From Pandoraea fibrosis (lineage in GTDB: Bacteria > Pseudomonadota > Gammaproteobacteria > Burkholderiales > Burkholderiaceae), in assembly GCF_000807775.2 (NCBI RefSeq), contig NZ_CP047385.1:496001-560000 (forward strand): a stretch of 64,000 nucleotides of DNA, given 5' to 3'. The position numbers and the translations under genes were made by a program. Shown here in pieces: positions 1-64,000 of the stretch. Position 1 is the first letter of the stretch; each line of letters opens with the position of its first letter. The notes under the pieces were generated by a model. It ran no database searches. It saw nothing but the letters and a program-made list of their open reading frames with translations, and was not told the origin of the DNA.

Positions 1-149
1 CCGCCGTTGCCGTTCTCAAGGCACTCGGCCTGGTGGAGTCGCCCGAGTCGACCGGGTTGGCACCGTGGGTGTCGCCGGTCGTCAAGAACGCGCGCGGCAC
101 TCATACCGGGGTTGTGCGCTCAGTGGTCGAACTCAAGCGCGTCGGATAA
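1..149 (+). CDS. C-terminal fragment of an asparaginase-like protein (partial)
   Basis: The window opens inside this gene. Reading from base 3 gives 48 residues before the TAA at 147-149. The fragment has the pattern L-x2-LGLVE, then LAPWVSP, then N-x-RG-x4-GVVR, which resembles the C-terminal end of the thermolabile L-asparaginase II family (asparagine to aspartate plus ammonia). Too little of the protein is visible to see catalytic residues, so the family is a tentative reading. A hairpin with a pyrimidine-rich tail follows about 30 bases downstream and separates it from the convergent SPOR gene. Confidence 0.45.
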   Translation, partial: AVAVLKALGLVESPESTGLAPWVSPVVKNARGTHTGVVRSVVELKRVG

Positions 150-181
150 GTCTGGCGCCGAAGAAGCAACGAAGCGAAGAG

Positions 182-212
182 GGGCGGTCCCGGACGGGCC
201 GCCCTTCTTCGC
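182..212. terminator. Hairpin terminator between convergent genes
   Basis: GGGCGGTCC pairs with GGGCCGCCC (one G-T pair) around a short loop and is followed by TTCTTCG. It lies between the end of the asparaginase-like gene and the stop codon of the minus-strand SPOR gene. The T tract is imperfect. Confidence 0.55.
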
Positions 213-256
213 TTGTGATGCCGGGGCCGTGGCTGGCTCCACGTCGCCTGGTTGGG

Positions 257-1132
257 TCAGTGTGTCCCTTCGGGGGGACTCCCTGCCGGTGACGGGCAGG
301 CTCGTACCAACTGCGCGGACCATTGCTGGGTCACTACGCTGCGCACCTGCGTTGCGGCGTTCGCATTGATCCCGGCGATCCGGTAGACGATCCGGCTCTT
401 CGCATTCGGCCGCTCACTCAATTGCGGCGTGATGCCTTTCTTCTGTGCTGCTGCCATCAGGCGCACCGCACGTTCCCGGTCGTTGAAGAGGCCGAGCGAG
501 ACAACCAGATTCGAGCTGTCGTCGTTGAGCAGAAAGTACTCGGTGATACCGGCCGAACGCAGTTGCGCCACTTGCTTGTCTGCCGCGGTCTTATTCGGCA
601 CAGGGTTGAGATGCACCCAGTAGCGTTTGTCGAGCGTTAGCGATTGAATATCGCCCTGTCCCGAGGGCAGCGCCGCGAGCAACAGACCGCGGGCTTGTTG
701 TGCGTCATTGGACGCGAAGGGACCGATGTCGAGGCAGACAGACGCGGCAATGGCCGCCGCGGCTTGCGATGCCGCCGTGTCGCCCGAGACGGCGCTCGGT
801 GCGGTCGCGGCAACTGCCTGACTCGCGGCGGCTGCGGTCGATGCCGATACGGACGACGTCGGTGTCGGTGCCAATGCCGGTTCCGGGGTGGTGTCGCGGC
901 GCCCGTCGCGATTCGCGGTGTCGGCGCTGTCGGCGATCATTGCCGCCGACGCCTGTGCGCTGACTTCAACACCGGTCAGACGGATATTTCCGGGATCGAG
1001 TTGCTTTTCGACGCGCGCGGGTTCACGGCCGGTGGCGGGCAACACGTCACGCCACTTCAGCCAGCCGAACTGCACCGCAGCGAGCGCCACATTGGCCGCG
1101 AGAAACATGACAAGCAACAGCGCACGCAACAT
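257..1132 (-). CDS. SPOR-domain membrane protein
   Basis: This 291-residue protein starts with a hydrophobic segment (MLRALLLVMFLAANVALAAV, about residues 1-20) that should anchor it in the inner membrane. A long Ala/Ser/Thr/Pro-rich spacer follows (about residues 60-140), then a C-terminal domain with repeated hydrophobic-charged patterns such as YWVHLNPVPNK and LVVSLGLFNDRERA, typical of the peptidoglycan-binding SPOR fold. The start at 1132 was chosen because GGGGAGG lies eight bases upstream. It begins one base from the coaX stop and is probably co-transcribed as the last gene of birA-coaX-SPOR. SPOR proteins bind denuded glycan strands at division sites; that role here is family inference. 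Confidence 0.8.
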   Translation of the reverse strand: MLRALLLVMFLAANVALAAVQFGWLKWRDVLPATGREPARVEKQLDPGNIRLTGVEVSAQASAAMIADSADTANRDGRRDTTPEPALAPTPTSSVSASTAAAASQAVAATAPSAVSGDTAASQAAAAIAASVCLDIGPFASNDAQQARGLLLAALPSGQGDIQSLTLDKRYWVHLNPVPNKTAADKQVAQLRSAGITEYFLLNDDSSNLVVSLGLFNDRERAVRLMAAAQKKGITPQLSERPNAKSRIVYRIAGINANAATQVRSVVTQQWSAQLVRACPSPAGSPPEGTH

Positions 1133-1133
1133 C

Positions 1134-2201
1134 TCAGGCACCTCCCCGGGCATGTCCGGCATCGCGCGGGGCGGATGCCGATGAATCCGTCCTGGCAGCG
1201 TCACTCCCTGCCGTTGCCGCACCGGCGTCGGCCGCACGCAACGCGACCTCGTACAAACCGGCGGGCACCAATTGATCGTGTTCGGTAAAGGGGAGCGTGA
1301 GGGTTTGCGCCAGCGCCTGACGGGCGCCGCCCGAAAGCACACACCGCACGGGCGCTCCCAATTGCGCCTGAAGTTGTGCGTGGCTTCGTTCGACGAGACC
1401 GGCTTGCGCGGCGGCGCAGCCGCGCAGAATGGCGTCGGCCGTGCTGCGTGCAAAGTCCTGCCCGCCGGACGGCGTGGCGGCGTCGAGCGTCGGCAACTGG
1501 GCTGTGCCTTGCGCAAGGGACTGAAGCATCAACGCCGGGCCCGGCGCGATCAACCCGCCGAGATAGTTGCCGTCGGCACGCAGCGCTTCGACGGTCGTGG
1601 CAGTGCCCAGCGTCACGATCAGCAGATGCTCGCCGGGCCACGCGGCGTGGGCACCAATCAGACTTGCCCATCGGTCGCTGCCGAGTTGCGTGGGCGTGTG
1701 ATACCCATTGCGCACGCCCGCGCGAGACTCGCTGGCGCGCAGGACTTGCAGCCAATCGGACGATGCCATGCCCCACAGCGTTTGCAGCGTCATGCGAACC
1801 GCTTGCTCGGCGGCGTCGCCCGCGACGTTCGCGAGCCAGACGCCGGCGGGCGCCGGGCAAATGAAGCCTTCATCCTGTCCGCCCTGACCAATGGCGAGCG
1901 GCGCTGTGTTCGGCGCGAAGTGCGCGTCGTGGCCGCTCCCGGAGGTCATCGCCGCCCAGCCCGCGCGGATTTGGGTCGCGAGGGTGCGCCACTCGGCATG
2001 ATCCACCGCGCCGCTGGCCAGAAACGACGGCGATGCGGCGCGCCAATCTGCCGGCCGCATGGCGGGCGCGAGTGCCCACTTGATCCGGCTGTTTCCGGCG
2101 TCGACGAGCAGCCACGGCGTGCCGTCGGCACCGCTCGTGCTCGCGGCACCATGGTTGGCGCGGTTGTCGTTCGTGGTTGCCGTGTGCCGTGGCGTAGGCA
2201 T
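1134..2201 (-). CDS. coaX: Type III pantothenate kinase
   Basis: CoaX phosphorylates pantothenate, the first step of coenzyme A synthesis, in the cytoplasm. Family motifs are all present: LLVDAGNSRIKWAL near the N terminus (ATP-binding DxGN), GSDRW (pantothenate side), IVTLGTATTVEAL and GGLIAPG. At 355 residues it is longer than typical members because of a polar N-terminal extension of about 28 residues and an Ala-rich C-terminal tail. AAGGAG sits eight bases before the ATG. The start overlaps the birA stop as TGATG, so translation is probably coupled; the coaX-birA pairing is common in Burkholderiales. Confidence 0.95.
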   Translation of the reverse strand: MPTPRHTATTNDNRANHGAASTSGADGTPWLLVDAGNSRIKWALAPAMRPADWRAASPSFLASGAVDHAEWRTLATQIRAGWAAMTSGSGHDAHFAPNTAPLAIGQGGQDEGFICPAPAGVWLANVAGDAAEQAVRMTLQTLWGMASSDWLQVLRASESRAGVRNGYHTPTQLGSDRWASLIGAHAAWPGEHLLIVTLGTATTVEALRADGNYLGGLIAPGPALMLQSLAQGTAQLPTLDAATPSGGQDFARSTADAILRGCAAAQAGLVERSHAQLQAQLGAPVRCVLSGGARQALAQTLTLPFTEHDQLVPAGLYEVALRAADAGAATAGSDAARTDSSASAPRDAGHARGGA

Positions 2202-3199
2202 CAGCGAACTCCTTGTGTGCCCGGGGCGCCGGACGTGTCGAGCAATCGCACCGAGACTTCTCCGCTCGCGATGACGCGCTCGCCTTCGTCGGTCGCCACG
2301 CGCAGGCAGCCTTGCGAGTCGACACCGAGCGCCACGCCATGCAAGAGATCGCGACCATGTTCGATGACGCGAATCGATGCCCCGCCGTAAGCGTGCATCG
2401 CCTCCCAGTCATCGCGAAATGCGCTGAATCGGTGTTCGGCAAAACGGTCCAGCATGGCCGCAAGGCGCTGCACCAGGGCGATGAGGACCGAGGACATGTC
2501 AGGCGCCGGGAGCACCGATTCGAGTGCGGCGGGTGGCGTGGCGGGGATGACAACCGTTGCGGCACCCGTGCTGAGGGGCGCGCCGGTGGCGTTGTCGATA
2601 CGCTTGGCGACATCCCCGGCGTGCCGGAGATTGACCCCGATGCCGATCACGACACCGATGCGTCCCACGCCTGCCGGAACGGTCTCGATCAGAATGCCTG
2701 CGAGCTTGCCGCCACGCAGCAGCACGTCGTTGGGCCACTTGAGGCCGAGGGCATGCGGCGCCGACAGTGGCAGATCGGACAACCCTTCTACGACCGCGAC
2801 ACCGGTGGCAAGCGACAGTCCTGCCAACTCGGCCGGCCCCCCCGGCATCACATAGGCCAGCGAAAACGTGAGACTGTCCCCGGGCACGCTTTGCCAGGCC
2901 CGGCCGCGCTGCCCGCGTCCGGCGGTCTGTTGCATCGCCGCTCGCACCGTGGGCGCACACGACGCGTTTTCACGAAGTCGAGCGAGCAGGTCGAGATTCG
3001 TGGAGCCGGTCGCGTCGACGACTTCAATCTGCCAGCCACGGCAAGCGGTCGCCAGACGCCGTCGAATCCGTTCACCGTCGAGCGAGCGCGACACCATGTC
3101 GCGCGCTGGCTCGCCACCCGTGCCGGACGGCCGTTCAGGCGAGTCCGCAGTCGTGGCGGTAAGGGGCGGATTGGATGAGGAGGATGCGGCGTTTTTCAT
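2201..3199 (-). CDS. birA: Biotin--[acetyl-CoA-carboxylase] ligase, no HTH domain
   Basis: BirA activates biotin with ATP and attaches it to the carboxyl carrier protein of acetyl-CoA carboxylase. The catalytic GRGQRGRAW loop, GLKWPNDVLL and GVGINVRH-type motif (here IGIGVNLRH) are present, followed by a small C-terminal SH3-like domain. The N terminus lacks the winged-helix DNA-binding domain of E. coli BirA, so it should be a ligase only. I chose the ATG at 3199 (332 residues); no strong ribosome site distinguishes it from the in-frame upstream ATG at 3268, and either is possible. It is the first gene of a birA-coaX-SPOR operon. Confidence 0.93.
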   Translation of the reverse strand: MKNAASSSSNPPLTATTADSPERPSGTGGEPARDMVSRSLDGERIRRRLATACRGWQIEVVDATGSTNLDLLARLRENASCAPTVRAAMQQTAGRGQRGRAWQSVPGDSLTFSLAYVMPGGPAELAGLSLATGVAVVEGLSDLPLSAPHALGLKWPNDVLLRGGKLAGILIETVPAGVGRIGVVIGIGVNLRHAGDVAKRIDNATGAPLSTGAATVVIPATPPAALESVLPAPDMSSVLIALVQRLAAMLDRFAEHRFSAFRDDWEAMHAYGGASIRVIEHGRDLLHGVALGVDSQGCLRVATDEGERVIASGEVSVRLLDTSGAPGTQGVR

Positions 3200-3347
3200 G
3201 GCTGCTATTGTAGCGGCGAGGCAGGCGCCGCGCCGGTCTGCGCTGCGTCGATCCTCGTATTTCGGCATGATCCGAGGCGTAAGTCGGCCGATTCCGGCAC
3301 GTTTTCAGCCCTTGGCGGGTTGCCATCGATCGGTCGCCCCTGTACCG

Positions 3348-3353
3348 TACAAT
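3348..3353 (+). promoter_or_regulatory. Putative -10 element for the mla operon
   Basis: TACAAT at this place overlaps the first in-frame ATG (3352) of the mlaE frame. If it is the -10, transcription starts near 3360 and that ATG cannot be used, which favours the TTG at 3406. No convincing -35 hexamer was found. Confidence 0.4.
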
Positions 3354-3405
3354 GACCTCGTTTTGCCGGATTCCGGCGGCTTTTTTTGCCAGGAGATCGC
3401 CTGTT

Positions 3406-4527
3406 TTGAACCTCGACGCCGTGCCCACTCTGGAGCTGACCACCTCGCCACAAGGCCCGGTGGTCATGCTGCGCGGCCTATGGACGGCGCTGGCGCTTTC
3501 GCAGCGCAAGAAGACGTTGCTGGGTCTCGTGCGTGCTTTGCCTCAGGGGAAGCTGGCATGGGATCTGACCTGTGTGGAGCGTCTCGACCATGTCGGCGCG
3601 CAAGCGCTGTGGCGCTACTGGCAACGCCGGTATCCCGAGCAGATCGCGCTGACGCCGACGCAGCGAGCGCTGTTCGATCACCTTGCCGAATTCGACCGCA
3701 CGCGACAAAGTCCGGTGCCTGCGCGTCGCGTCGATCCGGTCAGCCGCCTCGGGTACTCGCTGTTCACGCTGGGGGAGCATCTGCGCGACGGCATCACGAT
3801 GTTCGGCCGCTTCGTGATCGACCTCGGTCGTGTGATTCGCCATCCGGTGCGTGCGCCCTGGCTGGAGATGTCCGCCAATATCTATAGTGCAGGGACCAAG
3901 GCGCTCGGCATTACGGCGATGGTCGCGTTCCTGATCGGCATCGTGCTGTCTTATCTGTCCGCTCAGCAGTTGAAACTGTACGGGGCGAGCACATTCATCG
4001 TAAATATCCTCGGTCTCTCGGTGATCCGGGAACTTGGGCCGGTGCTGTCTGCGATTCTCGTGGCGGGACGCTCCGGGTCGGCGATTACCGCCCAACTGGG
4101 TGTCATGCGCGTGACCGAAGAGCTGGACGCGATGCGGGTGATGGACATTCCCCACGGGCTGCGGCTGGTGCTGCCCAAGGTAATTGCGCTGGCCATCGCC
4201 ATGCCGCTGCTGGTCATGTGGACGAATATCGTTGCCTTGCTCGGTGGCGCGCTTGCTGCGAAGTACGAACTGGGCATCGGGCTGCATTACTTCTTCACCA
4301 CGCTGCCCAACGCGGTGAACATTGCCAATCTCTGGATCGGCCTGGGTAAAGGCGTTGTCTTCGGTATGTTGATTGCGCTGGTGGCCTGCCACTTCGGCAT
4401 GCGCGTCAAACCCAATACGCAGAGTCTTGGCGAAGGCACGACGCAATCGGTGGTGACATCGATCACGGTGGTGATCCTCGCCGACGCGGTCTTTGCGATT
4501 CTGTTCCGCAGTGTGGGGATCGGCTGA
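3406..4527 (+). CDS. mlaE: MlaE-family ABC permease with N-terminal STAS domain
   Basis: This is the membrane permease of an Mce/Mla-type phospholipid transporter. Residues 1 to about 95 form a STAS-like domain (VVMLRGLWTALAL, WDLTCVERLDHVGAQALW); about 120-373 form the hydrophobic MlaE permease domain with five or more membrane segments and the conserved stretch GPVLSAILVAGRSGSAITAQLG. A TTG start at 3406 is preferred because CCAGGAGA precedes it and a likely -10 covers the alternative ATG at 3352. Its stop overlaps the mlaF start (TGATG). The fused STAS domain replaces the separate MlaB subunit of E. coli. Confidence 0.9.
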   Translation: MNLDAVPTLELTTSPQGPVVMLRGLWTALALSQRKKTLLGLVRALPQGKLAWDLTCVERLDHVGAQALWRYWQRRYPEQIALTPTQRALFDHLAEFDRTRQSPVPARRVDPVSRLGYSLFTLGEHLRDGITMFGRFVIDLGRVIRHPVRAPWLEMSANIYSAGTKALGITAMVAFLIGIVLSYLSAQQLKLYGASTFIVNILGLSVIRELGPVLSAILVAGRSGSAITAQLGVMRVTEELDAMRVMDIPHGLRLVLPKVIALAIAMPLLVMWTNIVALLGGALAAKYELGIGLHYFFTTLPNAVNIANLWIGLGKGVVFGMLIALVACHFGMRVKPNTQSLGEGTTQSVVTSITVVILADAVFAILFRSVGIG

Positions 4528-5474
4528 TGCGCGAAACCACTGTCCCCCATTCGTCGACTCAACCGGCGACCGCAGCAACGCCGGCAGCGCCTGTGTTTGC
4601 CGGCGACGTGCGGCCTGTCACGGCGGCGGGTTGTCCTCCGGTATCGTCGACGTTGCCGGGGGAAGCCGAACCCGTGATCGAAGTGCGCGATCTCACCAAG
4701 CGGTACGGCACGCACACGATTCATGAGCATCTGGATCTCACCGTTCGTCAAAGCGAGATCATCGCGCTCGTCGGTGGGTCCGGTTCGGGCAAGACGACAC
4801 TGATCCGACAGATCATCGGACTGGAGTCCCCCACCAGCGGCCACATCAGCGTCTTTGGTCACGACATCACGATGATCGACCGGCGTACCGCACACCTGCT
4901 GCGTCGCCGCTCGGGCATGTTGTTTCAGCGGGGCGCGCTGTTCTCGGCCATGACCGTGTTCGACAACATTGCGCAACCGTTGCGCGAGTTGCACACGCTC
5001 TCGGAAGATCTGGTGCGCGATGTCGTCATGTACAAACTGGAGATGGTCGGGTTGTCGGGGCGCATGGCCAACCGCATGCCGTCGGAGTTGTCCGGCGGGA
5101 TGATCAAGCGCGTGGGGATTGCGCGCGCCATTGCACTGGAGCCGGAACTCCTCTTTCTGGACGAACCGACGGCCGGTCTCGATCCGCAGGCCTCGGACGA
5201 ATTCGTAGACATGATTCGCGGCCTGCACCGCTCGCTCGGTCTGACCGTTGTCATGGTCACCCACGATCTGGATACGGTGATGATGCTCGCCACGCGCGTA
5301 GCCGTGCTGGCCGAGCGCAAGGTGCTCGTCAACGCGCCGGTGGAAGACGTGGTGTGCGTCGATCACCCGTTCATCCACAGCTTCTTCCTCGGTGAGCGCG
5401 GCAGACGCGCGTTGCTGGCCTTGCCCGCAGCGCGGCGCGCCAAGATTTCGGAGTTACTCGACGATGGAAAATAA
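4527..5474 (+). CDS. mlaF: MlaF-type ABC transporter ATPase
   Basis: ATPase that powers the lipid transporter. Walker A is GGSGSGKTT, the signature is ELSGGMIKRVGIARA, Walker B is ELLFLDEPTAGLDP and the switch histidine is in VTHDLDT. The stretch RRSGMLFQRGALFSAMTVFDN is typical of MlaF rather than of amino-acid importers. The first about 50 residues are a poorly conserved Ala/Pro/Thr-rich extension, so translation could begin further in, but the ATG overlaps the mlaE stop and is favoured by coupling. It overlaps mlaD by 11 bases. Confidence 0.93.
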   Translation: MRETTVPHSSTQPATAATPAAPVFAGDVRPVTAAGCPPVSSTLPGEAEPVIEVRDLTKRYGTHTIHEHLDLTVRQSEIIALVGGSGSGKTTLIRQIIGLESPTSGHISVFGHDITMIDRRTAHLLRRRSGMLFQRGALFSAMTVFDNIAQPLRELHTLSEDLVRDVVMYKLEMVGLSGRMANRMPSELSGGMIKRVGIARAIALEPELLFLDEPTAGLDPQASDEFVDMIRGLHRSLGLTVVMVTHDLDTVMMLATRVAVLAERKVLVNAPVEDVVCVDHPFIHSFFLGERGRRALLALPAARRAKISELLDDGK

Positions 5475-6423
5475 ATCGCACGCTTTCATGGCGGGCCTCT
5501 TCACGCTGGCGTTGCTCGCTGCCGTGGCCGCTGCGGTGTACTGGTTCAATCGCGACAATCGCGTTCGCATTCCCTATGAGCTGGTCTCTCGTACCAACGT
5601 GACCGGCCTGAATCCCGAATCCGCCGTGCGTTATCGCGGATTGGGGGTCGGCAAGGTGGACTCGATCAAGTTCGATCCGCACACGCCCGGCCAGATTCTG
5701 ATTCGTATTCTCGTGAACGAAGGCACGCCGATGACCAAGTCGACGTTCGCCACGCTGAGCTATCAGGGGGTGACGGGGTTGGCCTTCGTGCAACTGGACG
5801 ACGATGGGCACGACCGCACGTTGTTGCCGTCGTCCGCGGCGCACGTTGCCCAACTGCGGCTACGCCCGAGCTTTGTCGACGAACTTCAGCGGCGCGGCAA
5901 CAATCTGGTGCATCAATTGGAAGAGGCCGCTTCCTCGGTCAACAAGCTGCTTGCGCCGGACAACCGGCAAGCGATGATGGATTCGATCAACAGCGTGAAG
6001 ATGGCAGCGCAAAGCGTGAATCGCGTGGCACAGCAACTCGAGCCCGTCACGAAGCAACTGCCCGACACCGTTCGCGAACTCAACGGCACGCTCGCCGGTA
6101 CGCATCGTCTGACGAACGCACTGGCCGATCCGCAAGGGCCGCTGATTCGCAATCTGGACAGCGTGGGACGGGCTGCCGATCAGGCGACGTCGAGTCTCGC
6201 GGCCTTCCAGGGAACGATGCAGACGTTCGAGGGATCGCTGCAACAAGAGGCGCTGCCGCGTCTGAATACGCTGTCGGACGATCTGCGTTCGACGACGCAG
6301 GCCGTCGGGCAGGCGGCCGAGACCATCAATCGCAATCCGCGCGCGCTGCTGTTTGGCACATCGCCGCCGCCACCCGGTCCGGGGGAATCCGGCTTCTCCT
6401 GGCCCGGCCGGGCAGGTCAATGA
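5464..6423 (+). CDS. mlaD: MlaD-type MCE-domain protein
   Basis: Substrate-binding component of the transporter, anchored in the inner membrane by one N-terminal helix (about residues 7-27, FMAGLFTLALLAAVAAAVYW) with the rest in the periplasm. The MCE domain (about residues 38-115) carries RTNVTGLNPESAVRYRGLGVGKV and LSYQGVTGLAFVQL. A long helical region follows, ending in a Pro/Gly-rich tail, as in longer MCE proteins that form tunnels. The ATG at 5464 lies inside the end of mlaF, and the next gene starts on its stop codon, so the four genes form one coupled unit. Confidence 0.92.
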   Translation: MENKSHAFMAGLFTLALLAAVAAAVYWFNRDNRVRIPYELVSRTNVTGLNPESAVRYRGLGVGKVDSIKFDPHTPGQILIRILVNEGTPMTKSTFATLSYQGVTGLAFVQLDDDGHDRTLLPSSAAHVAQLRLRPSFVDELQRRGNNLVHQLEEAASSVNKLLAPDNRQAMMDSINSVKMAAQSVNRVAQQLEPVTKQLPDTVRELNGTLAGTHRLTNALADPQGPLIRNLDSVGRAADQATSSLAAFQGTMQTFEGSLQQEALPRLNTLSDDLRSTTQAVGQAAETINRNPRALLFGTSPPPPGPGESGFSWPGRAGQ

Positions 6424-7277
6424 TGCGCGACACCGTCATGCAAGGGGATATCGAGATGACTGAGCCAACCGGCGCGATCCGGACGAACGAGGCAACTGCC
6501 GCCCTGTCACCGCGCGGACGTAGCGCCCGCAGGGGGCGCACGCTGGCCACCTGGTTACTTGGTGCCGGGACGGCTGCCCTGATCGCCGGATGCGCTACCT
6601 CGACGCCGTCGGGCTCGCTGACGCGCTTCGATCTTGGTCCGCCGACAGGGCCTGCTGCCCTGACCGCCGGCAACGCTGCCAACGCGACCAACGCCGCCTC
6701 ACCGGCGTCGGACGTCACCGCCGCAGGCGCACCGCGTCTGTCACCGCTGAAGGTCGTGGTCAATGCGCCGAGCTGGCTCGACGCCGACGTGATCTATTAC
6801 CGTCTGCCCGCAAGCGAAGGCGATCAGGCGCGCGTGTACGCGAACAGTCGATGGCTGGCGTCGCCCGCGCGGCTCTTCGGAGATCGCCTGCGCGCTGCCT
6901 TGTCGATCGACCGCCCGGTACTCGCGGCGGGCGATCCGACGGCGGCACCGGCCGTGCGCGTAGAACTCGAGGAGTTCGCGCAATACTTCGACAGCACCAC
7001 GTCGAGCCACGGTGTCGTGCAGGTGCGCGCCACCCTGTTCGATGGCCCGAAACTGCTCGCACAGACCACGTTGCGGGCACAGGCCCCCGCCGCAAGCGCA
7101 GACGCCGCAGGTGGCACGCGCGCGCTCGCCGTGGCCAGCGATGCCGTACAGACGCAACTGATCCAATGGCTCGCCGGGCGTGTGCCCGCGCCGTCGGCAA
7201 CGACTCGCGCACCCGGCCAGTCCCGGGCTTTGCCCGCAGCGTCGTCGGCATCGGGTGCCGCTGCGCCAGCGAGATAG
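6420..7277 (+). CDS. ABC-transport auxiliary lipoprotein (PqiC-like)
   Basis: A 285-residue protein with a basic N-terminal stretch, a hydrophobic segment and a lipobox LIAGC at about residue 60, so it should be a lipoprotein. The C-terminal part (LKVVVNAPSWLDADVIYYRL..., GDRLRAAL, VRVELEEFAQYFD) fits the ABC_trans_aux/PqiC family, which accompanies MCE systems and is thought to seat at the outer membrane. The start overlaps the mlaD stop. The roughly 50 residues before the signal sequence are unusual and the true start may be a later codon. Confidence 0.82.
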   Translation: MMRDTVMQGDIEMTEPTGAIRTNEATAALSPRGRSARRGRTLATWLLGAGTAALIAGCATSTPSGSLTRFDLGPPTGPAALTAGNAANATNAASPASDVTAAGAPRLSPLKVVVNAPSWLDADVIYYRLPASEGDQARVYANSRWLASPARLFGDRLRAALSIDRPVLAAGDPTAAPAVRVELEEFAQYFDSTTSSHGVVQVRATLFDGPKLLAQTTLRAQAPAASADAAGGTRALAVASDAVQTQLIQWLAGRVPAPSATTRAPGQSRALPAASSASGAAAPAR

Positions 7278-7289
7278 AGCCCGCCGCCG

Positions 7290-8462
7290 ATGCCTGAGCC
7301 GGATGTCAAACCCTGGCAGCGACGCGCCTCTCCGCTCACGCGTCAGGGGCTGATCTGCCTGATTCTGCTGATTGCCTACGCAAGCCTGTACCCGTTTGAG
7401 TTTCAGCGCGCGGCCGTCGGGCCGTTCGACTATCTGTTCGCGCCGTTACCTCGATGGATGACGCTGTTCGACGTCGTCACCAACGTGCTGGGTTACCTCC
7501 CGCTCGGCATGCTCACGGTACTGGCGCTGCACCCTGCCTGGCGAGGCACCCGCGCTGTTCTCACCGCATTTCTGCTCGGCGCCATGCTCTCTGGCGGCAT
7601 GGAGGCGTTGCAGACGTATCTGCCGACGCGTGTGGCGTCGAATGTCGATCTCGCGACGAACGCCCTTGGCGCGCTCATCGGTGGCGCGATTGCCGTGCCT
7701 CTCACAAGCCCCTTGCTGGATCGCGGATGGCTGCGGCATTTGCGCTTCGCGTGGTTCGAGCGGCAGGCCAGTTTGTTGCTCGTGTTGCTGGCGCTATGGC
7801 CATGGGCGCAGGCGTATCCGCAGCAATTCCTCTTCGGAGATGGTGATCTCGTCCGGCAAATCTGGCTCTGGCAGGACCCGGACGTCACCGATCTGGTCCT
7901 CGACTGGGTGCCGCGACTCGGACAGTTGCAGGACTACCTTTCCGAACTCGACGCCGTCGCCAGTCACGCCTTGTGGGAGACGGTGGTGAGCGCGAGCGGC
8001 ACCATTCTCGCGGGGTTGCTCGCCACGCTCGCGATGCGTCGCTCGGCGCCGCGCGTGCCGTTGCTGTGTGCGATGTTCGTCAGCGCGTTCGCGATCAAGG
8101 CTGTCGCATCGGCGTGGCAGTTCTCTCCCGCGCAGGCGTTCGATTGGGTGACCGCGGGGGCCATCTACGGGGTCACGGTCGGTGCGCTCGTCCTGCTCGT
8201 CGCCGGCCGCGGGCCACGCGCGCTACGCGGCGCCGTTGCACTGGCCGCGCTCGTGGTGCTGCTCGTCTTCGTGAATCTATTGCCCGCCAATCCCTACTAC
8301 GAGGCGGCGCTTCAATCGTGGCGGCAAGGCCGCTATGTCCACTTCAACGTGTTGGCCCGCTGGCTGGCATGGACATGGCCATACCTCGTACTGATCTATC
8401 TGCTCGCGATGTTCGATCCGAGCCATCGCGGCCCCGCCCGCAGCGTCGGCAATCAGCGCTAA
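7290..8462 (+). CDS. VanZ-like integral membrane protein
   Basis: A 390-residue polytopic membrane protein with about nine hydrophobic segments. The N-terminal third has the VanZ pattern: YPFEF after the first helix, FDVVTNVLGYLPLGML, and the polar pair E-x2-Q-x-YLPTR-x5-D-x3-N-x-LGALIG in the third helix region. VanZ-like proteins are linked to envelope stress and glycopeptide tolerance, but most have no known activity. It follows the mla-type genes by 12 bases and is probably in the same transcript. Confidence 0.8.
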   Translation: MPEPDVKPWQRRASPLTRQGLICLILLIAYASLYPFEFQRAAVGPFDYLFAPLPRWMTLFDVVTNVLGYLPLGMLTVLALHPAWRGTRAVLTAFLLGAMLSGGMEALQTYLPTRVASNVDLATNALGALIGGAIAVPLTSPLLDRGWLRHLRFAWFERQASLLLVLLALWPWAQAYPQQFLFGDGDLVRQIWLWQDPDVTDLVLDWVPRLGQLQDYLSELDAVASHALWETVVSASGTILAGLLATLAMRRSAPRVPLLCAMFVSAFAIKAVASAWQFSPAQAFDWVTAGAIYGVTVGALVLLVAGRGPRALRGAVALAALVVLLVFVNLLPANPYYEAALQSWRQGRYVHFNVLARWLAWTWPYLVLIYLLAMFDPSHRGPARSVGNQR

Positions 8463-8507
8463 GCCCCGTCCTGTCTGGCTGAGCGGCCGGGCCGGACGGT
8501 AGATTGT

Positions 8508-8522
8508 TGCCAATTCGGCAAT
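8508..8522. repeat. Perfect inverted repeat TTGCC-N5-GGCAA
   Basis: TTGCCAATTCGGCAA lies 155 bases upstream of the MFS transporter gene and 45 bases after the VanZ stop. It has the size of a regulator site. No regulator gene is adjacent, so its partner is unknown. Confidence 0.45.
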
Positions 8523-8607
8523 AGCGTATTGGTCGCGACCCCATTGGTGACACGGCCCGCCGATCCTAAACTCCCATGTAAGGCACGCTGATATTCGGTG
8601 TGTCGCG

Positions 8608-8645
8608 ACCGCCCGGCATCTTCAGGCAGATCCCGGGCGGTTTTT
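8608..8645 (+). terminator. Rho-independent terminator just upstream of the MFS gene
   Basis: ACCGCCCGG pairs with CCGGGCGGT around a 16-base loop and runs into five T residues at 8641-8645. It could end the mla-vanZ transcript, or act as an attenuator in the MFS leader, because the MFS start codon is only 18 bases further on. Confidence 0.8.
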
Positions 8646-8662
8646 CATTGGTGAGGGAGGCG

Positions 8663-10204
8663 ATGAGTACCTGGGGATTGAGGTTTGCGCACAAGACACG
8701 TCAGCGAGTGCTGATGGCGGTGATCGCTGCCGCCACGGGCATCGAAATGCTGGAGAACGGCATGTTCGTGTTCGCGTCGTCGCATATCGCGGGCGGCGTC
8801 GGTGCCGCGCCCGAAGAGTACGCATTCGTCTCCACGCTCTACGCCGTAGCCGGGATTCTCGTCATTCTGAAACAGCGTTGGCTGGCGGCGCGTCTGGGGT
8901 ATCGCACCTTCCTCGCGGGCGCGCTCACGCTCATGGCGTTCGGCGCCGGGTTGTGTGGCATGGCTCACACGCCGACCCAGCTTGCCATTGCGCGCTTCGT
9001 GCTTGGCCTGGGCGCCGGGTCGCTGTTCACCGCCAGCCGGATTCTCATCAACCTGTGCTTCGCGCCCGAAGAGCGGCTGCGGGCGCTGCTTTTCTTCACC
9101 TACGGGTTTTTCGGCGCACAGATTTCCGCGCCCTTGCTCGCGAGCTATCTCGTCGACCATTTCCTGTGGTCGTCGGTGTTCTTCGTCATCGTGCCGATTG
9201 CGCTGGCGGGGGCCATCGCTTCGTGGCTCGTGATTCCGGATTTTCGCGAGCGTTTGCGCGACGAAGGCGAGTTTGAAATGCGCGGCATCGTGTTCTTTGC
9301 CGCTGGCGTGCTATTCGTCGAAGTGATGATGCAGCAATCGCGTTTCGACTTCTTCTCCAATCCGCTGCACCTGCTCGAACTGTGTCTGGTCGGTGCGATC
9401 TGCGCGATCGGTTACATGTGGCATCAATACTCGCACCACAAGCCGCTGATCGATTTTCGCGTGCTGGTGCGCAACCCCGTCTATGTGCTCGGGTTGGGCG
9501 GTTACGCTGTGTATTACTTCTTCTCGTATTCGACGTCGTATCTGTTCCCGATCTACATGCAACAGGGGCTGAACTGGAGCGTGGAGCACACGGGCTATCT
9601 GCAAGCGGTGGCGTCGGTGACGAGTCTCGTCGTGGCTGTGTTGTACACGATGGCAAGGCCGAAATTCGTGCAACTCAAACCGTTCGTGCTGCTCGGCTAT
9701 CTGTGCCTGCTGGGCTACGCCTTCCTGCTCTCGCAAAGCTACCCGGGCGTGTCCAGCCAGTGGCTGATTCTGCCAATGGTGCTGAGCGGGCTGGGCGGCG
9801 TGTTCGCCATGATTCCGATTGCCGAGCTGACGTTTCGCGGCATGGATGAGTACGTCTTCCAGCACGGCTATCAGACGAAGAACATCGTGCGTCAGTTGGT
9901 GAGTTCCATGTCGGTGTCGGTCATGGCCGTGTTGATGCAGGACCGGCAAGCGGTCTTCATGCATCAGCTCACGCCATCGATGACACCGCTCAATCCGGCG
10001 TATAACGCTGCGGTGTCGCAAGCGCAGCAGGCGTTCAGTGCGAGTGTCGATGCCACGACGGCGTCGCATATGGCATCGGCGTGGGTCGGTGGGCTGGCGT
10101 CGCAGCAGGCGCTGGTGCTCGCGTGCGTGAACGTGTTCTTCGGCTTCGCATGTCTGGCCGCGCTCTGCGCCATCTTCATGGCGGTGCAGCGGCGCCTGCG
10201 TTAA
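8663..10204 (+). CDS. MFS transporter, probably 14 membrane segments
   Basis: A 513-residue major facilitator protein. Hydrophobic segments fill the whole length, and FVLGLGAGSLFTASRILINLCFAPEERLRALLFF resembles the loop and helix region of EmrB/DHA2-type drug exporters. A charged loop (about residues 190-200, DFRERLRDEGEFEMRG) sits between the sixth helix and the central pair. The ATG at 8663 follows GAGGGAGGCG. No HlyD-type partner is next to it, so the export role is inferred from the family only and the substrate is unknown. Confidence 0.85.
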   Translation: MSTWGLRFAHKTRQRVLMAVIAAATGIEMLENGMFVFASSHIAGGVGAAPEEYAFVSTLYAVAGILVILKQRWLAARLGYRTFLAGALTLMAFGAGLCGMAHTPTQLAIARFVLGLGAGSLFTASRILINLCFAPEERLRALLFFTYGFFGAQISAPLLASYLVDHFLWSSVFFVIVPIALAGAIASWLVIPDFRERLRDEGEFEMRGIVFFAAGVLFVEVMMQQSRFDFFSNPLHLLELCLVGAICAIGYMWHQYSHHKPLIDFRVLVRNPVYVLGLGGYAVYYFFSYSTSYLFPIYMQQGLNWSVEHTGYLQAVASVTSLVVAVLYTMARPKFVQLKPFVLLGYLCLLGYAFLLSQSYPGVSSQWLILPMVLSGLGGVFAMIPIAELTFRGMDEYVFQHGYQTKNIVRQLVSSMSVSVMAVLMQDRQAVFMHQLTPSMTPLNPAYNAAVSQAQQAFSASVDATTASHMASAWVGGLASQQALVLACVNVFFGFACLAALCAIFMAVQRRLR

Positions 10205-10353
10205 GAGACATGGCGGCCCGGGCGTCCCGGATTCCGCATTTCTTCATGCCTGCCGCAGGGCGCGTAGCGCGTGCGCGGTGCGCGCGCCCGCAACTGCCGG
10301 GCAGGTCGGTTAGAATGGCCCGCAATACGTTGCCACTCCCCAAAAGCACCGAC

Positions 10354-10683
10354 ATGGCCACCCAGCCGCAGTACTACCAGCATCACGTCTTTTTCTGCCT
10401 GAATCAGCGCGAACCCGGCGCGGATCGGCCCTCGTGTGCCAACTGCAACGCGCAGTCGATGCAGGAGTACGCGAAGAAGAAGGTCAAGCAGCTCGGCCTG
10501 GCCGGTCCCGGCAAGGTGCGCGTGAACAAGGCCGGGTGCCTCGATCGCTGCGAGCAAGGGCCTGTCGTGGTGATCTATCCCGAAGGCACCTGGTACACGT
10601 ATATCGACGAAACCGATATCGACGAGATCGTCGAGAAGCATCTGGCGCAAGGCGAAATCGTCGAGCGTCTGCTGATCGACTGA
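10354..10683 (+). CDS. Thioredoxin-fold [2Fe-2S] ferredoxin
   Basis: A 109-residue protein of the thioredoxin-like [2Fe-2S] ferredoxin family. Cluster cysteines are visible as FFCLNQ, then PSCANC, then KAGCLDRCEQGPVVVIYPEGTWY. Such proteins pass electrons in the cytoplasm; the partner is not evident. TAGAAT at 10311-10316 looks like a -10 and overlaps an earlier in-frame ATG at 10315, so the ATG at 10354 is preferred. Neighbours are an unrelated transporter and a hydrolase. Confidence 0.88.
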   Translation: MATQPQYYQHHVFFCLNQREPGADRPSCANCNAQSMQEYAKKKVKQLGLAGPGKVRVNKAGCLDRCEQGPVVVIYPEGTWYTYIDETDIDEIVEKHLAQGEIVERLLID

Positions 10684-10800
10684 TGCCGGCGGTCGTCTCG
10701 TCGATTCGCGAAGGCATCGATCCATTGGCTTGCCGATTCATCGTTTAGCTGCCCCGCGCGCCGCGTTTTTTCGCCGTCGCGCCCCAGCCCAACATCGCTC

Positions 10801-11430
10801 ATGAACGCTCAGACTGAACGCTTCACCATCGACGGCCCGGTCGGCGCCATCGAAATCGCCATCGACCGTCCGGCCGGCGCGCCGCGCGGCATCACGCTCG
10901 TGGCGCATCCGCACCCCCTCTTTGGCGGCACGCTCGATAACAAGGTCGCGCAGACGCTGGCCCGTGCATTCGTGCAGCTCGGCTACGCCGTGGTACGCCC
11001 GAATTTTCGCGGTGTCGGCAAGTCGGCGGGCGAGCATGACAAGGGCATAGGCGAGCGCGACGATCTGCTGGCCGTGATCGAATGGATGCGCCAGCAACCG
11101 GGCTGGGAAACGTTGCCGCTGGCCCTCGCCGGGTTCTCGTTCGGCACGTTCGTGCTCTCGCACGTCGCAAAGACACTGGAGGCGGCGGGCACGCCGGCGC
11201 AGCGTCTGGTGTTCGTGGGCACGGCGGCGAGCAACTGGGACGTGGCGACGGTGCCGGCCGACACGCTCGTGATTCACGGCGAAGTGGACGATACCGTGCC
11301 ACTGCAATCGGTACTGGACTGGGCGCGTCCGCAGACGCTGCCGGTGGTGGTCATTCCCGGCGGCGAGCACTTCTTCCATGGCCTGTTACCGCTGCTGAAA
11401 CAGATCGTGGTCGACGCGTGGCGTCATTGA
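10801..11430 (+). CDS. Alpha/beta hydrolase
   Basis: A compact 209-residue alpha/beta-hydrolase. The nucleophile elbow is GFSFG (residues about 116-120), the acid is probably in HGEVDDTVP and the histidine in PGGEHFFHG. HPHPLFGGTLDNKV and RPNFRGVGKSAGEHD are characteristic of a widespread bacterial subfamily of small hydrolases with unknown substrates. It has no signal peptide and so should act in the cytoplasm. Confidence 0.85.
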   Translation: MNAQTERFTIDGPVGAIEIAIDRPAGAPRGITLVAHPHPLFGGTLDNKVAQTLARAFVQLGYAVVRPNFRGVGKSAGEHDKGIGERDDLLAVIEWMRQQPGWETLPLALAGFSFGTFVLSHVAKTLEAAGTPAQRLVFVGTAASNWDVATVPADTLVIHGEVDDTVPLQSVLDWARPQTLPVVVIPGGEHFFHGLLPLLKQIVVDAWRH

Positions 11431-11503
11431 TACACACCGGGCGAATTTGGGCCAATTTCGGCCGCGTTGGGCCGCCGCGCTGGGGTCGCGAAATCGCGGC
11501 GGG

Positions 11504-11509
11504 TATAAT
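11504..11509 (+). promoter_or_regulatory. Probable -10 box upstream of dacC
   Basis: A perfect TATAAT in GGGTATAATTCGC, 174 bases before the dacC ATG. No clear -35 hexamer lies at the right spacing. Confidence 0.5.
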
Positions 11510-11682
11510 TCGCTTCTGAACCATGTCGTGCCGTGCCGGGTCTATGTCCCGGACAGGCATGGCACCGGCGCCACGGTGCCGCTGTCTTCTTCGCCGTGCC
11601 GCGCGTTAGTCAAAGTGTCGGTTGCACGGCGCTTCTTCAAGTGCAGATGCCCCTGAGTCTCACATCGTTTCCCTCATCGCCA

Positions 11683-12870
11683 ATGAAATTCAACGCTTCG
11701 CTGTCCCGTGCCGCCGCTGCCGCGGCGATCGTCGCTTGCGGCTCGCTTGCTGCGCTTCCTGCCCGTGCTCAACAGATTCCGCCGCCGCCGATGACGGCCA
11801 AGGCCTGGACCATCGTCGACGTCACCAGCGGGCAGGTGCTCGCCGCCGGTGACCCCGATGCACGTGTGGAGCCGGCTTCGCTCACGAAGATCATGACGTC
11901 GTATCTGATCTTCGAAGCCCTGCGCGACAAGCGCATTTCGATGGATCAGACCGTCATTCCGGGCGAGTCGGTTCGCAAGGTGGGGCGCGACGAATCGCGC
12001 ACGTTCATCGAAGCCGGCAAGCCGGTCTCGGTGCACGACCTCGTGTACGGCATGATCATTCAGTCGGGTAACGACGCCTCGATCGCGCTGGCCGAACTCG
12101 TGGGCGGCTCGCAGCCGGGCTTCGTCGAGCTGATGAACCGCGCGGCGCAGCGCATGGGCCTGAAGAACACCCATTACACGAACGTCGACGGTCTGACCGA
12201 TCCGCAGCACTACACGACGGTGGCCGATATCGCCACGCTGTCGACGCACATGATTCAAGACTTCCCCGAGTACTACAAGATCTACTCGGAGAAGAGCTTC
12301 ACGTACAACAACATCCGTCAGCCGAACCGTAACCGTCTGCTGTATCTCGATCCGACGGTCGATGGCCTGAAGACCGGCCACACCAAGGAAGCGGGCTACT
12401 GCCTCGTGTCGACGGCGTCGCGTCCGCTGCCGGGTACGCCTGGCGTGAACCGCCGCGTGTTGTCGGTGGTCGTGGGCGAGCCGACCGAGCGCGCCCGCGT
12501 GCAGGACAGCCTCTCGGCCCTGAACTACGGCTATCAGAACTTCGACACGCTGCGTGTGTACGGCGCAAATCAGGTCGTCGCCACGCCCAAGGTATGGAAG
12601 GGCAAGGACAGCGAGCTGAAGATCGGTGTGAAGAAGGACACCTTCATCACGGTGCCGAAGGGCATGGCCGACAAGATCAAGCCGCAACTCGAATTGCGTG
12701 AGCCGCTGATCGCGCCGCTGGCCAACGGGGCGCCGGTCGGCACCGTCAAGGTCATGGCCGATGGCAAGCAACTGGCCGAATTCCCGGTTGTGGCCCTCGC
12801 CGACGTGCCGCAGGCCAGCTTCATCGGTCGCGCCTGGGATGCGCTGCGCCTGATGTTCGTGAAGAAGTAA
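11683..12870 (+). CDS. dacC: D-alanyl-D-alanine carboxypeptidase (penicillin-binding protein 5/6 family)
   Basis: This enzyme trims the terminal D-alanine from peptidoglycan stem peptides in the periplasm. A signal peptide covers about residues 1-29 (cleavage after ALPARA). The active-site triad is SLTK at residues 66-69, SGND in the middle, and KTGHT. The C-terminal about 90 residues form the beta-rich PBP5 domain, ending in an amphipathic helix (FIGRAWDALRLMFVKK) for membrane attachment. The ATG at 11683 directly precedes the signal sequence. The D-amino-acid aminotransferase next door fits D-alanine metabolism. The exact paralogue name (dacA or dacC) is uncertain. Confidence 0.93.
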   Translation: MKFNASLSRAAAAAAIVACGSLAALPARAQQIPPPPMTAKAWTIVDVTSGQVLAAGDPDARVEPASLTKIMTSYLIFEALRDKRISMDQTVIPGESVRKVGRDESRTFIEAGKPVSVHDLVYGMIIQSGNDASIALAELVGGSQPGFVELMNRAAQRMGLKNTHYTNVDGLTDPQHYTTVADIATLSTHMIQDFPEYYKIYSEKSFTYNNIRQPNRNRLLYLDPTVDGLKTGHTKEAGYCLVSTASRPLPGTPGVNRRVLSVVVGEPTERARVQDSLSALNYGYQNFDTLRVYGANQVVATPKVWKGKDSELKIGVKKDTFITVPKGMADKIKPQLELREPLIAPLANGAPVGTVKVMADGKQLAEFPVVALADVPQASFIGRAWDALRLMFVKK

Positions 12871-12991
12871 GGATGGGGAGTGACGTCCCGCTCGCGGGAC
12901 GTTCGCCGGCAAAACGCGTAGGATGCCCGTATGCGTTGATCCGGCAACCGGTCTGGCAGGCTCGCGGTGCGGGCCTGCTGCAACGCAAAGG

Positions 12992-13014
12992 CGCGCCCGG
13001 TGGGCGCGTTTTTT
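12992..13014 (+). terminator. Rho-independent terminator after dacC
   Basis: CGCGCCC-GGT-GGGCGCG followed by six T residues. A second hairpin without a T tract (ACGTCCCG at 12883-12890 with CGGGACGT at 12895-12902) lies closer to the dacC stop. Confidence 0.9.
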
Positions 13015-13049
13015 CCTTTCGCCGCGCGTCTGGCGCGCACCTTGCAAAC

Positions 13050-13898
13050 ATGGATAACCCCACCGTCTGGCTCAATGGCGACCTGATCCCGCTCAGCGAC
13101 GCGAAAATCTCCGTACTCGACCGCGGTTTCCTCTTCGGCGACGGCATCTACGAAGTCGTGCCGGTCTACCACGGCAAGCCGTTCCGGCTGGCGCAGCATC
13201 TCGATCGCCTCGAGCGCAGTCTCGCCGAGATCCGTATCGAGAATCCGTACACGCGCGCCGAATGGGAGGCGCTCTTCGCGCGTCTGTCGGCCACCTGTGC
13301 GGCCGATCCGCATAGCGTCTACGTACAGGTCACGCGCGGTGTCGCGCCGCGTCAGCACACCTTCCCCAAAGACATTACGCCGACGGTGTTCGGTATCGCC
13401 ACGCCGCTCACGCTGCCCAACCGCGAGAAGGTGGAGCATGGGGTGGGCGCGGTCACGCACGAGGATCGCCGCTGGCTGAACTGCCACATCAAGTCGACCT
13501 CGCTGCTGGGTAATGTGCTGATGGCGCAATACGCGGCCGATCACGACGTTCAGGAGACGATCCAGTTTCGCGACGGCAATCTGACCGAGGCGTCGTCGAG
13601 CAATGTGTGGGTCGTCAAGGGCGGTGAAATGTTCGCGCCGCCGCGCGATAATCGGATTCTCGAAGGCATTCGTTACGGTGCGCTCGAAAGCCTCGCGCAG
13701 GAGTGCGGCATTGCGTTCCATGAGCGTGTCGTGAGCGAGGCGGAAGTCCGCGCGGCGGACGAGTTACTCATTACCTCGGCCACGAAGGAAGTGTTGGCGG
13801 TGGTGACGCTGGACGGCAAGCCGGTGGGCGATGGCAAGCCGGGCCCCGTCTTCCGCGCGCTTTACGCGGCCTATCAACGCGCCAAGGAGGCACTATGA
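13050..13898 (+). CDS. dat: D-amino-acid aminotransferase (class IV)
   Basis: A 282-residue PLP enzyme of the branched-chain/D-amino-acid aminotransferase fold (class IV). The N terminus WLNGDLIPLSDAKISVLDRGFLFGDGIYEVV is diagnostic, the PLP lysine is in CHIKSTSLL, and the cofactor phosphate loop is EASSSNVWVV with LITSATKEVLAV. It should interconvert D-alanine and D-glutamate with their keto acids. The start is the ATG right after the dacC terminator. It overlaps the DUF493 gene by four bases (ATGA), a conserved arrangement in Burkholderiales where lipB-lipA usually follow directly. Confidence 0.9.
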   Translation: MDNPTVWLNGDLIPLSDAKISVLDRGFLFGDGIYEVVPVYHGKPFRLAQHLDRLERSLAEIRIENPYTRAEWEALFARLSATCAADPHSVYVQVTRGVAPRQHTFPKDITPTVFGIATPLTLPNREKVEHGVGAVTHEDRRWLNCHIKSTSLLGNVLMAQYAADHDVQETIQFRDGNLTEASSSNVWVVKGGEMFAPPRDNRILEGIRYGALESLAQECGIAFHERVVSEAEVRAADELLITSATKEVLAVVTLDGKPVGDGKPGPVFRALYAAYQRAKEAL

Positions 13899-14167
13899 CG
13901 ACGGAAAAGAAGGAAAGCTTGCTTGAGTTTCCGTGCGACTTTCCCATCAAGGTGATGGGGGCGACGCAGGATGGATTTGCCGACGCCATCGTGGCACTGT
14001 TGCGGGAGTTCGACGCAGAATTCGATGCGGCGACGGTGGAAATGCGGCCGTCCAGTTCGGGCAAGTATCTCGGGCTGACCGTCACGGTGCGGGCTCACTC
14101 GAAAGCGCACCTCGACGATATCTATCGTGCGCTGACCGGCCACCCGATGGTCAAGGTCGTGCTGTAA
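13895..14167 (+). CDS. ybeD: DUF493 / YbeD family protein
   Basis: A 90-residue cytoplasmic protein with LLEFPCDFPIKVMGA at the start and the C-terminal pattern YLGLTVTVRAHSKAHLDDIYRALTGHPMVKVVL of the YbeD (DUF493) family. Its fold is ACT-like, and it usually sits beside lipB, hence the proposed link to lipoate metabolism. Its start overlaps the dat stop. Here lipB is 2.8 kb away because three genes intervene. Confidence 0.92.
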   Translation: MTTEKKESLLEFPCDFPIKVMGATQDGFADAIVALLREFDAEFDAATVEMRPSSSGKYLGLTVTVRAHSKAHLDDIYRALTGHPMVKVVL

Positions 14168-14234
14168 CGCCGAAGCCCGGCAAGTGAAGCGGGTGCGAGA
14201 AACGCACGCGCTTCACGCATCTTTCATCCACGCT

Positions 14235-15275
14235 TTACGCATGTGTCGGCGCCCCGTCGTCGGCCGGCAGGGCGGGGTCCAGTCCCAACTGGGCGTCGGT
14301 CGTCATCTCGCCCGCCGTGGCGGCCATGCCGGCCGCCAGCGCTGCGGGACTCGGCTGCGCCGGGCGGCGCTGCATGTGCTTCACCTTCTCGAACGCTGCC
14401 AGCTCCTCCAGAAACCACGTTCTGAACGCCTGAACGCGCTGCGTTTCGAGTACCGCGGGCGGGCACACAAAGTAGTAATCCCACTCGCACGGCGTATCGA
14501 CGTCGGACAGCCGTACCAGGCGTCCGGCCATGATGTCGCCCACGGCGAGCGAGCGTCGCACGAGCGCCACGCCCTGACCGACGATGGCCGCCTGCGACAA
14601 CATTCCCGAATCCTCGTACATCATGCCTTGCGTCGGCTCCGGCAGATCGAAGCCCGCCGCGGCAAACCACGGCGCCCACGGCTCGCCCTCCGAACGTAGC
14701 AACGTGCTGCGGCGAAAGTCCTCTGCGGTCTGCGGAGGGTTCCCATGGTTGTACGATGGGCTGCAAGCGGGGAAAAACACATCGTCGAGCACTTTCTCGA
14801 TGTGCAGTCCCGGCCAGTTGCCTTTGCCCATGCGCAGGGCGATATCTACGTCGTCGCGTTCGAAGTCGGTGAGCTGTGCGCTGCACCGCAGCTCCACTTC
14901 CAGTTCGGGGTGCCGATCGATGAAGCGACCGATGCGTGGCGTGAGCCACCGGCTGGCAAACGATGGCATGGTGGTGAGTACCAGACGCCGTTCGCTGCGC
15001 GTGCCGGCCTGTAGCTTGCGCGTTGCCTGAGCGATGTCGCCGAGGGCCGTGCGGATCGACGCGGCGTACTGGCGGCCCGCCGGCGTAATGCTGATGCGCT
15101 TGCCGTTGCGGGTGAAGAGCGTCGTGCCCAGCTCCTGTTCCAGCGCGCGAATCTGATGGCTGATGGCGCCGTGCGTGACGAACAACTCCTCGGCGGCACG
15201 CGAGAAGCTCTCCAGACGGGCAGCCGCCTCGAAGGCACGCAGGGCGCTCAGGTTGGGAAGTCTCCGAAGATCCAT
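14235..15275 (-). CDS. LysR-family regulator (GcvA-like)
   Basis: A 346-residue LysR-type regulator. The N-terminal winged helix (about residues 6-65) reads LSALRAFEAAARLESFSRAAEELFVTHGAISHQIRALEQELGTTLF. The effector domain follows, with RCSAQLTDFERDDVDIALRMGKGNWPGL as in GcvA/TrpI-like members. The C-terminal about 40 residues, rich in Ala and Pro, are longer than usual. It is divergent from the DUF2917 gene across a 100-base gap, so that gene is the most likely target, together with the lysR gene itself. Confidence 0.92.
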   Translation of the reverse strand: MDLRRLPNLSALRAFEAAARLESFSRAAEELFVTHGAISHQIRALEQELGTTLFTRNGKRISITPAGRQYAASIRTALGDIAQATRKLQAGTRSERRLVLTTMPSFASRWLTPRIGRFIDRHPELEVELRCSAQLTDFERDDVDIALRMGKGNWPGLHIEKVLDDVFFPACSPSYNHGNPPQTAEDFRRSTLLRSEGEPWAPWFAAAGFDLPEPTQGMMYEDSGMLSQAAIVGQGVALVRRSLAVGDIMAGRLVRLSDVDTPCEWDYYFVCPPAVLETQRVQAFRTWFLEELAAFEKVKHMQRRPAQPSPAALAAGMAATAGEMTTDAQLGLDPALPADDGAPTHA

Positions 15276-15375
15276 GTGAGATTTATTCGCAAGGCCGTGA
15301 AAATATGTCGTTTGGTATAGCGCTTGGCAGTCCCTATGATTCAGTCATTGTCTCGCACTGAGTGGGGGTCGTAAA

Positions 15376-15708
15376 ATGCAAAACAATTTGACAAAGGTGC
15401 AGTACTTCTACGGAATTCGTCCGGGCGAAGTGGTCACCCTCGACCTGCATCACGAGCATACGCTTGTTGCCCGCGGCTCGGCGGTTTGGGTGACGCGCGC
15501 AGGCGATCCGCGTGACTATTGGCTCACGCCCGGCCAGCGCCTCACCGTAGAGCCGGGACGCCGTTACTGGGTGTCGTCCGATAACGTTGCGGAAGCCCAA
15601 CTGGAGCGCGAAGTCAGCCGTCGTTTCCCGCTGGCCCGTGTGCTGAGCAAGTGGCTCGCCGGACGCCGTGCGGCCCGCGAAGCGAACTCCTGCACGGCCG
15701 CTGCCTGA
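15376..15708 (+). CDS. DUF2917 protein
   Basis: A 110-residue protein of the DUF2917 family: GEVVTLDLHHEHTLVARGSAVWVTRAGDPRDYWLTPGQRLTV has the cupin-like beta pattern with the typical W-x-T-R and DYWL motifs. Function is unknown and no metal ligands stand out. It is divergent from a LysR gene, a pairing often seen for this family, and is closed by a very strong terminator. Confidence 0.8.
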   Translation: MQNNLTKVQYFYGIRPGEVVTLDLHHEHTLVARGSAVWVTRAGDPRDYWLTPGQRLTVEPGRRYWVSSDNVAEAQLEREVSRRFPLARVLSKWLAGRRAAREANSCTAAA

Positions 15709-15737
15709 GGACACTCAGGGCATTTGCCCGTCGACAC

Positions 15738-15783
15738 CACGCGCTCTCTGGCGGTGAACGCCAGAGAGCGCGTGTTTCGTTTC
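15738..15783 (+). terminator. Strong terminator after the DUF2917 gene
   Basis: A perfect 16-base-pair stem (15738-15753 with 15759-15774, loop GTGAA) followed by TTTCGTTTC. The arm begins CACGCGCTCTC. Confidence 0.85.
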
Positions 15784-15895
15784 AGAGGGTGGATGCCGGA
15801 CCCGTCAATTTGTTACTGGAATTCACAACAAGACGCGCAATAATCGACCTTAAAACATCTCGATAACGCGTCAAAACAAGAGAAGTAGTTTCCCG

Positions 15896-16846
15896 ATGAC
15901 CGAAGCCTCCCGCCCGGCCCCCCTGCCTTCCTCTGCGTCGGACACCGTCATACCTCGCCATCCTCAGGCCGATGAGCGTCTCGGCCGGTGGTTGATGATC
16001 GCCGCCATGGTGATCTCCGGCACGATCGGTTATTTCGTATTGATGTCCGGACAACCGGCGCTCAATGTCGTTTTCTTGCGCTGTCTGATCGGCGCGGCCA
16101 GCCTGTGCGCGTGGTGTGCTTACCGGGGCTACTGGCGCGGGTTGCGCATGGCCCGTTGGCAGGTGGTGAACGTCACGCTGGGCGCCATTACGCTCGTCTC
16201 GAACTGGTATTTCCTGTTTACGGCCTACCGGTTGACGTCTGTGGGCATCACGACCGTCGTGTACAACGTACAGCCGTTCCTGCTGGTGCTGGCGGGCGTG
16301 ATCGTCACGCGCGAGCGCCCGTCGCTGGCGACGCTCGGTTGTCTCGGTGTGGCATTCGCGGGGCTGGTGATTCTGGCGGAACCGGGTGGCGTGCACGGCG
16401 CGGGGTATCTGACTGGCGTGGCGAGTGCGCTGGCCGCCGCCACGCTTTACGCGGCGACGACCCTTTTCACGAAGCGGCTGGCCGGCACGATCCGGCCCGA
16501 GATCATCGCGGCATTGCACATGGTGATCGGTGCCGCGGTCTTCGTGTGGATGGCGGATTTCCATCATCTGCCTTCGGCTCCCCGTGAGATCGGGGCGGTC
16601 GTGACGCTCGGCCTGTTCCATACGACGTTCATGTATCTGTTGCTGTACGGGGCGTTCCAGAAGGCATCGACGTCAAGTCTGGCCGTGTTCGGCTTTGTCT
16701 ACCCGGTGGTGGCGGTCGCCGTGGACTTTCTCGCGTTCGGCATTGTGCTGCATCCGACGCAATGGCTCGGCGGGGTCATGATTCTGCTGGCCGCCGGCTT
16801 TTATGCCCGGGGCCTTGGCGTAACGCCCGCGAAAAAAGCGGGCTGA
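15896..16846 (+). CDS. EamA/DMT-family transporter
   Basis: A 316-residue inner-membrane protein with about ten hydrophobic segments arranged as two EamA repeats. The first repeat has SGTIGYFVLMSGQPALNVVFLRCLIGAASL and YRLTSVGITTVVYNVQPFLLVLAG, and the second has FHTTFMYLLLYGAFQKASTSSLAVFGFVYPVVAVAVDF. The family exports metabolites and amino acids; the substrate here is unknown. It stands alone between two terminator or promoter regions, inside what is normally the ybeD-lipB junction. Confidence 0.88.
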   Translation: MTEASRPAPLPSSASDTVIPRHPQADERLGRWLMIAAMVISGTIGYFVLMSGQPALNVVFLRCLIGAASLCAWCAYRGYWRGLRMARWQVVNVTLGAITLVSNWYFLFTAYRLTSVGITTVVYNVQPFLLVLAGVIVTRERPSLATLGCLGVAFAGLVILAEPGGVHGAGYLTGVASALAAATLYAATTLFTKRLAGTIRPEIIAALHMVIGAAVFVWMADFHHLPSAPREIGAVVTLGLFHTTFMYLLLYGAFQKASTSSLAVFGFVYPVVAVAVDFLAFGIVLHPTQWLGGVMILLAAGFYARGLGVTPAKKAG

Positions 16847-16981
16847 CACTGTGGGCAGCGCGTGAGCAGGAGGCGTGTCGGCCGTTGTGCTCGGGCAACA
16901 CCGCCGGCCGGTGAACAGGGACCGGGAGGCGGGGAACGCCACGTCGAGCAAGACTGCGCCGGTTTCGCTAAAATTGCGGGC

Positions 16982-17689
16982 ATGACCTCCCCGATCGAAG
17001 TGTGCTGGCGCGGCACCGAAGACTACGCCACATCGTTCGACGCCATGCGTGCGTACACCGACACACGTGGCCCGCACGGCCCCGACCAGCTGTGGATCGT
17101 CCAGCATCCGCCCGTCTATACGCTTGGACTGGCCGGCGACCCCGCCCACCTGCTTGTTGCCAATACCGGTATTCCGCTCGTCAAGGTAGACCGCGGTGGC
17201 CAGATCACGTATCACGGCCCGGGACAGGTGGTGATTTACCTGCTCGTGGACCTGCGACGGCGCAAGCTGGGGGTGCGCGAAATGGTGCGTTTGATCGAGC
17301 AGGCGGTGATCGACACCCTTGGGGCGTATAATCTCGACGTTGAGCGCCGGGCCGGCGCGCCAGGGATCTATGTGAGCCCGGGCGACGGCACCGCAGCGCA
17401 CGCCGGCGCGAAAATCGCGGCACTCGGGTTGAAAATCCGCAACGGATGCAGTTATCACGGCGTGTCATTGAACGTCGCGATGGATCTGCGGCCGTTCGAC
17501 TGGATCAATCCGTGCGGTTACGCCGGCTTGCAAACCGTAGACATGGCCACGCTCGGCGTGGCCCCCCGCTGGGACGAAGTGGCCGCGCGACTGGCGCAGC
17601 AACTCGGTCATCATCTCGAACAGCACCCCGCGACGGCCGAAGCCGCGCCACAGGCCGACCCGGCCGCCAGCGCAAACGCCGCCGCCTGA
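16982..17689 (+). CDS. lipB: Octanoyl-[acyl-carrier-protein]:protein N-octanoyltransferase
   Basis: LipB moves octanoate from acyl carrier protein to lipoyl domains of 2-oxoacid dehydrogenases and the glycine cleavage H protein. The motif [19 protein letters not shown], the catalytic lysine in [14 protein letters not shown] and the cysteine in INPCGYAGL are present. The C-terminal Ala-rich tail (about 25 residues) is extra. TAAAAT at 16969-16974 lies only eight bases before the ATG, so the transcript may be nearly leaderless. lipA follows after 24 bases. Confidence 0.95.
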
Positions 17690-17713
17690 TTGGACGCCTG
17701 GAAAGCCCCCATC

Positions 17714-18721
17714 ATGACCACCGTGACTCAGAACGACACCGCGAGCAAGGAAGTTCGCACGATCGACGGCGATTACGACGCCACCGCCAAGCAAAAGTCG
17801 CAAGCCAAGACGGCGCGCATTCCGATCAAGATCGTACCGATCGAGCGTCTGAAGAAGCCGGACTGGATTCGCGTGAAGGCGGCGACCCACACGTCCCGCT
17901 TCTACGAGATCAAGCAGATCCTGCGCGAGCACAATCTGCACACGGTGTGTGAAGAGGCCAGTTGCCCGAACATTGGCGAGTGCTTCGGCAAGGGCACGGC
18001 CACGTTCATGATCATGGGCGACAAGTGCACGCGCCGTTGCCCGTTTTGCGACGTTGGCCACGGCCGTCCCGACCCGCTCGACGTCGACGAGCCGCTCGAC
18101 CTCGCGAAGACCATTGCCGCGATGCGCCTCAAGTACGTGGTGATCACGAGCGTGGATCGCGACGACCTGCGCGATGGCGGTGCCCAGCACTTCGTCGACT
18201 GCATCCGGCACGTGCGCGAGCTTTCGCCGCAAACCCGCATCGAAATCCTGACGCCGGACTTCCGTGCGCGTCTGGATCGCGCGTTGGGCATTCTCAACGC
18301 CGCGCCGCCCGATGTGATGAACCACAACCTCGAAACGGTGCCGCGCCTGTACAAGGAAGCGCGTCCGGGCTCGGACTACCAGCACTCGCTCACGCTGCTC
18401 AAGGAATTCAAGGCGAAGCATCCGGACGTGGCGACGAAATCGGGGCTGATGGTCGGCCTGGGGGAAACCGACGAGGAAATTCTCGAAGTGATGCGCGATC
18501 TGCGTGCACACAACGTCGATATGCTCACGATTGGTCAATACCTTCAGCCGTCGGAGCATCACCTGCCGGTGCGCCGCTACGTCACGCCGGAGACGTTCAA
18601 GATGTTCGAAGAAGAAGCCAACAAGATGGGCTTCACGCACGCCGCCGTGGGCGCCATGGTGCGCTCGAGCTATCACGCCGACGTGCAGGCGCATGAAGCG
18701 GGCGTGGCCGACGCGATCTGA
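17714..18721 (+). CDS. lipA: Lipoyl synthase
   Basis: A radical-SAM enzyme that inserts two sulfurs into the octanoyl chain. The auxiliary cluster cysteines are in [12 protein letters not shown], the radical-SAM cluster is CTRRCPFC, and the C-terminal serine ligand is in MVRSSYHA. The ATG at 17714 is preferred over a TTG at 17690. It shares the lipB transcript and is followed by a terminator. Confidence 0.97.
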
Positions 18722-18750
18722 TTTCCGCTTCATAGCACTGGCAGACACAG

Positions 18751-18784
18751 AACGCGGGCCGTCGAAAGACGGTCCGCGTTTTTG
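18751..18784 (+). terminator. Terminator after lipA
   Basis: AACGCGGGCCGTC-GAAA-GACGGTCCGCGTT with one G-T pair and a GAAA tetraloop, then TTTG. It ends the lipB-lipA transcript. Confidence 0.9.
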
Positions 18785-19053
18785 TTTGGGCGAACGAGTC
18801 GGCCGACTTCGCCGACGTTGCCGGTGCGTCTTGACTGAGTGACACGCGCTGCGTGGATTACGTCGCGTCACAGACGGCGCCCGGTTCAATACGTAATACG
18901 GCCAGCGCGGACGGGTGTGCGGCGGTATCTCGTCGAAAACACGTCGTTATCTGAGAGTAACGTCGCTGAACTGACCGTCCCGCTCCCCGGGGGCGTCCCG
19001 TCGCCGCCCGAAATATGTTGTAACAACCCTTACCTTGTCGCCGTCCCCCCGTT

Positions 19054-19093
19054 GTTTCAGAATATTGAAACCTTGTTTTGCTTGACAAAACAA
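19054..19093 (+). promoter_or_regulatory. Two adjacent palindromes before the amidohydrolase-iclR operon
   Basis: GTTTCAGAATATTGAAAC (19054-19071) has perfect six-base arms, and TTGTTTTG-CTTGA-CAAAACAA (19073-19093) has perfect eight-base arms. The second contains TTGACA (19082-19087), a consensus -35, so a bound protein would block the promoter. An IclR regulator is the second gene of the operon and is the natural candidate. The rest of the 428-base gap between lipA and this operon shows only the lipA terminator. Confidence 0.55.
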
Positions 19094-19149
19094 TGCGTCC
19101 GTCATGGGTATTGGCGGAGGGAGGTTCCGGATGCGCGTGAGGAGAGGGC

Positions 19150-20034
19150 ATGTCCCGTCAGGTCACTGAGGGCCGTTATTTTGTGGAAGCGCCACAAGGG
19201 GGCCTGGGGAGACGTTTGCCTCTCGTGATCGACGTGCCGCACAGCGGTCATGTCTTCCCGCCGGACTTCGACACCATTGCCCCGACGGCGGCGATTCTCG
19301 CGTGCGGCGATGCCTATGTCGACGAGTTATGGTCGGTCGCCACACGACATGGCGCCACGCTCGTCGCTGCGCTTTTCCCGCGCGCCTACATCGACCCGAA
19401 CCGTGCCGAGCACGACATCGACCCCGAGTTGCTTGCCAGCCTGTGGCCGCACGACGCACGCCCTCAGGTGTGTAGCGAGCGGGGTGTCGGACTGCTCCAC
19501 CGGTTTGCCGCGCCGAACGTGCCGCTCTACGACCGGCGTTTGTCCGTGGCCGAGGTCGAGCGACGCATTCACGACTATTACCGGCCGTACCGGCACGCCT
19601 TGCGCGACGCACTCGACGCCGCCTGGCACCGGCACGGTGTGGTCTGGCATCTGGACTGTCATTCGATGCGCTCGCGCGGCGGCGCGCTCGATCCCGACGC
19701 GGGACGCCTGCGCGCAGACGTTCGTGTCAGCGACGGCGGCGGTACGACGGCCGACCCGGCGTTCTCGCGCTGGATCATGGCCGAGTTCACGCGGCTGGGT
19801 TTTCGCGTGGCGTACAACACGCCGGGTCATCTCGAGGGCCGCGAAGATCTGGTGCGTCACTTCGGACGCCCGGCCGCGCGTCGTCACAGCGTGCAGATCG
19901 AACTGAACCAGGCGCTTTACCTGAATGAATCACGCGGCGAGAAGCATGACGGCTTCGCGACGCTGCAAGCGCAACTTGGCCAATTTGCGGCGGCGCTCGC
20001 CGCTTATGCCGAACAACATAGCGAGGAAGTTTGA
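19150..20034 (+). CDS. N-formylglutamate amidohydrolase-family enzyme
   Basis: A 294-residue zinc hydrolase of the N-formylglutamate amidohydrolase family. Probable metal and substrate motifs are VIDVPHSG near the N terminus, DPNRAEHDID, WHLDCHSM and VQIELNQALYLNE. The usual reaction removes formate from N-formyl-L-glutamate at the end of histidine breakdown, but no other hut gene is nearby. The stop overlaps the iclR start (TGATG), and an ABC importer follows, so the real substrate may be another formylated or amide compound taken up by that importer. Confidence 0.85.
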   Translation: MSRQVTEGRYFVEAPQGGLGRRLPLVIDVPHSGHVFPPDFDTIAPTAAILACGDAYVDELWSVATRHGATLVAALFPRAYIDPNRAEHDIDPELLASLWPHDARPQVCSERGVGLLHRFAAPNVPLYDRRLSVAEVERRIHDYYRPYRHALRDALDAAWHRHGVVWHLDCHSMRSRGGALDPDAGRLRADVRVSDGGGTTADPAFSRWIMAEFTRLGFRVAYNTPGHLEGREDLVRHFGRPAARRHSVQIELNQALYLNESRGEKHDGFATLQAQLGQFAAALAAYAEQHSEEV

Positions 20035-20813
20035 TGGACTACACAGTCGCTTCGGTCGACACAGCGCTTTCGCTGCTGTCGCTGGTCGGGGAGTGCCCCG
20101 GTCTGGGTGTGACGGAACTGGCGCAGCGCGCCGGCCTGAACAAGTCGCGAGCGTTTCGTCTGCTGGCGACGCTCGAGCAGCATCGCTGGGTGGTCCGCGA
20201 GGGCAGCCCGGTCACCTACGTGCTCGGCGCACAGGCGCTGGTGCTCGGTGTCGCAGGCCACGAGCAGGTCAATCTCGTGAAGGTGGCGCATCGTCATCTT
20301 CAGGCGCTCAACCGTGCACTCAACGAGAATATCCAGCTTCGCGTGCGCGACGGTCTCGAGTCGTTGTGCGTGGCGCGAGTGGAATCGACACACGAGTTGC
20401 GTGTGCATGGCGTGGTCGGCAACCGTCGCCCGCTGTATGTCGGTGCGTCGGGGCGCGTGCTGCTGGCGTTTGCGTCCGACGACGTTCGCGCGCAGGTGTT
20501 GGGCCGCCCGCGCAAGCGTTTCACGGCAGGCACGCTCATCGAGCGCGACGAACTGGCGGCCGAGCTGCTTAACGTGCGTCGTCAGGACTGCGCGGTGAGC
20601 TTCGGCGAACTCGCGCCGGAAGCGGTGTCGGTCGCAGTGCCGGTGCGCGACGCGTCTGGCGAAGTGATCGCGTCGCTGTCGGCCTCCGGTCCGTCGTCCC
20701 GCATGACGCGCGCGCTGCTGCCGGACATCTCGTCGCGCCTGTCCGCCTGCGCTGCCGAAATCTCCACCGCACTGGGCTATCAGATCCCCGTGCCGGAAGC
20801 CCTGTCGGCCTGA
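20034..20813 (+). CDS. IclR-family transcriptional regulator
   Basis: A 259-residue IclR-type regulator. The winged helix occupies about residues 1-60 (VASVDTALSLLSLVGECPGLGVTELAQRAGLNKSRAFRLLATLE) and the C-terminal effector-binding domain has RRPLYVGASGRVLLAFAS and SFGELAPEAVSVAVPVRDASGEVIASLSASGP. It is translationally coupled to the amidohydrolase gene. Palindromes upstream of that gene and of the ABC importer are plausible operators, so it probably controls both units. Confidence 0.92.
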   Translation: MDYTVASVDTALSLLSLVGECPGLGVTELAQRAGLNKSRAFRLLATLEQHRWVVREGSPVTYVLGAQALVLGVAGHEQVNLVKVAHRHLQALNRALNENIQLRVRDGLESLCVARVESTHELRVHGVVGNRRPLYVGASGRVLLAFASDDVRAQVLGRPRKRFTAGTLIERDELAAELLNVRRQDCAVSFGELAPEAVSVAVPVRDASGEVIASLSASGPSSRMTRALLPDISSRLSACAAEISTALGYQIPVPEALSA

Positions 20814-20959
20814 CGCGGCGCCGTCTCTTCCGATGCGTTCGCCACAACGTCGGCGAACGCATGCAAGGAAGGTATCGAAGCCTTCAACGGCCCGTTGGAT
20901 GCGGCCTGCCTCGGGATTTGCCCCGATACCTCGCGTGAAATGTCCCCCTTTCACCTGAT

Positions 20960-20977
20960 TTTCTGGAAATCCAGAAA
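20960..20977. promoter_or_regulatory. Perfect 18-base palindrome, candidate IclR operator
   Basis: TTTCTGGAAATCCAGAAA is fully symmetric and contains the TGGAAA/TTTCCA-like core known for IclR-family sites. It lies in the iclR-importer gap, about 190 bases before the importer gene. Confidence 0.55.
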
Positions 20978-20989
20978 GCTTCTTCGCCT

Positions 20990-21029
20990 GTTTTCCGGTT
21001 TTCCATATAACCGACCATCGGGTTTTCCA
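20990..21029. repeat. Three GTTTTCC direct repeats
   Basis: GTTTTCC occurs at 20990, 20998 and 21022; the last two are part of identical GGTTTTCCA blocks 24 bases apart. They lie between the palindrome at 20960 and a third dyad, TTATGC-N5-GCATAA at 21056-21072, in the promoter region of the importer operon. Confidence 0.5.
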
Positions 21030-21055
21030 CGATTTCACTCAATAAAATCAATGGG

Positions 21056-21072
21056 TTATGCATCTGGCATAA
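21056..21072. promoter_or_regulatory. Inverted repeat TTATGC-N5-GCATAA
   Basis: Perfect six-base arms about 95 bases before the importer start. It could be an operator; the cognate protein is not known. Confidence 0.4.
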
Positions 21073-21167
21073 GTATTGCTTTCTAACGCGCGTGCTGCCG
21101 CGATGTCTGGAATCCCGACGGGAATCCGGAATGCCGGGCAAGCCGTTCAAATAAGAGAGGAGACCTT

Positions 21168-22136
21168 ATGTTCAAGCAATGTCTTGCCGCCGCAGCGCTG
21201 TGCGCGGCTTCGCTACACGCTTTCGCCGACGATCTGGTGCGTCTGGGCAACCTGAAGTTCGCCCACTACGGCGCGGTGTCGTACATGAAGGTGATCGGGC
21301 CGAAGTACGGTCTGAAGATCGAAGAGCGTATGTTCGCCAAGGGGGTGGACATCATGCCGGCGATCGTGGCGGGGCAGATCGACGTGTCGGCAAGCGCGCT
21401 TGACGCCGCCATCGCCGGTCGTGCGCAGGGGGCGCCGATCTATGCCGTGGCCGGTTTCGCGAAGGGCGGTGTGCGTCTGGTCGCGAAGAAGGGGCTGCCG
21501 GTCACCAAGGTGGCCGATCTCAAGGGCAAGAAGGTGGGGGTCGCCCGTGGCGGCGCTCAGGAACTGATTCTGTACGCCGAACTGGCCAAGGCCGGTCTGA
21601 CGTGGTCGGATCAGCCGGGCAAGGACGTGCAGATCATGTTCATGGCCTTCGCCGATCTGAATCAGGCGCTCGCTGCCGGCAGCATCGACGCGATGTGTCA
21701 GTCGGAGCCGCAGGCATCGCAAGCCATCAACAAGGGCTTTGGCGTGGAAGTGCTCAAGCCATACGACACGCCTATCGGCGAGCCGGTGCGCGCGCTCGTG
21801 ATCACCGAGAAGCTCTACAAAGAGAAGCCGGACGTGGCGCAACGCCTGATGTATGCGTTCGTCGAAGCGACCGATTACTTCATCAAGAACCCGCAAGCGG
21901 CCGAGAAGTACGTGCGCGAGGACATGTTCAAGAACCAGATCACGACCCAGGACTTCACGGATGCCATCGGCAACTCGCCGTATAGCTACGACCTGAGCGT
22001 CTCGCATGTGCAACTCACGACCGACCTCATGAAGAAGTACGGCGTGGGCAAGCTGCAGGATCCGGTGCCGAAGGCGGAAGACTGGGTCAAGCTCGACCTG
22101 CTCGCCAAGGCAAAAACCAAGCTGAACATCAAGTAA
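21168..22136 (+). CDS. NMT1/SsuA-type ABC transporter substrate-binding protein
   Basis: A 322-residue periplasmic binding protein. A signal peptide covers about residues 1-20 (cleavage after LHAFA). The mature part has DIMPAIVAGQIDVSASALDAAIAG and DLKGKKVGVARGGAQELILYAELAKAGL, the pattern of the SsuA/ThiY/NMT1 group that binds sulfonates, nitrate, thiamine precursors and related small molecules. The substrate cannot be read from the sequence. AGAGAGGAGA precedes the ATG. It is the first gene of a three-gene importer operon. Confidence 0.9.
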   Translation: MFKQCLAAAALCAASLHAFADDLVRLGNLKFAHYGAVSYMKVIGPKYGLKIEERMFAKGVDIMPAIVAGQIDVSASALDAAIAGRAQGAPIYAVAGFAKGGVRLVAKKGLPVTKVADLKGKKVGVARGGAQELILYAELAKAGLTWSDQPGKDVQIMFMAFADLNQALAAGSIDAMCQSEPQASQAINKGFGVEVLKPYDTPIGEPVRALVITEKLYKEKPDVAQRLMYAFVEATDYFIKNPQAAEKYVREDMFKNQITTQDFTDAIGNSPYSYDLSVSHVQLTTDLMKKYGVGKLQDPVPKAEDWVKLDLLAKAKTKLNIK

Positions 22137-22150
22137 GGCGAGGCGAACGG

Positions 22151-22987
22151 ATGGCCGCTGTGCTTGCTTCTTCGGGCGCCTCGCGCACCACGCGTTTGTT
22201 GCGTGGTGTGTTGATTCCGCTCGCGGTCGTGGTGATCTGGCAGATCGTCACGGGCCTCGAGTGGATCAACCCGATCATTCTCCCGTCGCCGGTCGCTGTC
22301 GTGACCAAGTGGTGGCAATACCTCAAACCGACTGTCACGCTGGCCGAAGGCGTCGGCGCATGGCTGCATTCGAGCGAACTGCTCACCGATGCCGCCAACA
22401 GTCTTTATCGCGTCATCATGGGCTTTCTCGTGGGCACCGTGATCGCGCTGCCGCTCGGCCTGCTCATGGGCACGAGCACTCGCGTCTATGGCTTGTTCAA
22501 TCCGCTGGTGCAGGTCGTGCGTCCGATTCCCCCGATCGCGTACATCCCGCTGGCGATTCTCTGGTTCGGTCTGGGCAACCCGCCGGCGTTCTTCCTGATC
22601 GCACTTGGCGCGTTCTTCCCCGTGCTGATGAACACGATCGCGGGGGTGCGTCACGTCGATGGTATTTATCTGCGTGCGGCGCGCAACCTCGGCGCGAGTC
22701 AGTTCACGATCTTCCGCCGCGTGATCATGCCGGCGGCCACGCCGTACATCCTGTCGGGCATTCGCATCGGTATCGGTACGGCGTTCATCGTCGTGATCGT
22801 GGCCGAGATGATTGCCGTGAACAACGGTCTGGGTTACCGCATTCTGGAAGCGCGCGAGTACATGTGGTCGGACAAGATCATCGCCGGCATGCTGACCATC
22901 GGTCTGCTCGGCCTGGTGATCGATCTGGGCATGGATCGTCTCAACAACCACCTGCTCAAGTGGCACCGTGGTCTCGAAACCAAGTGA
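22151..22987 (+). CDS. SsuC/TauC-type ABC transporter permease
   Basis: A 278-residue permease with about six membrane segments and the binding-protein-dependent permease domain. The EAA loop reads ARNLGASQFTIFRRVIMPAATPYILSGIRIGIGTAFIVVIVAEM. VRPIPPIAYIPLAILWFGLG is typical of the SsuC/TauC group. It lies 14 bases after the binding-protein gene and 10 bases before the ATPase gene. Confidence 0.92.
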   Translation: MAAVLASSGASRTTRLLRGVLIPLAVVVIWQIVTGLEWINPIILPSPVAVVTKWWQYLKPTVTLAEGVGAWLHSSELLTDAANSLYRVIMGFLVGTVIALPLGLLMGTSTRVYGLFNPLVQVVRPIPPIAYIPLAILWFGLGNPPAFFLIALGAFFPVLMNTIAGVRHVDGIYLRAARNLGASQFTIFRRVIMPAATPYILSGIRIGIGTAFIVVIVAEMIAVNNGLGYRILEAREYMWSDKIIAGMLTIGLLGLVIDLGMDRLNNHLLKWHRGLETK

Positions 22988-22997
22988 GGCGAGCGAC

Positions 22998-23792
22998 ATG
23001 CTGATTGAAATCGATAGCGTCAACAAACAGTTCCCCGTGCCCGGTGGCACGGTCGATGCGCTCAAGAACATCGACCTGAACATCGGCGCCGGCGAGTTCG
23101 TCTGCCTGCTGGGCCCGTCGGGTTGCGGCAAGTCGACGCTGCTCAACGCACTCGCCGGTTTCGTACAACCGACCTCGGGTGCCATTCGCATCGATGGCCG
23201 TGCAGACGCGGCTGCCGAGCCGGGCCCGGACCGCGGCATGGTGTTTCAGGAGTACGCGCTGTTCCCGTGGATGACGGTGGCGCAGAACATCGCCTTCGGA
23301 CTGGAAATCAAGGGCATGAAGCGCGCCGAGATCAACGAGCGGGTCGACCTGCTGCTCGGCAAGCTGAACCTGCGCGAGTTTCGCGACCGGTTCCCGCGCG
23401 ATCTGTCGGGCGGCATGCGTCAGCGCGTGGCAATTGCGCGTGTGCTCGCGCTCGACAGCCCGATCATGCTCATGGACGAGCCGTTCGGTGCGCTCGACGC
23501 CCTCACGCGCCGCACCTTGCAGGACGAGCTGCTGCGGATTTGGGAGGAATTCAAGAAGACGATCATTTTCGTCACACACAGCATCGAGGAGTCGATCTAT
23601 CTGGCCGACCGGGTCGTCGTCATGACGTACCGGCCGGGCACGGTCAAGCGAGACGTGGTCATTGAACTACCCCGTCCGCGCGACACGGCAGGCAGCGAAT
23701 TCAATGAATTGAAGAAGGAGCTGGCCCAGATGGTGATGGAGGAGCAAATGCGCTTCGCGCAAAGCGAGATTCGCGGGGTCACCGCGGATTGA
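22998..23792 (+). CDS. SsuB/TauB-type ABC transporter ATPase
   Basis: ATPase of the importer, 264 residues. Walker A is GPSGCGKST, the signature is LSGGMRQRVAIARVLA, and Walker B is IMLMDEPFGALDALTR, the last phrase being typical of the nitrate/sulfonate/taurine group. The ATG at 22998 follows GAGGCGA. The dctA start is only 44 bases after its stop, so dctA may be read from the same transcript. Confidence 0.93.
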   Translation: MLIEIDSVNKQFPVPGGTVDALKNIDLNIGAGEFVCLLGPSGCGKSTLLNALAGFVQPTSGAIRIDGRADAAAEPGPDRGMVFQEYALFPWMTVAQNIAFGLEIKGMKRAEINERVDLLLGKLNLREFRDRFPRDLSGGMRQRVAIARVLALDSPIMLMDEPFGALDALTRRTLQDELLRIWEEFKKTIIFVTHSIEESIYLADRVVVMTYRPGTVKRDVVIELPRPRDTAGSEFNELKKELAQMVMEEQMRFAQSEIRGVTAD

Positions 23793-23836
23793 TAACAAGG
23801 GCGGTGGCTTGCCCCGCCGCCTGAAGAGGAAACAAC

Positions 23837-25123
23837 ATGCAAACCCAGACCAAAAAACCCTTTTACCGCATCCTGTACGTGCAGGTGCTGATCGCCATCG
23901 TCATCGGCGTGCTGCTCGGGCATTTCAAGCCCGACCTCGCCGTTCAGATGAAGCCGCTCGGCGATGCGTTCATCAAGCTGATCAAGATGATCATCGGCCC
24001 GGTGATCTTCTGTACGGTGGTGACCGGTATCGCCGGCATGGAAGATATGAAGAAGGTCGGCCGCGTTGGCGGCAAGGCCCTCATCTACTTCGAAGTCGTC
24101 TCGACGCTGGCGCTGATCATCGGCCTGTTCGCGACGCACATCCTGAAGCCGGGTGCCGGGTTCAACGTCGATATCGCCACGCTCGATCCGAAGGCGATCG
24201 CGGGCTATGCCGAAAAGGCTGCCCATGGCGACACGTTCGTCGACTTCCTGTTGCACCTGATCCCGAACACGATTACCGATGCGTTCGCCAAGGGCGAGAT
24301 CCTGCAGATCCTCGTGATCGCGATTCTGTTCGGTGCCGCATTGGGCATGATCGGTGAGCGTGGCCGCGTGGTGACGGGCTGGATCGACAGCGTCTCGGGC
24401 GTGCTCTTCCGCGTGGTGCACATCATCACCAAGGTCGCCCCGCTGGGTGCCTTCGGTGCCATGGCGTTCACGATCGGCAAGTACGGTATCGCCTCGCTGG
24501 TGCCGCTTGCCAAGCTCATGGGCACGTTCTACCTGACGTCGTTCCTGTTCGTGATCGTCGTGCTGGGTCTGATTGCCAAGTTCACGGGTTTCTCGATCTT
24601 CCGCTTCCTCGCCTACATCAAGGAAGAGCTGCTGATCGTGTTGGGTACCAGCTCGTCGGAAGCCGCGCTGCCGCACCTGATGGAAAAGATGGAGAAGGCC
24701 GGTTGCTCGAAGTCGGTGGTGGGTCTGGTGATCCCGACCGGTTACTCGTTCAACCTGGACGGCACGAACATCTACATGACGATGGCCGTGTTGTTCATTG
24801 CGCAAGCGACGAACATCGACCTGACCTGGGGCCAACAGCTCACGCTGCTCGCCGTGGCAATGCTCACCTCGAAGGGCGCCTCGGGCGTGACCGGCGCAGG
24901 CTTCATCACGCTGGCCGCAACGCTCGCCGTGATTCCGACGATCCCGGTGGCCGGGATGGTGCTGATCCTCGGTATCGACCGCTTCATGAGCGAATGCCGT
25001 GCGCTGACGAACATCTGCGGCAACGGCGTCGCCACGATCGTTGTGTCGGCCTGGGAGAAAGAGCTGGACCGCAAGAAGCTGGCGCAAGCCCTGTCCGGCA
25101 AGCAAGCGCCGGAGCTGGCCTGA
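23837..25123 (+). CDS. dctA: C4-dicarboxylate transporter
   Basis: DctA imports succinate, fumarate, malate and aspartate with protons. At 428 residues it has the usual length. The diagnostic SSSE loop is [47 protein letters not shown], followed by the substrate-binding helix with [34 protein letters not shown] precedes the ATG. The DctB-DctD two-component genes directly downstream are its normal regulators. No sigma-54 promoter could be identified in the 44-base upstream gap. Confidence 0.96.
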
Positions 25124-25203
25124 CGGCCGGTGGCGCGGATGGCCGGTGCTGCGCGTGAGTGATCTCGCGTGAGGGCATCGGTCCTGCGCCAATGCAACGT
25201 TCG

Positions 25204-25257
25204 CCACCGGGCGGTGCGGCACAGGCACAATAGCGCCTGAGCTTCGCCGCCCGGTGG
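25204..25257 (+). repeat. Long-loop inverted repeat after dctA
   Basis: CCACCGGGCGG (25204-25214) and CCGCCCGGTGG (25247-25257) are perfect complements separated by 32 bases, followed by TCCTTTGGTT. It may act as a terminator between dctA and dctB; the T tract is poor. Confidence 0.5.
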
Positions 25258-25393
25258 TCCTTTGGTTCACGCACGCTGTGCCCCAATGGCCACCCTGCAC
25301 GACAATCTGATCCGCGCACCGAAAGGTGACACAGCCTTGCCTGCGGACCCCCGGCGCGACGAAGTCCCCATCGATCTCGAGAGGACTGTGCCG

Positions 25394-27274
25394 ATGCGCC
25401 GTTGGTCATGGATCGTCGTCATGCTGTTGGCGAGTGTCCTGTTTTGCTGGTTGACGTATGCCCTGAGCTGGCAGCGCGGCGTGGCCGATCTGCGCGTGAA
25501 TGCCGGTGCGCGTGTCGAGCGCTATGCGGGCAGCCTGCGCAGCACCGTCGACCGTTACGAATTTCTGCCGTATCTGCTCTCGCTGCATCCCTACGTGCAC
25601 GATCTGCTGCGCCATCCTGAAGATCGCGCGGTCGTGCAGCGTGCCAACGATTATCTTTTCGACGTGAATCAGCGCGCCAAGGCATCGGCCGCCTATGTGA
25701 TCGACGCCAACGGGTTGGCGCTCGCGGCCAGCAACTGGCGTGAGAAAGCCACGTTTGTGGGGCAGGAGTATCGTTTCCGCCCCTATTTCATCGACGCCAT
25801 CAAAGGGGCGCTGGGCCGTTTCTACGGCGTGGGGACGACCTCCGGCGAGCCGGGGTATTTCGTCTCGCAGCCGATCGTCGTGGACGGTCAGATTCGCGGC
25901 GTCGTCGTCGTCAAACTGAATCTCGAGTGGTTCCAGCGCGCCGGCGCCGACGCGTCGGAACCGGTCGTCGTCGCCGACGATCATGGCGTGGTGTTCCTGT
26001 CGTCCGAGCCGCGCTGGCAGTATCGGTCGCTCACGCCGTTGACGCCCGACGTGAAGGCGGCGCTCGACAGCACGCGCCAGTATTACAACCAGCACATCAC
26101 GCCACTTGGCTGGACCGAGGACGAACGGCTCGATGCCGACGGCGAAGTGGTGACCGTGCGTGACGGTCGCGGGGCGGGCAAGACGCGGCGCTTCCTTGCC
26201 GTTCAACGCAAACTCGGCGAGCCGGACTGGACGCTGATGTACTTCGCCCCCCTCGATCAGGTCATCGCGAACGCGCGCATCGCGGCGGTGGCCGCGGCGT
26301 GTCTGGCTGCGTTCACCTGCTTGCTGGGCGTGGCCTGGAACCAGCGGCGGCAACGCGTGCGCGACATGCTCAAGAGCCGTGAGTTGTTGCAGTCGGCGTA
26401 TGCGGAACTGGGCGAGCGAGTAGCCGAGCGCACGGCGGATCTGCAATCGGCGAACGAGCGTTTGCAGACGGAAGTCCAGGAGCGCTCGCGCACGGAGCAT
26501 GAGCTGCGCGAGGCGCAGAGCGAGCTTGTGCAGGCATCGAAACTCGTCGCGCTGGGCCAGATGGCTGCCGGTATCACCCACGAACTGAACCAGCCGCTCT
26601 CGGCGCTGCGTAGCTTCTCCGACAATACGCGCGTGCTGCTCGAACGCGGTGAGCATGCTGCGGCACAAGAGAATCTGGAAGCCATCGCGTCGCTCACCGA
26701 TCGCATGGGCAAGATCACGGGGCAACTGCGGCTGTTCGCAGGCCGTGCGCGTCGTGGCGATATGGAAGCACTGGTGCATCGCGCGCTCGACAATACGTTG
26801 ATGCTGCTGCGTGGGCGCCTCGCGGGCATTCAGGTGACGACAACATTCGCCACCGGTTTGGACGAGGTGCAGGTTGCCTGCGAAGGATTGCGTCTCGAGC
26901 AGGTGTTGATCAATCTGGTGGGGAACGCCATCGATGCCGTGGCAGGTGCCGCGAGTGTTGCCAGCAGCGCGGGGGGCGCAAGTTCGCATGCGCCGCCGTC
27001 GATCTGGATCGATGTAGACGCCGACGACCTGTGGGTGCGCATCTATGTGCGCGATAACGGGCCGGGCATTTCGGAGGCCAATATGCCGCGTTTGTTCGAG
27101 CCATTTTTCAGTACCAAGGAAGGCGGTCAGGGCATGGGGCTCGGACTCGCCATCTCATCGTCCATTGCGCAGGAGAACGGCGGCCAGTTGGTCGCGCGCA
27201 ACGTTCCCGGCGGTGGTGCGGAATTTCTCGTGACGCTGCGCCGTGTGCAGCGCACAGGCAAGACAATCGCATGA
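25394..27274 (+). CDS. dctB: C4-dicarboxylate sensor histidine kinase
   Basis: Membrane sensor kinase for dicarboxylates. It has an N-terminal helix (WIVVMLLASVLFCWLTYAL), a periplasmic sensor domain of about 250 residues with RFRPYFIDAIKGALGRFYGVGTTSGEPGYFVSQP, a second helix, a coiled coil (VAERTADLQSANERLQTEVQERSRTE), and a kinase domain with the phosphorylated histidine in GITHELNQPLSAL and the ATP site IYVRDNGPGISE and GMGLGLAIS. The ATG at 25394 follows GAGAGG (626 residues); an ATG at 25286 would add 36 polar residues but has no ribosome site. It overlaps dctD by four bases. Confidence 0.93.
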   Translation: MRRWSWIVVMLLASVLFCWLTYALSWQRGVADLRVNAGARVERYAGSLRSTVDRYEFLPYLLSLHPYVHDLLRHPEDRAVVQRANDYLFDVNQRAKASAAYVIDANGLALAASNWREKATFVGQEYRFRPYFIDAIKGALGRFYGVGTTSGEPGYFVSQPIVVDGQIRGVVVVKLNLEWFQRAGADASEPVVVADDHGVVFLSSEPRWQYRSLTPLTPDVKAALDSTRQYYNQHITPLGWTEDERLDADGEVVTVRDGRGAGKTRRFLAVQRKLGEPDWTLMYFAPLDQVIANARIAAVAAACLAAFTCLLGVAWNQRRQRVRDMLKSRELLQSAYAELGERVAERTADLQSANERLQTEVQERSRTEHELREAQSELVQASKLVALGQMAAGITHELNQPLSALRSFSDNTRVLLERGEHAAAQENLEAIASLTDRMGKITGQLRLFAGRARRGDMEALVHRALDNTLMLLRGRLAGIQVTTTFATGLDEVQVACEGLRLEQVLINLVGNAIDAVAGAASVASSAGGASSHAPPSIWIDVDADDLWVRIYVRDNGPGISEANMPRLFEPFFSTKEGGQGMGLGLAISSSIAQENGGQLVARNVPGGGAEFLVTLRRVQRTGKTIA

Positions 27275-28626
27275 TGTACAAGAACCTTCAGATCCTTTTC
27301 GTCGAAGACGACGAACTCGTGCGGCGTGCCACGCTGCAAAGCCTGCAACTCGCCGGACTCGACGCCTTCGGGCTCGCCTCCGCCGAGGCGGCACGCGAGC
27401 GCATCACGCCGGATTTCGCCGGCATCGTCGTGTCCGACATTCGCCTGATCGGCATGAGCGGGCTCGAATTGCTCGCGCATCTGCGTCAGCACGCCCCGGA
27501 AGTGCCGGTGATTCTCGTGACTGGTCACGGCGATATCTCGATGGCCGTGCAGGCCATTCGCGATGGCGCTTACGACTTCATCGAGAAGCCCTTCGCGCCG
27601 GATCGCCTGATCGAGTCGGCCAAGCGCGCGCTCGAGACACGCAAGCTCATGCTCGAGAATCAGGCGTTGCGGCGCGAACTGGCCGAGCAGGGTGGGCGTG
27701 CCTCGCGCATCATCGGTCGTAGCCCGTCGATGGAGACGCTGCGCACGCTCATCGCCAACGTGGCCATGACAGACGCGCCGGTGCTCATCAACGGCGACAC
27801 CGGCACTGGCAAGGAACTGGTGGCGCGCAGCCTGCATGAGTTGTCGCGCCGCCGCGATGCGCCGTTCGTCGCGTTGAACTGCGGCGCGCTACCCGAAGCG
27901 ATCTTCGAGAGCGAGATGTTCGGGCACGAGGTCGGGGCGTTTACCGGTGCGGCGAAGCGTCGTATCGGCAAGCTGGAACACGCGTCGGGCGGCACGTTGT
28001 TTCTCGACGAAATCGAGAGCATGCCGGCAGCGTTGCAGGTCAAGCTGCTGCGTGTGTTGCAGGACGGCGTGCTAGAGCGGTTGGGATCGAACCAATCGAT
28101 TCGCGTCGACTGTCGCGTGGTCGCTGCGGCCAAAGGCGATATGGAGGCGCTCGTGCGCGAGGGGACGTTCCGTCGCGACTTGTATTACCGCCTGAACGTG
28201 GTGACGCTGGCGTTGCCGCCGCTGCGCGAGCGACGTGAGGATATCCTGCCGCTGTTTGAACACTTCATGCTCGATTCTGCCGTGCGTTATGGACGTCCGG
28301 CACCGGTCGTGTCGGACCGGATGCGCCAGGAGTTGATGCAGGCGGATTGGCCGGGCAACGTGCGCGAGCTCCGTAACGCGGCGGACCGTCTGGTGCTGGG
28401 CGTAGCAAGCGCACCCGAAGGCGACTCGCTCGCGCCGCTGCCGCTCAAGGAGCAGGTGGAACGTTTTGAGCGCGCCGTGCTGCAAGAGGCACTCGAACAC
28501 AGCAAGGGCAACGTCGCGGCGACGGCCGAGGCGTTGCATGTGCCCAAGGCAACGCTCTACGAAAAGCTCAAGCGTTATGGCCTGCATACGCGGGGGCACG
28601 GCGAGGGGAGCGACAACGGACGTTGA
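27271..28626 (+). CDS. dctD: Sigma-54-dependent C4-dicarboxylate response regulator
   Basis: An NtrC-type activator of 451 residues with three domains: a receiver (VEDDELVRR, phosphorylated Asp in VVSDIRLIGMSGL, lysine in IEKPFAPDR), a central AAA+ ATPase (GDTGTGKELVARSLH, the sigma-54-contacting GAFTGA, GTLFLDEIES) and a C-terminal Fis-type helix-turn-helix (NVAATAEALHVPKATLYEKLKRYGL). It should activate RpoN-dependent transcription of dctA when phosphorylated by DctB. Its ATG overlaps the dctB stop. Confidence 0.95.
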   Translation: MMYKNLQILFVEDDELVRRATLQSLQLAGLDAFGLASAEAARERITPDFAGIVVSDIRLIGMSGLELLAHLRQHAPEVPVILVTGHGDISMAVQAIRDGAYDFIEKPFAPDRLIESAKRALETRKLMLENQALRRELAEQGGRASRIIGRSPSMETLRTLIANVAMTDAPVLINGDTGTGKELVARSLHELSRRRDAPFVALNCGALPEAIFESEMFGHEVGAFTGAAKRRIGKLEHASGGTLFLDEIESMPAALQVKLLRVLQDGVLERLGSNQSIRVDCRVVAAAKGDMEALVREGTFRRDLYYRLNVVTLALPPLRERREDILPLFEHFMLDSAVRYGRPAPVVSDRMRQELMQADWPGNVRELRNAADRLVLGVASAPEGDSLAPLPLKEQVERFERAVLQEALEHSKGNVAATAEALHVPKATLYEKLKRYGLHTRGHGEGSDNGR

Positions 28627-28778
28627 TGGGATTGCCGGGGCTGACGGAACGCATCTACTCGGTGCGACGTTAGTCGAACGCTACGGGCATTGCCGGTCGC
28701 ACGGTGACGATTCTGGTGCCGAGATCGCAAGCGTTAGCGTCGTGGTGCGAAAAGGCGGCGACAGGCTCCCGGCCCGCC

Positions 28779-28808
28779 GAAAAACAAAAGCGCCCCGAAG
28801 GGCGCTTG
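28779..28808 (-). terminator. Terminator for the minus-strand thioredoxin-like genes
   Basis: AAGCGCCC-CGAA-GGGCGCTT preceded on the plus strand by AAAAACAAA, which becomes a T tract on the minus strand. It sits about 60 bases beyond the TlpA-like gene stop and may also work for dctD. Confidence 0.85.
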
Positions 28809-28866
28809 CGATGCAATGCGGTGAACAGCGAATGAAGCCCGAGGAAGTCGGCGGGCGTGAGACGGG

Positions 28867-29391
28867 TTACGCCTGCTTGGCCAGTGCCTTTTCGATGAGC
28901 TTGTCGAGTTCGGCGTACTCCGGCTCGCCGACATACTGCTTGAGCACTTTGCCGTCACGATCCACGACGAAGGTCGTCGGCGTGAGTTGCACGTTGCCAT
29001 ACTGTTTGGCCACGCTGCCATCGGAATCCATGGCCACCTTGAACGGCAACTGACGCGACTGCGCGTAATTCATCACGTACATCGGCGGGTCGTAGCTCAT
29101 GGCGACCGCCACGAACTCCAGACCCTGGCCCTTGTACTTCTCGTATGTCTGCACCATCGTCGGCATTTCCTTCATGCACGTCGTGCAGCTCGTCGCCCAG
29201 AAATTGACGAGATAGACCTTGCCCTTGAGTTGCTCGGTGCCGACCTTCTGTCCGGAGAGCAGCGTGAACGTCGCCTCGGGCGCGCGCTTCTGTCCGGCGA
29301 AGGTGAAATATGCGGCAACCGCCACGACGGCGATGATCGCCACGGCGAGAATCTTGCCCAGGGGAGACTTGCGGGAGGTCGTAGCGCTCAT
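28867..29391 (-). CDS. TlpA-family thiol-disulfide oxidoreductase
   Basis: A 174-residue membrane-anchored thioredoxin-like protein. One N-terminal helix (about residues 13-32) is followed by a periplasmic redoxin domain with the active site FWATSCTTCMKEMP (a C-x2-C centre) and the cis-proline region QLTPTTFVVDRDGKVLKQYVG. Such proteins reduce or isomerise periplasmic thiols, often in cytochrome maturation. A second thioredoxin-like gene lies 56 bases upstream on the same strand. Confidence 0.9.
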   Translation of the reverse strand: MSATTSRKSPLGKILAVAIIAVVAVAAYFTFAGQKRAPEATFTLLSGQKVGTEQLKGKVYLVNFWATSCTTCMKEMPTMVQTYEKYKGQGLEFVAVAMSYDPPMYVMNYAQSRQLPFKVAMDSDGSVAKQYGNVQLTPTTFVVDRDGKVLKQYVGEPEYAELDKLIEKALAKQA

Positions 29392-29447
29392 GACACAGCC
29401 GTGAGGATGGTGGGGTTCATTGGGTGACGTCGATTCTACTCTGAATC

Positions 29448-30194
29448 TCAGCGCGTCGTGGCGCCGCTCCCGACGTGCAAACGCGCGCGTCCACGGGCGA
29501 TCGCGTCGTCGAGATATGCGCCATAGAAGTCAGGCAGCCCGGCACCGATCAACGGGTCGGCCACGGGGCGTCCGCTCGTGTCGAGGAACAAAACCGTCGG
29601 CGAAACCTTGACGCCATGTGCACGTGCCCAGGCGACGCCGGTGGTGGTCGAACCGTCGAAGTCGCGCACGGCCGTGCGGCTGTCCATACCGATCTCGCGC
29701 ACTTCGTACTTGCCGCTTCGCACGAGCGGCGCGAGTTCGCGCTGACGGATCGGGCCGCAATACACGCAGTCGCGCAACGACACCAGCACGATCAGCGGCG
29801 CGTCGAGCGACGCCGCGCGGCGGGCATGGGCGGCGAAGTCCGTCGCCATGGGGACAGTGGACGGCTCGGCCCGTGGCTTCGCGGTCGTCTTGCTGTCGAC
29901 GGGCGAGGCGCCAACTGCGCCTTCACGCGGATAGGTGATGCCCGTCGTTTGCGCCAGTTCGATTTTCGCCAATTCGACTTTCGGTGCTGCTACTCCGGCA
30001 GGGCCAGCAGCGCTGGTCGGTGCGGCGATGGCGGTACCGATCGCAAGTCCTGCCGTCACCACGAGCAACGCCGTGGCGATTTGGCTGACGATTCGCGAGC
30101 GTTTTGAGCGCAAGCGCGCAGACTCGCGCTTGCCCTGCGTTCTGAAGACGCGGGCGGGCAGGTCGCAGAGCCGGTGGGCAAGGTCGTGTTCCAT
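29448..30194 (-). CDS. Thioredoxin-like periplasmic protein
   Basis: A 248-residue protein with about 33 cytoplasmic residues, a membrane helix (IVSQIATALLVVTAGLAIGTAIAA), a Pro/Ala-rich linker and a thioredoxin-like domain with SLRDCVYCGPIRQREL (C-x2-C), VKVSPTVLFLDTSGRPV and a C-terminal helix. It resembles SoxW/DsbE-like proteins, though the family is not certain. I chose the ATG at 30194; a GTG at 30245 is the alternative and neither has a clear ribosome site. Confidence 0.75.
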   Translation of the reverse strand: MEHDLAHRLCDLPARVFRTQGKRESARLRSKRSRIVSQIATALLVVTAGLAIGTAIAAPTSAAGPAGVAAPKVELAKIELAQTTGITYPREGAVGASPVDSKTTAKPRAEPSTVPMATDFAAHARRAASLDAPLIVLVSLRDCVYCGPIRQRELAPLVRSGKYEVREIGMDSRTAVRDFDGSTTTGVAWARAHGVKVSPTVLFLDTSGRPVADPLIGAGLPDFYGAYLDDAIARGRARLHVGSGATTR

Positions 30195-30292
30195 GCTGCG
30201 GATGATACCGGGAACCTTCACGGCGCGTTTTTCGTGCCGTAACACATGGCGGATAATGGGCGTTTTCTGTCCTCCGACTTCCTCTCTCGTCT

Positions 30293-30832
30293 ATGAATCG
30301 CGTTGTCCGTGTTTGCGTGATGTTCGCCGCGACGGTGGTGCTCGTCGCCTGTTCGCCCCGCTACGACTGGCGTGAAGTGCATGATAAGGACGGCGCCTAT
30401 GCGGCGACCTATCCCGCCAAGCCGACGCAGGATGCTCGCGAGGTGAAATTCGCCTCCGGCCCGTTGCCGATGCGCATGCAAGCCGCGCGGGTCGACGCAG
30501 CGCTCTTTGCGGTCGGCGTCGTCACCCTGCCCAGCGACGATGCGACGTTGCGTCAGGCCGTTCTGGCCGAGTTGCAGCACGGTCTGCTCGCCAATGTGAA
30601 CGAGGGCGCGGCGACGCCTGTGCAGGTGATGGTGCGTCAGGCCGGTGACGCGCCGGCGATTCCGGGGCTGGCCGTCTCCGCGCAAGGCATGGCCAGCGAC
30701 AAGACCGAGCGTTACGTCGCGGCCCGCTTCGTCGGACGCGGCAACCACGTTTATCAGGTTGTCGTGCTGGCGACCAAGGCCCCCGCGAAAGACCAGGTCG
30801 ATCAGTTTCTGGACGCCTTCACGCTGGAGTGA
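30293..30832 (+). CDS. Hypothetical lipoprotein
   Basis: A 179-residue protein with a signal peptide and lipobox VLVAC at about residue 20. The mature part (SPRYDWREVHDKDGAYAATYPAKP...DQFLDAFTLE) has a pattern of short strands with no motif I recognise beyond a DUF-type envelope protein. It ends 15 bases before the convergent comM stop. Confidence 0.75.
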   Translation: MNRVVRVCVMFAATVVLVACSPRYDWREVHDKDGAYAATYPAKPTQDAREVKFASGPLPMRMQAARVDAALFAVGVVTLPSDDATLRQAVLAELQHGLLANVNEGAATPVQVMVRQAGDAPAIPGLAVSAQGMASDKTERYVAARFVGRGNHVYQVVVLATKAPAKDQVDQFLDAFTLE

Positions 30833-30847
30833 CCGGGAGGGGCATCG

Positions 30848-32401
30848 TCACGATGCCGGGGCTTCGCGATACTGCACCGCCTCGCCGACGTGGTGAGCGT
30901 CGATGTCGGTACAACCGGCAAGATCGGCCACCGTGCGTGCCACGCGCAGGACGCGGTGATAGGTGCGTGCGGACCAATGGTGCTGCGTCACTGCCCGGTG
31001 CAGAACGTCCAGAGCGTCTGGGCGCAGCGCGCATTGTGTTTCCAGGGCGCGCCCCGACAAGCCGCAGTTCAACTGTCCCTGTCGCGACAACTGACGCTCA
31101 CGCGCTTGCCTGACACGTCGCGCCACGACGTCGCTGCGCTCGCCGCTGGCCGGGGCGGCGAACGTCTCGGCGTTCAGCGCGGGCACTTCGACATGCAGGT
31201 CGATGCGCTCAAGCAGTGGTCCCGAAAGACGGCCGCGATAGCGTGCCACTGCTTCACTTGTACAACGGCAGCTTCGTGACGGATGTCCCAGATCGCCGCA
31301 CGGACAGGGGTTCATGGCGGCCACGAGTTGGAAGGCCGCGGGGAACGTGGCGTGGCCGCCCGCGCGTGAGATCGTGACGTAACCCAGCTCCAGTGGTTCG
31401 CGTAAGACTTCGAGCACGCGCCGCTGGAATTCGGGCAATTCGTCGAGAAACAGCACGCCGCGATGGGCAAGGCTGATTTCGCCGGGACGCGGTGCACTCC
31501 CTCCGCCCACCAGGGCTGCCGACGACGCCGTGTGATGCGGCGCACGGAACGGCCGCCGTCCCCAATGCCGCATATCGAAGCCCTGTGCGCTCAGGCTGGC
31601 CAGCGTGGCCGCTTCGACCGCCTGCGCTTTGCTCAACGCGGGGAGCAACCCGGCGAGCCGCGTCGCCAGCATCGACTTGCCCGTGCCCGGTGGTCCGTAA
31701 AACAGAATGTGATGCCCGCCCGCCGCTGCAACTTCCAGTGCGCGTTTGGCATGGGCCTGTCCTTTGACATCACTGATGTCGCTTGTCTCGGCGAGGCCGG
31801 TGGCGCGTGCGCCATCGTGGCCGACGCCAGACGCTGCCGCGACGGCGCTCGGGACTACGGCGCGCGGCAGCGGTATCGCCACGCCGGGTTCGGCAAGGTG
31901 CGCGCAGACGTCGAGCAAGGTGCGTGCGCCATAGACCGTGGCGTCTTCGACCAGTGCGGCCTCCTGCGCACTGCCGGCGGGCAGCACCAGCGCGCGTGCC
32001 GAGGGTTCGGCGGCAACGGCGCTCGCCATGGCCAACCCGCCTCGCACGGCGCGCAACTCTCCGGTGAGCGACAACTCGCCAGCAAACTCGTGGGTGCGCA
32101 GCCCAGCTTCGGGCAACTGACCGCTCGCCGCGAGAATGCCCAGCGCTATCGGCAGATCGAAACAGCCGGACGCCTTCGGCAGATCGGCCGGGGCCAGATT
32201 GACGGTGATGCGCCGCGCGGGGAATTCGAACCGGCTGTTCTGCAATGCCGAGCGCACGCGCTCACGGCTTTCCTTGACCTCGGTATCGGGCAGACCGACC
32301 AGCGACAGGCCCGGCAGCCCGTTGGCCAGATGTACCTCCACGGTGACCGCGCGTGCCGCCATTCCTGTGATCGCCCGGCTGCTGACAACTGCCAATGACA
32401 T
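30848..32401 (-). CDS. comM: ComM/YifB family Mg-chelatase-like ATPase
   Basis: A 517-residue AAA+ protein. The N-terminal domain (residues 1 to about 180) is LonC-like, with ARAVTVEVHLANGLPGLSLVGLPDTEVKESRERVRSAL. The ATPase core has Walker A GPPGTGKSML, Walker B GVLFLDELPEF, and a zinc-like CPCGDLGHPSRSCRC insert. In naturally competent bacteria ComM is a hexameric helicase that promotes branch migration of incoming DNA. The ATG at 32401 follows GAGGAG. A comF homologue lies at 50711-51607, but no other competence gene is seen. Confidence 0.95.
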   Translation of the reverse strand: MSLAVVSSRAITGMAARAVTVEVHLANGLPGLSLVGLPDTEVKESRERVRSALQNSRFEFPARRITVNLAPADLPKASGCFDLPIALGILAASGQLPEAGLRTHEFAGELSLTGELRAVRGGLAMASAVAAEPSARALVLPAGSAQEAALVEDATVYGARTLLDVCAHLAEPGVAIPLPRAVVPSAVAAASGVGHDGARATGLAETSDISDVKGQAHAKRALEVAAAGGHHILFYGPPGTGKSMLATRLAGLLPALSKAQAVEAATLASLSAQGFDMRHWGRRPFRAPHHTASSAALVGGGSAPRPGEISLAHRGVLFLDELPEFQRRVLEVLREPLELGYVTISRAGGHATFPAAFQLVAAMNPCPCGDLGHPSRSCRCTSEAVARYRGRLSGPLLERIDLHVEVPALNAETFAAPASGERSDVVARRVRQARERQLSRQGQLNCGLSGRALETQCALRPDALDVLHRAVTQHHWSARTYHRVLRVARTVADLAGCTDIDAHHVGEAVQYREAPAS

Positions 32402-32679
32402 GACGTCTCCTCGTTTCCCGAAACATCGCGAACCGCGATAGGCCTCGCATGCGTCGATAGTCGTCGCGAGACACCGCGTCGCGCAATGGGTTGTCGGCGG
32501 AAAGACAGGAAGCGGAGACGTTTTCGGAGTGGTGCTGTGGACGTACCGGAAAGGTCTGTCGGAACTTAGGATGATTCCGATTGAGGATCGGGATTTCAGG
32601 AGGGGGCCATGCCCAGCGAGCGGTGGGGCAAGGGAGAACAACGGTCTGCCAGAGGCTAGCGCTGGCACGCAGGCCCCGA
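32402..32679. other. Gap between comM and ubiK, no gene seen
   Basis: About 280 bases without a convincing gene. It should hold the comM promoter on the minus strand; I could not point to clear hexamers. Confidence 0.5.
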
Positions 32680-32708
32680 AAACGATCAGGGGCGCCGTAG
32701 CGCCCCTG
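32676..32708 (-). terminator. Terminator after ubiK (minus strand)
   Basis: CAGGGGCGC-CGTA-GCGCCCCTG, a perfect nine-base-pair stem, preceded on the plus strand by GAAAACGAT, which gives a short T tract on the minus strand. It is eight bases beyond the ubiK stop. Confidence 0.75.
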
Positions 32709-32715
32709 TGATGCG

Positions 32716-32964
32716 TCAGTCTTGCGCTTCGCCGCGCAGGCTTTCCAGTTCCGCCACGCGCTTTTCCAGCGCTTCGAGCTTCTCGCGTGTGCGAGCGAGC
32801 ACTTGCGCCTGGACGTCGAATTCTTCGCGCGTTACCAGATCGAGTCGCGTGAAGCCCTGGTTGAGCAGGCTTTTGACGTTGCGCTCGATATCCTTGGCGG
32901 GCGATTGCTTGAGCATCTCGCTCACCTTGGCTTGCATGTCTTGCAGGATCTCGTTCGGTTTCAT
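32716..32964 (-). CDS. ubiK: UbiK/BMFP-type ubiquinone biosynthesis accessory factor
   Basis: A small 82-residue protein, largely alpha-helical. [71 protein letters not shown] shows the conserved N-terminal part and a C-terminal coiled coil of the UbiK (YqiC) family, which assists aerobic ubiquinone synthesis. The ATG at 32964 follows GAGAGGAAGG. NtrC-type sites lie just upstream, though these more likely serve the nitrogen operon on the other strand. Confidence 0.92.
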
Positions 32965-32988
32965 AGGCCTTCCTCTCTTCGTTTCTTC

Positions 32989-33020
32989 GCACCAAGGTGG
33001 TGCTTGCACCGTCAATGTGC
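32989..33020. promoter_or_regulatory. Two tandem NtrC-type binding sites
   Basis: GCACCAAGGTGGTGC (32989-33003) and GCACCGTCAATGTGC (33006-33020) both match GCAC-N7-GTGC, the core of the NtrC consensus. Their centres are 17 bases apart, on nearly two helical turns. They lie about 275 bases upstream of the sigma-54 promoter for torF-glnK-amtB, a workable enhancer distance. Confidence 0.75.
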
Positions 33021-33279
33021 TTCAACGGGTCGGTCTGGCCGGTGCAAGGTGGTGCATTGGGTACGCACATCAATGTTGGCGCAACTCTATCACCGTTTCC
33101 CGCACCCAGCCAGCGCCGGCACCCCGTCTAACCGTTACCCGGTAAGGATCTGACACGAATCGACGGGCATCGTTGCCATCGCCCGCGTTGCTCGCCGGCC
33201 TCATCGTCCCTGCAATTTTGCCAATTTTTTATCTCGAAATTCGTATCTTGCGCGTCGCAGCGCACGCAGATTCCGAGGC

Positions 33280-33295
33280 TGGCACGGGAGTTGCT
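33280..33295 (+). promoter_or_regulatory. Sigma-54 (RpoN) promoter for torF-glnK-amtB
   Basis: TGGCACGGGAGTTGCT matches the sigma-54 consensus TGGCACG-N4-TTGCW at every fixed position, with GG and GC separated by ten bases. It is 65 bases before the torF start. With the NtrC-type sites upstream it marks the operon as nitrogen-regulated. Confidence 0.88.
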
Positions 33296-33360
33296 CTACC
33301 CAGTCCGCAACCTGCCGCACGCTGTACCAAAGACGTTGAAATTCAACTTAGGGGAAAGTG

Positions 33361-34561
<1,201 letters not shown>

Positions 34562-34586
34562 AGGTCCTACATAAGAGACAACAATC

Positions 34587-36131
34587 ATGAAAAAACTGCT
34601 TGCCAAACTCTTGCTCGCCGCCGCGTTTCTGGGCGTTGCCGGCACCGTGAGCCTCGGCTCCACCGCTGCGCTTGCCCAGGACGCCTCGGCGCCCGCTGCT
34701 GCCTCCGAAGCTGCGTCGCCCGCCGCGGCTGCGGCTGCGGCTTCCGCAGCAACACCCGCCGCTGCACCCGCCGCCGCTGCTGCGGCAGCACCGGCACCTG
34801 CCGCGGCTGCGGCACCCGTACCGCCGAACAAGGGCGATACGGCATGGCTGCTCACCTGTACTGCCTTTGTGATTCTCATGACGCTGCCCGGTCTGGGCTT
34901 GTTCTACGGCGGCCTCGTGCGCTCGAAGAACATGCTGTCGGTGCTGATGCAGTGTTTCATCATCTTCTCGCTGGTGGTCGTGCTCTGGGCGATCTACGGC
35001 TACAGCATCGCGTTCACCGAGGGCGGGGCGTTCTTCGGTGGCTTCGACCGGCTGTTCCTGAAAGGCATGACGCCGGATTCGGTGGCTGCGACCTTCAGCA
35101 AGGGCGTGAATGTGCCGGAGTACGCGTACATGGCGTTCCAGGCAGCCTTCGCCGCCATTACCTGTGCGCTGATCGTCGGTGCCTTCGCCGAACGCGCCAA
35201 GTTCTCGGCCGTGCTGCTCTTTACCGTCATCTGGTTCACGTTCTCGTACCTGCCGATGGCCCACATGGTCTGGTTCTGGCCGGGTCCGGATGCGTACACC
35301 GACGCGGCTGCCGCTGACGCTGCCAACGCGCACGCTGGCTGGCTGTTCCAGAAGGGCGCTCTCGACTACGCAGGCGGTACGGTGGTGCACATCAACGCCG
35401 CTATCGCAGGTCTGGTCGGTTCGTACATGGTGGGCAAACGTGTGGGCTTCGGTAAGGAGGCCTTCAAGCCGCACTCGCTCACGATGACGATGATCGGCGC
35501 CTCGCTGCTCTGGTTCGGCTGGTTCGGTTTCAACGCTGGCTCGGGCCTGGAAGCCAACGGCGGCGCTGCGCTTGCGTTCGTCAACACGCTGCTCGCCACC
35601 GCTGCTGCCACGCTGTCGTGGACGGCCGGCGAGTGGATCGGCAAGGGCAAGCCGTCGATGCTCGGCGGCGCCTCGGGGGCGGTCGCCGGTCTGGTGGCCG
35701 TGACCCCGGCCGCAGGTTTCGTCGGTCCGATGGGCTCGATCGTGCTCGGCTTGCTGGCCGGTCTCATCTGCCTGTGGGGAGTGAACGGTCTGAAGCGCCT
35801 GCTCAAGGCCGATGACGCGCTCGACGTGTTCGGCGTGCACGGCGTGGGCGGTATGCTCGGCGCGATTCTGACGGGCGTGTTTGCGGCACCGTCGCTGGGC
35901 GGCACGGGTATCTATGACTACGTGGCCAACAAGGTCGCTCCGGACTACTCGATTGCCGGTCAGGTCTGGATTCAGTTCCAGGGCGTGGTGACTACGCTCG
36001 TGTGGTCGGGTGTGGTGGCGTTCATCGCCTTCAAGATTGCCGACATCGTGCTGGGTCTGCGCGTGCCGGAAGACGAAGAGCGCGAAGGGCTGGACATCAC
36101 CTCGCACGGCGAATCGGCCTATCACAACTGA
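34587..36131 (+). CDS. amtB: Ammonium transporter
   Basis: AmtB conducts ammonium through the inner membrane. The signal sequence (to about residue 30, LAQD) is followed by an Ala/Pro-rich stretch to about residue 80. The transporter proper has eleven helices with the conserved VMTLPGLGLFYGGLVRSKN-like start (here ILMTLPGLGLFYGGLVRSKN), YLPMAHMVWF and the two-histidine pore (DYAGGTVVHINA; DVFGVHGVGGMLG). At 514 residues it is longer than E. coli AmtB because of the linker. A strong terminator follows. Confidence 0.96.
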   Translation: MKKLLAKLLLAAAFLGVAGTVSLGSTAALAQDASAPAAASEAASPAAAAAAASAATPAAAPAAAAAAAPAPAAAAAPVPPNKGDTAWLLTCTAFVILMTLPGLGLFYGGLVRSKNMLSVLMQCFIIFSLVVVLWAIYGYSIAFTEGGAFFGGFDRLFLKGMTPDSVAATFSKGVNVPEYAYMAFQAAFAAITCALIVGAFAERAKFSAVLLFTVIWFTFSYLPMAHMVWFWPGPDAYTDAAAADAANAHAGWLFQKGALDYAGGTVVHINAAIAGLVGSYMVGKRVGFGKEAFKPHSLTMTMIGASLLWFGWFGFNAGSGLEANGGAALAFVNTLLATAAATLSWTAGEWIGKGKPSMLGGASGAVAGLVAVTPAAGFVGPMGSIVLGLLAGLICLWGVNGLKRLLKADDALDVFGVHGVGGMLGAILTGVFAAPSLGGTGIYDYVANKVAPDYSIAGQVWIQFQGVVTTLVWSGVVAFIAFKIADIVLGLRVPEDEEREGLDITSHGESAYHN

Positions 36132-36171
36132 TCTCGATCGGTTCGTCTCCATCTGTCTCATCGCACCGTTT

Positions 36172-36193
36172 AGGCCCGGCACCCGCCGGGCCT
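36172..36193 (+). repeat. GC-rich hairpin after amtB
   Basis: AGGCCCGGC-ACCC-GCCGGGCCT, a perfect nine-base-pair stem without a T tract, 40 bases after the amtB stop. A further GGCCGG/CCGGCC pair lies near 36297-36316. They may protect the transcript end. Confidence 0.6.
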
Positions 36194-36327
36194 GACGCCA
36201 ACGACGATCAACGAATCGGCAAGGGTTCGTGATTCAGCCCGGGCTTGGGCGTTGGGCCTCTGGCCCCGCCCGGGGCGAGCGAGAGGAGTTGCTGACGGCC
36301 GGTCGGACAGCCGGCCCCAGCTTTGCA

Positions 36328-36355
36328 CGGGTACCCGAGGGGTGCCCGTTTTTTT
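36328..36355 (+). terminator. Terminator of the torF-glnK-amtB operon
   Basis: CGGGTACCC-GAG-GGGTGCCCG (one G-T pair) followed by seven T residues. The rest of the 449-base amtB-gshA gap holds no gene; TACAAT at 36547-36552 is a possible -10 for gshA. Confidence 0.9.
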
Positions 36356-36580
36356 GCTTGCGATTGCCGGCTTCGTCCCCACCTTCTCTCATCGCAGCAT
36401 CGCACTGCACCTTCCCCGAACCTGCCTGCGTTCACGTGTCTCCCAGCGGTTGTCCGACCGACAACAGGCAAGAGGCCGCGTACAAGGCCAGGCGTGGTGC
36501 CCCTTCCAGGGGCATGGCGAACGGCGGGGACGCCAGGCGTATGCTCTACAATCGATATTCCATCTGGATATGAGAGAAGC

Positions 36581-37870
36581 ATGGTTCCGCATCTCGTCAC
36601 GGCCCTGAAAGGCCCCCTGCTCGACCTGGAAAAGAAGATCCTCGATGCGACACCTGCCATCGAGCGCTGGTTCCGGCTTGAGTGGCAGGAACATACGCCG
36701 CCGTTCTACTGTTCGGTCGACCTGCGAAATGCCGGCTTCAAGCTCGCTCCCGTCGACACCAACCTTTTCCCCGGTGGCTTCAATAATCTGGCGCCCGAAG
36801 TCCTGCCGCTCGCGGTGCAGGCGGCCATGGCCGCCATCGAAAAGATCTGTCCCGACGCCAAGAACCTGCTGCTGATTCCCGAGCGTCACACGCGCAATTC
36901 GTTCTATCTGCAGAACATTGCCCGTTTGTCGACGATCATGCGCCACGCGGGGTTGCATGTGCGCCTGGGCAGTCTGTCGGACGACATCACCGAGCCCACG
37001 ACCATCGAGCTGCCCGATGGCCAGCATGTCGTGATCGAACCGCTCGAGCGCACGCCGCGCCGGCTGGGGCTCAAGAATTTCGACCCTTGCTCGATCCTGC
37101 TCAACAACGATCTGTCGGCCGGTATCCCGCCGATTCTTGAAGGTCTGCATGAGCAATACCTCCTGCCGCCGTTGCACGCGGGGTGGGCGGTACGTCGAAA
37201 GAGCCAGCACTTCTCGGCGTATGACGACATCGTCAAGAAATTCGCCAAGATGATCGACGTCGACCCCTGGATGCTCAACCCGTACTTCGCGAAGTGCGAA
37301 GGCATCGATTTCGACGAGCGGGTTGGCGAAGAGAAGCTCGCCGATACGGTCGACGCCGTCCTCAAGAAGATCAACAAGAAGTATCGCGAGTACGGCATCA
37401 CCGAGAAGCCATTCGTCGTGATCAAAGCCGATGCCGGTACCTATGGCATGGGCGTGATGATGGTGCACGACGCCGCCGAGATCAAAAACCTGAACCGCCG
37501 CGAACGCACCAAGATGAGTGTGGTGAAGGAAGGCCTCGAAGTGCACGACGTGATCGTGCAGGAAGGTGTCTACACGTTCGAGCGCATCAACGAAGCCGTG
37601 GCCGAACCGGTCGTCTACATGATCGATCGCTATGTCGTTGGTGGTTTTTACCGGGTACACACCGGACGCGGGACCGACGAAAACCTCAACGCGCCCGGCA
37701 TGCATTTCGTGCCACTCGCCTTCGAGCACACGGCGTTGCCCGACGTTCACGCGAAGCCGGGGGCGGCGCCGCCCAACCGGTTCTATATGTATGGCGTGGT
37801 GGCGCGTCTTGCGCTGCTCGCGGCATCGGTCGAACTCGAACGCACCGATCCGGACCCTGAGACGTATTGA
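36581..37870 (+). CDS. gshA: Glutamate--cysteine ligase
   Basis: First step of glutathione synthesis, joining glutamate and cysteine with ATP. The 429-residue protein is of the proteobacterial type that differs from E. coli GshA: FYCSVDLRNAGFKLAPVDTNLFPGGFNNL near the N terminus and KPFVVIKADAGTYGMGVMMVHDAAEI later are hallmarks. The ATG at 36581 follows GAGAGAAGC. The partner gshB is 1.8 kb downstream because a LuxR-family gene lies between them. Confidence 0.93.
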   Translation: MVPHLVTALKGPLLDLEKKILDATPAIERWFRLEWQEHTPPFYCSVDLRNAGFKLAPVDTNLFPGGFNNLAPEVLPLAVQAAMAAIEKICPDAKNLLLIPERHTRNSFYLQNIARLSTIMRHAGLHVRLGSLSDDITEPTTIELPDGQHVVIEPLERTPRRLGLKNFDPCSILLNNDLSAGIPPILEGLHEQYLLPPLHAGWAVRRKSQHFSAYDDIVKKFAKMIDVDPWMLNPYFAKCEGIDFDERVGEEKLADTVDAVLKKINKKYREYGITEKPFVVIKADAGTYGMGVMMVHDAAEIKNLNRRERTKMSVVKEGLEVHDVIVQEGVYTFERINEAVAEPVVYMIDRYVVGGFYRVHTGRGTDENLNAPGMHFVPLAFEHTALPDVHAKPGAAPPNRFYMYGVVARLALLAASVELERTDPDPETY

Positions 37871-38004
37871 TCACGCGAGGCTTGTGCTGCGGCAAGTGAC
37901 ATTCGCTCGCAGCCTTTCGGTCTCGCCGTCGATTTGAGATGTTTCCGAATTTGATGGACGGGCGCGCCTATGTTGCCGCCCCAGTCATCTCTCGTCCTGA
38001 GAGA

Positions 38005-38050
38005 TGAAAAGAAAAAGACGCCCGGCTGGCCCCCCGACTAGCCGGGCGTC
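38005..38050 (-). terminator. Terminator-like hairpin pointing to the minus strand
   Basis: GACGCCCGGCT (38017-38027) pairs perfectly with AGCCGGGCGTC (38040-38050). On the plus strand it is preceded by GAAAAGAAAAA, so the T tract is on the minus strand; the plus side (ACATTTACC) has none. No minus-strand protein gene ends here. Confidence 0.65.
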
Positions 38051-38145
38051 ACATTTACCGGTCGCCTCATGCAACGACCGGAAATCGGGGCTTCCCTGAG
38101 CGGGCCCCCCCGCAAACCAGTTCCTGTGCGTTCCTTTCGATGATC

Positions 38146-38168
38146 GGATCGGTGTACTGTGCCGATCC
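38146..38168. repeat. Inverted repeat GGATCGG-N9-CCGATCC
   Basis: Perfect seven-base arms in the gap between gshA and the LuxR-family gene. It could be an operator or part of a small transcript; no function is evident. Confidence 0.45.
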
Positions 38169-38222
38169 TTCGTCCGGTTTGCATCAGCAATGGCGTGATG
38201 ATGCGACCGATTGACGCGTCCA

Positions 38223-38244
38223 ACATCCCCCGAATGGGGGATGT
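38223..38244. promoter_or_regulatory. Perfect palindrome ACATCCCCC-GAAT-GGGGGATGT
   Basis: Nine-base perfect arms around GAAT, 64 bases before the start of the LuxR-family gene. The position and symmetry suggest an operator, possibly for that regulator. Confidence 0.55.
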
Positions 38245-38308
38245 CAGTACGCGATCGAGTGGAATAGGAAATTTCCTCGGAATTGTCTGCGCTGGGAGGA
38301 ATACCGGG

Positions 38309-39538
38309 ATGCAGGGGGATATGCGTACATGCCTTCGTCAAATCCATCAATTGCCAGTGCCGATGCTCGGCTATCTGCCACTCTGGCTGGAGACGCTGCG
38401 CATCTGGCTGGCGGCAGACGGCGTAGCGGCGCTCTGGGGCCATGCGTCCGACGATCCGGATACGGCGCCGGACGGCACCTGCTGGTACGCGCCGCAAGCC
38501 CCCATGTCCGCGTGCGAACGGCTCGCCGCCAGTGGGTGGGCGATGCCGTCAGTGGCGCAATTGCAACGCGCGCTTTCGCACGGTGCATTGCTACGCGGTC
38601 ATGCGCGGCGTTCGCGAGGCTGCCCGGGGGCATTGCCGACAACGTTTCGTCGCCCGCTGGAGCTGGATCGATGTCTGCCCGACGGTGATGTACTCGACGT
38701 TTGCCTGTTGCCGGCGGTCGGCGCAAGGGTCGAGGCAGGCGAGACAAGCGAGCGAGCCGGCATGCCGCCAGCGGCGTCGGTCGGCGTGTTGCGGCTGCTG
38801 GTGTCGCGCCGCCGATCGCGGCCACGCTTCAGTGCTCGCGAGGTCACGGCATTCGAGACGGCCGCCGCGGAATTCACAACCGCTCCCGATCGCCCCGCGT
38901 TTCCCCCGCTGACGGCGATGGCACCGCCGGCGCCCAATCTGTGGTCGGAGGGGGCCGGGACCTCGGGGGCGGTCGGGGACGACGTTGCCGGCACGCTCGT
39001 CTGGCATCAGCGCCAGCCCGAGTGGGCCGACCCCGCCGCGCTGGCGCTCATGCACCGGGTCTGGCGCCCCACGGCGGGGCCCGCGTGGCCCGACGCGTGT
39101 GTCGTCGTTCAGGCGTGCCAGGCACTGGCCGATGAGTTGACGGTTCACCGCCCGGACGCCGTTTCATTGGGCGTGCAGGTCTGCAAGGCGGTGGCGGTGC
39201 CCGGTGGCACGCTGCATCTGCACGCGACGCACCTGTGCGGCATGGGCGGGCGTGCGACCGACCGCGTGCGCATTGCCCTGCACCTTGCCGTGCCGCCGGC
39301 CATTCGACTGTTGCAACGGCTCTGGGAGACCGCGCTGACGCCCGTCCAGCGCGAGATTGCGATGCGTCTGCTGGCCGGTCAATCGCGCTCGCAGACGCGG
39401 GAGGCGTGTGCCATCGGTGTGCAGACACTCAAGACGCATCTGTCGCTGATGCGTGCCCGTCTCGACCCGGTACGCGACGCCGCGCTGCTCCTCGGACTTG
39501 GCGGTCCGGGAGGGACGGGAAACATGCACCGAACGTGA
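38309..39538 (+). CDS. LuxR-family (GerE HTH) regulator of unknown input
   Basis: A 409-residue protein whose C terminus (about residues 345-395) is a LuxR/GerE helix-turn-helix: LTPVQREIAMRLLAGQSRSQTREACAIGVQTLKTHLSLMRARL. The long N-terminal part (Trp-, Pro- and Ala-rich) shows no receiver, AHL pocket or ATPase motif that I can recognise; a RRRSRPRFSAREVTAFETAAAEF stretch looks GAF-like but this is weak. The ATG at 38309 follows GGGAGGA. It sits between gshA and gshB, which are normally adjacent, so it looks like an insertion. Confidence 0.8.
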   Translation: MQGDMRTCLRQIHQLPVPMLGYLPLWLETLRIWLAADGVAALWGHASDDPDTAPDGTCWYAPQAPMSACERLAASGWAMPSVAQLQRALSHGALLRGHARRSRGCPGALPTTFRRPLELDRCLPDGDVLDVCLLPAVGARVEAGETSERAGMPPAASVGVLRLLVSRRRSRPRFSAREVTAFETAAAEFTTAPDRPAFPPLTAMAPPAPNLWSEGAGTSGAVGDDVAGTLVWHQRQPEWADPAALALMHRVWRPTAGPAWPDACVVVQACQALADELTVHRPDAVSLGVQVCKAVAVPGGTLHLHATHLCGMGGRATDRVRIALHLAVPPAIRLLQRLWETALTPVQREIAMRLLAGQSRSQTREACAIGVQTLKTHLSLMRARLDPVRDAALLLGLGGPGGTGNMHRT

Positions 39539-39672
39539 CGGTTTTCCCCGCAGCACGCCTCACGGTCGGTGCGGCGGTGCGCAGCGGCAAAACGGCGCCT
39601 CGGCTAGAATAGATGCCTGTCGCCGCAGACTGCGGTGTGTGCATCCGAACCCCCCAAGACCTCCGCCGATCG

Positions 39673-40611
39673 ATGCAGATTCTCTTTATCGCCGACCCGC
39701 TCGACCAGTTCAAAACCTACAAGGACACCACGTTCTCGATGATGCGCGAAGCGTCGCGTCGCGGGCACCGCATCTTCGCGTGCGAGCCGCACGAGATGGC
39801 GTGGCAAGGCGCAACGGTCGATGCGCGTGTGAAGGAAATCCGCCTGACGGGCGACGCGGATGCCTGGTACGACGTTGTGGAGACGCGCGTGGCGGCGCTC
39901 ACCGAGTTCGATGCGGTGCTCATGCGCAAGGACCCGCCGTTCGACATGGAGTACATCAACTCGACGTGGTTGCTCGAAATTGCCGAACGTGCCGGGGCGC
40001 GAGTCTTCAACAAGCCGAGCGCGATTCGGGACCACTCCGAAAAGCTTGCCATCGCCGAGTTTCCCCAATTCGTGGTGCCGACGCTCGTGACGCGCGACGC
40101 CGCACGGCTGCGTGCCTTTCACGCCGAACATGGCGACGTGATCTACAAGCCGCTCGACGGCATGGGGGGCACAGGCGTGTTTCGCATCGGGCCGGATGGT
40201 CGCAACCTCGGTGCCGTGATCGAGATGCTCGGTGAAAACGGCGCCCGCTCGGTGATGGCGCAGCGCTTCATTCCCGATATCAAGCTTGGGGACAAGCGAG
40301 TGCTCGTGATCGGCGGCAAGGTCGTGCCGCATTCGCTGGCGCGCATCCCGCAGGGCAATGAAGTGCGCGGCAATCTCGCCGCCGGGGGCCTTGGCGAAGC
40401 GCGCGACCTGTCGGCACGCGATCGTCAGATTGCCGAAGCATTGGCGCCGACGCTGTGGCAACGTGGCCTGCTGCTCGTGGGACTGGACGTCATTGGCGAT
40501 TACCTCACGGAAGTGAACGTCACGAGCCCGACGTGCTTCCAGGAAATCACGCAGCAGACCGGTTTCGACGTGCCGAAGATGTTCATCGACGCGCTGGAAC
40601 TGGCCGTTTGA
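39673..40611 (+). CDS. gshB: Glutathione synthetase
   Basis: Second step of glutathione synthesis, adding glycine to gamma-glutamylcysteine. A 312-residue ATP-grasp enzyme: MQILFIADPLDQFKTYKDTTFSMM, the MRKDPPFDMEYI motif, NKPSAIRDHSEKL, VIYKPLDGMGGTGVFRI and the metal site TEVNVTSPTCFQEI. TAGAAT at 39605-39610 is a likely -10. It is followed by the PTS genes as in other Burkholderiales. Confidence 0.96.
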   Translation: MQILFIADPLDQFKTYKDTTFSMMREASRRGHRIFACEPHEMAWQGATVDARVKEIRLTGDADAWYDVVETRVAALTEFDAVLMRKDPPFDMEYINSTWLLEIAERAGARVFNKPSAIRDHSEKLAIAEFPQFVVPTLVTRDAARLRAFHAEHGDVIYKPLDGMGGTGVFRIGPDGRNLGAVIEMLGENGARSVMAQRFIPDIKLGDKRVLVIGGKVVPHSLARIPQGNEVRGNLAAGGLGEARDLSARDRQIAEALAPTLWQRGLLLVGLDVIGDYLTEVNVTSPTCFQEITQQTGFDVPKMFIDALELAV

Positions 40612-40691
40612 GGGGAAGCGGGTCTGTCGCTCTGCAATTCGCTTGGGGCAGGCCCTAACATGATGAAAATTCGGGGTTTTTGCGCGCCTGC

Positions 40692-40697
40692 TAAAAT
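40692..40697 (+). promoter_or_regulatory. Possible -10 box for the PTS genes
   Basis: TAAAAT in CTGCTAAAATAAG, 80 bases before the EIIA gene. No strong -35 was found. Confidence 0.35.
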
Positions 40698-40778
40698 AAG
40701 AATCCCAAAATCGACAGGTTCGCGTTCGTCGTTGTGTTTGTATCCCGGACACCCGCGGCGCTTGGCGTGCCTAGCATC

Positions 40779-41192
40779 ATGGCTGGAATTCTGATTATTG
40801 CCCACGCACCGCTCGCCTCGGCACTTCGCGAGTGTGTTTCGCACATCTACGGCGGCTGTCCGTCGCGCATCGGCGCGATCGACGTCGTCCCCGACCAGGA
40901 CACGGCGGCACTCGTTGAGATTGCCCGTGAACGCCTCGCGCAATTGCGTGAAGACAACGGCGTGCTGGTCCTCACCGATTTGTTCGGTGCCACGCCGTCG
41001 AATGTCGCGGCGCAACTCGTCGGACCGAAAGTGCGTGTGCTCGCAGGGGTGAACCTGTCGATGCTCATCAAGGCGGTGTGTTATCGCTCCGTGCCGCTCG
41101 ACACCCTGACGGAGAAGGTGCTTTCCGGCGGATCCAAAGGTATTCTCGAAGTCGGCGCGGGTGCGCCGGCCACACACACTACGTCACACTGA
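40779..41192 (+). CDS. Mannose-type PTS EIIA protein
   Basis: A 137-residue EIIA of the mannose family. The phosphorylated histidine is H9 in AGILIIAHAPLAS, and VLVLTDLFGATPSNVA is diagnostic. There is no EIIB or EIIC gene nearby, so with HPr and enzyme I it probably forms a regulatory phosphorelay rather than a sugar importer, as in other Burkholderiales. It is four bases from ptsH. Confidence 0.92.
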   Translation: MAGILIIAHAPLASALRECVSHIYGGCPSRIGAIDVVPDQDTAALVEIARERLAQLREDNGVLVLTDLFGATPSNVAAQLVGPKVRVLAGVNLSMLIKAVCYRSVPLDTLTEKVLSGGSKGILEVGAGAPATHTTSH

Positions 41193-41195
41193 AAC

Positions 41196-41465
41196 ATGCT
41201 TCGACAAGAAACGACGATCGTAAATAAATTGGGCTTGCATGCCCGGGCATCTGCAAAGCTGACGCAACTGGCGGCGAAATTTCAGAGTGAGGTCTGGCTG
41301 ACCCGGAATGGTCGGCGCATCAACGCGAAGAGCATCATGGGCGTCATGATGCTGGCTGCCGGGATCGGCGCCAAGGTCGAAGTGGAAACCGAGGGGACCG
41401 ACGAGCAACAAGCCATGGATGAGATCCTGGCCCTCATCGCGAACAAGTTCGGCGAAGGGGAATAA
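41196..41465 (+). CDS. ptsH: Phosphocarrier protein HPr
   Basis: An 89-residue HPr. H15 in KLGLHARASAKL accepts phosphate from enzyme I, and S46 in NAKSIMGVMML is the position used by HPr kinase in bacteria that have it. It lies between the EIIA gene and ptsI. The about 158 bases to ptsI contain no gene. Confidence 0.96.
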   Translation: MLRQETTIVNKLGLHARASAKLTQLAAKFQSEVWLTRNGRRINAKSIMGVMMLAAGIGAKVEVETEGTDEQQAMDEILALIANKFGEGE

Positions 41466-41623
41466 CGCGTCGTTGCGGTAAGTTGCGGCGCATGGCAAGC
41501 GCGCCGCCGGGCGCGGACCGTGCCTGCGGACGAATCCTTGCCCACCGCAGAACGCTACCCCGAACGCAGCGAAAACACCTGGATTACGGTCGAATCATCC
41601 GCCTCTGAACTGGGGAGAGTTCC

Positions 41624-43360
41624 TTGTCTTTCACCCTGCACGGCATTCCCGTTTCGCGCGGCATCGCGATCGGACGCGCCTATTTGCTCGCGCCCGCCAC
41701 GCTCGATGTGCCGCATTATCTGCTCGATCCCTCCCAGATCGACGACGAAATCGCGCGCTTTCACGGCGCACAAGCGAGCGTCCAGCACGAACTCGATACC
41801 CTCAAGGCCGAACTGCCGGACGACGCACCGGGCGAGATGGGCGCGTTCCTCGACGTTCACTCCCTGATTCTCAACGACACGTTGCTGGCCGATGCGGTCA
41901 TCAAGCTGATTCGCGAACGCCGCTATAACGCGGAATGGGCGCTGACCACGCAGCTTGAGGTGCTTGTCGCCCGCTTCGAAGACATCGACGATGAATACCT
42001 GCGCGAGCGTCGTGCGGATATCGAGCAAGTGACCGAGCGAGTGCTCAAGGCACTTGCCGGCGCGCCCGGTATTCGCCATGTGGTTGCCGAGACCCCGCGC
42101 GACGACATGATCGTCGTGGCTCGCGATATCGCGCCTGCCGACATGCTGCAATTCAAGTCGCAGACGTTCAAGGGCTTCGTCACGGACCTGGGCGGCAAGA
42201 CGTCGCACACGGCCATCGTGGCCCGCAGTCTGGGGATTCCGGCGGCGGTCGGTGTGGCGCAAGCCAGTCTGCTCATCAAGCAGGACGACATCATCATCAT
42301 CGACGGCGACAGCGGGATTGTCATCGTGGACCCGGCGCCGATCGTGCTCGAAGAGTACAGCTACCGCCAAAGCGAGCGGGCGCTGGAAGAGCGTCGTTTG
42401 CAGCGTCTGAAGCACTCGCCCGCGCAAACCATCGATGGAACTCCCATCGAGTTGCTCGCCAACATCGAATTGCCGGAAGACGCCAAGACCGCCGTGGCCG
42501 CGGGTGCCGTCGGGGTGGGGCTGTTCCGCACGGAATTCCTTTTCATGAACGAGAAGGACGCGCCGGAAGAAGAGGCGCAATTCGAGGCGTACAAGCGCGC
42601 TGTGGAGGCGATGAAGGGGCTGCCGCTCACGATCCGCACGATCGACGTCGGTGCCGACAAACCGCTCGACAGCCACGAGACCTACGAGACCGCACCGAAC
42701 CCGGCGCTGGGCCTGCGCGCCATTCGCTGGAGCCTGTCGGAGCCCCGCATGTTCCTCACGCAGTTGCGGGCGATCTTGCGCGCATCCGCGTTCGGCAAGG
42801 TGCAGATTCTGTTCCCGATGCTCGCGCATGCACAGGAAATCGATCAGACGCTTGAACTCGTGCGCGAAGCGAAAGCACAACTCGACGCGGCGGGTCTGCT
42901 CTACGATCCGGGTGTGAAACTGGGGGCGATGATCGAAGTGCCGGCCGCCGCGCTCACGGTCTCGATGTTCCTGAAGCGACTCGATTTTCTGTCCATCGGT
43001 ACGAACGATCTGATTCAGTACACGCTGGCGATCGATCGCGCGGACAATGCCGTTGCCCATCTGTACGACCCGTTGCACCCTGCCGTGCTACGCCTGATCG
43101 CCATGACCATCCGCGAAGCGCACGCGTTCGGGGTGCCGGTGGCCGTGTGCGGCGAGATGGCCGGTGATCCGACGGCGACGCGCTTGTTGCTTGGCATGGG
43201 GCTGCGGGAGTTTTCGATGCATCCGAGCCAACTGTTGCAGGTCAAGCAGGAAATCCTGCGGGCACACCTGCCGGATCTCGAACGTCCGGTGCAGGAACTG
43301 CTTGCCGCGACCGAGCCGGAAGAAATGCAGGCGGCGTTGGCGCGTCTGGCCGTCGCTTGA
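41624..43360 (+). CDS. ptsI: Phosphoenolpyruvate-protein phosphotransferase (enzyme I)
   Basis: Enzyme I of the PTS, 578 residues. The N-terminal HPr-binding domain is followed by the phosphohistidine site GGKTSHTAIVARSLGIPAAVG, and the C-terminal PEP domain has GVGLFRTEFLFMN, LRAIRWSLSEPRMFLTQLRAI and the catalytic cysteine in VAVCGEMAGD. A TTG start at 41624 (MSFTLHGIPVSRGIAIG) is required because no ATG or GTG lies before this conserved start; GGGGAGAG precedes it. Confidence 0.96.
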   Translation: MSFTLHGIPVSRGIAIGRAYLLAPATLDVPHYLLDPSQIDDEIARFHGAQASVQHELDTLKAELPDDAPGEMGAFLDVHSLILNDTLLADAVIKLIRERRYNAEWALTTQLEVLVARFEDIDDEYLRERRADIEQVTERVLKALAGAPGIRHVVAETPRDDMIVVARDIAPADMLQFKSQTFKGFVTDLGGKTSHTAIVARSLGIPAAVGVAQASLLIKQDDIIIIDGDSGIVIVDPAPIVLEEYSYRQSERALEERRLQRLKHSPAQTIDGTPIELLANIELPEDAKTAVAAGAVGVGLFRTEFLFMNEKDAPEEEAQFEAYKRAVEAMKGLPLTIRTIDVGADKPLDSHETYETAPNPALGLRAIRWSLSEPRMFLTQLRAILRASAFGKVQILFPMLAHAQEIDQTLELVREAKAQLDAAGLLYDPGVKLGAMIEVPAAALTVSMFLKRLDFLSIGTNDLIQYTLAIDRADNAVAHLYDPLHPAVLRLIAMTIREAHAFGVPVAVCGEMAGDPTATRLLLGMGLREFSMHPSQLLQVKQEILRAHLPDLERPVQELLAATEPEEMQAALARLAVA

Positions 43361-43412
43361 TCGACTGACCCGGACGAACGTGGACCGACGAACGGACCAC
43401 GTTCCTCAAATG

Positions 43413-43451
43413 AAAAGCGGGCGCTCCGATATCGGGGCGCCCGCTTTTTTT
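43413..43451. terminator. Bidirectional terminator between ptsI and moeB
   Basis: A long stem, AAAAGCGGGCGC paired with GCGCCCGCTTTT, with an inner CCGAT/ATCGG pair, ending in a run of T residues on the plus strand and AAAA on the other side. It serves both convergent genes. Confidence 0.92.
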
Positions 43452-43473
43452 GCGGCGCTTCGTTTCGCGGGAC

Positions 43474-44226
43474 TCAGTGACGCTGTCCGCAAACCTTGCA
43501 TTCGGGATTGCGCGCGCAGTGCATGGTGTGCCAACTCATCTTGCGTCCGTCGAGCATCTGGAGGCGGCCAACCAACGGCACGCCCACCCCCGTGATGAGC
43601 TTGATGGCTTCGGCTGCCTGCATGCTGCCGATGATGCCCACGAGCGGCGCGAGCACCCCCATCGTGGCGCAGGCCTGCTCGGGGAACGGTTCGTCCGCCG
43701 GGAAGATGCATTCGTAGCAGGGCGACGCATCGTTGCGCACATCGAAGACGCTGATCTGTCCGTCGAAGCGCAGCGCCGCGCCGGACACCAGCGGCACGCC
43801 CGCCGCCACGCAGGCGCGATTGACCGCGTGACGCGTAGCGAAGTTGTCCGAGCCGTCGAGTACCACGGTGGCGTCGCGTGCCAGCGCGGTGAGCCGCGCT
43901 TCGTCCACGCGTTCGCCGATGACGTCGACGATCACGTCCGGGTTGATCTGGGCGATGCGGTCTCGTCCCGAAATCACCTTGGGCCGGCCCACGCTCTGCG
44001 TGTCGTGAAGAATCTGACGTTGCAGATTGGTGAGGTCGACGACGTCGTCGTCGATCAAGGTGATGCGTCCGACGCCCGACGCCGCCAGATAGAGTGCCGC
44101 GGGCGAGCCGAGGCCGCCAGCCCCCACGATCACGGCGTGGGCGGCGAGCAAGCGCTCCTGACCCTCGATGCCGAGTTCGTCGAGCAGGATATGGCGGGAG
44201 TAACGCAGCAACTGATCGTCGTTCAT
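43474..44226 (-). CDS. moeB: MoeB/ThiF-family adenylyltransferase
   Basis: A 250-residue E1-like enzyme that adenylates the C terminus of a small sulfur carrier (MoaD or ThiS). It has the nucleotide site VIVGAGGLGSPAALYLAASGVGRITLIDDDVVDLTNLQRQ, the DGSDNFATRHAVN segment and zinc cysteines in CYEC and CKVC. A rhodanese domain is absent. It follows ctpA on the minus strand, separated by a terminator-like hairpin. Confidence 0.92.
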   Translation of the reverse strand: MNDDQLLRYSRHILLDELGIEGQERLLAAHAVIVGAGGLGSPAALYLAASGVGRITLIDDDVVDLTNLQRQILHDTQSVGRPKVISGRDRIAQINPDVIVDVIGERVDEARLTALARDATVVLDGSDNFATRHAVNRACVAAGVPLVSGAALRFDGQISVFDVRNDASPCYECIFPADEPFPEQACATMGVLAPLVGIIGSMQAAEAIKLITGVGVPLVGRLQMLDGRKMSWHTMHCARNPECKVCGQRH

Positions 44227-44243
44227 CGCAAACCGGAGAGGAA

Positions 44244-44276
44244 TAAAAAACCGTGCCGGCTTTCGCGGGCACGGTT
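44244..44276 (-). terminator. Terminator between ctpA and moeB (minus strand)
   Basis: AACCGTGCC and GGCACGGTT form a nine-base-pair stem, and the plus-strand AATAAAAAA becomes a T tract on the minus strand. It ends only 18 bases before the moeB start codon, so moeB either depends on read-through or has a promoter within ctpA. Confidence 0.85.
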
Positions 44277-44295
44277 TGCAGTGTAAAGCGGATGC

Positions 44296-45855
44296 TTACT
44301 TCTTGTCTGCCGGCTTTGCCGGTACGACGGTATCGGTCTTGGGGTCCGTCTTGGCACCGGCTGCCGGTGCCGCAGCCTTGGCGGCGGCGTCCTTGGGCAG
44401 CGGACCGGCGTTGGCTTCCAGACGCGACTTCGTGCGCTGGACCGGCTCGCCCTTGAGCTGATGGATGGCCTGCTGGAGCATGAAGTCGTCGGCACTGCCC
44501 AGATCCGGCAGGCGTTCCTCACGTTCCTTCTTGCGCTCGTCCGGCGTCTTCTTCGCGTTCTCTTCCTCGAGGCGGCGCAGTTCTTCCAGGCGGCGGGCTT
44601 CGCGGGCGTCGATTTCCTTCTGCTCGTCAGGCGTTTGCGTGTTGTGCAGGTGGTTCTGGTAATCGATTTCGCGCGTGACCAGCACGTCGTCCGGATCGCC
44701 CTTCGGATTCTGGTCGACCGGCACGTCCGGCTTGATACCGATGGACTGGATCGAGCGGCCGCTCGGCGTGTAGTAGTACGCCGTGGTCAGACGCAGGGCA
44801 GTGTCCGGCGACAGTTGACGCACGGTCTGCACCGAGCCCTTGCCGAAGGTCGTCTTGCCCATGATCAGCGCACGCTTCGAATCCTGCAGTGCACCCGCCA
44901 CGATTTCCGAGGCCGAGGCCGAGTAGGCGTTCACCAGCACTACCATCGGCACCGTCTTCCAGAAGGCGGCTTCACCCTTGAGCGGATCGTCCGGGCTGGC
45001 CGACAGGCGGTAGTTGTCGAACGTGGCCGTGTACTTCTGCTTGGCGTCTTCGATCTGACCGTTGGTCGTCACGACCGTGGCACCTTCCTTGAGGAAGGCG
45101 GCGGACACGCCGACTGCGGACTGGAGAATACCGCCGCCGTTGTTACGCAGATCGAGCACCAGACCCTTCAGCGGTTGATCCTTGGCCAGCTCCTGGAGCT
45201 TCTTGGCCAGATCCGGCACGGTGCGTTCCTGGAAGCTGGTGATACGCACGTAACCGATACCCGGCTCGAGCATCTTGCCCTTCACGCTCTGCACGCGAAT
45301 TTCCGCACGCACGATCGACACCGGGAAGGTGCGCTCGTCGGACTTGCGGAAGATCGTCAGCGTGACCTTGCTGCCGGGGGCGCCGCGCATACGCTTGACC
45401 GCCTGGTCGAGCGTCATGCCGCGCACGGGCTTGTCGTCGATACGGGTGATCAGGTCGCCGGGCTTCAGGCCTGCCTTGAAGGCCGGGCTGTCTTCGATCG
45501 GCGAGATCACCTTCACGAGGCCGTCTTCCTGCGAAATCTCGATGCCGAGACCCGCGAAGCGGCCGCGCGTCTGCTCTTGCAGCTCTTTGTATTCTTCCTT
45601 GTCGAGATACGACGAGTGCGGATCGAGGCTCGACACCATGCCCTTGATCGCCGCGGTCAGCAGCTTCTTGTCGTCGACCGGTTGCACATACTCACGCTTG
45701 ATCTGACCGAACACTTCGGCCAGCAGGCGAAGCTGTTCGAGCGGCAATGGCGTGGTAGCGCTTTGTGCGGAAGCCTGCGAGAACGCGAGGGTGGCAGCCG
45801 CACCGGTCGCGAGGCCCAGCACGATCAGGCCGATGTGTTTGAGGGTTTGGCGCAT
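44296..45855 (-). CDS. ctpA: S41 family C-terminal processing peptidase
   Basis: A periplasmic serine protease of 519 residues. A signal sequence or anchor (about residues 1-31, LAFSQASAQ) is followed by a helical region, a PDZ domain (GIEISQEDGLVKVISPIEDSPAFKAGLKPGDLITRI) and the S41 catalytic domain with serine in NAYSASASEIVAGAL and lysine in GKTTFGKGSVQT. The C-terminal about 100 residues are charged (DEQKEIDAREARRLEELRR) and Ala/Lys-rich. It probably processes envelope proteins or peptidoglycan hydrolases. Confidence 0.95.
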   Translation of the reverse strand: MRQTLKHIGLIVLGLATGAAATLAFSQASAQSATTPLPLEQLRLLAEVFGQIKREYVQPVDDKKLLTAAIKGMVSSLDPHSSYLDKEEYKELQEQTRGRFAGLGIEISQEDGLVKVISPIEDSPAFKAGLKPGDLITRIDDKPVRGMTLDQAVKRMRGAPGSKVTLTIFRKSDERTFPVSIVRAEIRVQSVKGKMLEPGIGYVRITSFQERTVPDLAKKLQELAKDQPLKGLVLDLRNNGGGILQSAVGVSAAFLKEGATVVTTNGQIEDAKQKYTATFDNYRLSASPDDPLKGEAAFWKTVPMVVLVNAYSASASEIVAGALQDSKRALIMGKTTFGKGSVQTVRQLSPDTALRLTTAYYYTPSGRSIQSIGIKPDVPVDQNPKGDPDDVLVTREIDYQNHLHNTQTPDEQKEIDAREARRLEELRRLEEENAKKTPDERKKEREERLPDLGSADDFMLQQAIHQLKGEPVQRTKSRLEANAGPLPKDAAAKAAAPAAGAKTDPKTDTVVPAKPADKK

Positions 45856-46250
45856 ATAGGCGTGGAAATTCCGGATTTTTCGGGGCGCCCGCCAATGGGC
45901 GCGCGCACTTTGGCGAAGTATAACCGTTTGCCCGCAGGGCGGGCATTGGCCATTCGACAGGGACTTTTCCCGAGTGGTTCGACAAAAAGTTCCATTCGAT
46001 GTGCCGCTGTGACGGGATTTTGAGCGGGCGTCGTCCAATAGCGCGTGGCTTTTGCCGGCGGCGCGCGCATTGGCAGACGTTGCGCAGCCGAAAAAGCGAC
46101 GCCTCGAACGCCGTCGACATCGTGTTACGGGGTATTACGGGCGAGGCGGAAAAAGCGGGGAAGGGCGGAGAAAGCGGGAGGCGGAGGGAGCGCGCACCGC
46201 GCGGGGCGGTGCGCCGGGTTCCGAGGCTCGCGTCACGCGAGCGCCGGCGA
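45856..46250. other. Gap between gpmA and ctpA, no gene seen
   Basis: About 395 bases. A purine-rich stretch occurs near 46140-46195 (repeats of GGCGGA and GCGGGGA). It should also hold the ctpA promoter on the minus strand, which I could not place. Confidence 0.5.
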
Positions 46251-46997
46251 TTACTTCGACTTGCCTTGCGCAGCCACGGCGGCCAGCGCGCCGGCGATCT
46301 TCTCCTGATCGCCCAGATAGTAATGACGGATCGGCTTGAGTTCGGCGTCCAGTTCATACACGAGCGGCGTGCCGTTCGGAATGTTCAGGCCGGCGATGTC
46401 GTCGTCGGAGATGTTGTCGAGGTGCTTGATGAGCGCACGCAGCGAATTGCCGTGGGCGGCGACGAGCACCTGCTTGCCGGCACGCACCGCCGGGCCGATC
46501 GACTCGTTCCACAGCGGCAGCACGCGAGCCACGGTGTCTTTAAGGCACTCGGTGAGCGGGATCTCTTCGCGCTTGAGCTTGGCGTAACGCGGGTCGTTGT
46601 ACGAGCTGCGCTCGTCGTCCGCAGCCAACGGGGGCGGCGGCGTGTCGTAGCTGCGACGCCAGACATGGACCTGATCGTCGCCGTACTTGGCCGCGGTCTC
46701 GGCCTTGTTCAGGCCTGCGAGGGCGCCGTAGTGACGCTCGTTCAGGCGCCAGGTATGCACGACGGGGATCCACATCTGGTCCATGGCGTCCTGCACATGC
46801 CACAGGGTGCGGATCGCGCGCTTGAGGACCGACGTGTAGGCGAGATCGAACTTGAACCCGGCCTCGGCGAGCAGATTGCCGGCCTGGCTGGCTTCCGCGA
46901 CGCCTTTTTCGGTCAGGTCGACGTCGACCCAGCCGGTGAAGCGATTTTCCTTGTTCCACGTCGATTCGCCGTGGCGGATGAGAACGAGCTTGTACAT
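46251..46997 (-). CDS. gpmA: 2,3-bisphosphoglycerate-dependent phosphoglycerate mutase
   Basis: Glycolytic enzyme that interconverts 3- and 2-phosphoglycerate. The 248-residue protein has the phosphohistidine motif [44 protein letters not shown], and the second histidine in [18 protein letters not shown]. The start at 46997 is the first residue of the conserved sequence. It is divergent from the rhodanese-grxC-secB genes. Confidence 0.97.
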
Positions 46998-47192
46998 GAG
47001 CAAACTTCTGTCAGAGTTGGAAAGCGGGGGCAGCCGACGGGGACGGAGGCGGTTCGCGGCGCCTTGCGCGACAAGGCCGGGCAAGGGCTTTGCAGCATTA
47101 ATTCAGGGACATTTCGGGCAGCAGTGAAGCGGCCGCCGACGTCCGGCGCAGCGATTGGCAACGCAACCCGTCGGCGCAATCACGGATTATTT

Positions 47193-47198
47193 TATAAT
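47193..47198 (+). promoter_or_regulatory. TATAAT box before the rhodanese gene
   Basis: Perfect TATAAT in TTTTATAATGATCG, 34 bases before the GTG start. A clear -35 is not visible. Confidence 0.55.
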
Positions 47199-47231
47199 GA
47201 TCGGATTCTTTTGATCTTTTTCAGGTGGTTT

Positions 47232-47639
47232 GTGAAGTTCTTTTCCGATTACACCAACCTCGCGCTGATCGCGATTGCCCTCGTTTCGGGTGGCATGCTG
47301 GCCTGGCCGGTCTTCAAGCGCGGCGGTCGCGGACTGTCGACCATCGAAGCGACCCAGCTCATTAACCGTAAGGGCGCTGTGGTGCTCGACGTGCGTTCGG
47401 GAGAGGAATTCGCCGCCGGCCATCTGCCGTCTGCGCGAAATGTGCCGCTCGACGACGTGGAGCAAAAAGTCGCTCAGGTCATCAAAAACAAGGCAGCACC
47501 GGTACTGATCGTGTGCAAGAGCGGCCAGCGCTCGGCGCGCGCCCAGACGCTGCTGCGCAATCTTGGCTATGCTGAGGCGTTCAGCCTCCAGGGCGGCATT
47601 GCCGCCTGGCAGGAAGCCGGCCTGCCGGTCGTCAAGTAA
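47232..47639 (+). CDS. Membrane-anchored rhodanese-like protein
   Basis: A 135-residue protein with an N-terminal membrane helix (LALIAIALVSGGMLAWPVF) and a single rhodanese domain containing the catalytic cysteine in LIVCKSGQRSARA. The GTG at 47232 begins the conserved VKFFSDYTN sequence and follows AGGTGG. It is linked to grxC and secB, an order common in Gammaproteobacteria and Betaproteobacteria (YibN-like). Confidence 0.92.
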   Translation: MKFFSDYTNLALIAIALVSGGMLAWPVFKRGGRGLSTIEATQLINRKGAVVLDVRSGEEFAAGHLPSARNVPLDDVEQKVAQVIKNKAAPVLIVCKSGQRSARAQTLLRNLGYAEAFSLQGGIAAWQEAGLPVVK

Positions 47640-47656
47640 TCGAGGAGTTGCAAGTC

Positions 47657-47917
47657 ATGCCGAAGATCGTGATGTACAGCACGCAAGTGTGCCCGTATTG
47701 CCAGATGGCGGAACGCCTGCTGCGCCAGCGCGGCGTTCAGGACATCGAGAAGATTCTGATCGACAAGGAACCCGCCCGTCGCGAGGAAATGATGACGCGC
47801 ACGGGCCGTCGTACCGTCCCGCAGATCTATATCGACGAGCGTCATATCGGCGGTTACGACGATCTGTCGGCGCTGGATCGGGCCGGCGGCCTCCTGCCGC
47901 TCTTGCAAGCGGCCTGA
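47657..47917 (+). CDS. grxC: Glutaredoxin 3
   Basis: An 86-residue glutaredoxin. The redox site is CPYC in YSTQVCPYCQMAERLL, and the glutathione-binding regions are RRTVPQIYID and GGYDDLSALDRAG. It uses glutathione, made by gshA/gshB elsewhere in the window. GAGGAG lies nine bases before the ATG at 47657. Confidence 0.96.
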   Translation: MPKIVMYSTQVCPYCQMAERLLRQRGVQDIEKILIDKEPARREEMMTRTGRRTVPQIYIDERHIGGYDDLSALDRAGGLLPLLQAA

Positions 47918-47930
47918 TACCCCCTAAAAT
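47903..47930 (+). promoter_or_regulatory. Promoter for secB
   Basis: TTGCAA (47903-47908), 16 bases, TAAAAT (47925-47930). It overlaps the end of grxC. A hairpin CAGCCGCG-TGTCTG-CGCGGCTG at 47939-47960 lies in the leader. Confidence 0.5.
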
Positions 47931-47981
47931 AGTGCGCCCAGCCGCGTGTCTGCGCGGCTGTCTTATACCCAAGGAAACGAA

Positions 47982-48488
47982 ATGTCCGACCAGAATCAGC
48001 CGTTTTTCAGCATCCAGCGCGCTTACCTGAAAGATCTGTCGCTCGAGCAGCCGAATTCGCCCGCGATCTTCCTTGAGCAGGAGATGCCGACCGTTGAAGT
48101 GCAACTGGACGTCGCTGCTGAGCGTCTGGCCGAAGAAATCTTCGAAGTCGCCGTGATCGCCACCGTGACGGCCAAGATCAAGGACAAGGTTGCGTTCCTG
48201 GTTGAAGGCAAGCAAGCCGGTATCTTCGAAATCCGCAATGTGCCGGTCGAGCAGCTCGATCCGCTCATCGGCATCGCCTGCCCGACGATCGTGTACCCGT
48301 ACCTGCGCGCCAACGTGGCCGACGCTATCAGCCGTGCCGGCTTCCAGCCGATCCACCTGGCCGAAGTGAACTTCCAGGCGCTGTACGAGCAACGTCTGGC
48401 ACAACTGGCCGAGCAACAAGCGGCCAACGGCGAGACGCCGGCGCCGGGCATCGTGATGCCCGACGGCTCGTCTGCCCAGACCCACTAA
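47982..48488 (+). CDS. secB: Protein-export chaperone SecB
   Basis: A 168-residue cytoplasmic chaperone that keeps preproteins unfolded for Sec[38 protein letters not shown] and [39 protein letters not shown] are conserved. AAGGAAAC precedes the ATG. It is followed by gpsA, as in many proteobacteria. Confidence 0.97.
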
Positions 48489-48551
48489 GCGCTTGCGCTT
48501 GATCGACGTGACGACCGACGGGGTGTCGGGCGTCGCGTCGGGGCCTCCTTC

Positions 48552-49565
48552 ATGAAGATTGCCGTATTCGGTGCAGGTGCCTGGGGCACCGCAATGGCGA
48601 GCCACATGGCAGCACGCCATGATGTTGTGCTTTGGGCGCGCGATGCGGCGCTTGTGAAGCAACTGGCCGCCTCCCACGAGAATTCCGCCTATCTCCCCGG
48701 TTCCACGCTGTCCCCCCGTTTGCGATTCGAAACCGATTTCGCGACGGCGTTGGCGCATGGCACGGGCGAGAACGCATTGTGCGTCGCTGCTGTGCCTGTC
48801 GCAGGGCTGCGGGCATTGGCCGGGCATATGGCGCTCGCCGCTCATCCGCCAGAGAACCTGATCTGGCTGTGCAAGGGCTTCGAGGCCGAGACCGGATTAC
48901 TCCCACATCAGATTGTCAGCGAGGTTTTCCCGCAAGTTGCGGGTGGATCGCTTTCCGGACCGAGCTTTGCACGTGAAGTCGCGCAGGGACTTCCGGCCGC
49001 GCTCACCATTGCCAGCGCGGTGCCGTCGTTGTGCGAGTTGACGATTGCTGCGTGCCACTTCGGTGCGTTGCGCATCTATTCGAGTGACGATCTCGTCGGT
49101 GTCGAAGTCGGTGGTGCGGTGAAGAACGTGCTCGCGATTGCCACGGGTGTCAGCGACGGGCTGGGCCTGGGGCTCAACGCGCGCGCGGCGCTGGTAACAC
49201 GCGGTCTGGCCGAGATGACCCGCCTGGGCGTCGCTCTGGGGGGGAAGCCCGAGACGTTCATGGGGCTCACAGGCATGGGCGACCTGATCCTGACGGCGAC
49301 TGGCGATTTATCGCGTAACCGTACCGTGGGCCTGCAATTGGCGACGGGCAAGTCGCTCGACGACGTGTTGGCGTCGTTGGGGCATGTGGCCGAAGGCGTG
49401 CGATGTGCACGAGCGGTCCGTGATCTGGCGCGTGCGCATGGCGTCGAAATGCCGATTACCGACGCTGTCTGTGCCACATTGTTCGAGGGGTTGCCTGCCC
49501 GCGCGGCGGTAGAAGCGCTGCTGCGGCGCGACGCGCGCGCGGAGCGCGAGGACGACGCGGGCTAG
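48552..49565 (+). CDS. gpsA: Glycerol-3-phosphate dehydrogenase [NAD(P)+]
   Basis: Makes sn-glycerol 3-phosphate from dihydroxyacetone phosphate for phospholipid synthesis. The 337-residue protein has the dinucleotide site [30 protein letters not shown], the catalytic lysine in [15 protein letters not shown] and [16 protein letters not shown]. It is the last gene of the secB-gpsA stretch. Confidence 0.96.
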
Positions 49566-49711
49566 GCGCGTCACCGCACGCTGCGCTGCTGATGCAACGC
49601 CAGACGCGCATGGCGTGCCGGCGATGCCTGGTGAGATCGCCGGGCGCCGATACCCCGTTTCTCCGGCGGCGGAGGTCCGTTGCCAACACTCGCCACAAGG
49701 GAGTCGAGCCC

Positions 49712-50242
49712 ATGTCGCAAGTTCTCCGTCTGTATGCCTCTCAAGGCGACATCACACAAGCACCGGTCGATGCCATCGTGAACGCCGCGAACGAATCGCT
49801 GCTTGGCGGCGGTGGCGTGGATGGCGCCATTCATCGCGCGGCCGGCCCCGAACTTCTCGAGGCCTGTCGCCAACTTCACGGCTGCCCGACGGGGCAGGCA
49901 AAGCTCACGCCGGGATTCCGTCTCAAGGCAAAGTTCGTGATTCACACGGTCGGCCCGATCTGGCACGGCGGCGCCGACGACGAGCCCGCGCTGCTGGCGA
50001 GTTGCTACCGCGAAAGCCTGCGTCTGGCAGCGGCACAGGGTTGCCGGAGCGTGGCGTTTCCGGCGATCAGTTGCGGCGTGTACGGCTATCCAGCCGAACT
50101 GGCCGTGCCGTTGGCCGTGTTTACCGTGCGAGACGCGTTGCCTCACTTCCCGAGCATCGAACGAGTGGAATTCGTTTGCTTCGACGCGCCGATGCTGGCG
50201 CGCTATCAGACGGCGCTCGCCAGTCAGGACCCGTCGGCGTAA
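49712..50242 (+). CDS. Macrodomain ADP-ribose hydrolase-like protein
   Basis: A 176-residue stand-alone macrodomain. The ADP-ribose pocket is seen in [29 protein letters not shown], and VGPIWHGG and [12 protein letters not shown] complete it. This group (YmdB/MacroD-like) removes acetyl from O-acetyl-ADP-ribose or ADP-ribose from proteins. The ATG at 49712 follows AAGGGAG. Its last 19 bases overlap the convergent trmL gene. Confidence 0.93.
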
Positions 50243-50694
50243 CCCTGTTGACGCCACGCTTCGAAGACCACCACAGCGACCGTATTCGACAAATTGAGGC
50301 TGCGATTGCCGGGACGCATCGGCAAACGCACGCGTTGCGTGGTGGCAAACGTGTCGAGCAATTCCGGCGCGAGCCCACGCGTCTCCGAGCCGAAGATGAA
50401 CCAGTCGCCCGGCATAAACGACAAGTCGCCAAAGGGACGCGAGCCCCGTGTCGTCAATGCGAACATGCGCGTGGGGTCGGGCGTTTCGGCGGCCATAAAC
50501 GCGTCCCAGTCCCGATGCACCTTCATCTGCGCGTACTCGTGATAGTCGAGGCCTGCGCGACGCATGCGTGCGTCGTCCAGTGGAAACCCAAGCGGTTCGA
50601 TCAGATGCAGACGTGCGCCCGTGTTGGCGCACAAGCGAATGACGTTGCCGGTGTTCGGCGGAATTTCAGGCGAAACGAGAACGACGTTGAACAT
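50224..50694 (-). CDS. trmL: tRNA (cytidine/uridine-2'-O-)-methyltransferase
   Basis: A 156-residue SPOUT-fold methyltransferase that modifies the wobble base of tRNA-Leu. Conserved stretches are [48 protein letters not shown] and the knot sequence [27 protein letters not shown]. It lies 16 bases after comF on the minus strand. Confidence 0.95.
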
Positions 50695-50710
50695 GGGTGT
50701 GGGGGCGGAG

Positions 50711-51607
50711 TTATGAGGAGGACGGCGTGCGCAAGACGACGGCCGCCAGTACATGTGTGGCGCCCGCATGTTTGAGCGCGGCGGCGGCAGCGTCGCAAGT
50801 CGCGCCGGTGGTCATGACGTCGTCGATCAGCACGATGCGGCGCCCGCAAACGTGATCGCTTGCGACGAACGCACCTTGCAGATTGCGTTTGCGCGCTTCG
50901 CGAGACAGACGCCGCTGGGCGGCAGTCGTCCGGTCACGCCGCAGCACATGGGCGCTGGCCGGCAAATTCGCACGGCGGGACGCTACCCGTGTCAGTTCCC
51001 AAGCCTGATTGAAGCCACGCGATGCGAGTCGCGAGGGCGCCAGCGGCACAGGGACCAGCAGCGGTGTGAACGGCGTCACGTCCGCGTGGGCGGTCAGCGC
51101 GTCGCCGAGACGTTCGCCGAATTCGCGCGCGAGTGGCAAGGCGCTATGGTATTTCAGACGAATCATCAGCGTATCGAGCGGTGCCACGTAGTCTGCGAGC
51201 GTCAGGGTTTGATCGAACGCGGGCCGGTGTCGCAGGCATTGTCCGCAGACGACGGTTGATTGGGTGCGGCAAATTGCCGCACCTTCGGCCTCGGGCGTCA
51301 TGGCGTCACGCGTCCGTGCGGCAGGCGAGGTCAATGGGGCGGCACATTGGCCGCAGCGCAGCGGCGCGTCGGCCCGGGCCGCGTCGAACGCTTGCGCGCA
51401 ATCGGCACAGACCTGCCGGGCCGCACGTCGATGGCAGATCGCGCAGTGATCCGGCAACGCCGTGCGCAGCAGTCCGCCAGCAAGCCTGACGAGCGTAGGA
51501 AAAGTGGCGCGAAGGATGGGCAAGGCGATAGCGGGTGCGAAGTGAGATGGCGGGCCGTGCGGCCACCGCCATCGAGGGGCGCTGGGCCGGTTGAGGTCAT
51601 AGCGCAT
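50711..51607 (-). CDS. comF: ComF-family phosphoribosyltransferase-like protein
   Basis: A 298-residue ComF homologue. The N-terminal part has a zinc ribbon, C-x2-C repeated in CAICHRRAARQVCADC, CGQCAAPL and CGQCLRHRP, interrupted by an about 30-residue insert. The C-terminal phosphoribosyltransferase domain has VPVPLAPSRLASRGFNQA and the PRPP motif IVLIDDVMTTGAT. ComF is required for DNA uptake in some competent bacteria. It is divergent from the BioC-like gene. Confidence 0.92.
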   Translation of the reverse strand: MRYDLNRPSAPRWRWPHGPPSHFAPAIALPILRATFPTLVRLAGGLLRTALPDHCAICHRRAARQVCADCAQAFDAARADAPLRCGQCAAPLTSPAARTRDAMTPEAEGAAICRTQSTVVCGQCLRHRPAFDQTLTLADYVAPLDTLMIRLKYHSALPLAREFGERLGDALTAHADVTPFTPLLVPVPLAPSRLASRGFNQAWELTRVASRRANLPASAHVLRRDRTTAAQRRLSREARKRNLQGAFVASDHVCGRRIVLIDDVMTTGATCDAAAAALKHAGATHVLAAVVLRTPSSS

Positions 51608-51670
51608 GGCGGTGCCCGATGCATTCGGGCAGCAGCGAGTATACTGCCGACTCGCCTTTTTGCCCGTCCC

Positions 51671-52591
51671 ATGAAGCCCTCTGCCGCTCCCCAAACACCG
51701 TCCTCAGCGTTCTCAGCCCGCTTTTTGCGCACCGCATTCGACCGCCGCGCGCCGAACTGGCACGAGGCCGATTTCCTGATGCGGGAGGTGGCGTCCCGTC
51801 TCGCGAGCCGGCTTGACTACATCAAGCTCAAGCCGAAACGCGTGCTCGACGTTGGCTGCGGTACCGGCGGCGACCTGCTGAGTTTCGGCGAGCGTTACCC
51901 CGACGCCTATCGCGTGGGCCTCGACGCCTCGTTCGCGATGGCCAAAGCGGCGGCGGCGGCCGGGGCGACGACCGGTTGGCGCCGGTTGTTGCGCACTGCG
52001 CCCCCCTACGGCGTGGTGCAGGCCGATTTCTCGACGCTTCCGTTTGCACCGCGCACGTTCGACCTGGTGTGGTCGAATCTCGCGCTGCACTGGTATCGCG
52101 AACCGCATCGTGTCATTCCCGAGTGGCATCGCGTGCTGAGCACTGACGGCCTGCTGATGTTTTCGGCCTATGGTCCCGACACGCTGCGCGAGTTGCGCAC
52201 GGCGTGGGCGGAGGTCGACGACGTTGCCCATGTGCTCGAACCGACGGACATGCACGATCTGGGCGACATGATGGTGGCGAGCGGCTTCGATACGCCGGTT
52301 ACGGATATGGAGCGACTGACGCTCACGTTCGAATCGCCGGACACGCTGTTGCGCGATGTGCGTCTGCTGGGCGTGAATCCGCTGCCGGAGCGGCGTAGCG
52401 GACTCACCGGGCGGGCGCGTCTGGCAGCCTTGCGCGCGGCGCTGGAGCGTCAGCGTGGCGCGGAGGGCACGATCGCGCTGACCTTCGAACTCGTCTACGG
52501 CCACGCCTGGAAAATTCCTGAAAAGACCGACGCGGCAGGTAACGCCGTCGTCCGCATTCAGGATATCGGACGCGGCGGCCGTCCCCGTTAA
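51671..52591 (+). CDS. BioC-like SAM-dependent methyltransferase
   Basis: A 306-residue class I methyltransferase. The SAM site is VLDVGCGTGGDLLSFGERYP, and FDLVWSNLALHWYREPHRVIPEWHRVLSTDGLLMFSAYGPDTLRELR matches the malonyl-ACP O-methyltransferase (BioC) group. In that role it would methylate malonyl-ACP to start biotin synthesis; no other bio gene is adjacent except birA far away. It is the last housekeeping gene before the biosynthetic cluster. Confidence 0.85.
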   Translation: MKPSAAPQTPSSAFSARFLRTAFDRRAPNWHEADFLMREVASRLASRLDYIKLKPKRVLDVGCGTGGDLLSFGERYPDAYRVGLDASFAMAKAAAAAGATTGWRRLLRTAPPYGVVQADFSTLPFAPRTFDLVWSNLALHWYREPHRVIPEWHRVLSTDGLLMFSAYGPDTLRELRTAWAEVDDVAHVLEPTDMHDLGDMMVASGFDTPVTDMERLTLTFESPDTLLRDVRLLGVNPLPERRSGLTGRARLAALRAALERQRGAEGTIALTFELVYGHAWKIPEKTDAAGNAVVRIQDIGRGGRPR

Positions 52592-52749
52592 GCGTCACCT
52601 GCGAACGCCGGCGCTCGCCGTCGCGTTCGACACGTTCTCGGGCGTTATTGCGCGCCTGTCTCGATCCGCGGTGCGGTGACGGGCGGATCGTTTCACACCG
52701 CCTCCTACCGCTGTCTGCCGCTTCCCAAAAGCCTCGCCGCATCCTGCGT

Positions 52750-52796
52750 CCTACACGACTATGCAGGTGTTCCGCGCTCGTCCGGTTCGCTTAAAT
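52750..52796 (+). promoter_or_regulatory. LuxR-box-like palindrome with matching -10 element
   Basis: CCTACACGACTATGCAGG (52750-52767) matches the lux-box pattern CT-N12-AG, with symmetric CCT-x-CA and TG-x-AGG half-sites. A box centred at -42.5 would place the start of transcription at about 52801, and TTAAAT (52791-52796) lies at the corresponding -10. The cluster starts at 52899. The remaining part of this 307-base gap shows nothing else. Confidence 0.6.
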
Positions 52797-52898
52797 GACG
52801 CTTCACGGCGTGCATGAGCGAAGACGTTTGCGGATCGCATTCACTTCACTGCACCACGCCATTGCGTCGCCTTCGGGCGGGACTTCGGGAGGTGGGCT

Positions 52899-53984
52899 GT
52901 GAGGCATGAGCACGAAACGTGGGTGGCACCGCCGCAGGCTGGGCCCGAAGCCTGCGAGAGCATGCGCGACGGATTGCCGTTGCGCGTCGGTGGGGCGTTC
53001 CTGCAACCGACGGCGCCGGTCTTCACTGCTATCGATGGCTTGTGTCCCGCCACGGTGCATCTCAAGCTGGAAGGACTGAATCCGGCAGGTTCCATCAAGC
53101 TCAAAACTGCGCTTCAACTGATCGAGGATCTGGAAGCGACGGGACGCATTTGCGCGAACACGCAGATCGTCGAATCGTCGTCCGGAAACCTCGGCGTGGC
53201 GTTGGCGATGGTCTGTGCGAATCGTGGCTATCGATTCACTTGCGTGACCGACCCCAATACGTCGCGTCAGGCCATCCGGGCCATGCAGGCGGCAGGTGCC
53301 CGTGTGGTTCGCGTTGAGCGTCGCGATTCGCAGGGCGGCTACCTCGGCACGCGCATCGAGTGGATTCGGGAGCAAGTAGCGCGTGATGCGCGATGGGTAT
53401 GGGTCAATCAATATGCCAGCCCGGGCAATTGGCGGGCGCACTACCGTTGGACAGCGCCTGAAATCTTCTCGGCCTATCCCGATGTCGGCCATCTGTTCGT
53501 CGGCGCAGGTACGACCGGCACCTTGATTGGGTGCTTGCGTTACGTGCGAGCGCATCGACTGCCAACGCGTGTCATCGCGGTCGATGCCGTCGGCTCGGTC
53601 ACGTTCGGCGGCTCGCCGGGTCCGCGACGTATACCTGGGCTGGGGACAAGCTGCCGGCCGGCGTTGTGTGAATCGCTGGATGCCGAGCCGCCTGACGCCA
53701 TCGTCCATGTCCCCGAAGCGGAAACGATGCGGATGTGCCGCCGTCTGGCCGCGCGAGGTCTTTTGGCGGGCGGGTCTACGGGGAGTGTGCTGCGTGCCGT
53801 ACAGATGTTGTCGGTGGATATTGCGGCCAGCGACACGGTGGTCGCCATTGCCCCGGACATGGGGGACAAGTATCTGGACACTCTTTACGACCCCGACTGG
53901 GCCGCCGCCTACGTCGACAACGGTTCCGACGTGGCTGGCGGAGCGCCTCACAACCTCGACACCGTGAGTTCCTCATTGCCATGA
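52899..53984 (+). CDS. sbnA: SbnA-like 2,3-diaminopropionate biosynthesis PLP enzyme
   Basis: A 361-residue cysteine-synthase-fold PLP enzyme. The Schiff-base lysine is K67 in LKLEGLNPAGSIKLKTA, the substrate loop is ESSSGNLGVALA and the cofactor phosphate loop is GAGTTGTL. SbnA-type enzymes join O-phosphoserine and glutamate to give N-(1-amino-1-carboxyl-2-ethyl)-glutamate (ACEGA). The GTG at 52899 follows GGGAGGTG. The gene overlaps the SbnB-like gene by four bases, and the pair is the usual L-2,3-diaminopropionate (L-Dap) module found in staphyloferrin B, viomycin and zwittermicin pathways. Confidence 0.88.
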   Translation: MRHEHETWVAPPQAGPEACESMRDGLPLRVGGAFLQPTAPVFTAIDGLCPATVHLKLEGLNPAGSIKLKTALQLIEDLEATGRICANTQIVESSSGNLGVALAMVCANRGYRFTCVTDPNTSRQAIRAMQAAGARVVRVERRDSQGGYLGTRIEWIREQVARDARWVWVNQYASPGNWRAHYRWTAPEIFSAYPDVGHLFVGAGTTGTLIGCLRYVRAHRLPTRVIAVDAVGSVTFGGSPGPRRIPGLGTSCRPALCESLDAEPPDAIVHVPEAETMRMCRRLAARGLLAGGSTGSVLRAVQMLSVDIAASDTVVAIAPDMGDKYLDTLYDPDWAAAYVDNGSDVAGGAPHNLDTVSSSLP

Positions 53985-55033
53985 ACGCTTTACCGATACC
54001 GCAATTTCGCGTGTTTACCGGCGAGCAGATTGACGCCGCCCTCGCGCAAGACAAGTCTGCTGTCCTCGATACGGTCGAGGCGGCATATCGCGCCCACAAC
54101 GCCGGGCGCACGGTGAATCCGGAAAGTCAGTTTCTCCGATTTCCCGATGGACAACGCAATCGCATCATCGCGTTGCCTGCGCACATTCGCGATCGCGATG
54201 GAGAAGGCGAGGGCGTGACGGGCATCAAGTGGATCTCAAGCTTTCCCGAAAACATCGAGCGGGGCATGCCTCGCGCATCGGCGGTGCTGATTCTGAATGA
54301 CCCGGTGACCGGCTATCCGATGGCGTGCATGGAAGCGAGCATCATCAGCGCGGCGCGCACGGCGGCGAGTGCGATCAGTGCATTGCGCTGCCTCGCGGGC
54401 AATGCGTTTGCCACGGGCGAAACATCGTCGAGCGGCTTGCGTGTGGCATTCGTCGGTGCGGGCGTTATCGCGCGTCATGTTGCCGAGTGTCTGCCACTCG
54501 CAACGCTGCCGATCAGCGAAGTGAGGGTGCACGATCTGCACCACGATTACGCCATGTCGCTCGCCACTCGCATCGGGATGCACCTCGCCTACGAGGCCCG
54601 CCCGGAGGCGTCACTCGAAGCCACGATTCGCGAGTCGGATGTCATCGTGCTTACCACCACGGCGGCATCACCATATCTCGACAATCCCGATTGGTTCTCG
54701 CATTGCCCGATCGTGCTGCACCTCTCGCTGCGCGACCTCGCGCCCGCAGTCGTTCTCGCATCCCACAACGTGGTGGATGACATCGACCACTGCCTGCGGG
54801 CCATGACGTCGCTGCATCTTACGGAAGCCGAGACCGGCCACCGGCGCTTCGTGACGACATCGCTGCCGCATCTGCTGTGTGGCGGCGAGCCACCGGTGCG
54901 CGACCGGCCAATCGTGTTTTCACCCTTCGGACTGGGCATTCTCGATATTGCCGTTGGACGCTGGGTCTACGACCGGCTGGCGGCGCAGCAAGCCCCGGTT
55001 CCCCGATTTTTCTACGATATGCAACGCGCATGA
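53981..55033 (+). CDS. sbnB: SbnB-like 2,3-diaminopropionate biosynthesis dehydrogenase
   Basis: A 350-residue protein of the ornithine cyclodeaminase / mu-crystallin fold. N-terminal substrate residues lie in GVTGIKWISSFPENIERGMPRASAVLILNDPVTGYPMACMEASIISAARTAA, and the NAD site is LRVAFVGAGVIARHVAECL. SbnB oxidises ACEGA and releases L-Dap plus 2-oxoglutarate. It overlaps both neighbours by four bases (ATGA), showing tight coupling with the SbnA-like gene and the PurA paralogue. Confidence 0.88.
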   Translation: MNALPIPQFRVFTGEQIDAALAQDKSAVLDTVEAAYRAHNAGRTVNPESQFLRFPDGQRNRIIALPAHIRDRDGEGEGVTGIKWISSFPENIERGMPRASAVLILNDPVTGYPMACMEASIISAARTAASAISALRCLAGNAFATGETSSSGLRVAFVGAGVIARHVAECLPLATLPISEVRVHDLHHDYAMSLATRIGMHLAYEARPEASLEATIRESDVIVLTTTAASPYLDNPDWFSHCPIVLHLSLRDLAPAVVLASHNVVDDIDHCLRAMTSLHLTEAETGHRRFVTTSLPHLLCGGEPPVRDRPIVFSPFGLGILDIAVGRWVYDRLAAQQAPVPRFFYDMQRA

Positions 55034-56499
55034 CCTCCGTATCTTCCAGCCCCTCGCTTCACCCCGCTCACCTCGCTTCGGATCGCGCAGAAGGTTTCGC
55101 CGACGTCCTCGTCGGCCTGCAATACGGCGACGAAGGCAAGGCGAAAATCATCGACGCGCTTGCGCCCGGTTATGACGTCATCGCCCGGTTCAATGGTGGG
55201 GCCAACGCGGGACACACCATCGACACCCCGTCCGGTCGCATTGCGCTCAAGCAATTGCCATCTGGCGTATTTCATCCACACGCAACGCTGTACATCGGGT
55301 CAGGGTGTGCCATCAATCCGTGGAAGCTGGTCGACGAGATCGAACAGTTGCGCGAGATGGGCGTTTCGCTCGAAGGCCGCTTGCGCATCAGCGCACGCGC
55401 GGCACTCGTGCAGCCGCACCATATCGCGATGGACCGACGTGGAAGCGGCACGATCGGCACCACGGGCAACGGCATCGGGCCGTGCTACGCGGATCGCGCG
55501 ATGCGCATACGCAACGAAACACGCGTCAACCTGATGCTCGGCGATCTGCTGACGAACGAGACGGACACCGTCGCCTCAATGCGAAATGTATTCACTCGCA
55601 TGATCAACGCCGAGGGTGGCACGTCCCCGTGGATCGCAGAGATGTCGGACATGTTCCTGAGTCTGCCGAGGGTCACGGAGACCTTGCGGGGTTACATCGA
55701 GTCGGATCGTGGATGGCTGACGGATCGAGTGCGGGGCGGTGCCAACGTGCTGTTCGAAGGCGCGCAGTCGGTGCTGCTCGATGTTGTCGACGGTAGCCAG
55801 CCGTTTGTGACGTCGAGCCACACCGTGCCGGCCTACGCGTATGTGGGGGGCGATCTGTCGCCGAAGTATCACCGTCGAACGATTGGTGTGGCGAAGGCCA
55901 TCATGTCGCGCGTCGGGCGAGGTCCGTTTCCTTCCGAGTTGGGAGGCGAGCGTTCGGCGCAGTACTGTCACGACGCGTCGCAGGCGAGCGTTGGTGCTGC
56001 GCATGAGCAGGTGCGCCATTCGCCGGATCAGCTATTGCGCTCCAGCGATCCTTTCGATGTCGGCACGGCGCTTCGTATGCTGACGGGCGAGTACGGCACA
56101 GGGACCGGCCGACCACGCCGGATCGGCATGCTGGACCTCGCGCAACTGCGAGACGTCGTCAAGGCGCACGGGGTGGACTGCGTCTACCTCAACAAAGTCG
56201 ACTGTCTGTCGCACTATTTTCATTCGGCGTATCAAGGCATACCGATGCGTGTCCATCGCGATGTATTGTCGGATCATGTCATGCCGGATGTGCTGATCTA
56301 TCCCGGATTGAACGAACGTTCGCTCGCGCTTGGCCGCGAGGGAACGCTCGATGCCGCGATGCATGGCTTCGTCGACTTCGTTGAGCGGCACATCGGTGCG
56401 CCGTTGGCCGGCATCGGACTTGGGCCGGAAAGGTCGAGTCTGATTTCGCTGACCGCGCATCAACTCGCGCCTGTTGCTGCGGCGTCGTCTCATGTCTGA
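55030..56499 (+). CDS. Divergent adenylosuccinate synthetase paralogue (PurA-like)
   Basis: A 489-residue protein clearly homologous to PurA, which joins IMP and aspartate using GTP. Catalytic positions are kept: D34 in GDEGK and H62 in GGANAGHT, the GTTG-x-GIGP loop, FEGAQ and TSS. But conserved positions differ from the housekeeping enzyme: YGDEGKAK instead of WGDEGKGK, GTTGNGIGP instead of GTTGRGIGP, TSSHT instead of TSSNT, LNKVD instead of LTKLD, and the aspartate loop is TGTGRPRR. A 20-residue N-terminal extension is present. It sits in the middle of the operon, coupled to both neighbours. It may act on a pathway intermediate or serve as a product-resistant enzyme. Confidence 0.85.
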   Translation: MTSVSSSPSLHPAHLASDRAEGFADVLVGLQYGDEGKAKIIDALAPGYDVIARFNGGANAGHTIDTPSGRIALKQLPSGVFHPHATLYIGSGCAINPWKLVDEIEQLREMGVSLEGRLRISARAALVQPHHIAMDRRGSGTIGTTGNGIGPCYADRAMRIRNETRVNLMLGDLLTNETDTVASMRNVFTRMINAEGGTSPWIAEMSDMFLSLPRVTETLRGYIESDRGWLTDRVRGGANVLFEGAQSVLLDVVDGSQPFVTSSHTVPAYAYVGGDLSPKYHRRTIGVAKAIMSRVGRGPFPSELGGERSAQYCHDASQASVGAAHEQVRHSPDQLLRSSDPFDVGTALRMLTGEYGTGTGRPRRIGMLDLAQLRDVVKAHGVDCVYLNKVDCLSHYFHSAYQGIPMRVHRDVLSDHVMPDVLIYPGLNERSLALGREGTLDAAMHGFVDFVERHIGAPLAGIGLGPERSSLISLTAHQLAPVAAASSHV

Positions 56500-57454
56500 C
56501 CCAAATCCGTCGAACGGTGAGAGGCGCCCGCTTGGCAGCGGAAGCGCGCCCGATCATGGGCAACGGCCGTGGCAGGACGTTGCGGTCGTCACTCGCCGTG
56601 CGGCGGAGACACCGTTCCCGCCATTGTTACCGGATCAGTTGTTCTTCAACGTGGCACTGATGCCCTATGCCACGCACCCGCTGGTTTGTGCGCTTGGACA
56701 GGCAGCCCGGCAGCAATTGAGCGCGTTACGGTTAGCGGACTACCTGAACAAGACGGAGCGCGTGGAATTGCACATCGTCAATCGGGCCGTCGAAGCGATA
56801 CTCAATATGCCGGGTATCGCCTCGGTCAGCCGCGACGATCTGTTGGCGATCTACACGGACGAGGGTTTTCACACGTGGATGATGGAACGCTTCCGCAGGC
56901 GTCTGCTGTGCCATACGGGGTATTCGCTGACGCAAGGTGCGTCATTGAGCGTTGCGCGCGTGCTTGCATTGTGCGAGACGGTGCCGGCGACACATCGGGA
57001 GATGGCCATCGTGGCAGCAGCGTCGGTGACCGAGACGCTCATTACCGGCACGCTGCGTCGGGCGGGCGCCTGCGACGACGTGTATCCACCCGTGCGCGAA
57101 CTGCTGGCCGATCATGCCGCGGACGAGATGCGACATCAGGCGGCATTTGTCCGATTTGTGAGCGAGTGGGTGCCGTTGCTGTCGCCCGGTGAACGTGCGT
57201 CGCTCAATGCCCTCCTGCCCGATCTCATGACGGCGTTTCTTGCCCCCGAATTGCCCGTGTGGCGAGACCACTTGTGCTTGATCGGGCTCGATGAAGCCGA
57301 CGCCGACCTTGTGATCCGGGAGAGTATCGATCCGCTGCAAGTGGGTGTGCAGATGATGGAGGCGGCACTTGTGCCACGACGTCTGTTCGAGCGATTGGGC
57401 ATGACATGTGCCGAACGCTTCGCGCAGCAGGCGAGCCGCTGGCGTCCTCCCTGA
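56492..57454 (+). CDS. AurF-type diiron N-oxygenase
   Basis: A 320-residue helical protein with the complete diiron ligand set of AurF-like N-oxygenases: E89 (in NKTERVELHIVN), E124 and H127 (DEGFH), E181 (SVTETLITG), and H208, E212, H215 (DHAADEMRH). Spacings agree with AurF (E-x34-E-x2-H and H-x3-E-x2-H). AurF family members oxidise amines to hydroxylamines, nitroso or nitro groups. The ATG at 56492 lies inside the end of the PurA-like gene (eight-base overlap). The flavin reductase at the operon end may supply electrons. Confidence 0.85.
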   Translation: MSDPNPSNGERRPLGSGSAPDHGQRPWQDVAVVTRRAAETPFPPLLPDQLFFNVALMPYATHPLVCALGQAARQQLSALRLADYLNKTERVELHIVNRAVEAILNMPGIASVSRDDLLAIYTDEGFHTWMMERFRRRLLCHTGYSLTQGASLSVARVLALCETVPATHREMAIVAAASVTETLITGTLRRAGACDDVYPPVRELLADHAADEMRHQAAFVRFVSEWVPLLSPGERASLNALLPDLMTAFLAPELPVWRDHLCLIGLDEADADLVIRESIDPLQVGVQMMEAALVPRRLFERLGMTCAERFAQQASRWRPP

Positions 57455-57575
57455 GTGTGCGTCGCCCATCGTGCGCCGAGGGCGACGGCAGGTGTGCATG
57501 CCGGCAAATCTCAAGCGCGACAGACGGCGTGGTGCTGTCTGCGAACCATCATTGAGAAACGACCAGGAGAGATGT

Positions 57576-58622
57576 GTGACTTGTCCCTGGCTAGCCCCCG
57601 ATCTGACCATGAGTGCAGCGGACTATCGTGCCCTGCTCGACGCGGCCCTGTCGTTCAAGCGCCGATATCCGCAACACACGGAAGGGGCGTTGCGCGGTCG
57701 AACGATCTACTTCCTCTTCTATAACGCCTCACTGCGCACGCGCAGCAGCTTCCAAACCGGACTGTCGAGAATGGGCGGGCACGCCATTGTGCTCGATCCT
57801 CAGCACGGGATTTATACGCCCGCATTGCCGGAGGCAGAGATTCCCTATTCGACGGAGCGTGTCGCCGACGTGGCGAGGGTGCTCTCGTCCTATGGCGACG
57901 CGATTGCGATTCGCATGTACGGCGAGCCGGCCGGTTGGGTGTACGGCGCCGCGCATCGCCATCTCGAGGCGTTTTCGCAATGGAGCCAGGTGCCGGTGAT
58001 CAACATGGAGTGCGATCGCTTTCACCCGTGTCAGGCGCTCGCCGACGTGATGACAATGCGTGAGCGACTCGGAGGCCTCACCGGGCGTCGGCTATGCATC
58101 AGTTGGGCCTATTCCGGAAGTTGGCACAAGCCCGTGGCAGTGCCGCAAAGTCTGCTGCTCGCGGCCGTGAAGACGGGGATGGACGTCACGCTCGCGCATC
58201 CGGCGTCGTTGGGTCTCGATCCGCAGGTCATGCAAGCCGCCACGCAGTTTGCCGAGCAGACGGGCGCACGTATCCGCGTGACGCACGATTTGCGCGATGG
58301 TGTGACCGATGCGCACGCCGTCTATGCCAAGTCGTGGTGCAGTCTTGGGCTCTTGCCGACGCGGCACGGCGACGCGGTCGACGAGATGGCCATGCGGGAG
58401 ACTTTTGAGCGCCATCGGGATTGGCGCGTCGACGCCGACGTGATGCGTCTTGCCGCGCCGGACGCCGGGTATTTGCATTGCCTGCCCGCAGACCGGGGGC
58501 AGGAGGTGACGGACGATGTCATCGATGGTCCGTCGTCGTGGGTCTTTCAGCAAGCCGCCAACCGGCTTCATGCGCAGAACGCCGTGATGGCACATTTGCT
58601 GAACCCGGGGTGCCTCGCGTGA
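57576..58622 (+). CDS. Carbamoyltransferase of the N-acetylornithine type
   Basis: A 348-residue member of the aspartate/ornithine carbamoyltransferase family. The carbamoyl-phosphate loop is S-x-RTR at residues 52-56 (NASLRTRSSF). The second half, PVINMECDRFHPCQALADVMTMRE, LCISWAYSGSWHKPVAVPQSLLLAA, YAKSWCSL and LHCLPADRGQEVTDDVIDGPSS, is closest to N-acetylornithine carbamoyltransferases. In this cluster the acceptor is more likely an L-Dap derivative, giving a ureido group. The GTG at 57576 follows CCAGGAGAG. A 121-base gap separates it from the AurF-like gene. Confidence 0.83.
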   Translation: MTCPWLAPDLTMSAADYRALLDAALSFKRRYPQHTEGALRGRTIYFLFYNASLRTRSSFQTGLSRMGGHAIVLDPQHGIYTPALPEAEIPYSTERVADVARVLSSYGDAIAIRMYGEPAGWVYGAAHRHLEAFSQWSQVPVINMECDRFHPCQALADVMTMRERLGGLTGRRLCISWAYSGSWHKPVAVPQSLLLAAVKTGMDVTLAHPASLGLDPQVMQAATQFAEQTGARIRVTHDLRDGVTDAHAVYAKSWCSLGLLPTRHGDAVDEMAMRETFERHRDWRVDADVMRLAAPDAGYLHCLPADRGQEVTDDVIDGPSSWVFQQAANRLHAQNAVMAHLLNPGCLA

Positions 58623-59881
58623 CGTCGTGCTTCTCGTATCGCTATGCGTGTGTGAGATGCGCGACACCGCAGTCCTGGGGCGCAATTCGGTACCGATGCC
58701 ATGTGTGCGGACAGAATTTGGGCATCCAACGCAAACCGAAGGGGGCGGTGCCGACAGCGGGCGACATCGTGAGCATGTTTCGCGGACGAGGCATGTGGCG
58801 ATACCGTGCGCTCCTGCCCGTCGAGGCTCGCTGGGGGAGTCGACTGGTCGTCGGCGACACGCCGATGATCGATTGTGGCGACGATGGCGGAGTGAATCTC
58901 TGGGTGAAGGACGAGGCGCGCAATCCCAGCGGGTCGCTCAAGGATCGCGCCACCGAAGTGGTGCTGGCCGTCGCGAAGCGGGCCGGATGCTTGAATACGG
59001 TGGCGGCATCAACAGGCAATGCCGGTGCATCGTTGGCGTGTATTGCGGCCTCGCAAGGCATGGCGGCGACCGTTGTAGTCCCGGCCAGCACGCCGTTTGT
59101 CAAACTTGCCCAGATTCGTGCTTATGGCGCCAGGGTTTGCGAGGTCGACGGCACTTACGACGACGCGTTCGAGATCGCCGAGCGCATGGCCGATGAGGCC
59201 GGTGTGTGCTGCCGCAATACGGGGATCAACCCCTTCACGCGCGAAGGCAAGAAGACGTGCGCGTTCGAAATGGCCGAGGCGTTCGATTGGCGTGTGCCGG
59301 ATTGGGTGGTGGTGCCAACGGGAGACGGCAACATTCTCTCCGGGATTGCGGCGGGATTCCTCGATCTGTACGCGTTGGGGATCACGTCAGCGGTGCCACG
59401 GCTACTCGCCGCGCAGGCGGATAGTTCAAACAGCATCACGCGGGACTGGCAAGCGGACGACGAAGGGACGGCTCTGCCGCAGTCGCCCACACTTGTCAGC
59501 CCCGAGACCGTGGCCGACAGCTTGTCGGTGAGCCGTCCACGCGATCATTTCGCGGCGCTTCACGCGTTGCGCGCCACGCGCGGTGTTTGCGTCGCGCTCG
59601 ATGACGCGCGCATTCTCGCCGCGTCGCAAACGCTGGCGCAGCGCTTCGGCTTGTGGTTCGAGCCATCGACGGCCGCCGGGTATGCCGCATTGCATGCGTG
59701 TCTTGCCACCGGCCAGATTCAGCCCGGGGCGCGAGTCGTGTTGCTGGGTACGGGCACAGGGCTGAAAGCCCCACACGACTTTGACCGCGTGACACCGGGA
59801 CACTTGCCGGATGAGGCGGGCGTCATGCCTCGTGGTATTCCCGAAGATCGCCGTTATTTCCGTGAGGAGGGACAGGCGTGA
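58619..59881 (+). CDS. Threonine-synthase-like PLP enzyme with zinc ribbon
   Basis: A 420-residue fold-type II PLP enzyme. The N terminus has a zinc ribbon with C11-x2-C14 and C27-x2-C30 (CVRC...CHVC), found in one class of threonine synthases. K108 in NPSGSLKDRAT binds PLP, the substrate loop is ASTGNAGASLA, and the phosphate loop is PTGDGNILSG. Threonine synthase acts on O-phosphohomoserine by gamma-elimination and water addition; here it may perform a related replacement on another phosphorylated or activated amino acid. A GTG start overlaps the carbamoyltransferase stop (GTGA). Confidence 0.83.
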   Translation: MTSCFSYRYACVRCATPQSWGAIRYRCHVCGQNLGIQRKPKGAVPTAGDIVSMFRGRGMWRYRALLPVEARWGSRLVVGDTPMIDCGDDGGVNLWVKDEARNPSGSLKDRATEVVLAVAKRAGCLNTVAASTGNAGASLACIAASQGMAATVVVPASTPFVKLAQIRAYGARVCEVDGTYDDAFEIAERMADEAGVCCRNTGINPFTREGKKTCAFEMAEAFDWRVPDWVVVPTGDGNILSGIAAGFLDLYALGITSAVPRLLAAQADSSNSITRDWQADDEGTALPQSPTLVSPETVADSLSVSRPRDHFAALHALRATRGVCVALDDARILAASQTLAQRFGLWFEPSTAAGYAALHACLATGQIQPGARVVLLGTGTGLKAPHDFDRVTPGHLPDEAGVMPRGIPEDRRYFREEGQA

Positions 59882-60834
59882 CGCGGCAACGCATCATCGT
59901 GCTTGGCGCTGGGGTCAGCGGACTGACGACCGCCACGACGATGGCAATGGCCGGATGCGACGTCACCATCCGCGCGGCGGAAGGACCTGCGCAGACGACG
60001 TCGGCCCTCGCCGCTGCCATCTGGCATCCGTTCTATCAGGCGCCTGACTTCGTTTATCTCGAACGCGCCCGGCAGACTTACACGACGATGCATCGCTTGT
60101 CTGCCGACACGTCGTCGGGCGTTCTCATGCGAACGCTCACCGAGTACTTTCAACAGGACGCCGGAATGCCTTGGTGGGCGGAGTGCGCGAGCGACCTCAA
60201 GAGACTGCCGGACGCGGAGGTTCCGTCGCGCTTTGCCTGTGCGTATCGCATGTCTGTTCCCGTCGCCGACACGGCAGCTTACCTTCGCTATCTGATGCAT
60301 ATGTTCTTTGAGCTTGGCGGACAGTTCTTGCCGCAACGTATCGATGATCCGGCCTCACTCCTCGACGATGCCGACTACGTGGTGAATTGCTGCGGTTACG
60401 GCAGCCGGCAGTTCGGCGACGGCGAGTTGTCGTTGTCGCGGGCGATCGTGTTGCGTGCCCGGCGCGCCGCTGCTGTACGGGGCTGCTTCATCGATGACGC
60501 TGATCCGGCAGCGCCCACTTACATCGTGGAGCGAAGCCACGACATCGTCCTCGGCGGCACCGCCGACCCGGAACTGACATCGACCGTCATTGGGGTGCGA
60601 CAAATCGAGGACATCGTGCGCCGTTGCACGCAACTCTGCGAAGGGGTGGCTGCGTTGCACGTGATCGATGCTCGCACCGGATTTCGGCCAATGCGTCGTG
60701 TCGCCCGCGTCGCATGCGACGAGCGGCACTCTCGGCTGATTCATAACTACGGTCACGGTGGCGGGGGTTTCACGCTGTCATGGGGCTGCGCCAACGACGT
60801 GTTGCGTCTGGCGGGCATGACACCGGCCAATTAA
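59878..60834 (+). CDS. D-amino-acid-oxidase-like FAD enzyme
   Basis: A 318-residue flavoprotein. The FAD site is IIVLGAGVSGLTTATTMAMAG, followed by TTSALAAAIWHPFY, and the C terminus has the family signature GFRPMRRVARVACDE plus LIHNYGHGGGGFTLSWGCA. The family oxidises D-amino acids or related secondary amines to imines with release of peroxide. A GTG start follows GAGGAGGGA and overlaps the previous stop (GTGA). It may act late on a pathway amine. Confidence 0.83.
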   Translation: MTRQRIIVLGAGVSGLTTATTMAMAGCDVTIRAAEGPAQTTSALAAAIWHPFYQAPDFVYLERARQTYTTMHRLSADTSSGVLMRTLTEYFQQDAGMPWWAECASDLKRLPDAEVPSRFACAYRMSVPVADTAAYLRYLMHMFFELGGQFLPQRIDDPASLLDDADYVVNCCGYGSRQFGDGELSLSRAIVLRARRAAAVRGCFIDDADPAAPTYIVERSHDIVLGGTADPELTSTVIGVRQIEDIVRRCTQLCEGVAALHVIDARTGFRPMRRVARVACDERHSRLIHNYGHGGGGFTLSWGCANDVLRLAGMTPAN

Positions 60835-60887
60835 CGTGTGGCGTGCCGGCAGCACGACTGCCGGGCATCGCCCCTCTGGGATGCGAT

Positions 60888-61532
60888 ATGGAACTGGACC
60901 CGGCAACGCTCGACGAAGCCAGCATCTACAACTTCATGATGAGTACGATCCTGCCGCGTCCCATCGCGTGGGTAAGTACGGTGGATGAGGACGGCCGTCC
61001 GAATCTCGCACCGTATGCGTACTTCATGGGGGTGTGTTGTGTGCCGATGACGGTATTGTTCTGCCCCGTCGTGCCGCCCGCGCCGAAGCAAAAGAAGGAC
61101 ACGTTGCGCAACGTCGAAGCGGTCCCCGAATTCGTCGTGAACGTGGCGAGCGTGTCGTGTATCGACGCTGTGAATCTCTCGGCAGCGCCGCTGCCCGCCG
61201 GCGAGTCGGAGTTCGACCTGACGGGCGTGACACCGGTGCCGTCATCGCGCGTGCGGCCGCCGCGTGTGCTCGAGGCCGCTGTGGCTTACGAGTGCCGGGT
61301 ACGCGACATCATCGAGATTAGTGCTGCGCCGGGGGGCGGATGGGTCGTGCTTGGCACGGTGCTCGCGGCACATGTCGACGACGCATTGCTCGACCCCGTC
61401 ACGCATCAGGTGGATTTGCAGGGGCTGAGGCCGGTTGGGCGTTTGGGGGGAGGGGCGTTTGTGAATGCCGCGAGCGATACCTTCACGTTGACGCGTTACA
61501 AGACGCTCGCAGATCTGGCCGCGCGCAAGTGA
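60888..61532 (+). CDS. FMN-binding flavin reductase-like protein
   Basis: A 214-residue protein of the flavin reductase-like, FMN-binding family: ASIYNFMMSTILPRPIAWVSTVDEDGRPNLAPYAYFMGVCCVPMTVLFC and KDTLRNVEAVPEFVVNVAS are characteristic. The ATG at 60888 is the first start after the previous stop. It may reduce flavin for the DAO-like or AurF-type enzyme, or act as an oxygenase component. The last 50 bases overlap the convergent luxR gene. Confidence 0.85.
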   Translation: MELDPATLDEASIYNFMMSTILPRPIAWVSTVDEDGRPNLAPYAYFMGVCCVPMTVLFCPVVPPAPKQKKDTLRNVEAVPEFVVNVASVSCIDAVNLSAAPLPAGESEFDLTGVTPVPSSRVRPPRVLEAAVAYECRVRDIIEISAAPGGGWVVLGTVLAAHVDDALLDPVTHQVDLQGLRPVGRLGGGAFVNAASDTFTLTRYKTLADLAARK

Positions 61533-62310
61533 CGACGTGCGGACCCGCCGAGGCGAAGTCGTCGAGCAACCCGTAATCGCTGGCGAGCTTCGCCGCGCGG
61601 TGACGGCTCGATACGTCGAACTTGCGCATGACGCTGCGCAAATGGAAGACGACGCCATGTTCGGAGATGGTGAGGATGCGACCGATCTCCCACGAGGTCT
61701 TGCCACGCGCGACCCAGCGCAGGCACTCGCGCTCGCGTGGCGTCAATACGGGGGCATCGTGACGCACGGCGTCGCGCTGCACGATGCGCCAAACGACCTC
61801 GTGCACATGCATGGCCAGCACCGCGCCGCCATGCTGTATCCACGCGTGTGCGCCGGGCGCGCGCGGGTGTCGGGGCGGATGACGTGGCGACGACAGACTC
61901 AAGGTCCCTGACGCGCCAGACGGCGTGAACACCGGATACGTGATGCCGGAGCGCAATCCTGCGGCGCGCTGGTCGCGAAGCAGTTGCCGGGCTTCGGGGG
62001 ACGCGTACAACGACGGTATCCATTCAACGGGCGTGAGTCGCTGGCATGCGAGCGAGAGCACGGGGTCGATGCTCGCGTAATGTTGCGCGTCGTAACGTTT
62101 CTGCCATGCCTCGGGAAAATTGCCGAGTTGCGGCGTCGCGAGCTTTCCGCCCGGCAACGGGAAATGCCCTCGATAGTTGAAATAGCGCTGCCTGAGAGCG
62201 ACGCACAACGACTGCAACAGAGTGCGCAAGGCATCGAAGTCGGTGACGGAGTGCAAGGCGCTCAGACCGTCGGCAAACGAGCGGGGAGTGACGCAACGCG
62301 TGGCACGCAT
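61483..62310 (-). CDS. LuxR-family AHL-responsive regulator (solo)
   Basis: A 275-residue LuxR-type protein. The N-terminal autoinducer domain keeps the conserved pocket: W-x3-Y (WQKRY), D-P 13 residues later (SIDP), W 28 residues after the first W (PVEW) and the later Gly (GLRSG). The C-terminal HTH is VLTPRERECLRWVARGKTSWEIGRILTISEHGVVFHLRSVMRKF. No luxI is seen in the window, so it is a solo here. It is convergent with the biosynthetic operon and the likely activator of the lux-box-like promoter at its head. The ATG at 62310 was chosen as the first residue before conserved sequence; its ribosome site is weak. Confidence 0.88.
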   Translation of the reverse strand: MRATRCVTPRSFADGLSALHSVTDFDALRTLLQSLCVALRQRYFNYRGHFPLPGGKLATPQLGNFPEAWQKRYDAQHYASIDPVLSLACQRLTPVEWIPSLYASPEARQLLRDQRAAGLRSGITYPVFTPSGASGTLSLSSPRHPPRHPRAPGAHAWIQHGGAVLAMHVHEVVWRIVQRDAVRHDAPVLTPRERECLRWVARGKTSWEIGRILTISEHGVVFHLRSVMRKFDVSSRHRAAKLASDYGLLDDFASAGPHVVTCARPDLRASCNAST

Positions 62311-62760
62311 GACATATCGATGTAGGGAACATGTTTCGCTTGTAGCATGCGTGATATCGACGCGCGCACCGACGCTCGCCGAGGGGACGCGCGCAGGGGA
62401 TGAGAAGGTCCTTCGCAACGTCGTCGTAGCGCGTGGTCGCCGGGCGCGACATAACGTCGCATGCGACATCCCGCACAGCGTCTAGTGTTGATGGATATCG
62501 GACGAATCCCGCATCGCAGCGAAGGTGGCGTGGGGTGTGGCGCGCCGTGCGATTCGAGGCAGGCGCGTTTGACGATGGGAAGCTTCGTTCCCCGAGGCAG
62601 GGGTTTCGGGTATTCAGGACACCGCAACGAGTCGTGTCTTGTTGCGATGTGTCAAACCGGCGACGCATAGGGAGTATCCCGTAGACGCGCGCCTGTGGAG
62701 ATTTCCGGCTAGGGGAATAACCGGATTTCCCTTTTGCATCAATGAGTTCAGGAGGATGCT
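62311..62760. other. Gap upstream of luxR, no gene seen
   Basis: About 450 bases with no convincing protein gene on either strand. Open frames here lack ribosome sites and family motifs. It should contain the luxR promoter on the minus strand. Confidence 0.5.
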
Positions 62761-62817
62761 ATGACGCGTCAAATACTCGGTATCAATGTTGTCGCTTCGA
62801 GAATGCGCGTTCTATAA
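62761..62817 (+). CDS. Possible 18-residue leader peptide or remnant
   Basis: ATG at 62761 is preceded by a strong ribosome site, TCAGGAGGATGCT, and reads MTRQILGINVVASRMRVL before TAA. The stop overlaps a TATAAT box. It may be a short leader, an orphan fragment of a lost gene, or chance. Confidence 0.3.
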   Translation: MTRQILGINVVASRMRVL

Positions 62818-62818
62818 T
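62789..62818 (+). promoter_or_regulatory. Promoter for the DUF2244-cox genes
   Basis: TTGTCG (62789-62794), 18 bases, TATAAT (62813-62818), about 80 bases before the DUF2244 gene. Confidence 0.5.
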
Positions 62819-62900
62819 GCGGCAGTTTGTCGCGGCCCGGACGCAACTGGTTCCCGGCCGTCGGACATGAAAGACCCAAAATGCCCCACGGGTGACGGCG

Positions 62901-63374
62901 ATGCTCGCAGCCTCTTCCTCCGACGTCGGATCGGTGACGAAGGAATGGACGCACAAGCGCAACTGCGCGATATCGCCGCGCCAGTTTGTCCTGTTCTACC
63001 TGTCGTTGGCCGCCGTGTCACTGGGTGTTGCCTTGATTGCGGCGTGGCGCGGTGGGTGGTTGGTCTTGCCGTTCACAGGCCTGGACTTGCTCGTGGTGGG
63101 CGTTGCGTTCGTCATTCATGCCCGGCATGCCACAGATTACGAGGTCATTCGGTTGTCGCCCGTGAGCCTTGTGGTCGAGCAACGTTCAGCACAGAGGTTG
63201 ACGCAGTACGAGTTCAATCCCCGCTGGGTACGCATCGACATCGAAACGCCGCCACGCACGCGCATTGTCTTGCGCTCGGGTAGCCGCTCGGTCACCGTCG
63301 GTGCCTATCTTGCGCCGCATCGCCGCGAAACGTTTGCGCGCGAGCTGCGCCGTTGTCTTGCCCAAGAGGCCTGA
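62901..63374 (+). CDS. DUF2244 membrane protein
   Basis: A 157-residue protein with two hydrophobic segments (FVLFYLSLAAVSLGVALIAAW and LVLPFTGLDLLVVGVAFVIHA) and a C-terminal soluble part (YEVIRLSPVSLVVEQRSAQRLTQYEFNPRWVRIDIE). This is the DUF2244 family, often encoded just before cytochrome c oxidase subunits. Its function is unknown. I chose the ATG at 62901; a GTG at 62892 is also possible. Confidence 0.8.
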   Translation: MLAASSSDVGSVTKEWTHKRNCAISPRQFVLFYLSLAAVSLGVALIAAWRGGWLVLPFTGLDLLVVGVAFVIHARHATDYEVIRLSPVSLVVEQRSAQRLTQYEFNPRWVRIDIETPPRTRIVLRSGSRSVTVGAYLAPHRRETFARELRRCLAQEA

Positions 63375-63415
63375 GAGATGGAGACGATCTCGGGCGACCG
63401 CCAGGGAGGATTTGG

Positions 63416-64000
63416 ATGGTAATTTTGGGTAAGGAAGCTATGAAAAAAACGAAACATGCCTTGGCGGCTTTCCTTGCGGGCGCCTCACTGCTCGCCGTCG
63501 CTCCGGCAATGGCGGCGGTCACGGATATGCCGGGGGGGCCGGCCGTCAACGAACTCAACTTCCAGCCGCCGGTCACGAAACTTGCGGAAGAGCTTCACAG
63601 CCTTCACACCATGATGCTGATCATCTGTCTGGTGATCTTCATCGGTGTGTTCGGTGTGATGTTCTATTCGATTTTCAAACACCGCAAATCGAAGGGCCAT
63701 CAACCCGCGAATTTCCATGAAAGCACCACGGTCGAGGTGATCTGGACGGTCGTACCGTTCATCATCGTGATTCTGATGGCGCTGCCCGCCACGAAAACCG
63801 TGGTGGCGATGAAGGACACGACCAACGCCGACATCACGATCAAGGTGACCGGCTACCAGTGGAAGTGGGGCTACGACTACCTGAAGGGCGAAGGCGAGGG
63901 CATCAAGTTCCTCTCTACGCTGAGCACGCCGCGCAGCCAGATCGACGGCCAGGAGGCGAAGAGCAACACGTATCTGCAGGAAGTCGACAACCCGATGGTC
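63416..64000 (+). CDS. coxB: Cytochrome c oxidase subunit II (partial)
   Basis: The gene runs off the window end; 195 codons are visible. A signal peptide (about residues 9-33, AVAPAMA) is followed by two membrane helices, MLIICLVIFIGVFGVMFYSIF and VEVIWTVVPFIIVILMALPATKTVVAM, and the start of the cupredoxin domain with TGYQWKWGYDYL. The copper site would lie beyond the window. CAGGGAGGA precedes the ATG at 63416; the in-frame ATG at 63440 is also possible. Confidence 0.93.
   Translation, partial: MVILGKEAMKKTKHALAAFLAGASLLAVAPAMAAVTDMPGGPAVNELNFQPPVTKLAEELHSLHTMMLIICLVIFIGVFGVMFYSIFKHRKSKGHQPANFHESTTVEVIWTVVPFIIVILMALPATKTVVAMKDTTNADITIKVTGYQWKWGYDYLKGEGEGIKFLSTLSTPRSQIDGQEAKSNTYLQEVDNPMV

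What the first reader, a model, noticed from the sequence alone, without database searches (positions are those of the whole stretch)
52899..61532. Eight-gene operon that looks like an undescribed diaminopropionate-based biosynthetic pathway
Genes overlap or abut (ATGA, ATGA, eight-base overlap, 121-base gap, GTGA, GTGA, 53-base gap) and encode L-Dap synthesis (SbnA-like, SbnB-like), a PurA paralogue, an AurF-type N-oxygenase, a carbamoyltransferase, a threonine-synthase-like enzyme, a DAO-like flavoenzyme and a flavin reductase. L-Dap modules are established in siderophore and antibiotic pathways. Combining them with a PurA paralogue and an AurF enzyme, without any carrier protein, adenylation domain or dedicated exporter, does not match a pathway I know. 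A free amino-acid antimetabolite is the simplest inference.
Basis: partly seen in the sequence, partly recalled or inferred. Interest (0 to 1): 0.92.

Follow-up and report, generated by a model that had tools for sequence, protein, structure and literature searches.

The report
Quorum-linked diaminopropionate operon of Pandoraea
Most Pandoraea bacteria examined carry an eight-gene unit, tied to a cell-signalling regulator, that probably makes a small unusual amino acid not yet described, and one of its enzymes is a heavily remodelled copy of a basic purine-synthesis enzyme.

Summary
Eight co-directional, overlapping or closely spaced genes (52899-61532, +) encode SbnA, SbnB, a PurA-like protein, an AurF-type diiron oxygenase, a transcarbamylase, a threonine-synthase-like PLP enzyme, a DAO-type flavoenzyme and a flavin reductase. 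The genus is Pandoraea. Gene order, flanks included, is identical in 20 of 20 operons compared; all eight genes are under purifying selection. In three of those four, bioC is followed directly by DUF2244-coxB: operon and luxR3 behave as one module. (2) A conserved lux-box-like site precedes sbnA. (3) The PurA paralogue belongs to a clade seen only in Burkholderiaceae here, with IMP, GTP and catalytic residues intact, but a 36-residue insertion and substitutions on the aspartate side. (4) Its sister clade sits in a separate uptake- or detoxification-like locus. I infer an N-oxygenated, carbamoylated L-Dap-type aspartate mimic with PurA1 as a self-protecting adenylosuccinate synthetase. A biosynthetic role for PurA1 is nearly as likely. 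No product, transcript or activity is known.

The parts
52749..52768 (+). lux-box-like site TCCTACACGACTATGCAGGT (CCTA-N10-CAGG)
   Evidence: CCTA-N10-CAGG upstream of sbnA in 19 of 20 operons by exact pattern (background of the looser CCTR-N10-YAGG 0.07 per kb, 0.029 expected in 400 bases); the 20th (L059) lacks the exact pattern but has a related dyad at that place. Degenerate pattern found exactly once in the 5.59 Mb genome, six more sites at 3 mismatches, control 1. Dyad only 5 of 10 pairs here, 7 of 10 in some relatives.
52791..52796 (+). possible -10 element TTAAAT, 22 bases after the box
   Evidence: 22 bases after the box in 19 of 19 operons with the exact box; L059 has TCTAAT 21 bases after its box (sequence); promoter status is inference, the sigma-70 scan did not report it
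52899..53984 (+). SbnA-type N-(2-amino-2-carboxyethyl)-glutamate synthase (L-Dap step 1)
   Evidence: TIGR03945 374.2 bits, cut-off 349.95
53981..55033 (+). SbnB-type dehydrogenase (L-Dap step 2)
   Evidence: TIGR03944 364.7 bits, cut-off 326.9
55030..56499 (+). PurA paralogue (PurA1), remodelled adenylosuccinate-synthetase fold
   Evidence: PF00709 327.7 bits but below the NCBIfam purA cut-offs; residue and insertion analysis; model and fold search
56492..57454 (+). AurF-type diiron N-oxygenase
   Evidence: PF11583 73.8 bits; eight candidate ligand positions (seven ligands, one of two neighbouring Glu undecided) invariant in 20 of 20 operons
57576..58622 (+). transcarbamylase of the N-acetylornithine/ornithine type; probable L-Dap or N-hydroxy-Dap carbamoyltransferase (substrate inferred)
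   Evidence: PF02729 and PF00185; nearest solved relatives are N-acetylornithine transcarbamylases; 283.3 bits against cut-off 288 for that family
58619..59881 (+). threonine-synthase-like fold-type II PLP enzyme
   Evidence: PF00291; PRK08197 245.7 bits, cut-off 303; threonine synthases nearest in the PDB
59878..60834 (+). DAO/D-aspartate-oxidase-type flavoenzyme
   Evidence: PF01266 110.1 bits; nearest D-aspartate and D-amino-acid oxidases
60888..61532 (+). flavin reductase (NTA-monooxygenase component B type)
   Evidence: PF01613 77.4 bits (on the longer ORF 60780-61532); nearest 3bpk
61483..62469 (-). LuxR-type regulator, the published Pandoraea 'luxR3 solo', convergent; a shorter start near 62310 is likely (inference)
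   Evidence: PF03472 and PF00196; location next to cox genes as in PMC6691176; same 28 of 32 genomes as the operon; six AHL-contact-type residues 20 of 20

Best explanation
A single genetic module (eight-gene operon plus luxR3) makes a small, soluble, L-Dap-derived amino acid, probably in response to N-acyl-homoserine lactones. Steps by family knowledge: SbnA joins O-phospho-L-serine and L-glutamate; SbnB oxidises the adduct to L-Dap. Inferred: the AurF-type enzyme, with the flavin reductase as electron source, oxygenates an amine of L-Dap; the transcarbamylase carbamoylates it, giving a beta-ureido- or 3-(N-hydroxyureido)-alanine-type compound; the ThrC-like and DAO-like enzymes tailor it in a way I cannot assign. 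Such a compound would resemble alanosine and hadacidin (CH2-N(OH)-X side chains), which act on adenylosuccinate synthesis as aspartate analogues (recalled). I therefore commit to PurA1 as an adenylosuccinate synthetase with a rebuilt amino-acid pocket that protects the producer. Probabilities: dedicated L-Dap metabolite operon linked to luxR3, about 0.85; N-oxygenated and carbamoylated product, about 0.5; PurA1 as self-protection, about 0.4. Shown by sequence: gene set, order, co-occurrence, empty site, conserved box, PurA remodelling. Not shown: expression, any reaction, any product.
For: SbnA and SbnB meet curated cut-offs. Order with flanks conserved in 20 of 20 operons compared; PurA1, AurF and luxR3 in the same 28 of 32 genus genomes. 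In 3 of the 4 genomes without them, bioC is followed directly by DUF2244-COX2. lux-box-like site upstream in 19 of 20, a related dyad in the 20th. LuxR six AHL-type residues and AurF ligand-type residues 20 of 20. Purifying selection on all eight genes. PurA1 keeps D13, K16, N38, H41, T129, R143, Q224, T239, R303, R305, K331, D333 (E. coli numbering) in 27 of 27; 37 of 37 ordinary AdSS have them too, except K331 (36 of 37). It has R131N, T300G and a segment of 56 residues instead of 20-28 just before the aspartate loop, 27 of 27. A housekeeping AdSS is kept beside it in the window's genome. The sister clade PurA2 lies in an AraC-RidA-PurA2-PPOX-MFS locus without any gene of this pathway, 10 of 10 loci read, which suits protection better than an intermediate step of this pathway. 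L-Dap transcarbamylases are known from zwittermicin and viomycin clusters (PMC4581275, passages).
Against: The PurA1/PurA2 stem is very long (1.74 substitutions per site, support 0.71) and other positions invariant in 37 of 37 AdSS changed too (W11, R147, Y235, G253), which is more than simple inhibitor insensitivity needs. K140, which I recall as essential, is R in PurA1 and L or H in PurA2, though 4 of the 37 AdSS also have R and one Q. The ThrC-like and DAO-like enzymes have no place in the simplest scheme. No exporter. The order of carbamoylation and oxygenation, and whether the amine is alpha or beta, are guesses. The box is only a weak dyad in the window (5 of 10), and related species share sequence anyway. 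The four operon-less genomes may be one or two early lineages, so the co-occurrence may represent few events. luxR evolves faster than the operon (dN/dS 0.225).
Confidence: 0.45

Rival explanations
1. PurA1 is a biosynthetic ligase. It uses GTP and an IMP-like acceptor with the pathway's own amino acid in place of aspartate (a nucleotide-amino-acid conjugate), or uses aspartate to bring in a nitrogen on an N-hydroxylated or ureido intermediate, after which the DAO-type enzyme cleaves the succinyl part.
For: Deep divergence and a 36-residue insertion next to the amino-acid loop, helical in the model; T300G and R131N on the amino-acid side with the acceptor-side residues intact; PurA-like enzymes are biosynthetic in formycin (PMC8724604, one passage) and ToyH/TubE are described as acting in adenylosuccinate synthesis (PMC12648386, one passage); a FAD enzyme cleaves a coupled amino acid in a known hydrazine pathway (Spb39, recalled).
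Against: No adenylosuccinate-lyase-like gene in the operon; the sister PurA2 occurs without any gene of this pathway in 10 of 10 loci read; no direct evidence of N-N or nucleotide chemistry.
Confidence: 0.37
2. Metallophore or signal: the N-oxygenated Dap product chelates metal or is a diffusible signal like valdiazen, and PurA1 has an unrelated role.
For: AurF-type enzymes occur in the quorum-sensing-related ham pathway (PMC5878181, passages); SbnA/SbnB are siderophore enzymes (recalled); luxR3 linkage.
Against: No NRPS, siderophore synthetase, TonB receptor or exporter in the operon; pandorabactin and ham-type clusters are reported for Pandoraea.
Confidence: 0.1
3. A primary-metabolic or catabolic operon rather than a specialised-metabolite one.
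For: Present in 28 of 32 genus genomes and at one fixed site in the 20 compared.
Against: Absent with luxR3 from 4 of 32 genomes, with an intact empty site in 3; L-Dap synthesis plus AurF is typical of specialised metabolism (recalled); no transporter in the operon.
Confidence: 0.08

Closest known systems
L-alanosine clusters (ala/aln, Streptomyces alanosinicus)
   Same: L-Dap precursor and its N-hydroxylation (review PMC11705231, passages); free amino-acid product that acts on adenylosuccinate synthesis (recalled)
   Different: alanosine has an acyl-CoA-dehydrogenase-like hydroxylase, a cupin-AraC protein and in some clusters CreD/CreE homologues and a carrier-protein route (recalled); none of these domains is in this operon. 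Here AurF, transcarbamylase, ThrC-like, DAO and PurA genes take part
Zwittermicin / viomycin L-Dap to beta-ureidoalanine module
   Same: L-Dap transcarbamylase (PMC4581275, passages); the SbnA/SbnB part recalled
   Different: those feed NRPS lines (recalled); here no NRPS, and an AurF enzyme and PurA paralogue are added
Fragin/valdiazen ham cluster
   Same: AurF-type N-oxygenase in a quorum-related Burkholderiaceae operon; ham-like operons also occur in Pandoraea (PMC5878181, passages)
   Different: no HamA, HamD or HamE type gene in the operon; a second AurF-family gene, seen in 21 of 32 genus genomes, is only 23-25% identical to this one
Second-copy PurA enzymes of nucleoside antibiotic clusters (formycin, toyocamycin/tubercidin)
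   Same: PurA-type step inside a biosynthetic pathway (passages)
   Different: those are purine or nucleoside pathways; this operon has no other purine gene, and its PurA clade has its own insertion
Pandoraea luxR3 solo (PMC6691176)
   Same: it is that gene by position next to cox genes (passages)
   Different: the passages read there do not mention the operon; I did not read the whole paper

Membership tests
SbnA/SbnB L-Dap synthesis module | both proteins above curated equivalog cut-offs and adjacent | tested here: met
   374.2 vs 349.95 and 364.7 vs 326.9 bits; 4-base overlap
Adenylosuccinate synthetase (PurA) | fold and Pfam family | tested here: met
   PF00709 327.7 bits; all 43 PDB matches at E<=0.001 are adenylosuccinate synthetases or PurZ/PurZ0/DgsS relatives
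Adenylosuccinate synthetase (PurA) | NCBI equivalog cut-off | tested here: not met
   302.7 vs 402 (PRK01117) and 263.5 vs 395.55 (TIGR00184)
Adenylosuccinate synthetase (PurA) | catalytic, IMP and GTP residues | tested here: met
   12 named positions kept in 27 of 27 PurA1 (roles of residues recalled)
Adenylosuccinate synthetase (PurA) | aspartate-side loop of normal length and residues | tested here: not met
   56 vs 20-28 residues before the loop; T300G and R131N 27 of 27
AurF diiron N-oxygenase | diiron ligand residues | tested here: met
   aligned with AurF 3chh, candidate ligand positions invariant in 20 of 20 (ligand list recalled)
AurF diiron N-oxygenase | 4-aminobenzoate N-oxygenase equivalog | tested here: not met
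   39.7 vs 620 bits
N-acetylornithine / ornithine carbamoyltransferase | curated cut-offs | tested here: not met
   283.3 vs 288 (narrow) and 247.4 vs 306 bits
L-Dap transcarbamylase (DPTCase) | carbamoylates L-Dap | not testable with these tools
   no DPTCase sequence fetched; nearest solved are AOTCases
Threonine synthase | curated cut-offs | tested here: not met
   245.7 vs 303 and 159.4 vs 167.1 bits
Alanosine-type cluster | carrier protein, AlnG-type hydroxylase, cupin-AraC AlnA, CreD/CreE | tested here: not met
   no such Pfam domains in the eight proteins
Fragin/valdiazen ham cluster | HamD NRPS, HamA, HamE with HamC | tested here: not met
   no such Pfam domains in the operon
LuxR solo | autoinducer-binding plus HTH domains and the six conserved AHL-type residues | tested here: met
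   residue list recalled
LuxR solo | no adjacent luxI | not tested
   stated in PMC6691176 (passage); no LuxI search was made here

The most novel reading that the evidence does not exclude
The PurA1/PurA2 clade is a new branch of GTP-dependent ligases that keeps the nucleotide and GTP sites but accepts a different amino acid (here an N-oxygenated, carbamoylated L-Dap) or makes an N-N or amidine-type bond with aspartate, within a quorum-controlled, carrier-free pathway to a new natural product class. The second locus would be the matching uptake and disposal system of neighbours.
Probability: 0.35. Interest if true: 0.85.

Novelty: new variant of a known kind. Interest (0 to 1): 0.62.

Why it matters
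Pandoraea are emerging cystic-fibrosis-associated bacteria whose natural products were uncharacterized until the pandorabactins of 2025 (PMC12144892). A genus-wide operon that is present or absent together with a LuxR solo gives that orphan regulator a concrete target candidate and predicts a new small metabolite. The remodelled PurA clade either points to the target of the metabolite (purine synthesis) or is a new kind of ligase; both are directly testable with purified proteins and gene removals.

Tried and rejected
Considered and rejected: a siderophore or NRPS product (no such domains); a plain shared purA copy (clade-specific insertion and substitutions); a PurZ-type enzyme (PurZ model 95.5 bits vs cut-off 300); membership in alanosine or ham clusters. 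AurF relatives on plasmids (6 records) led, in the three I opened, to asnB-diiron oxygenase loci of Streptomyces, not to this gene set. The Burkholderia multivorans plasmid PurA is a separate copy without pathway genes in the 13 kb read. Plasmid searches with the transcarbamylase, DAO and ThrC-like proteins gave only relatives under 60% identity, whose contexts I did not open. Rfam search of 45000-64000 gave nothing. The scans of 52400-63000 found 1 promoter-like site (shuffles 1.7) and 3 terminator-like sites (shuffles 7.8), none useful. Wider sampling for the PurA clade at order, class and phylum level found only the window's own genome (1 of 349, 1 of 369, 1 of 398; E limit 1e-68; the sets overlap in part); other phyla were not sampled apart from the plasmid collection. 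The AurF scan of genome contigs returned 19 loci, 18 Pandoraea and one Tropicibacter match over 34 residues that I did not follow; it used patterns from a single sequence and reaches close relatives only.

Rows dropped before counts: L050 and L070 (motif search failed), so PurA1 is 27 of the 28 available; six Burkholderia-type PurA2 missed by the first motif were added; mis-sorted some PurA2 as PurA1 and is superseded; the regex count missed 12 sequences, and the alignment-based count (all 74) is the one used. The 37 AdSS are 8 fetched one by one and 29 from the 30 best-scoring loci of 60 genomes, so they lean to typical AdSS. Of 13 non-Pandoraea genomes with a PurA2-type match I read the neighbourhood of 8; of the 6 Pandoraea genomes with PurA2 only the window's own; of 102 plasmid records the table showed 30.
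Full report
What is there. The eight genes are real and as described. SbnA and SbnB meet their curated equivalog cut-offs, so L-Dap synthesis is the firmest functional call. Five of the other six are clear members of their superfamilies but fall below the cut-offs of the named enzymes tested (PurA, ornithine and N-acetylornithine carbamoyltransferase, threonine synthase, 4-aminobenzoate N-oxygenase, ThiO and D-amino-acid dehydrogenase), which is what diverged, dedicated enzymes look like; the flavin reductase matched no NCBIfam model. The transcarbamylase misses the N-acetylornithine cut-off narrowly (283.3 vs 288).

Where it is. A pattern-limited scan of 84,980 species genomes with the AurF protein found 19 loci, 18 of them Pandoraea and one a 34-residue match. 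The window's own genome is one 5.59 Mb contig. In 18 of 18 Pandoraea loci, in the most divergent operon (G028, PurA 55% identical over its match) and in the window the order is comF, bioC, the eight genes, luxR (opposite strand), DUF2244, COX2: 20 of 20. In L021-L023 and G028 an extra NHL-repeat gene lies between the flavin reductase and luxR (4 of 20 operons). The eight genes show median dN/dS of 0.066-0.134 (18 pairs each, synonymous differences 0.53-0.62 per site, so near saturation; bioC 0.051 and luxR 0.225 for comparison).

One module with luxR3. PurA1 (28 of 32, matches above 530 bits), AurF (28 of 32) and this LuxR (28 of 32) occur in exactly the same genus genomes; G017, G023, G025 and G030 have none at the limits used. 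In G030, G023 and G025 bioC is followed directly by DUF2244 and COX2, so operon plus luxR3 are missing together from one site. G017, a 1.2 Mb genome, keeps bioC, but DUF2244 and COX2 were not found in the 5.9 kb read behind it. The LuxR sits next to DUF2244 and coxB, which identifies it as the 'luxR3 solo' of PMC6691176 (passages); that paper and the LuxR-solo review PMC10134790 (passages) do not mention the operon in what I read. It keeps six residues that I recall as the AHL-contact set, 20 of 20.

A regulatory site. Between bioC and sbnA much of the sequence is not conserved, but a block of about 60 bases is. It holds CCTA-N10-CAGG in 19 of 20 operons (the window and the 18 loci), and 22 bases further TTAAAT in the same 19. 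The 20th, divergent operon (G028) lacks the exact pattern; the same place reads ACCTACAAGACCTTGTAGTG with TCTAAT 21 bases on. The degenerate pattern is found exactly once in the own genome, with six more sites at 3 mismatches against one for the reversed control. Against: the dyad is weak in the window (5 of 10 pairs; 458 of 63,980 20-mers in the window reach 7 of 10), and the sigma-70 scan did not report this promoter. So this is a conserved lux-box-like element, not a proven LuxR3 site.

The PurA paralogue. The window's genome has three PurA-family genes: housekeeping, PurA1 here, and PurA2 elsewhere. Over 349 family genomes, 41 have a PurA1/2-type match: 28 Pandoraea and 13 others. Wider samples gave none but the window's own. 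In a tree with 37 ordinary AdSS, PurA1 (27) and PurA2 (10) are sister clades (supports 0.996 and 0.934); their joint stem is long (1.74) with support 0.71. Twelve catalytic, IMP and GTP positions are kept, but R131 is N in 37 of 37 and T300 is G in 36 of 37 (one PurA2 has V), and G17, G225, Y235 and T271 are changed in all 37. K140 is R, L or H, and K49 varies. A segment that is 20-28 residues in 37 of 37 AdSS is 56 in 27 of 27 PurA1 and 10 of 10 PurA2, immediately before the aspartate loop. AlphaFold (mean pLDDT 77.8, 15 sequences, all of this clade) makes it helical with block pLDDT 84-94; the model is poor at 56-61, 139-157 and 258-264, which include nucleotide-site loops, so it does not bear on ligand binding. 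The nearest folds are AdSS. The residue roles are recalled; PDB titles for K16, R143 and R303 mutants fit them. So the nucleotide side is intact in sequence and the amino-acid side rebuilt. This fits insensitivity to an aspartate mimic, or a new amino-acid substrate; sequence alone does not decide.

The second locus. None holds genes of the Dap operon within the 16-21 kb read. The transporter resembles aromatic-acid/H+ symporters (281.6 bits, below cut-off 418.55) and the PPOX protein belongs to PF12900. This looks like an inducible uptake and disposal or protection locus (inference). A PurA2-type gene was seen in 6 of 32 Pandoraea genomes, all of which also have PurA1; only the window's was read in context.

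Mechanism. By family knowledge: L-Dap from O-phosphoserine and glutamate. Likely: diiron oxygenation of an amine fed by the flavin reductase, and carbamoylation (L-Dap transcarbamylases exist). Guess: the final product as an aspartate mimic of the alanosine/hadacidin kind. Unassigned: the ThrC-like PLP enzyme and the DAO-type oxidase, which aligns through the C-terminal glycine-rich motif with D-aspartate and D-amino-acid oxidases. Two readings of PurA1, protection and biosynthesis, remain nearly even.

Known or not. The rows listed by paper searches (open-licence PMC only) showed no description of this operon; subscription papers and MIBiG could not be searched, and the alanosine cluster paper was not held. 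Formycin and toyocamycin/tubercidin show that PurA-type steps can be biosynthetic, and a Hypoxylon cluster with an AdSS homologue was noted in a resistance-guided study (PMC12616698, passages). Each enzyme family is known; the combination, its tie to luxR3 and the PurA clade are not described in what I could read. I rate it a new variant of a known kind (carrier-free amino-acid antimetabolite-type operon).

Noticed in passing
window genome G000:C1:2646000-2662000 (L004) and L054-L058, L060-L063: Second PurA-paralogue locus: divergent alpha/beta hydrolase, AraC, RidA, PurA2, PPOX-family protein, aromatic-acid-type MFS transporter; same order in 10 of 10 loci read across Burkholderiaceae, one on a Caballeronia plasmid.
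   Followed up: partly
L021:15063-15917, L022, L023, L059: A ninth gene, an NHL-repeat beta-propeller protein, between the flavin reductase and luxR3 in 4 of 20 operons, including the most divergent one.
   Followed up: partly
window 61483-62469 (-): The luxR ORF overlaps the flavin reductase 3' end convergently and is probably too long as listed; stops inside the matched stretch in several relatives suggest a later start, perhaps near 62310.
   Followed up: no
G001-G031: 21 of 32 Pandoraea genomes hold a second AurF-family gene at 23-25% identity elsewhere, possibly HamC of ham-like clusters (PMC5878181).
   Followed up: no
L103-L105 (Streptomyces plasmids): asnB, a diiron oxygenase (31-32% to the window AurF) and an MFS transporter, with PqqD-family and nucleotidyltransferase genes nearby, form a recurring small locus in three Streptomyces plasmids.
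   Followed up: no
window 49592-50242 (+): Macro-domain protein (PF01661) beside a SpoU-family methylase in an otherwise housekeeping-looking stretch.
   Followed up: no
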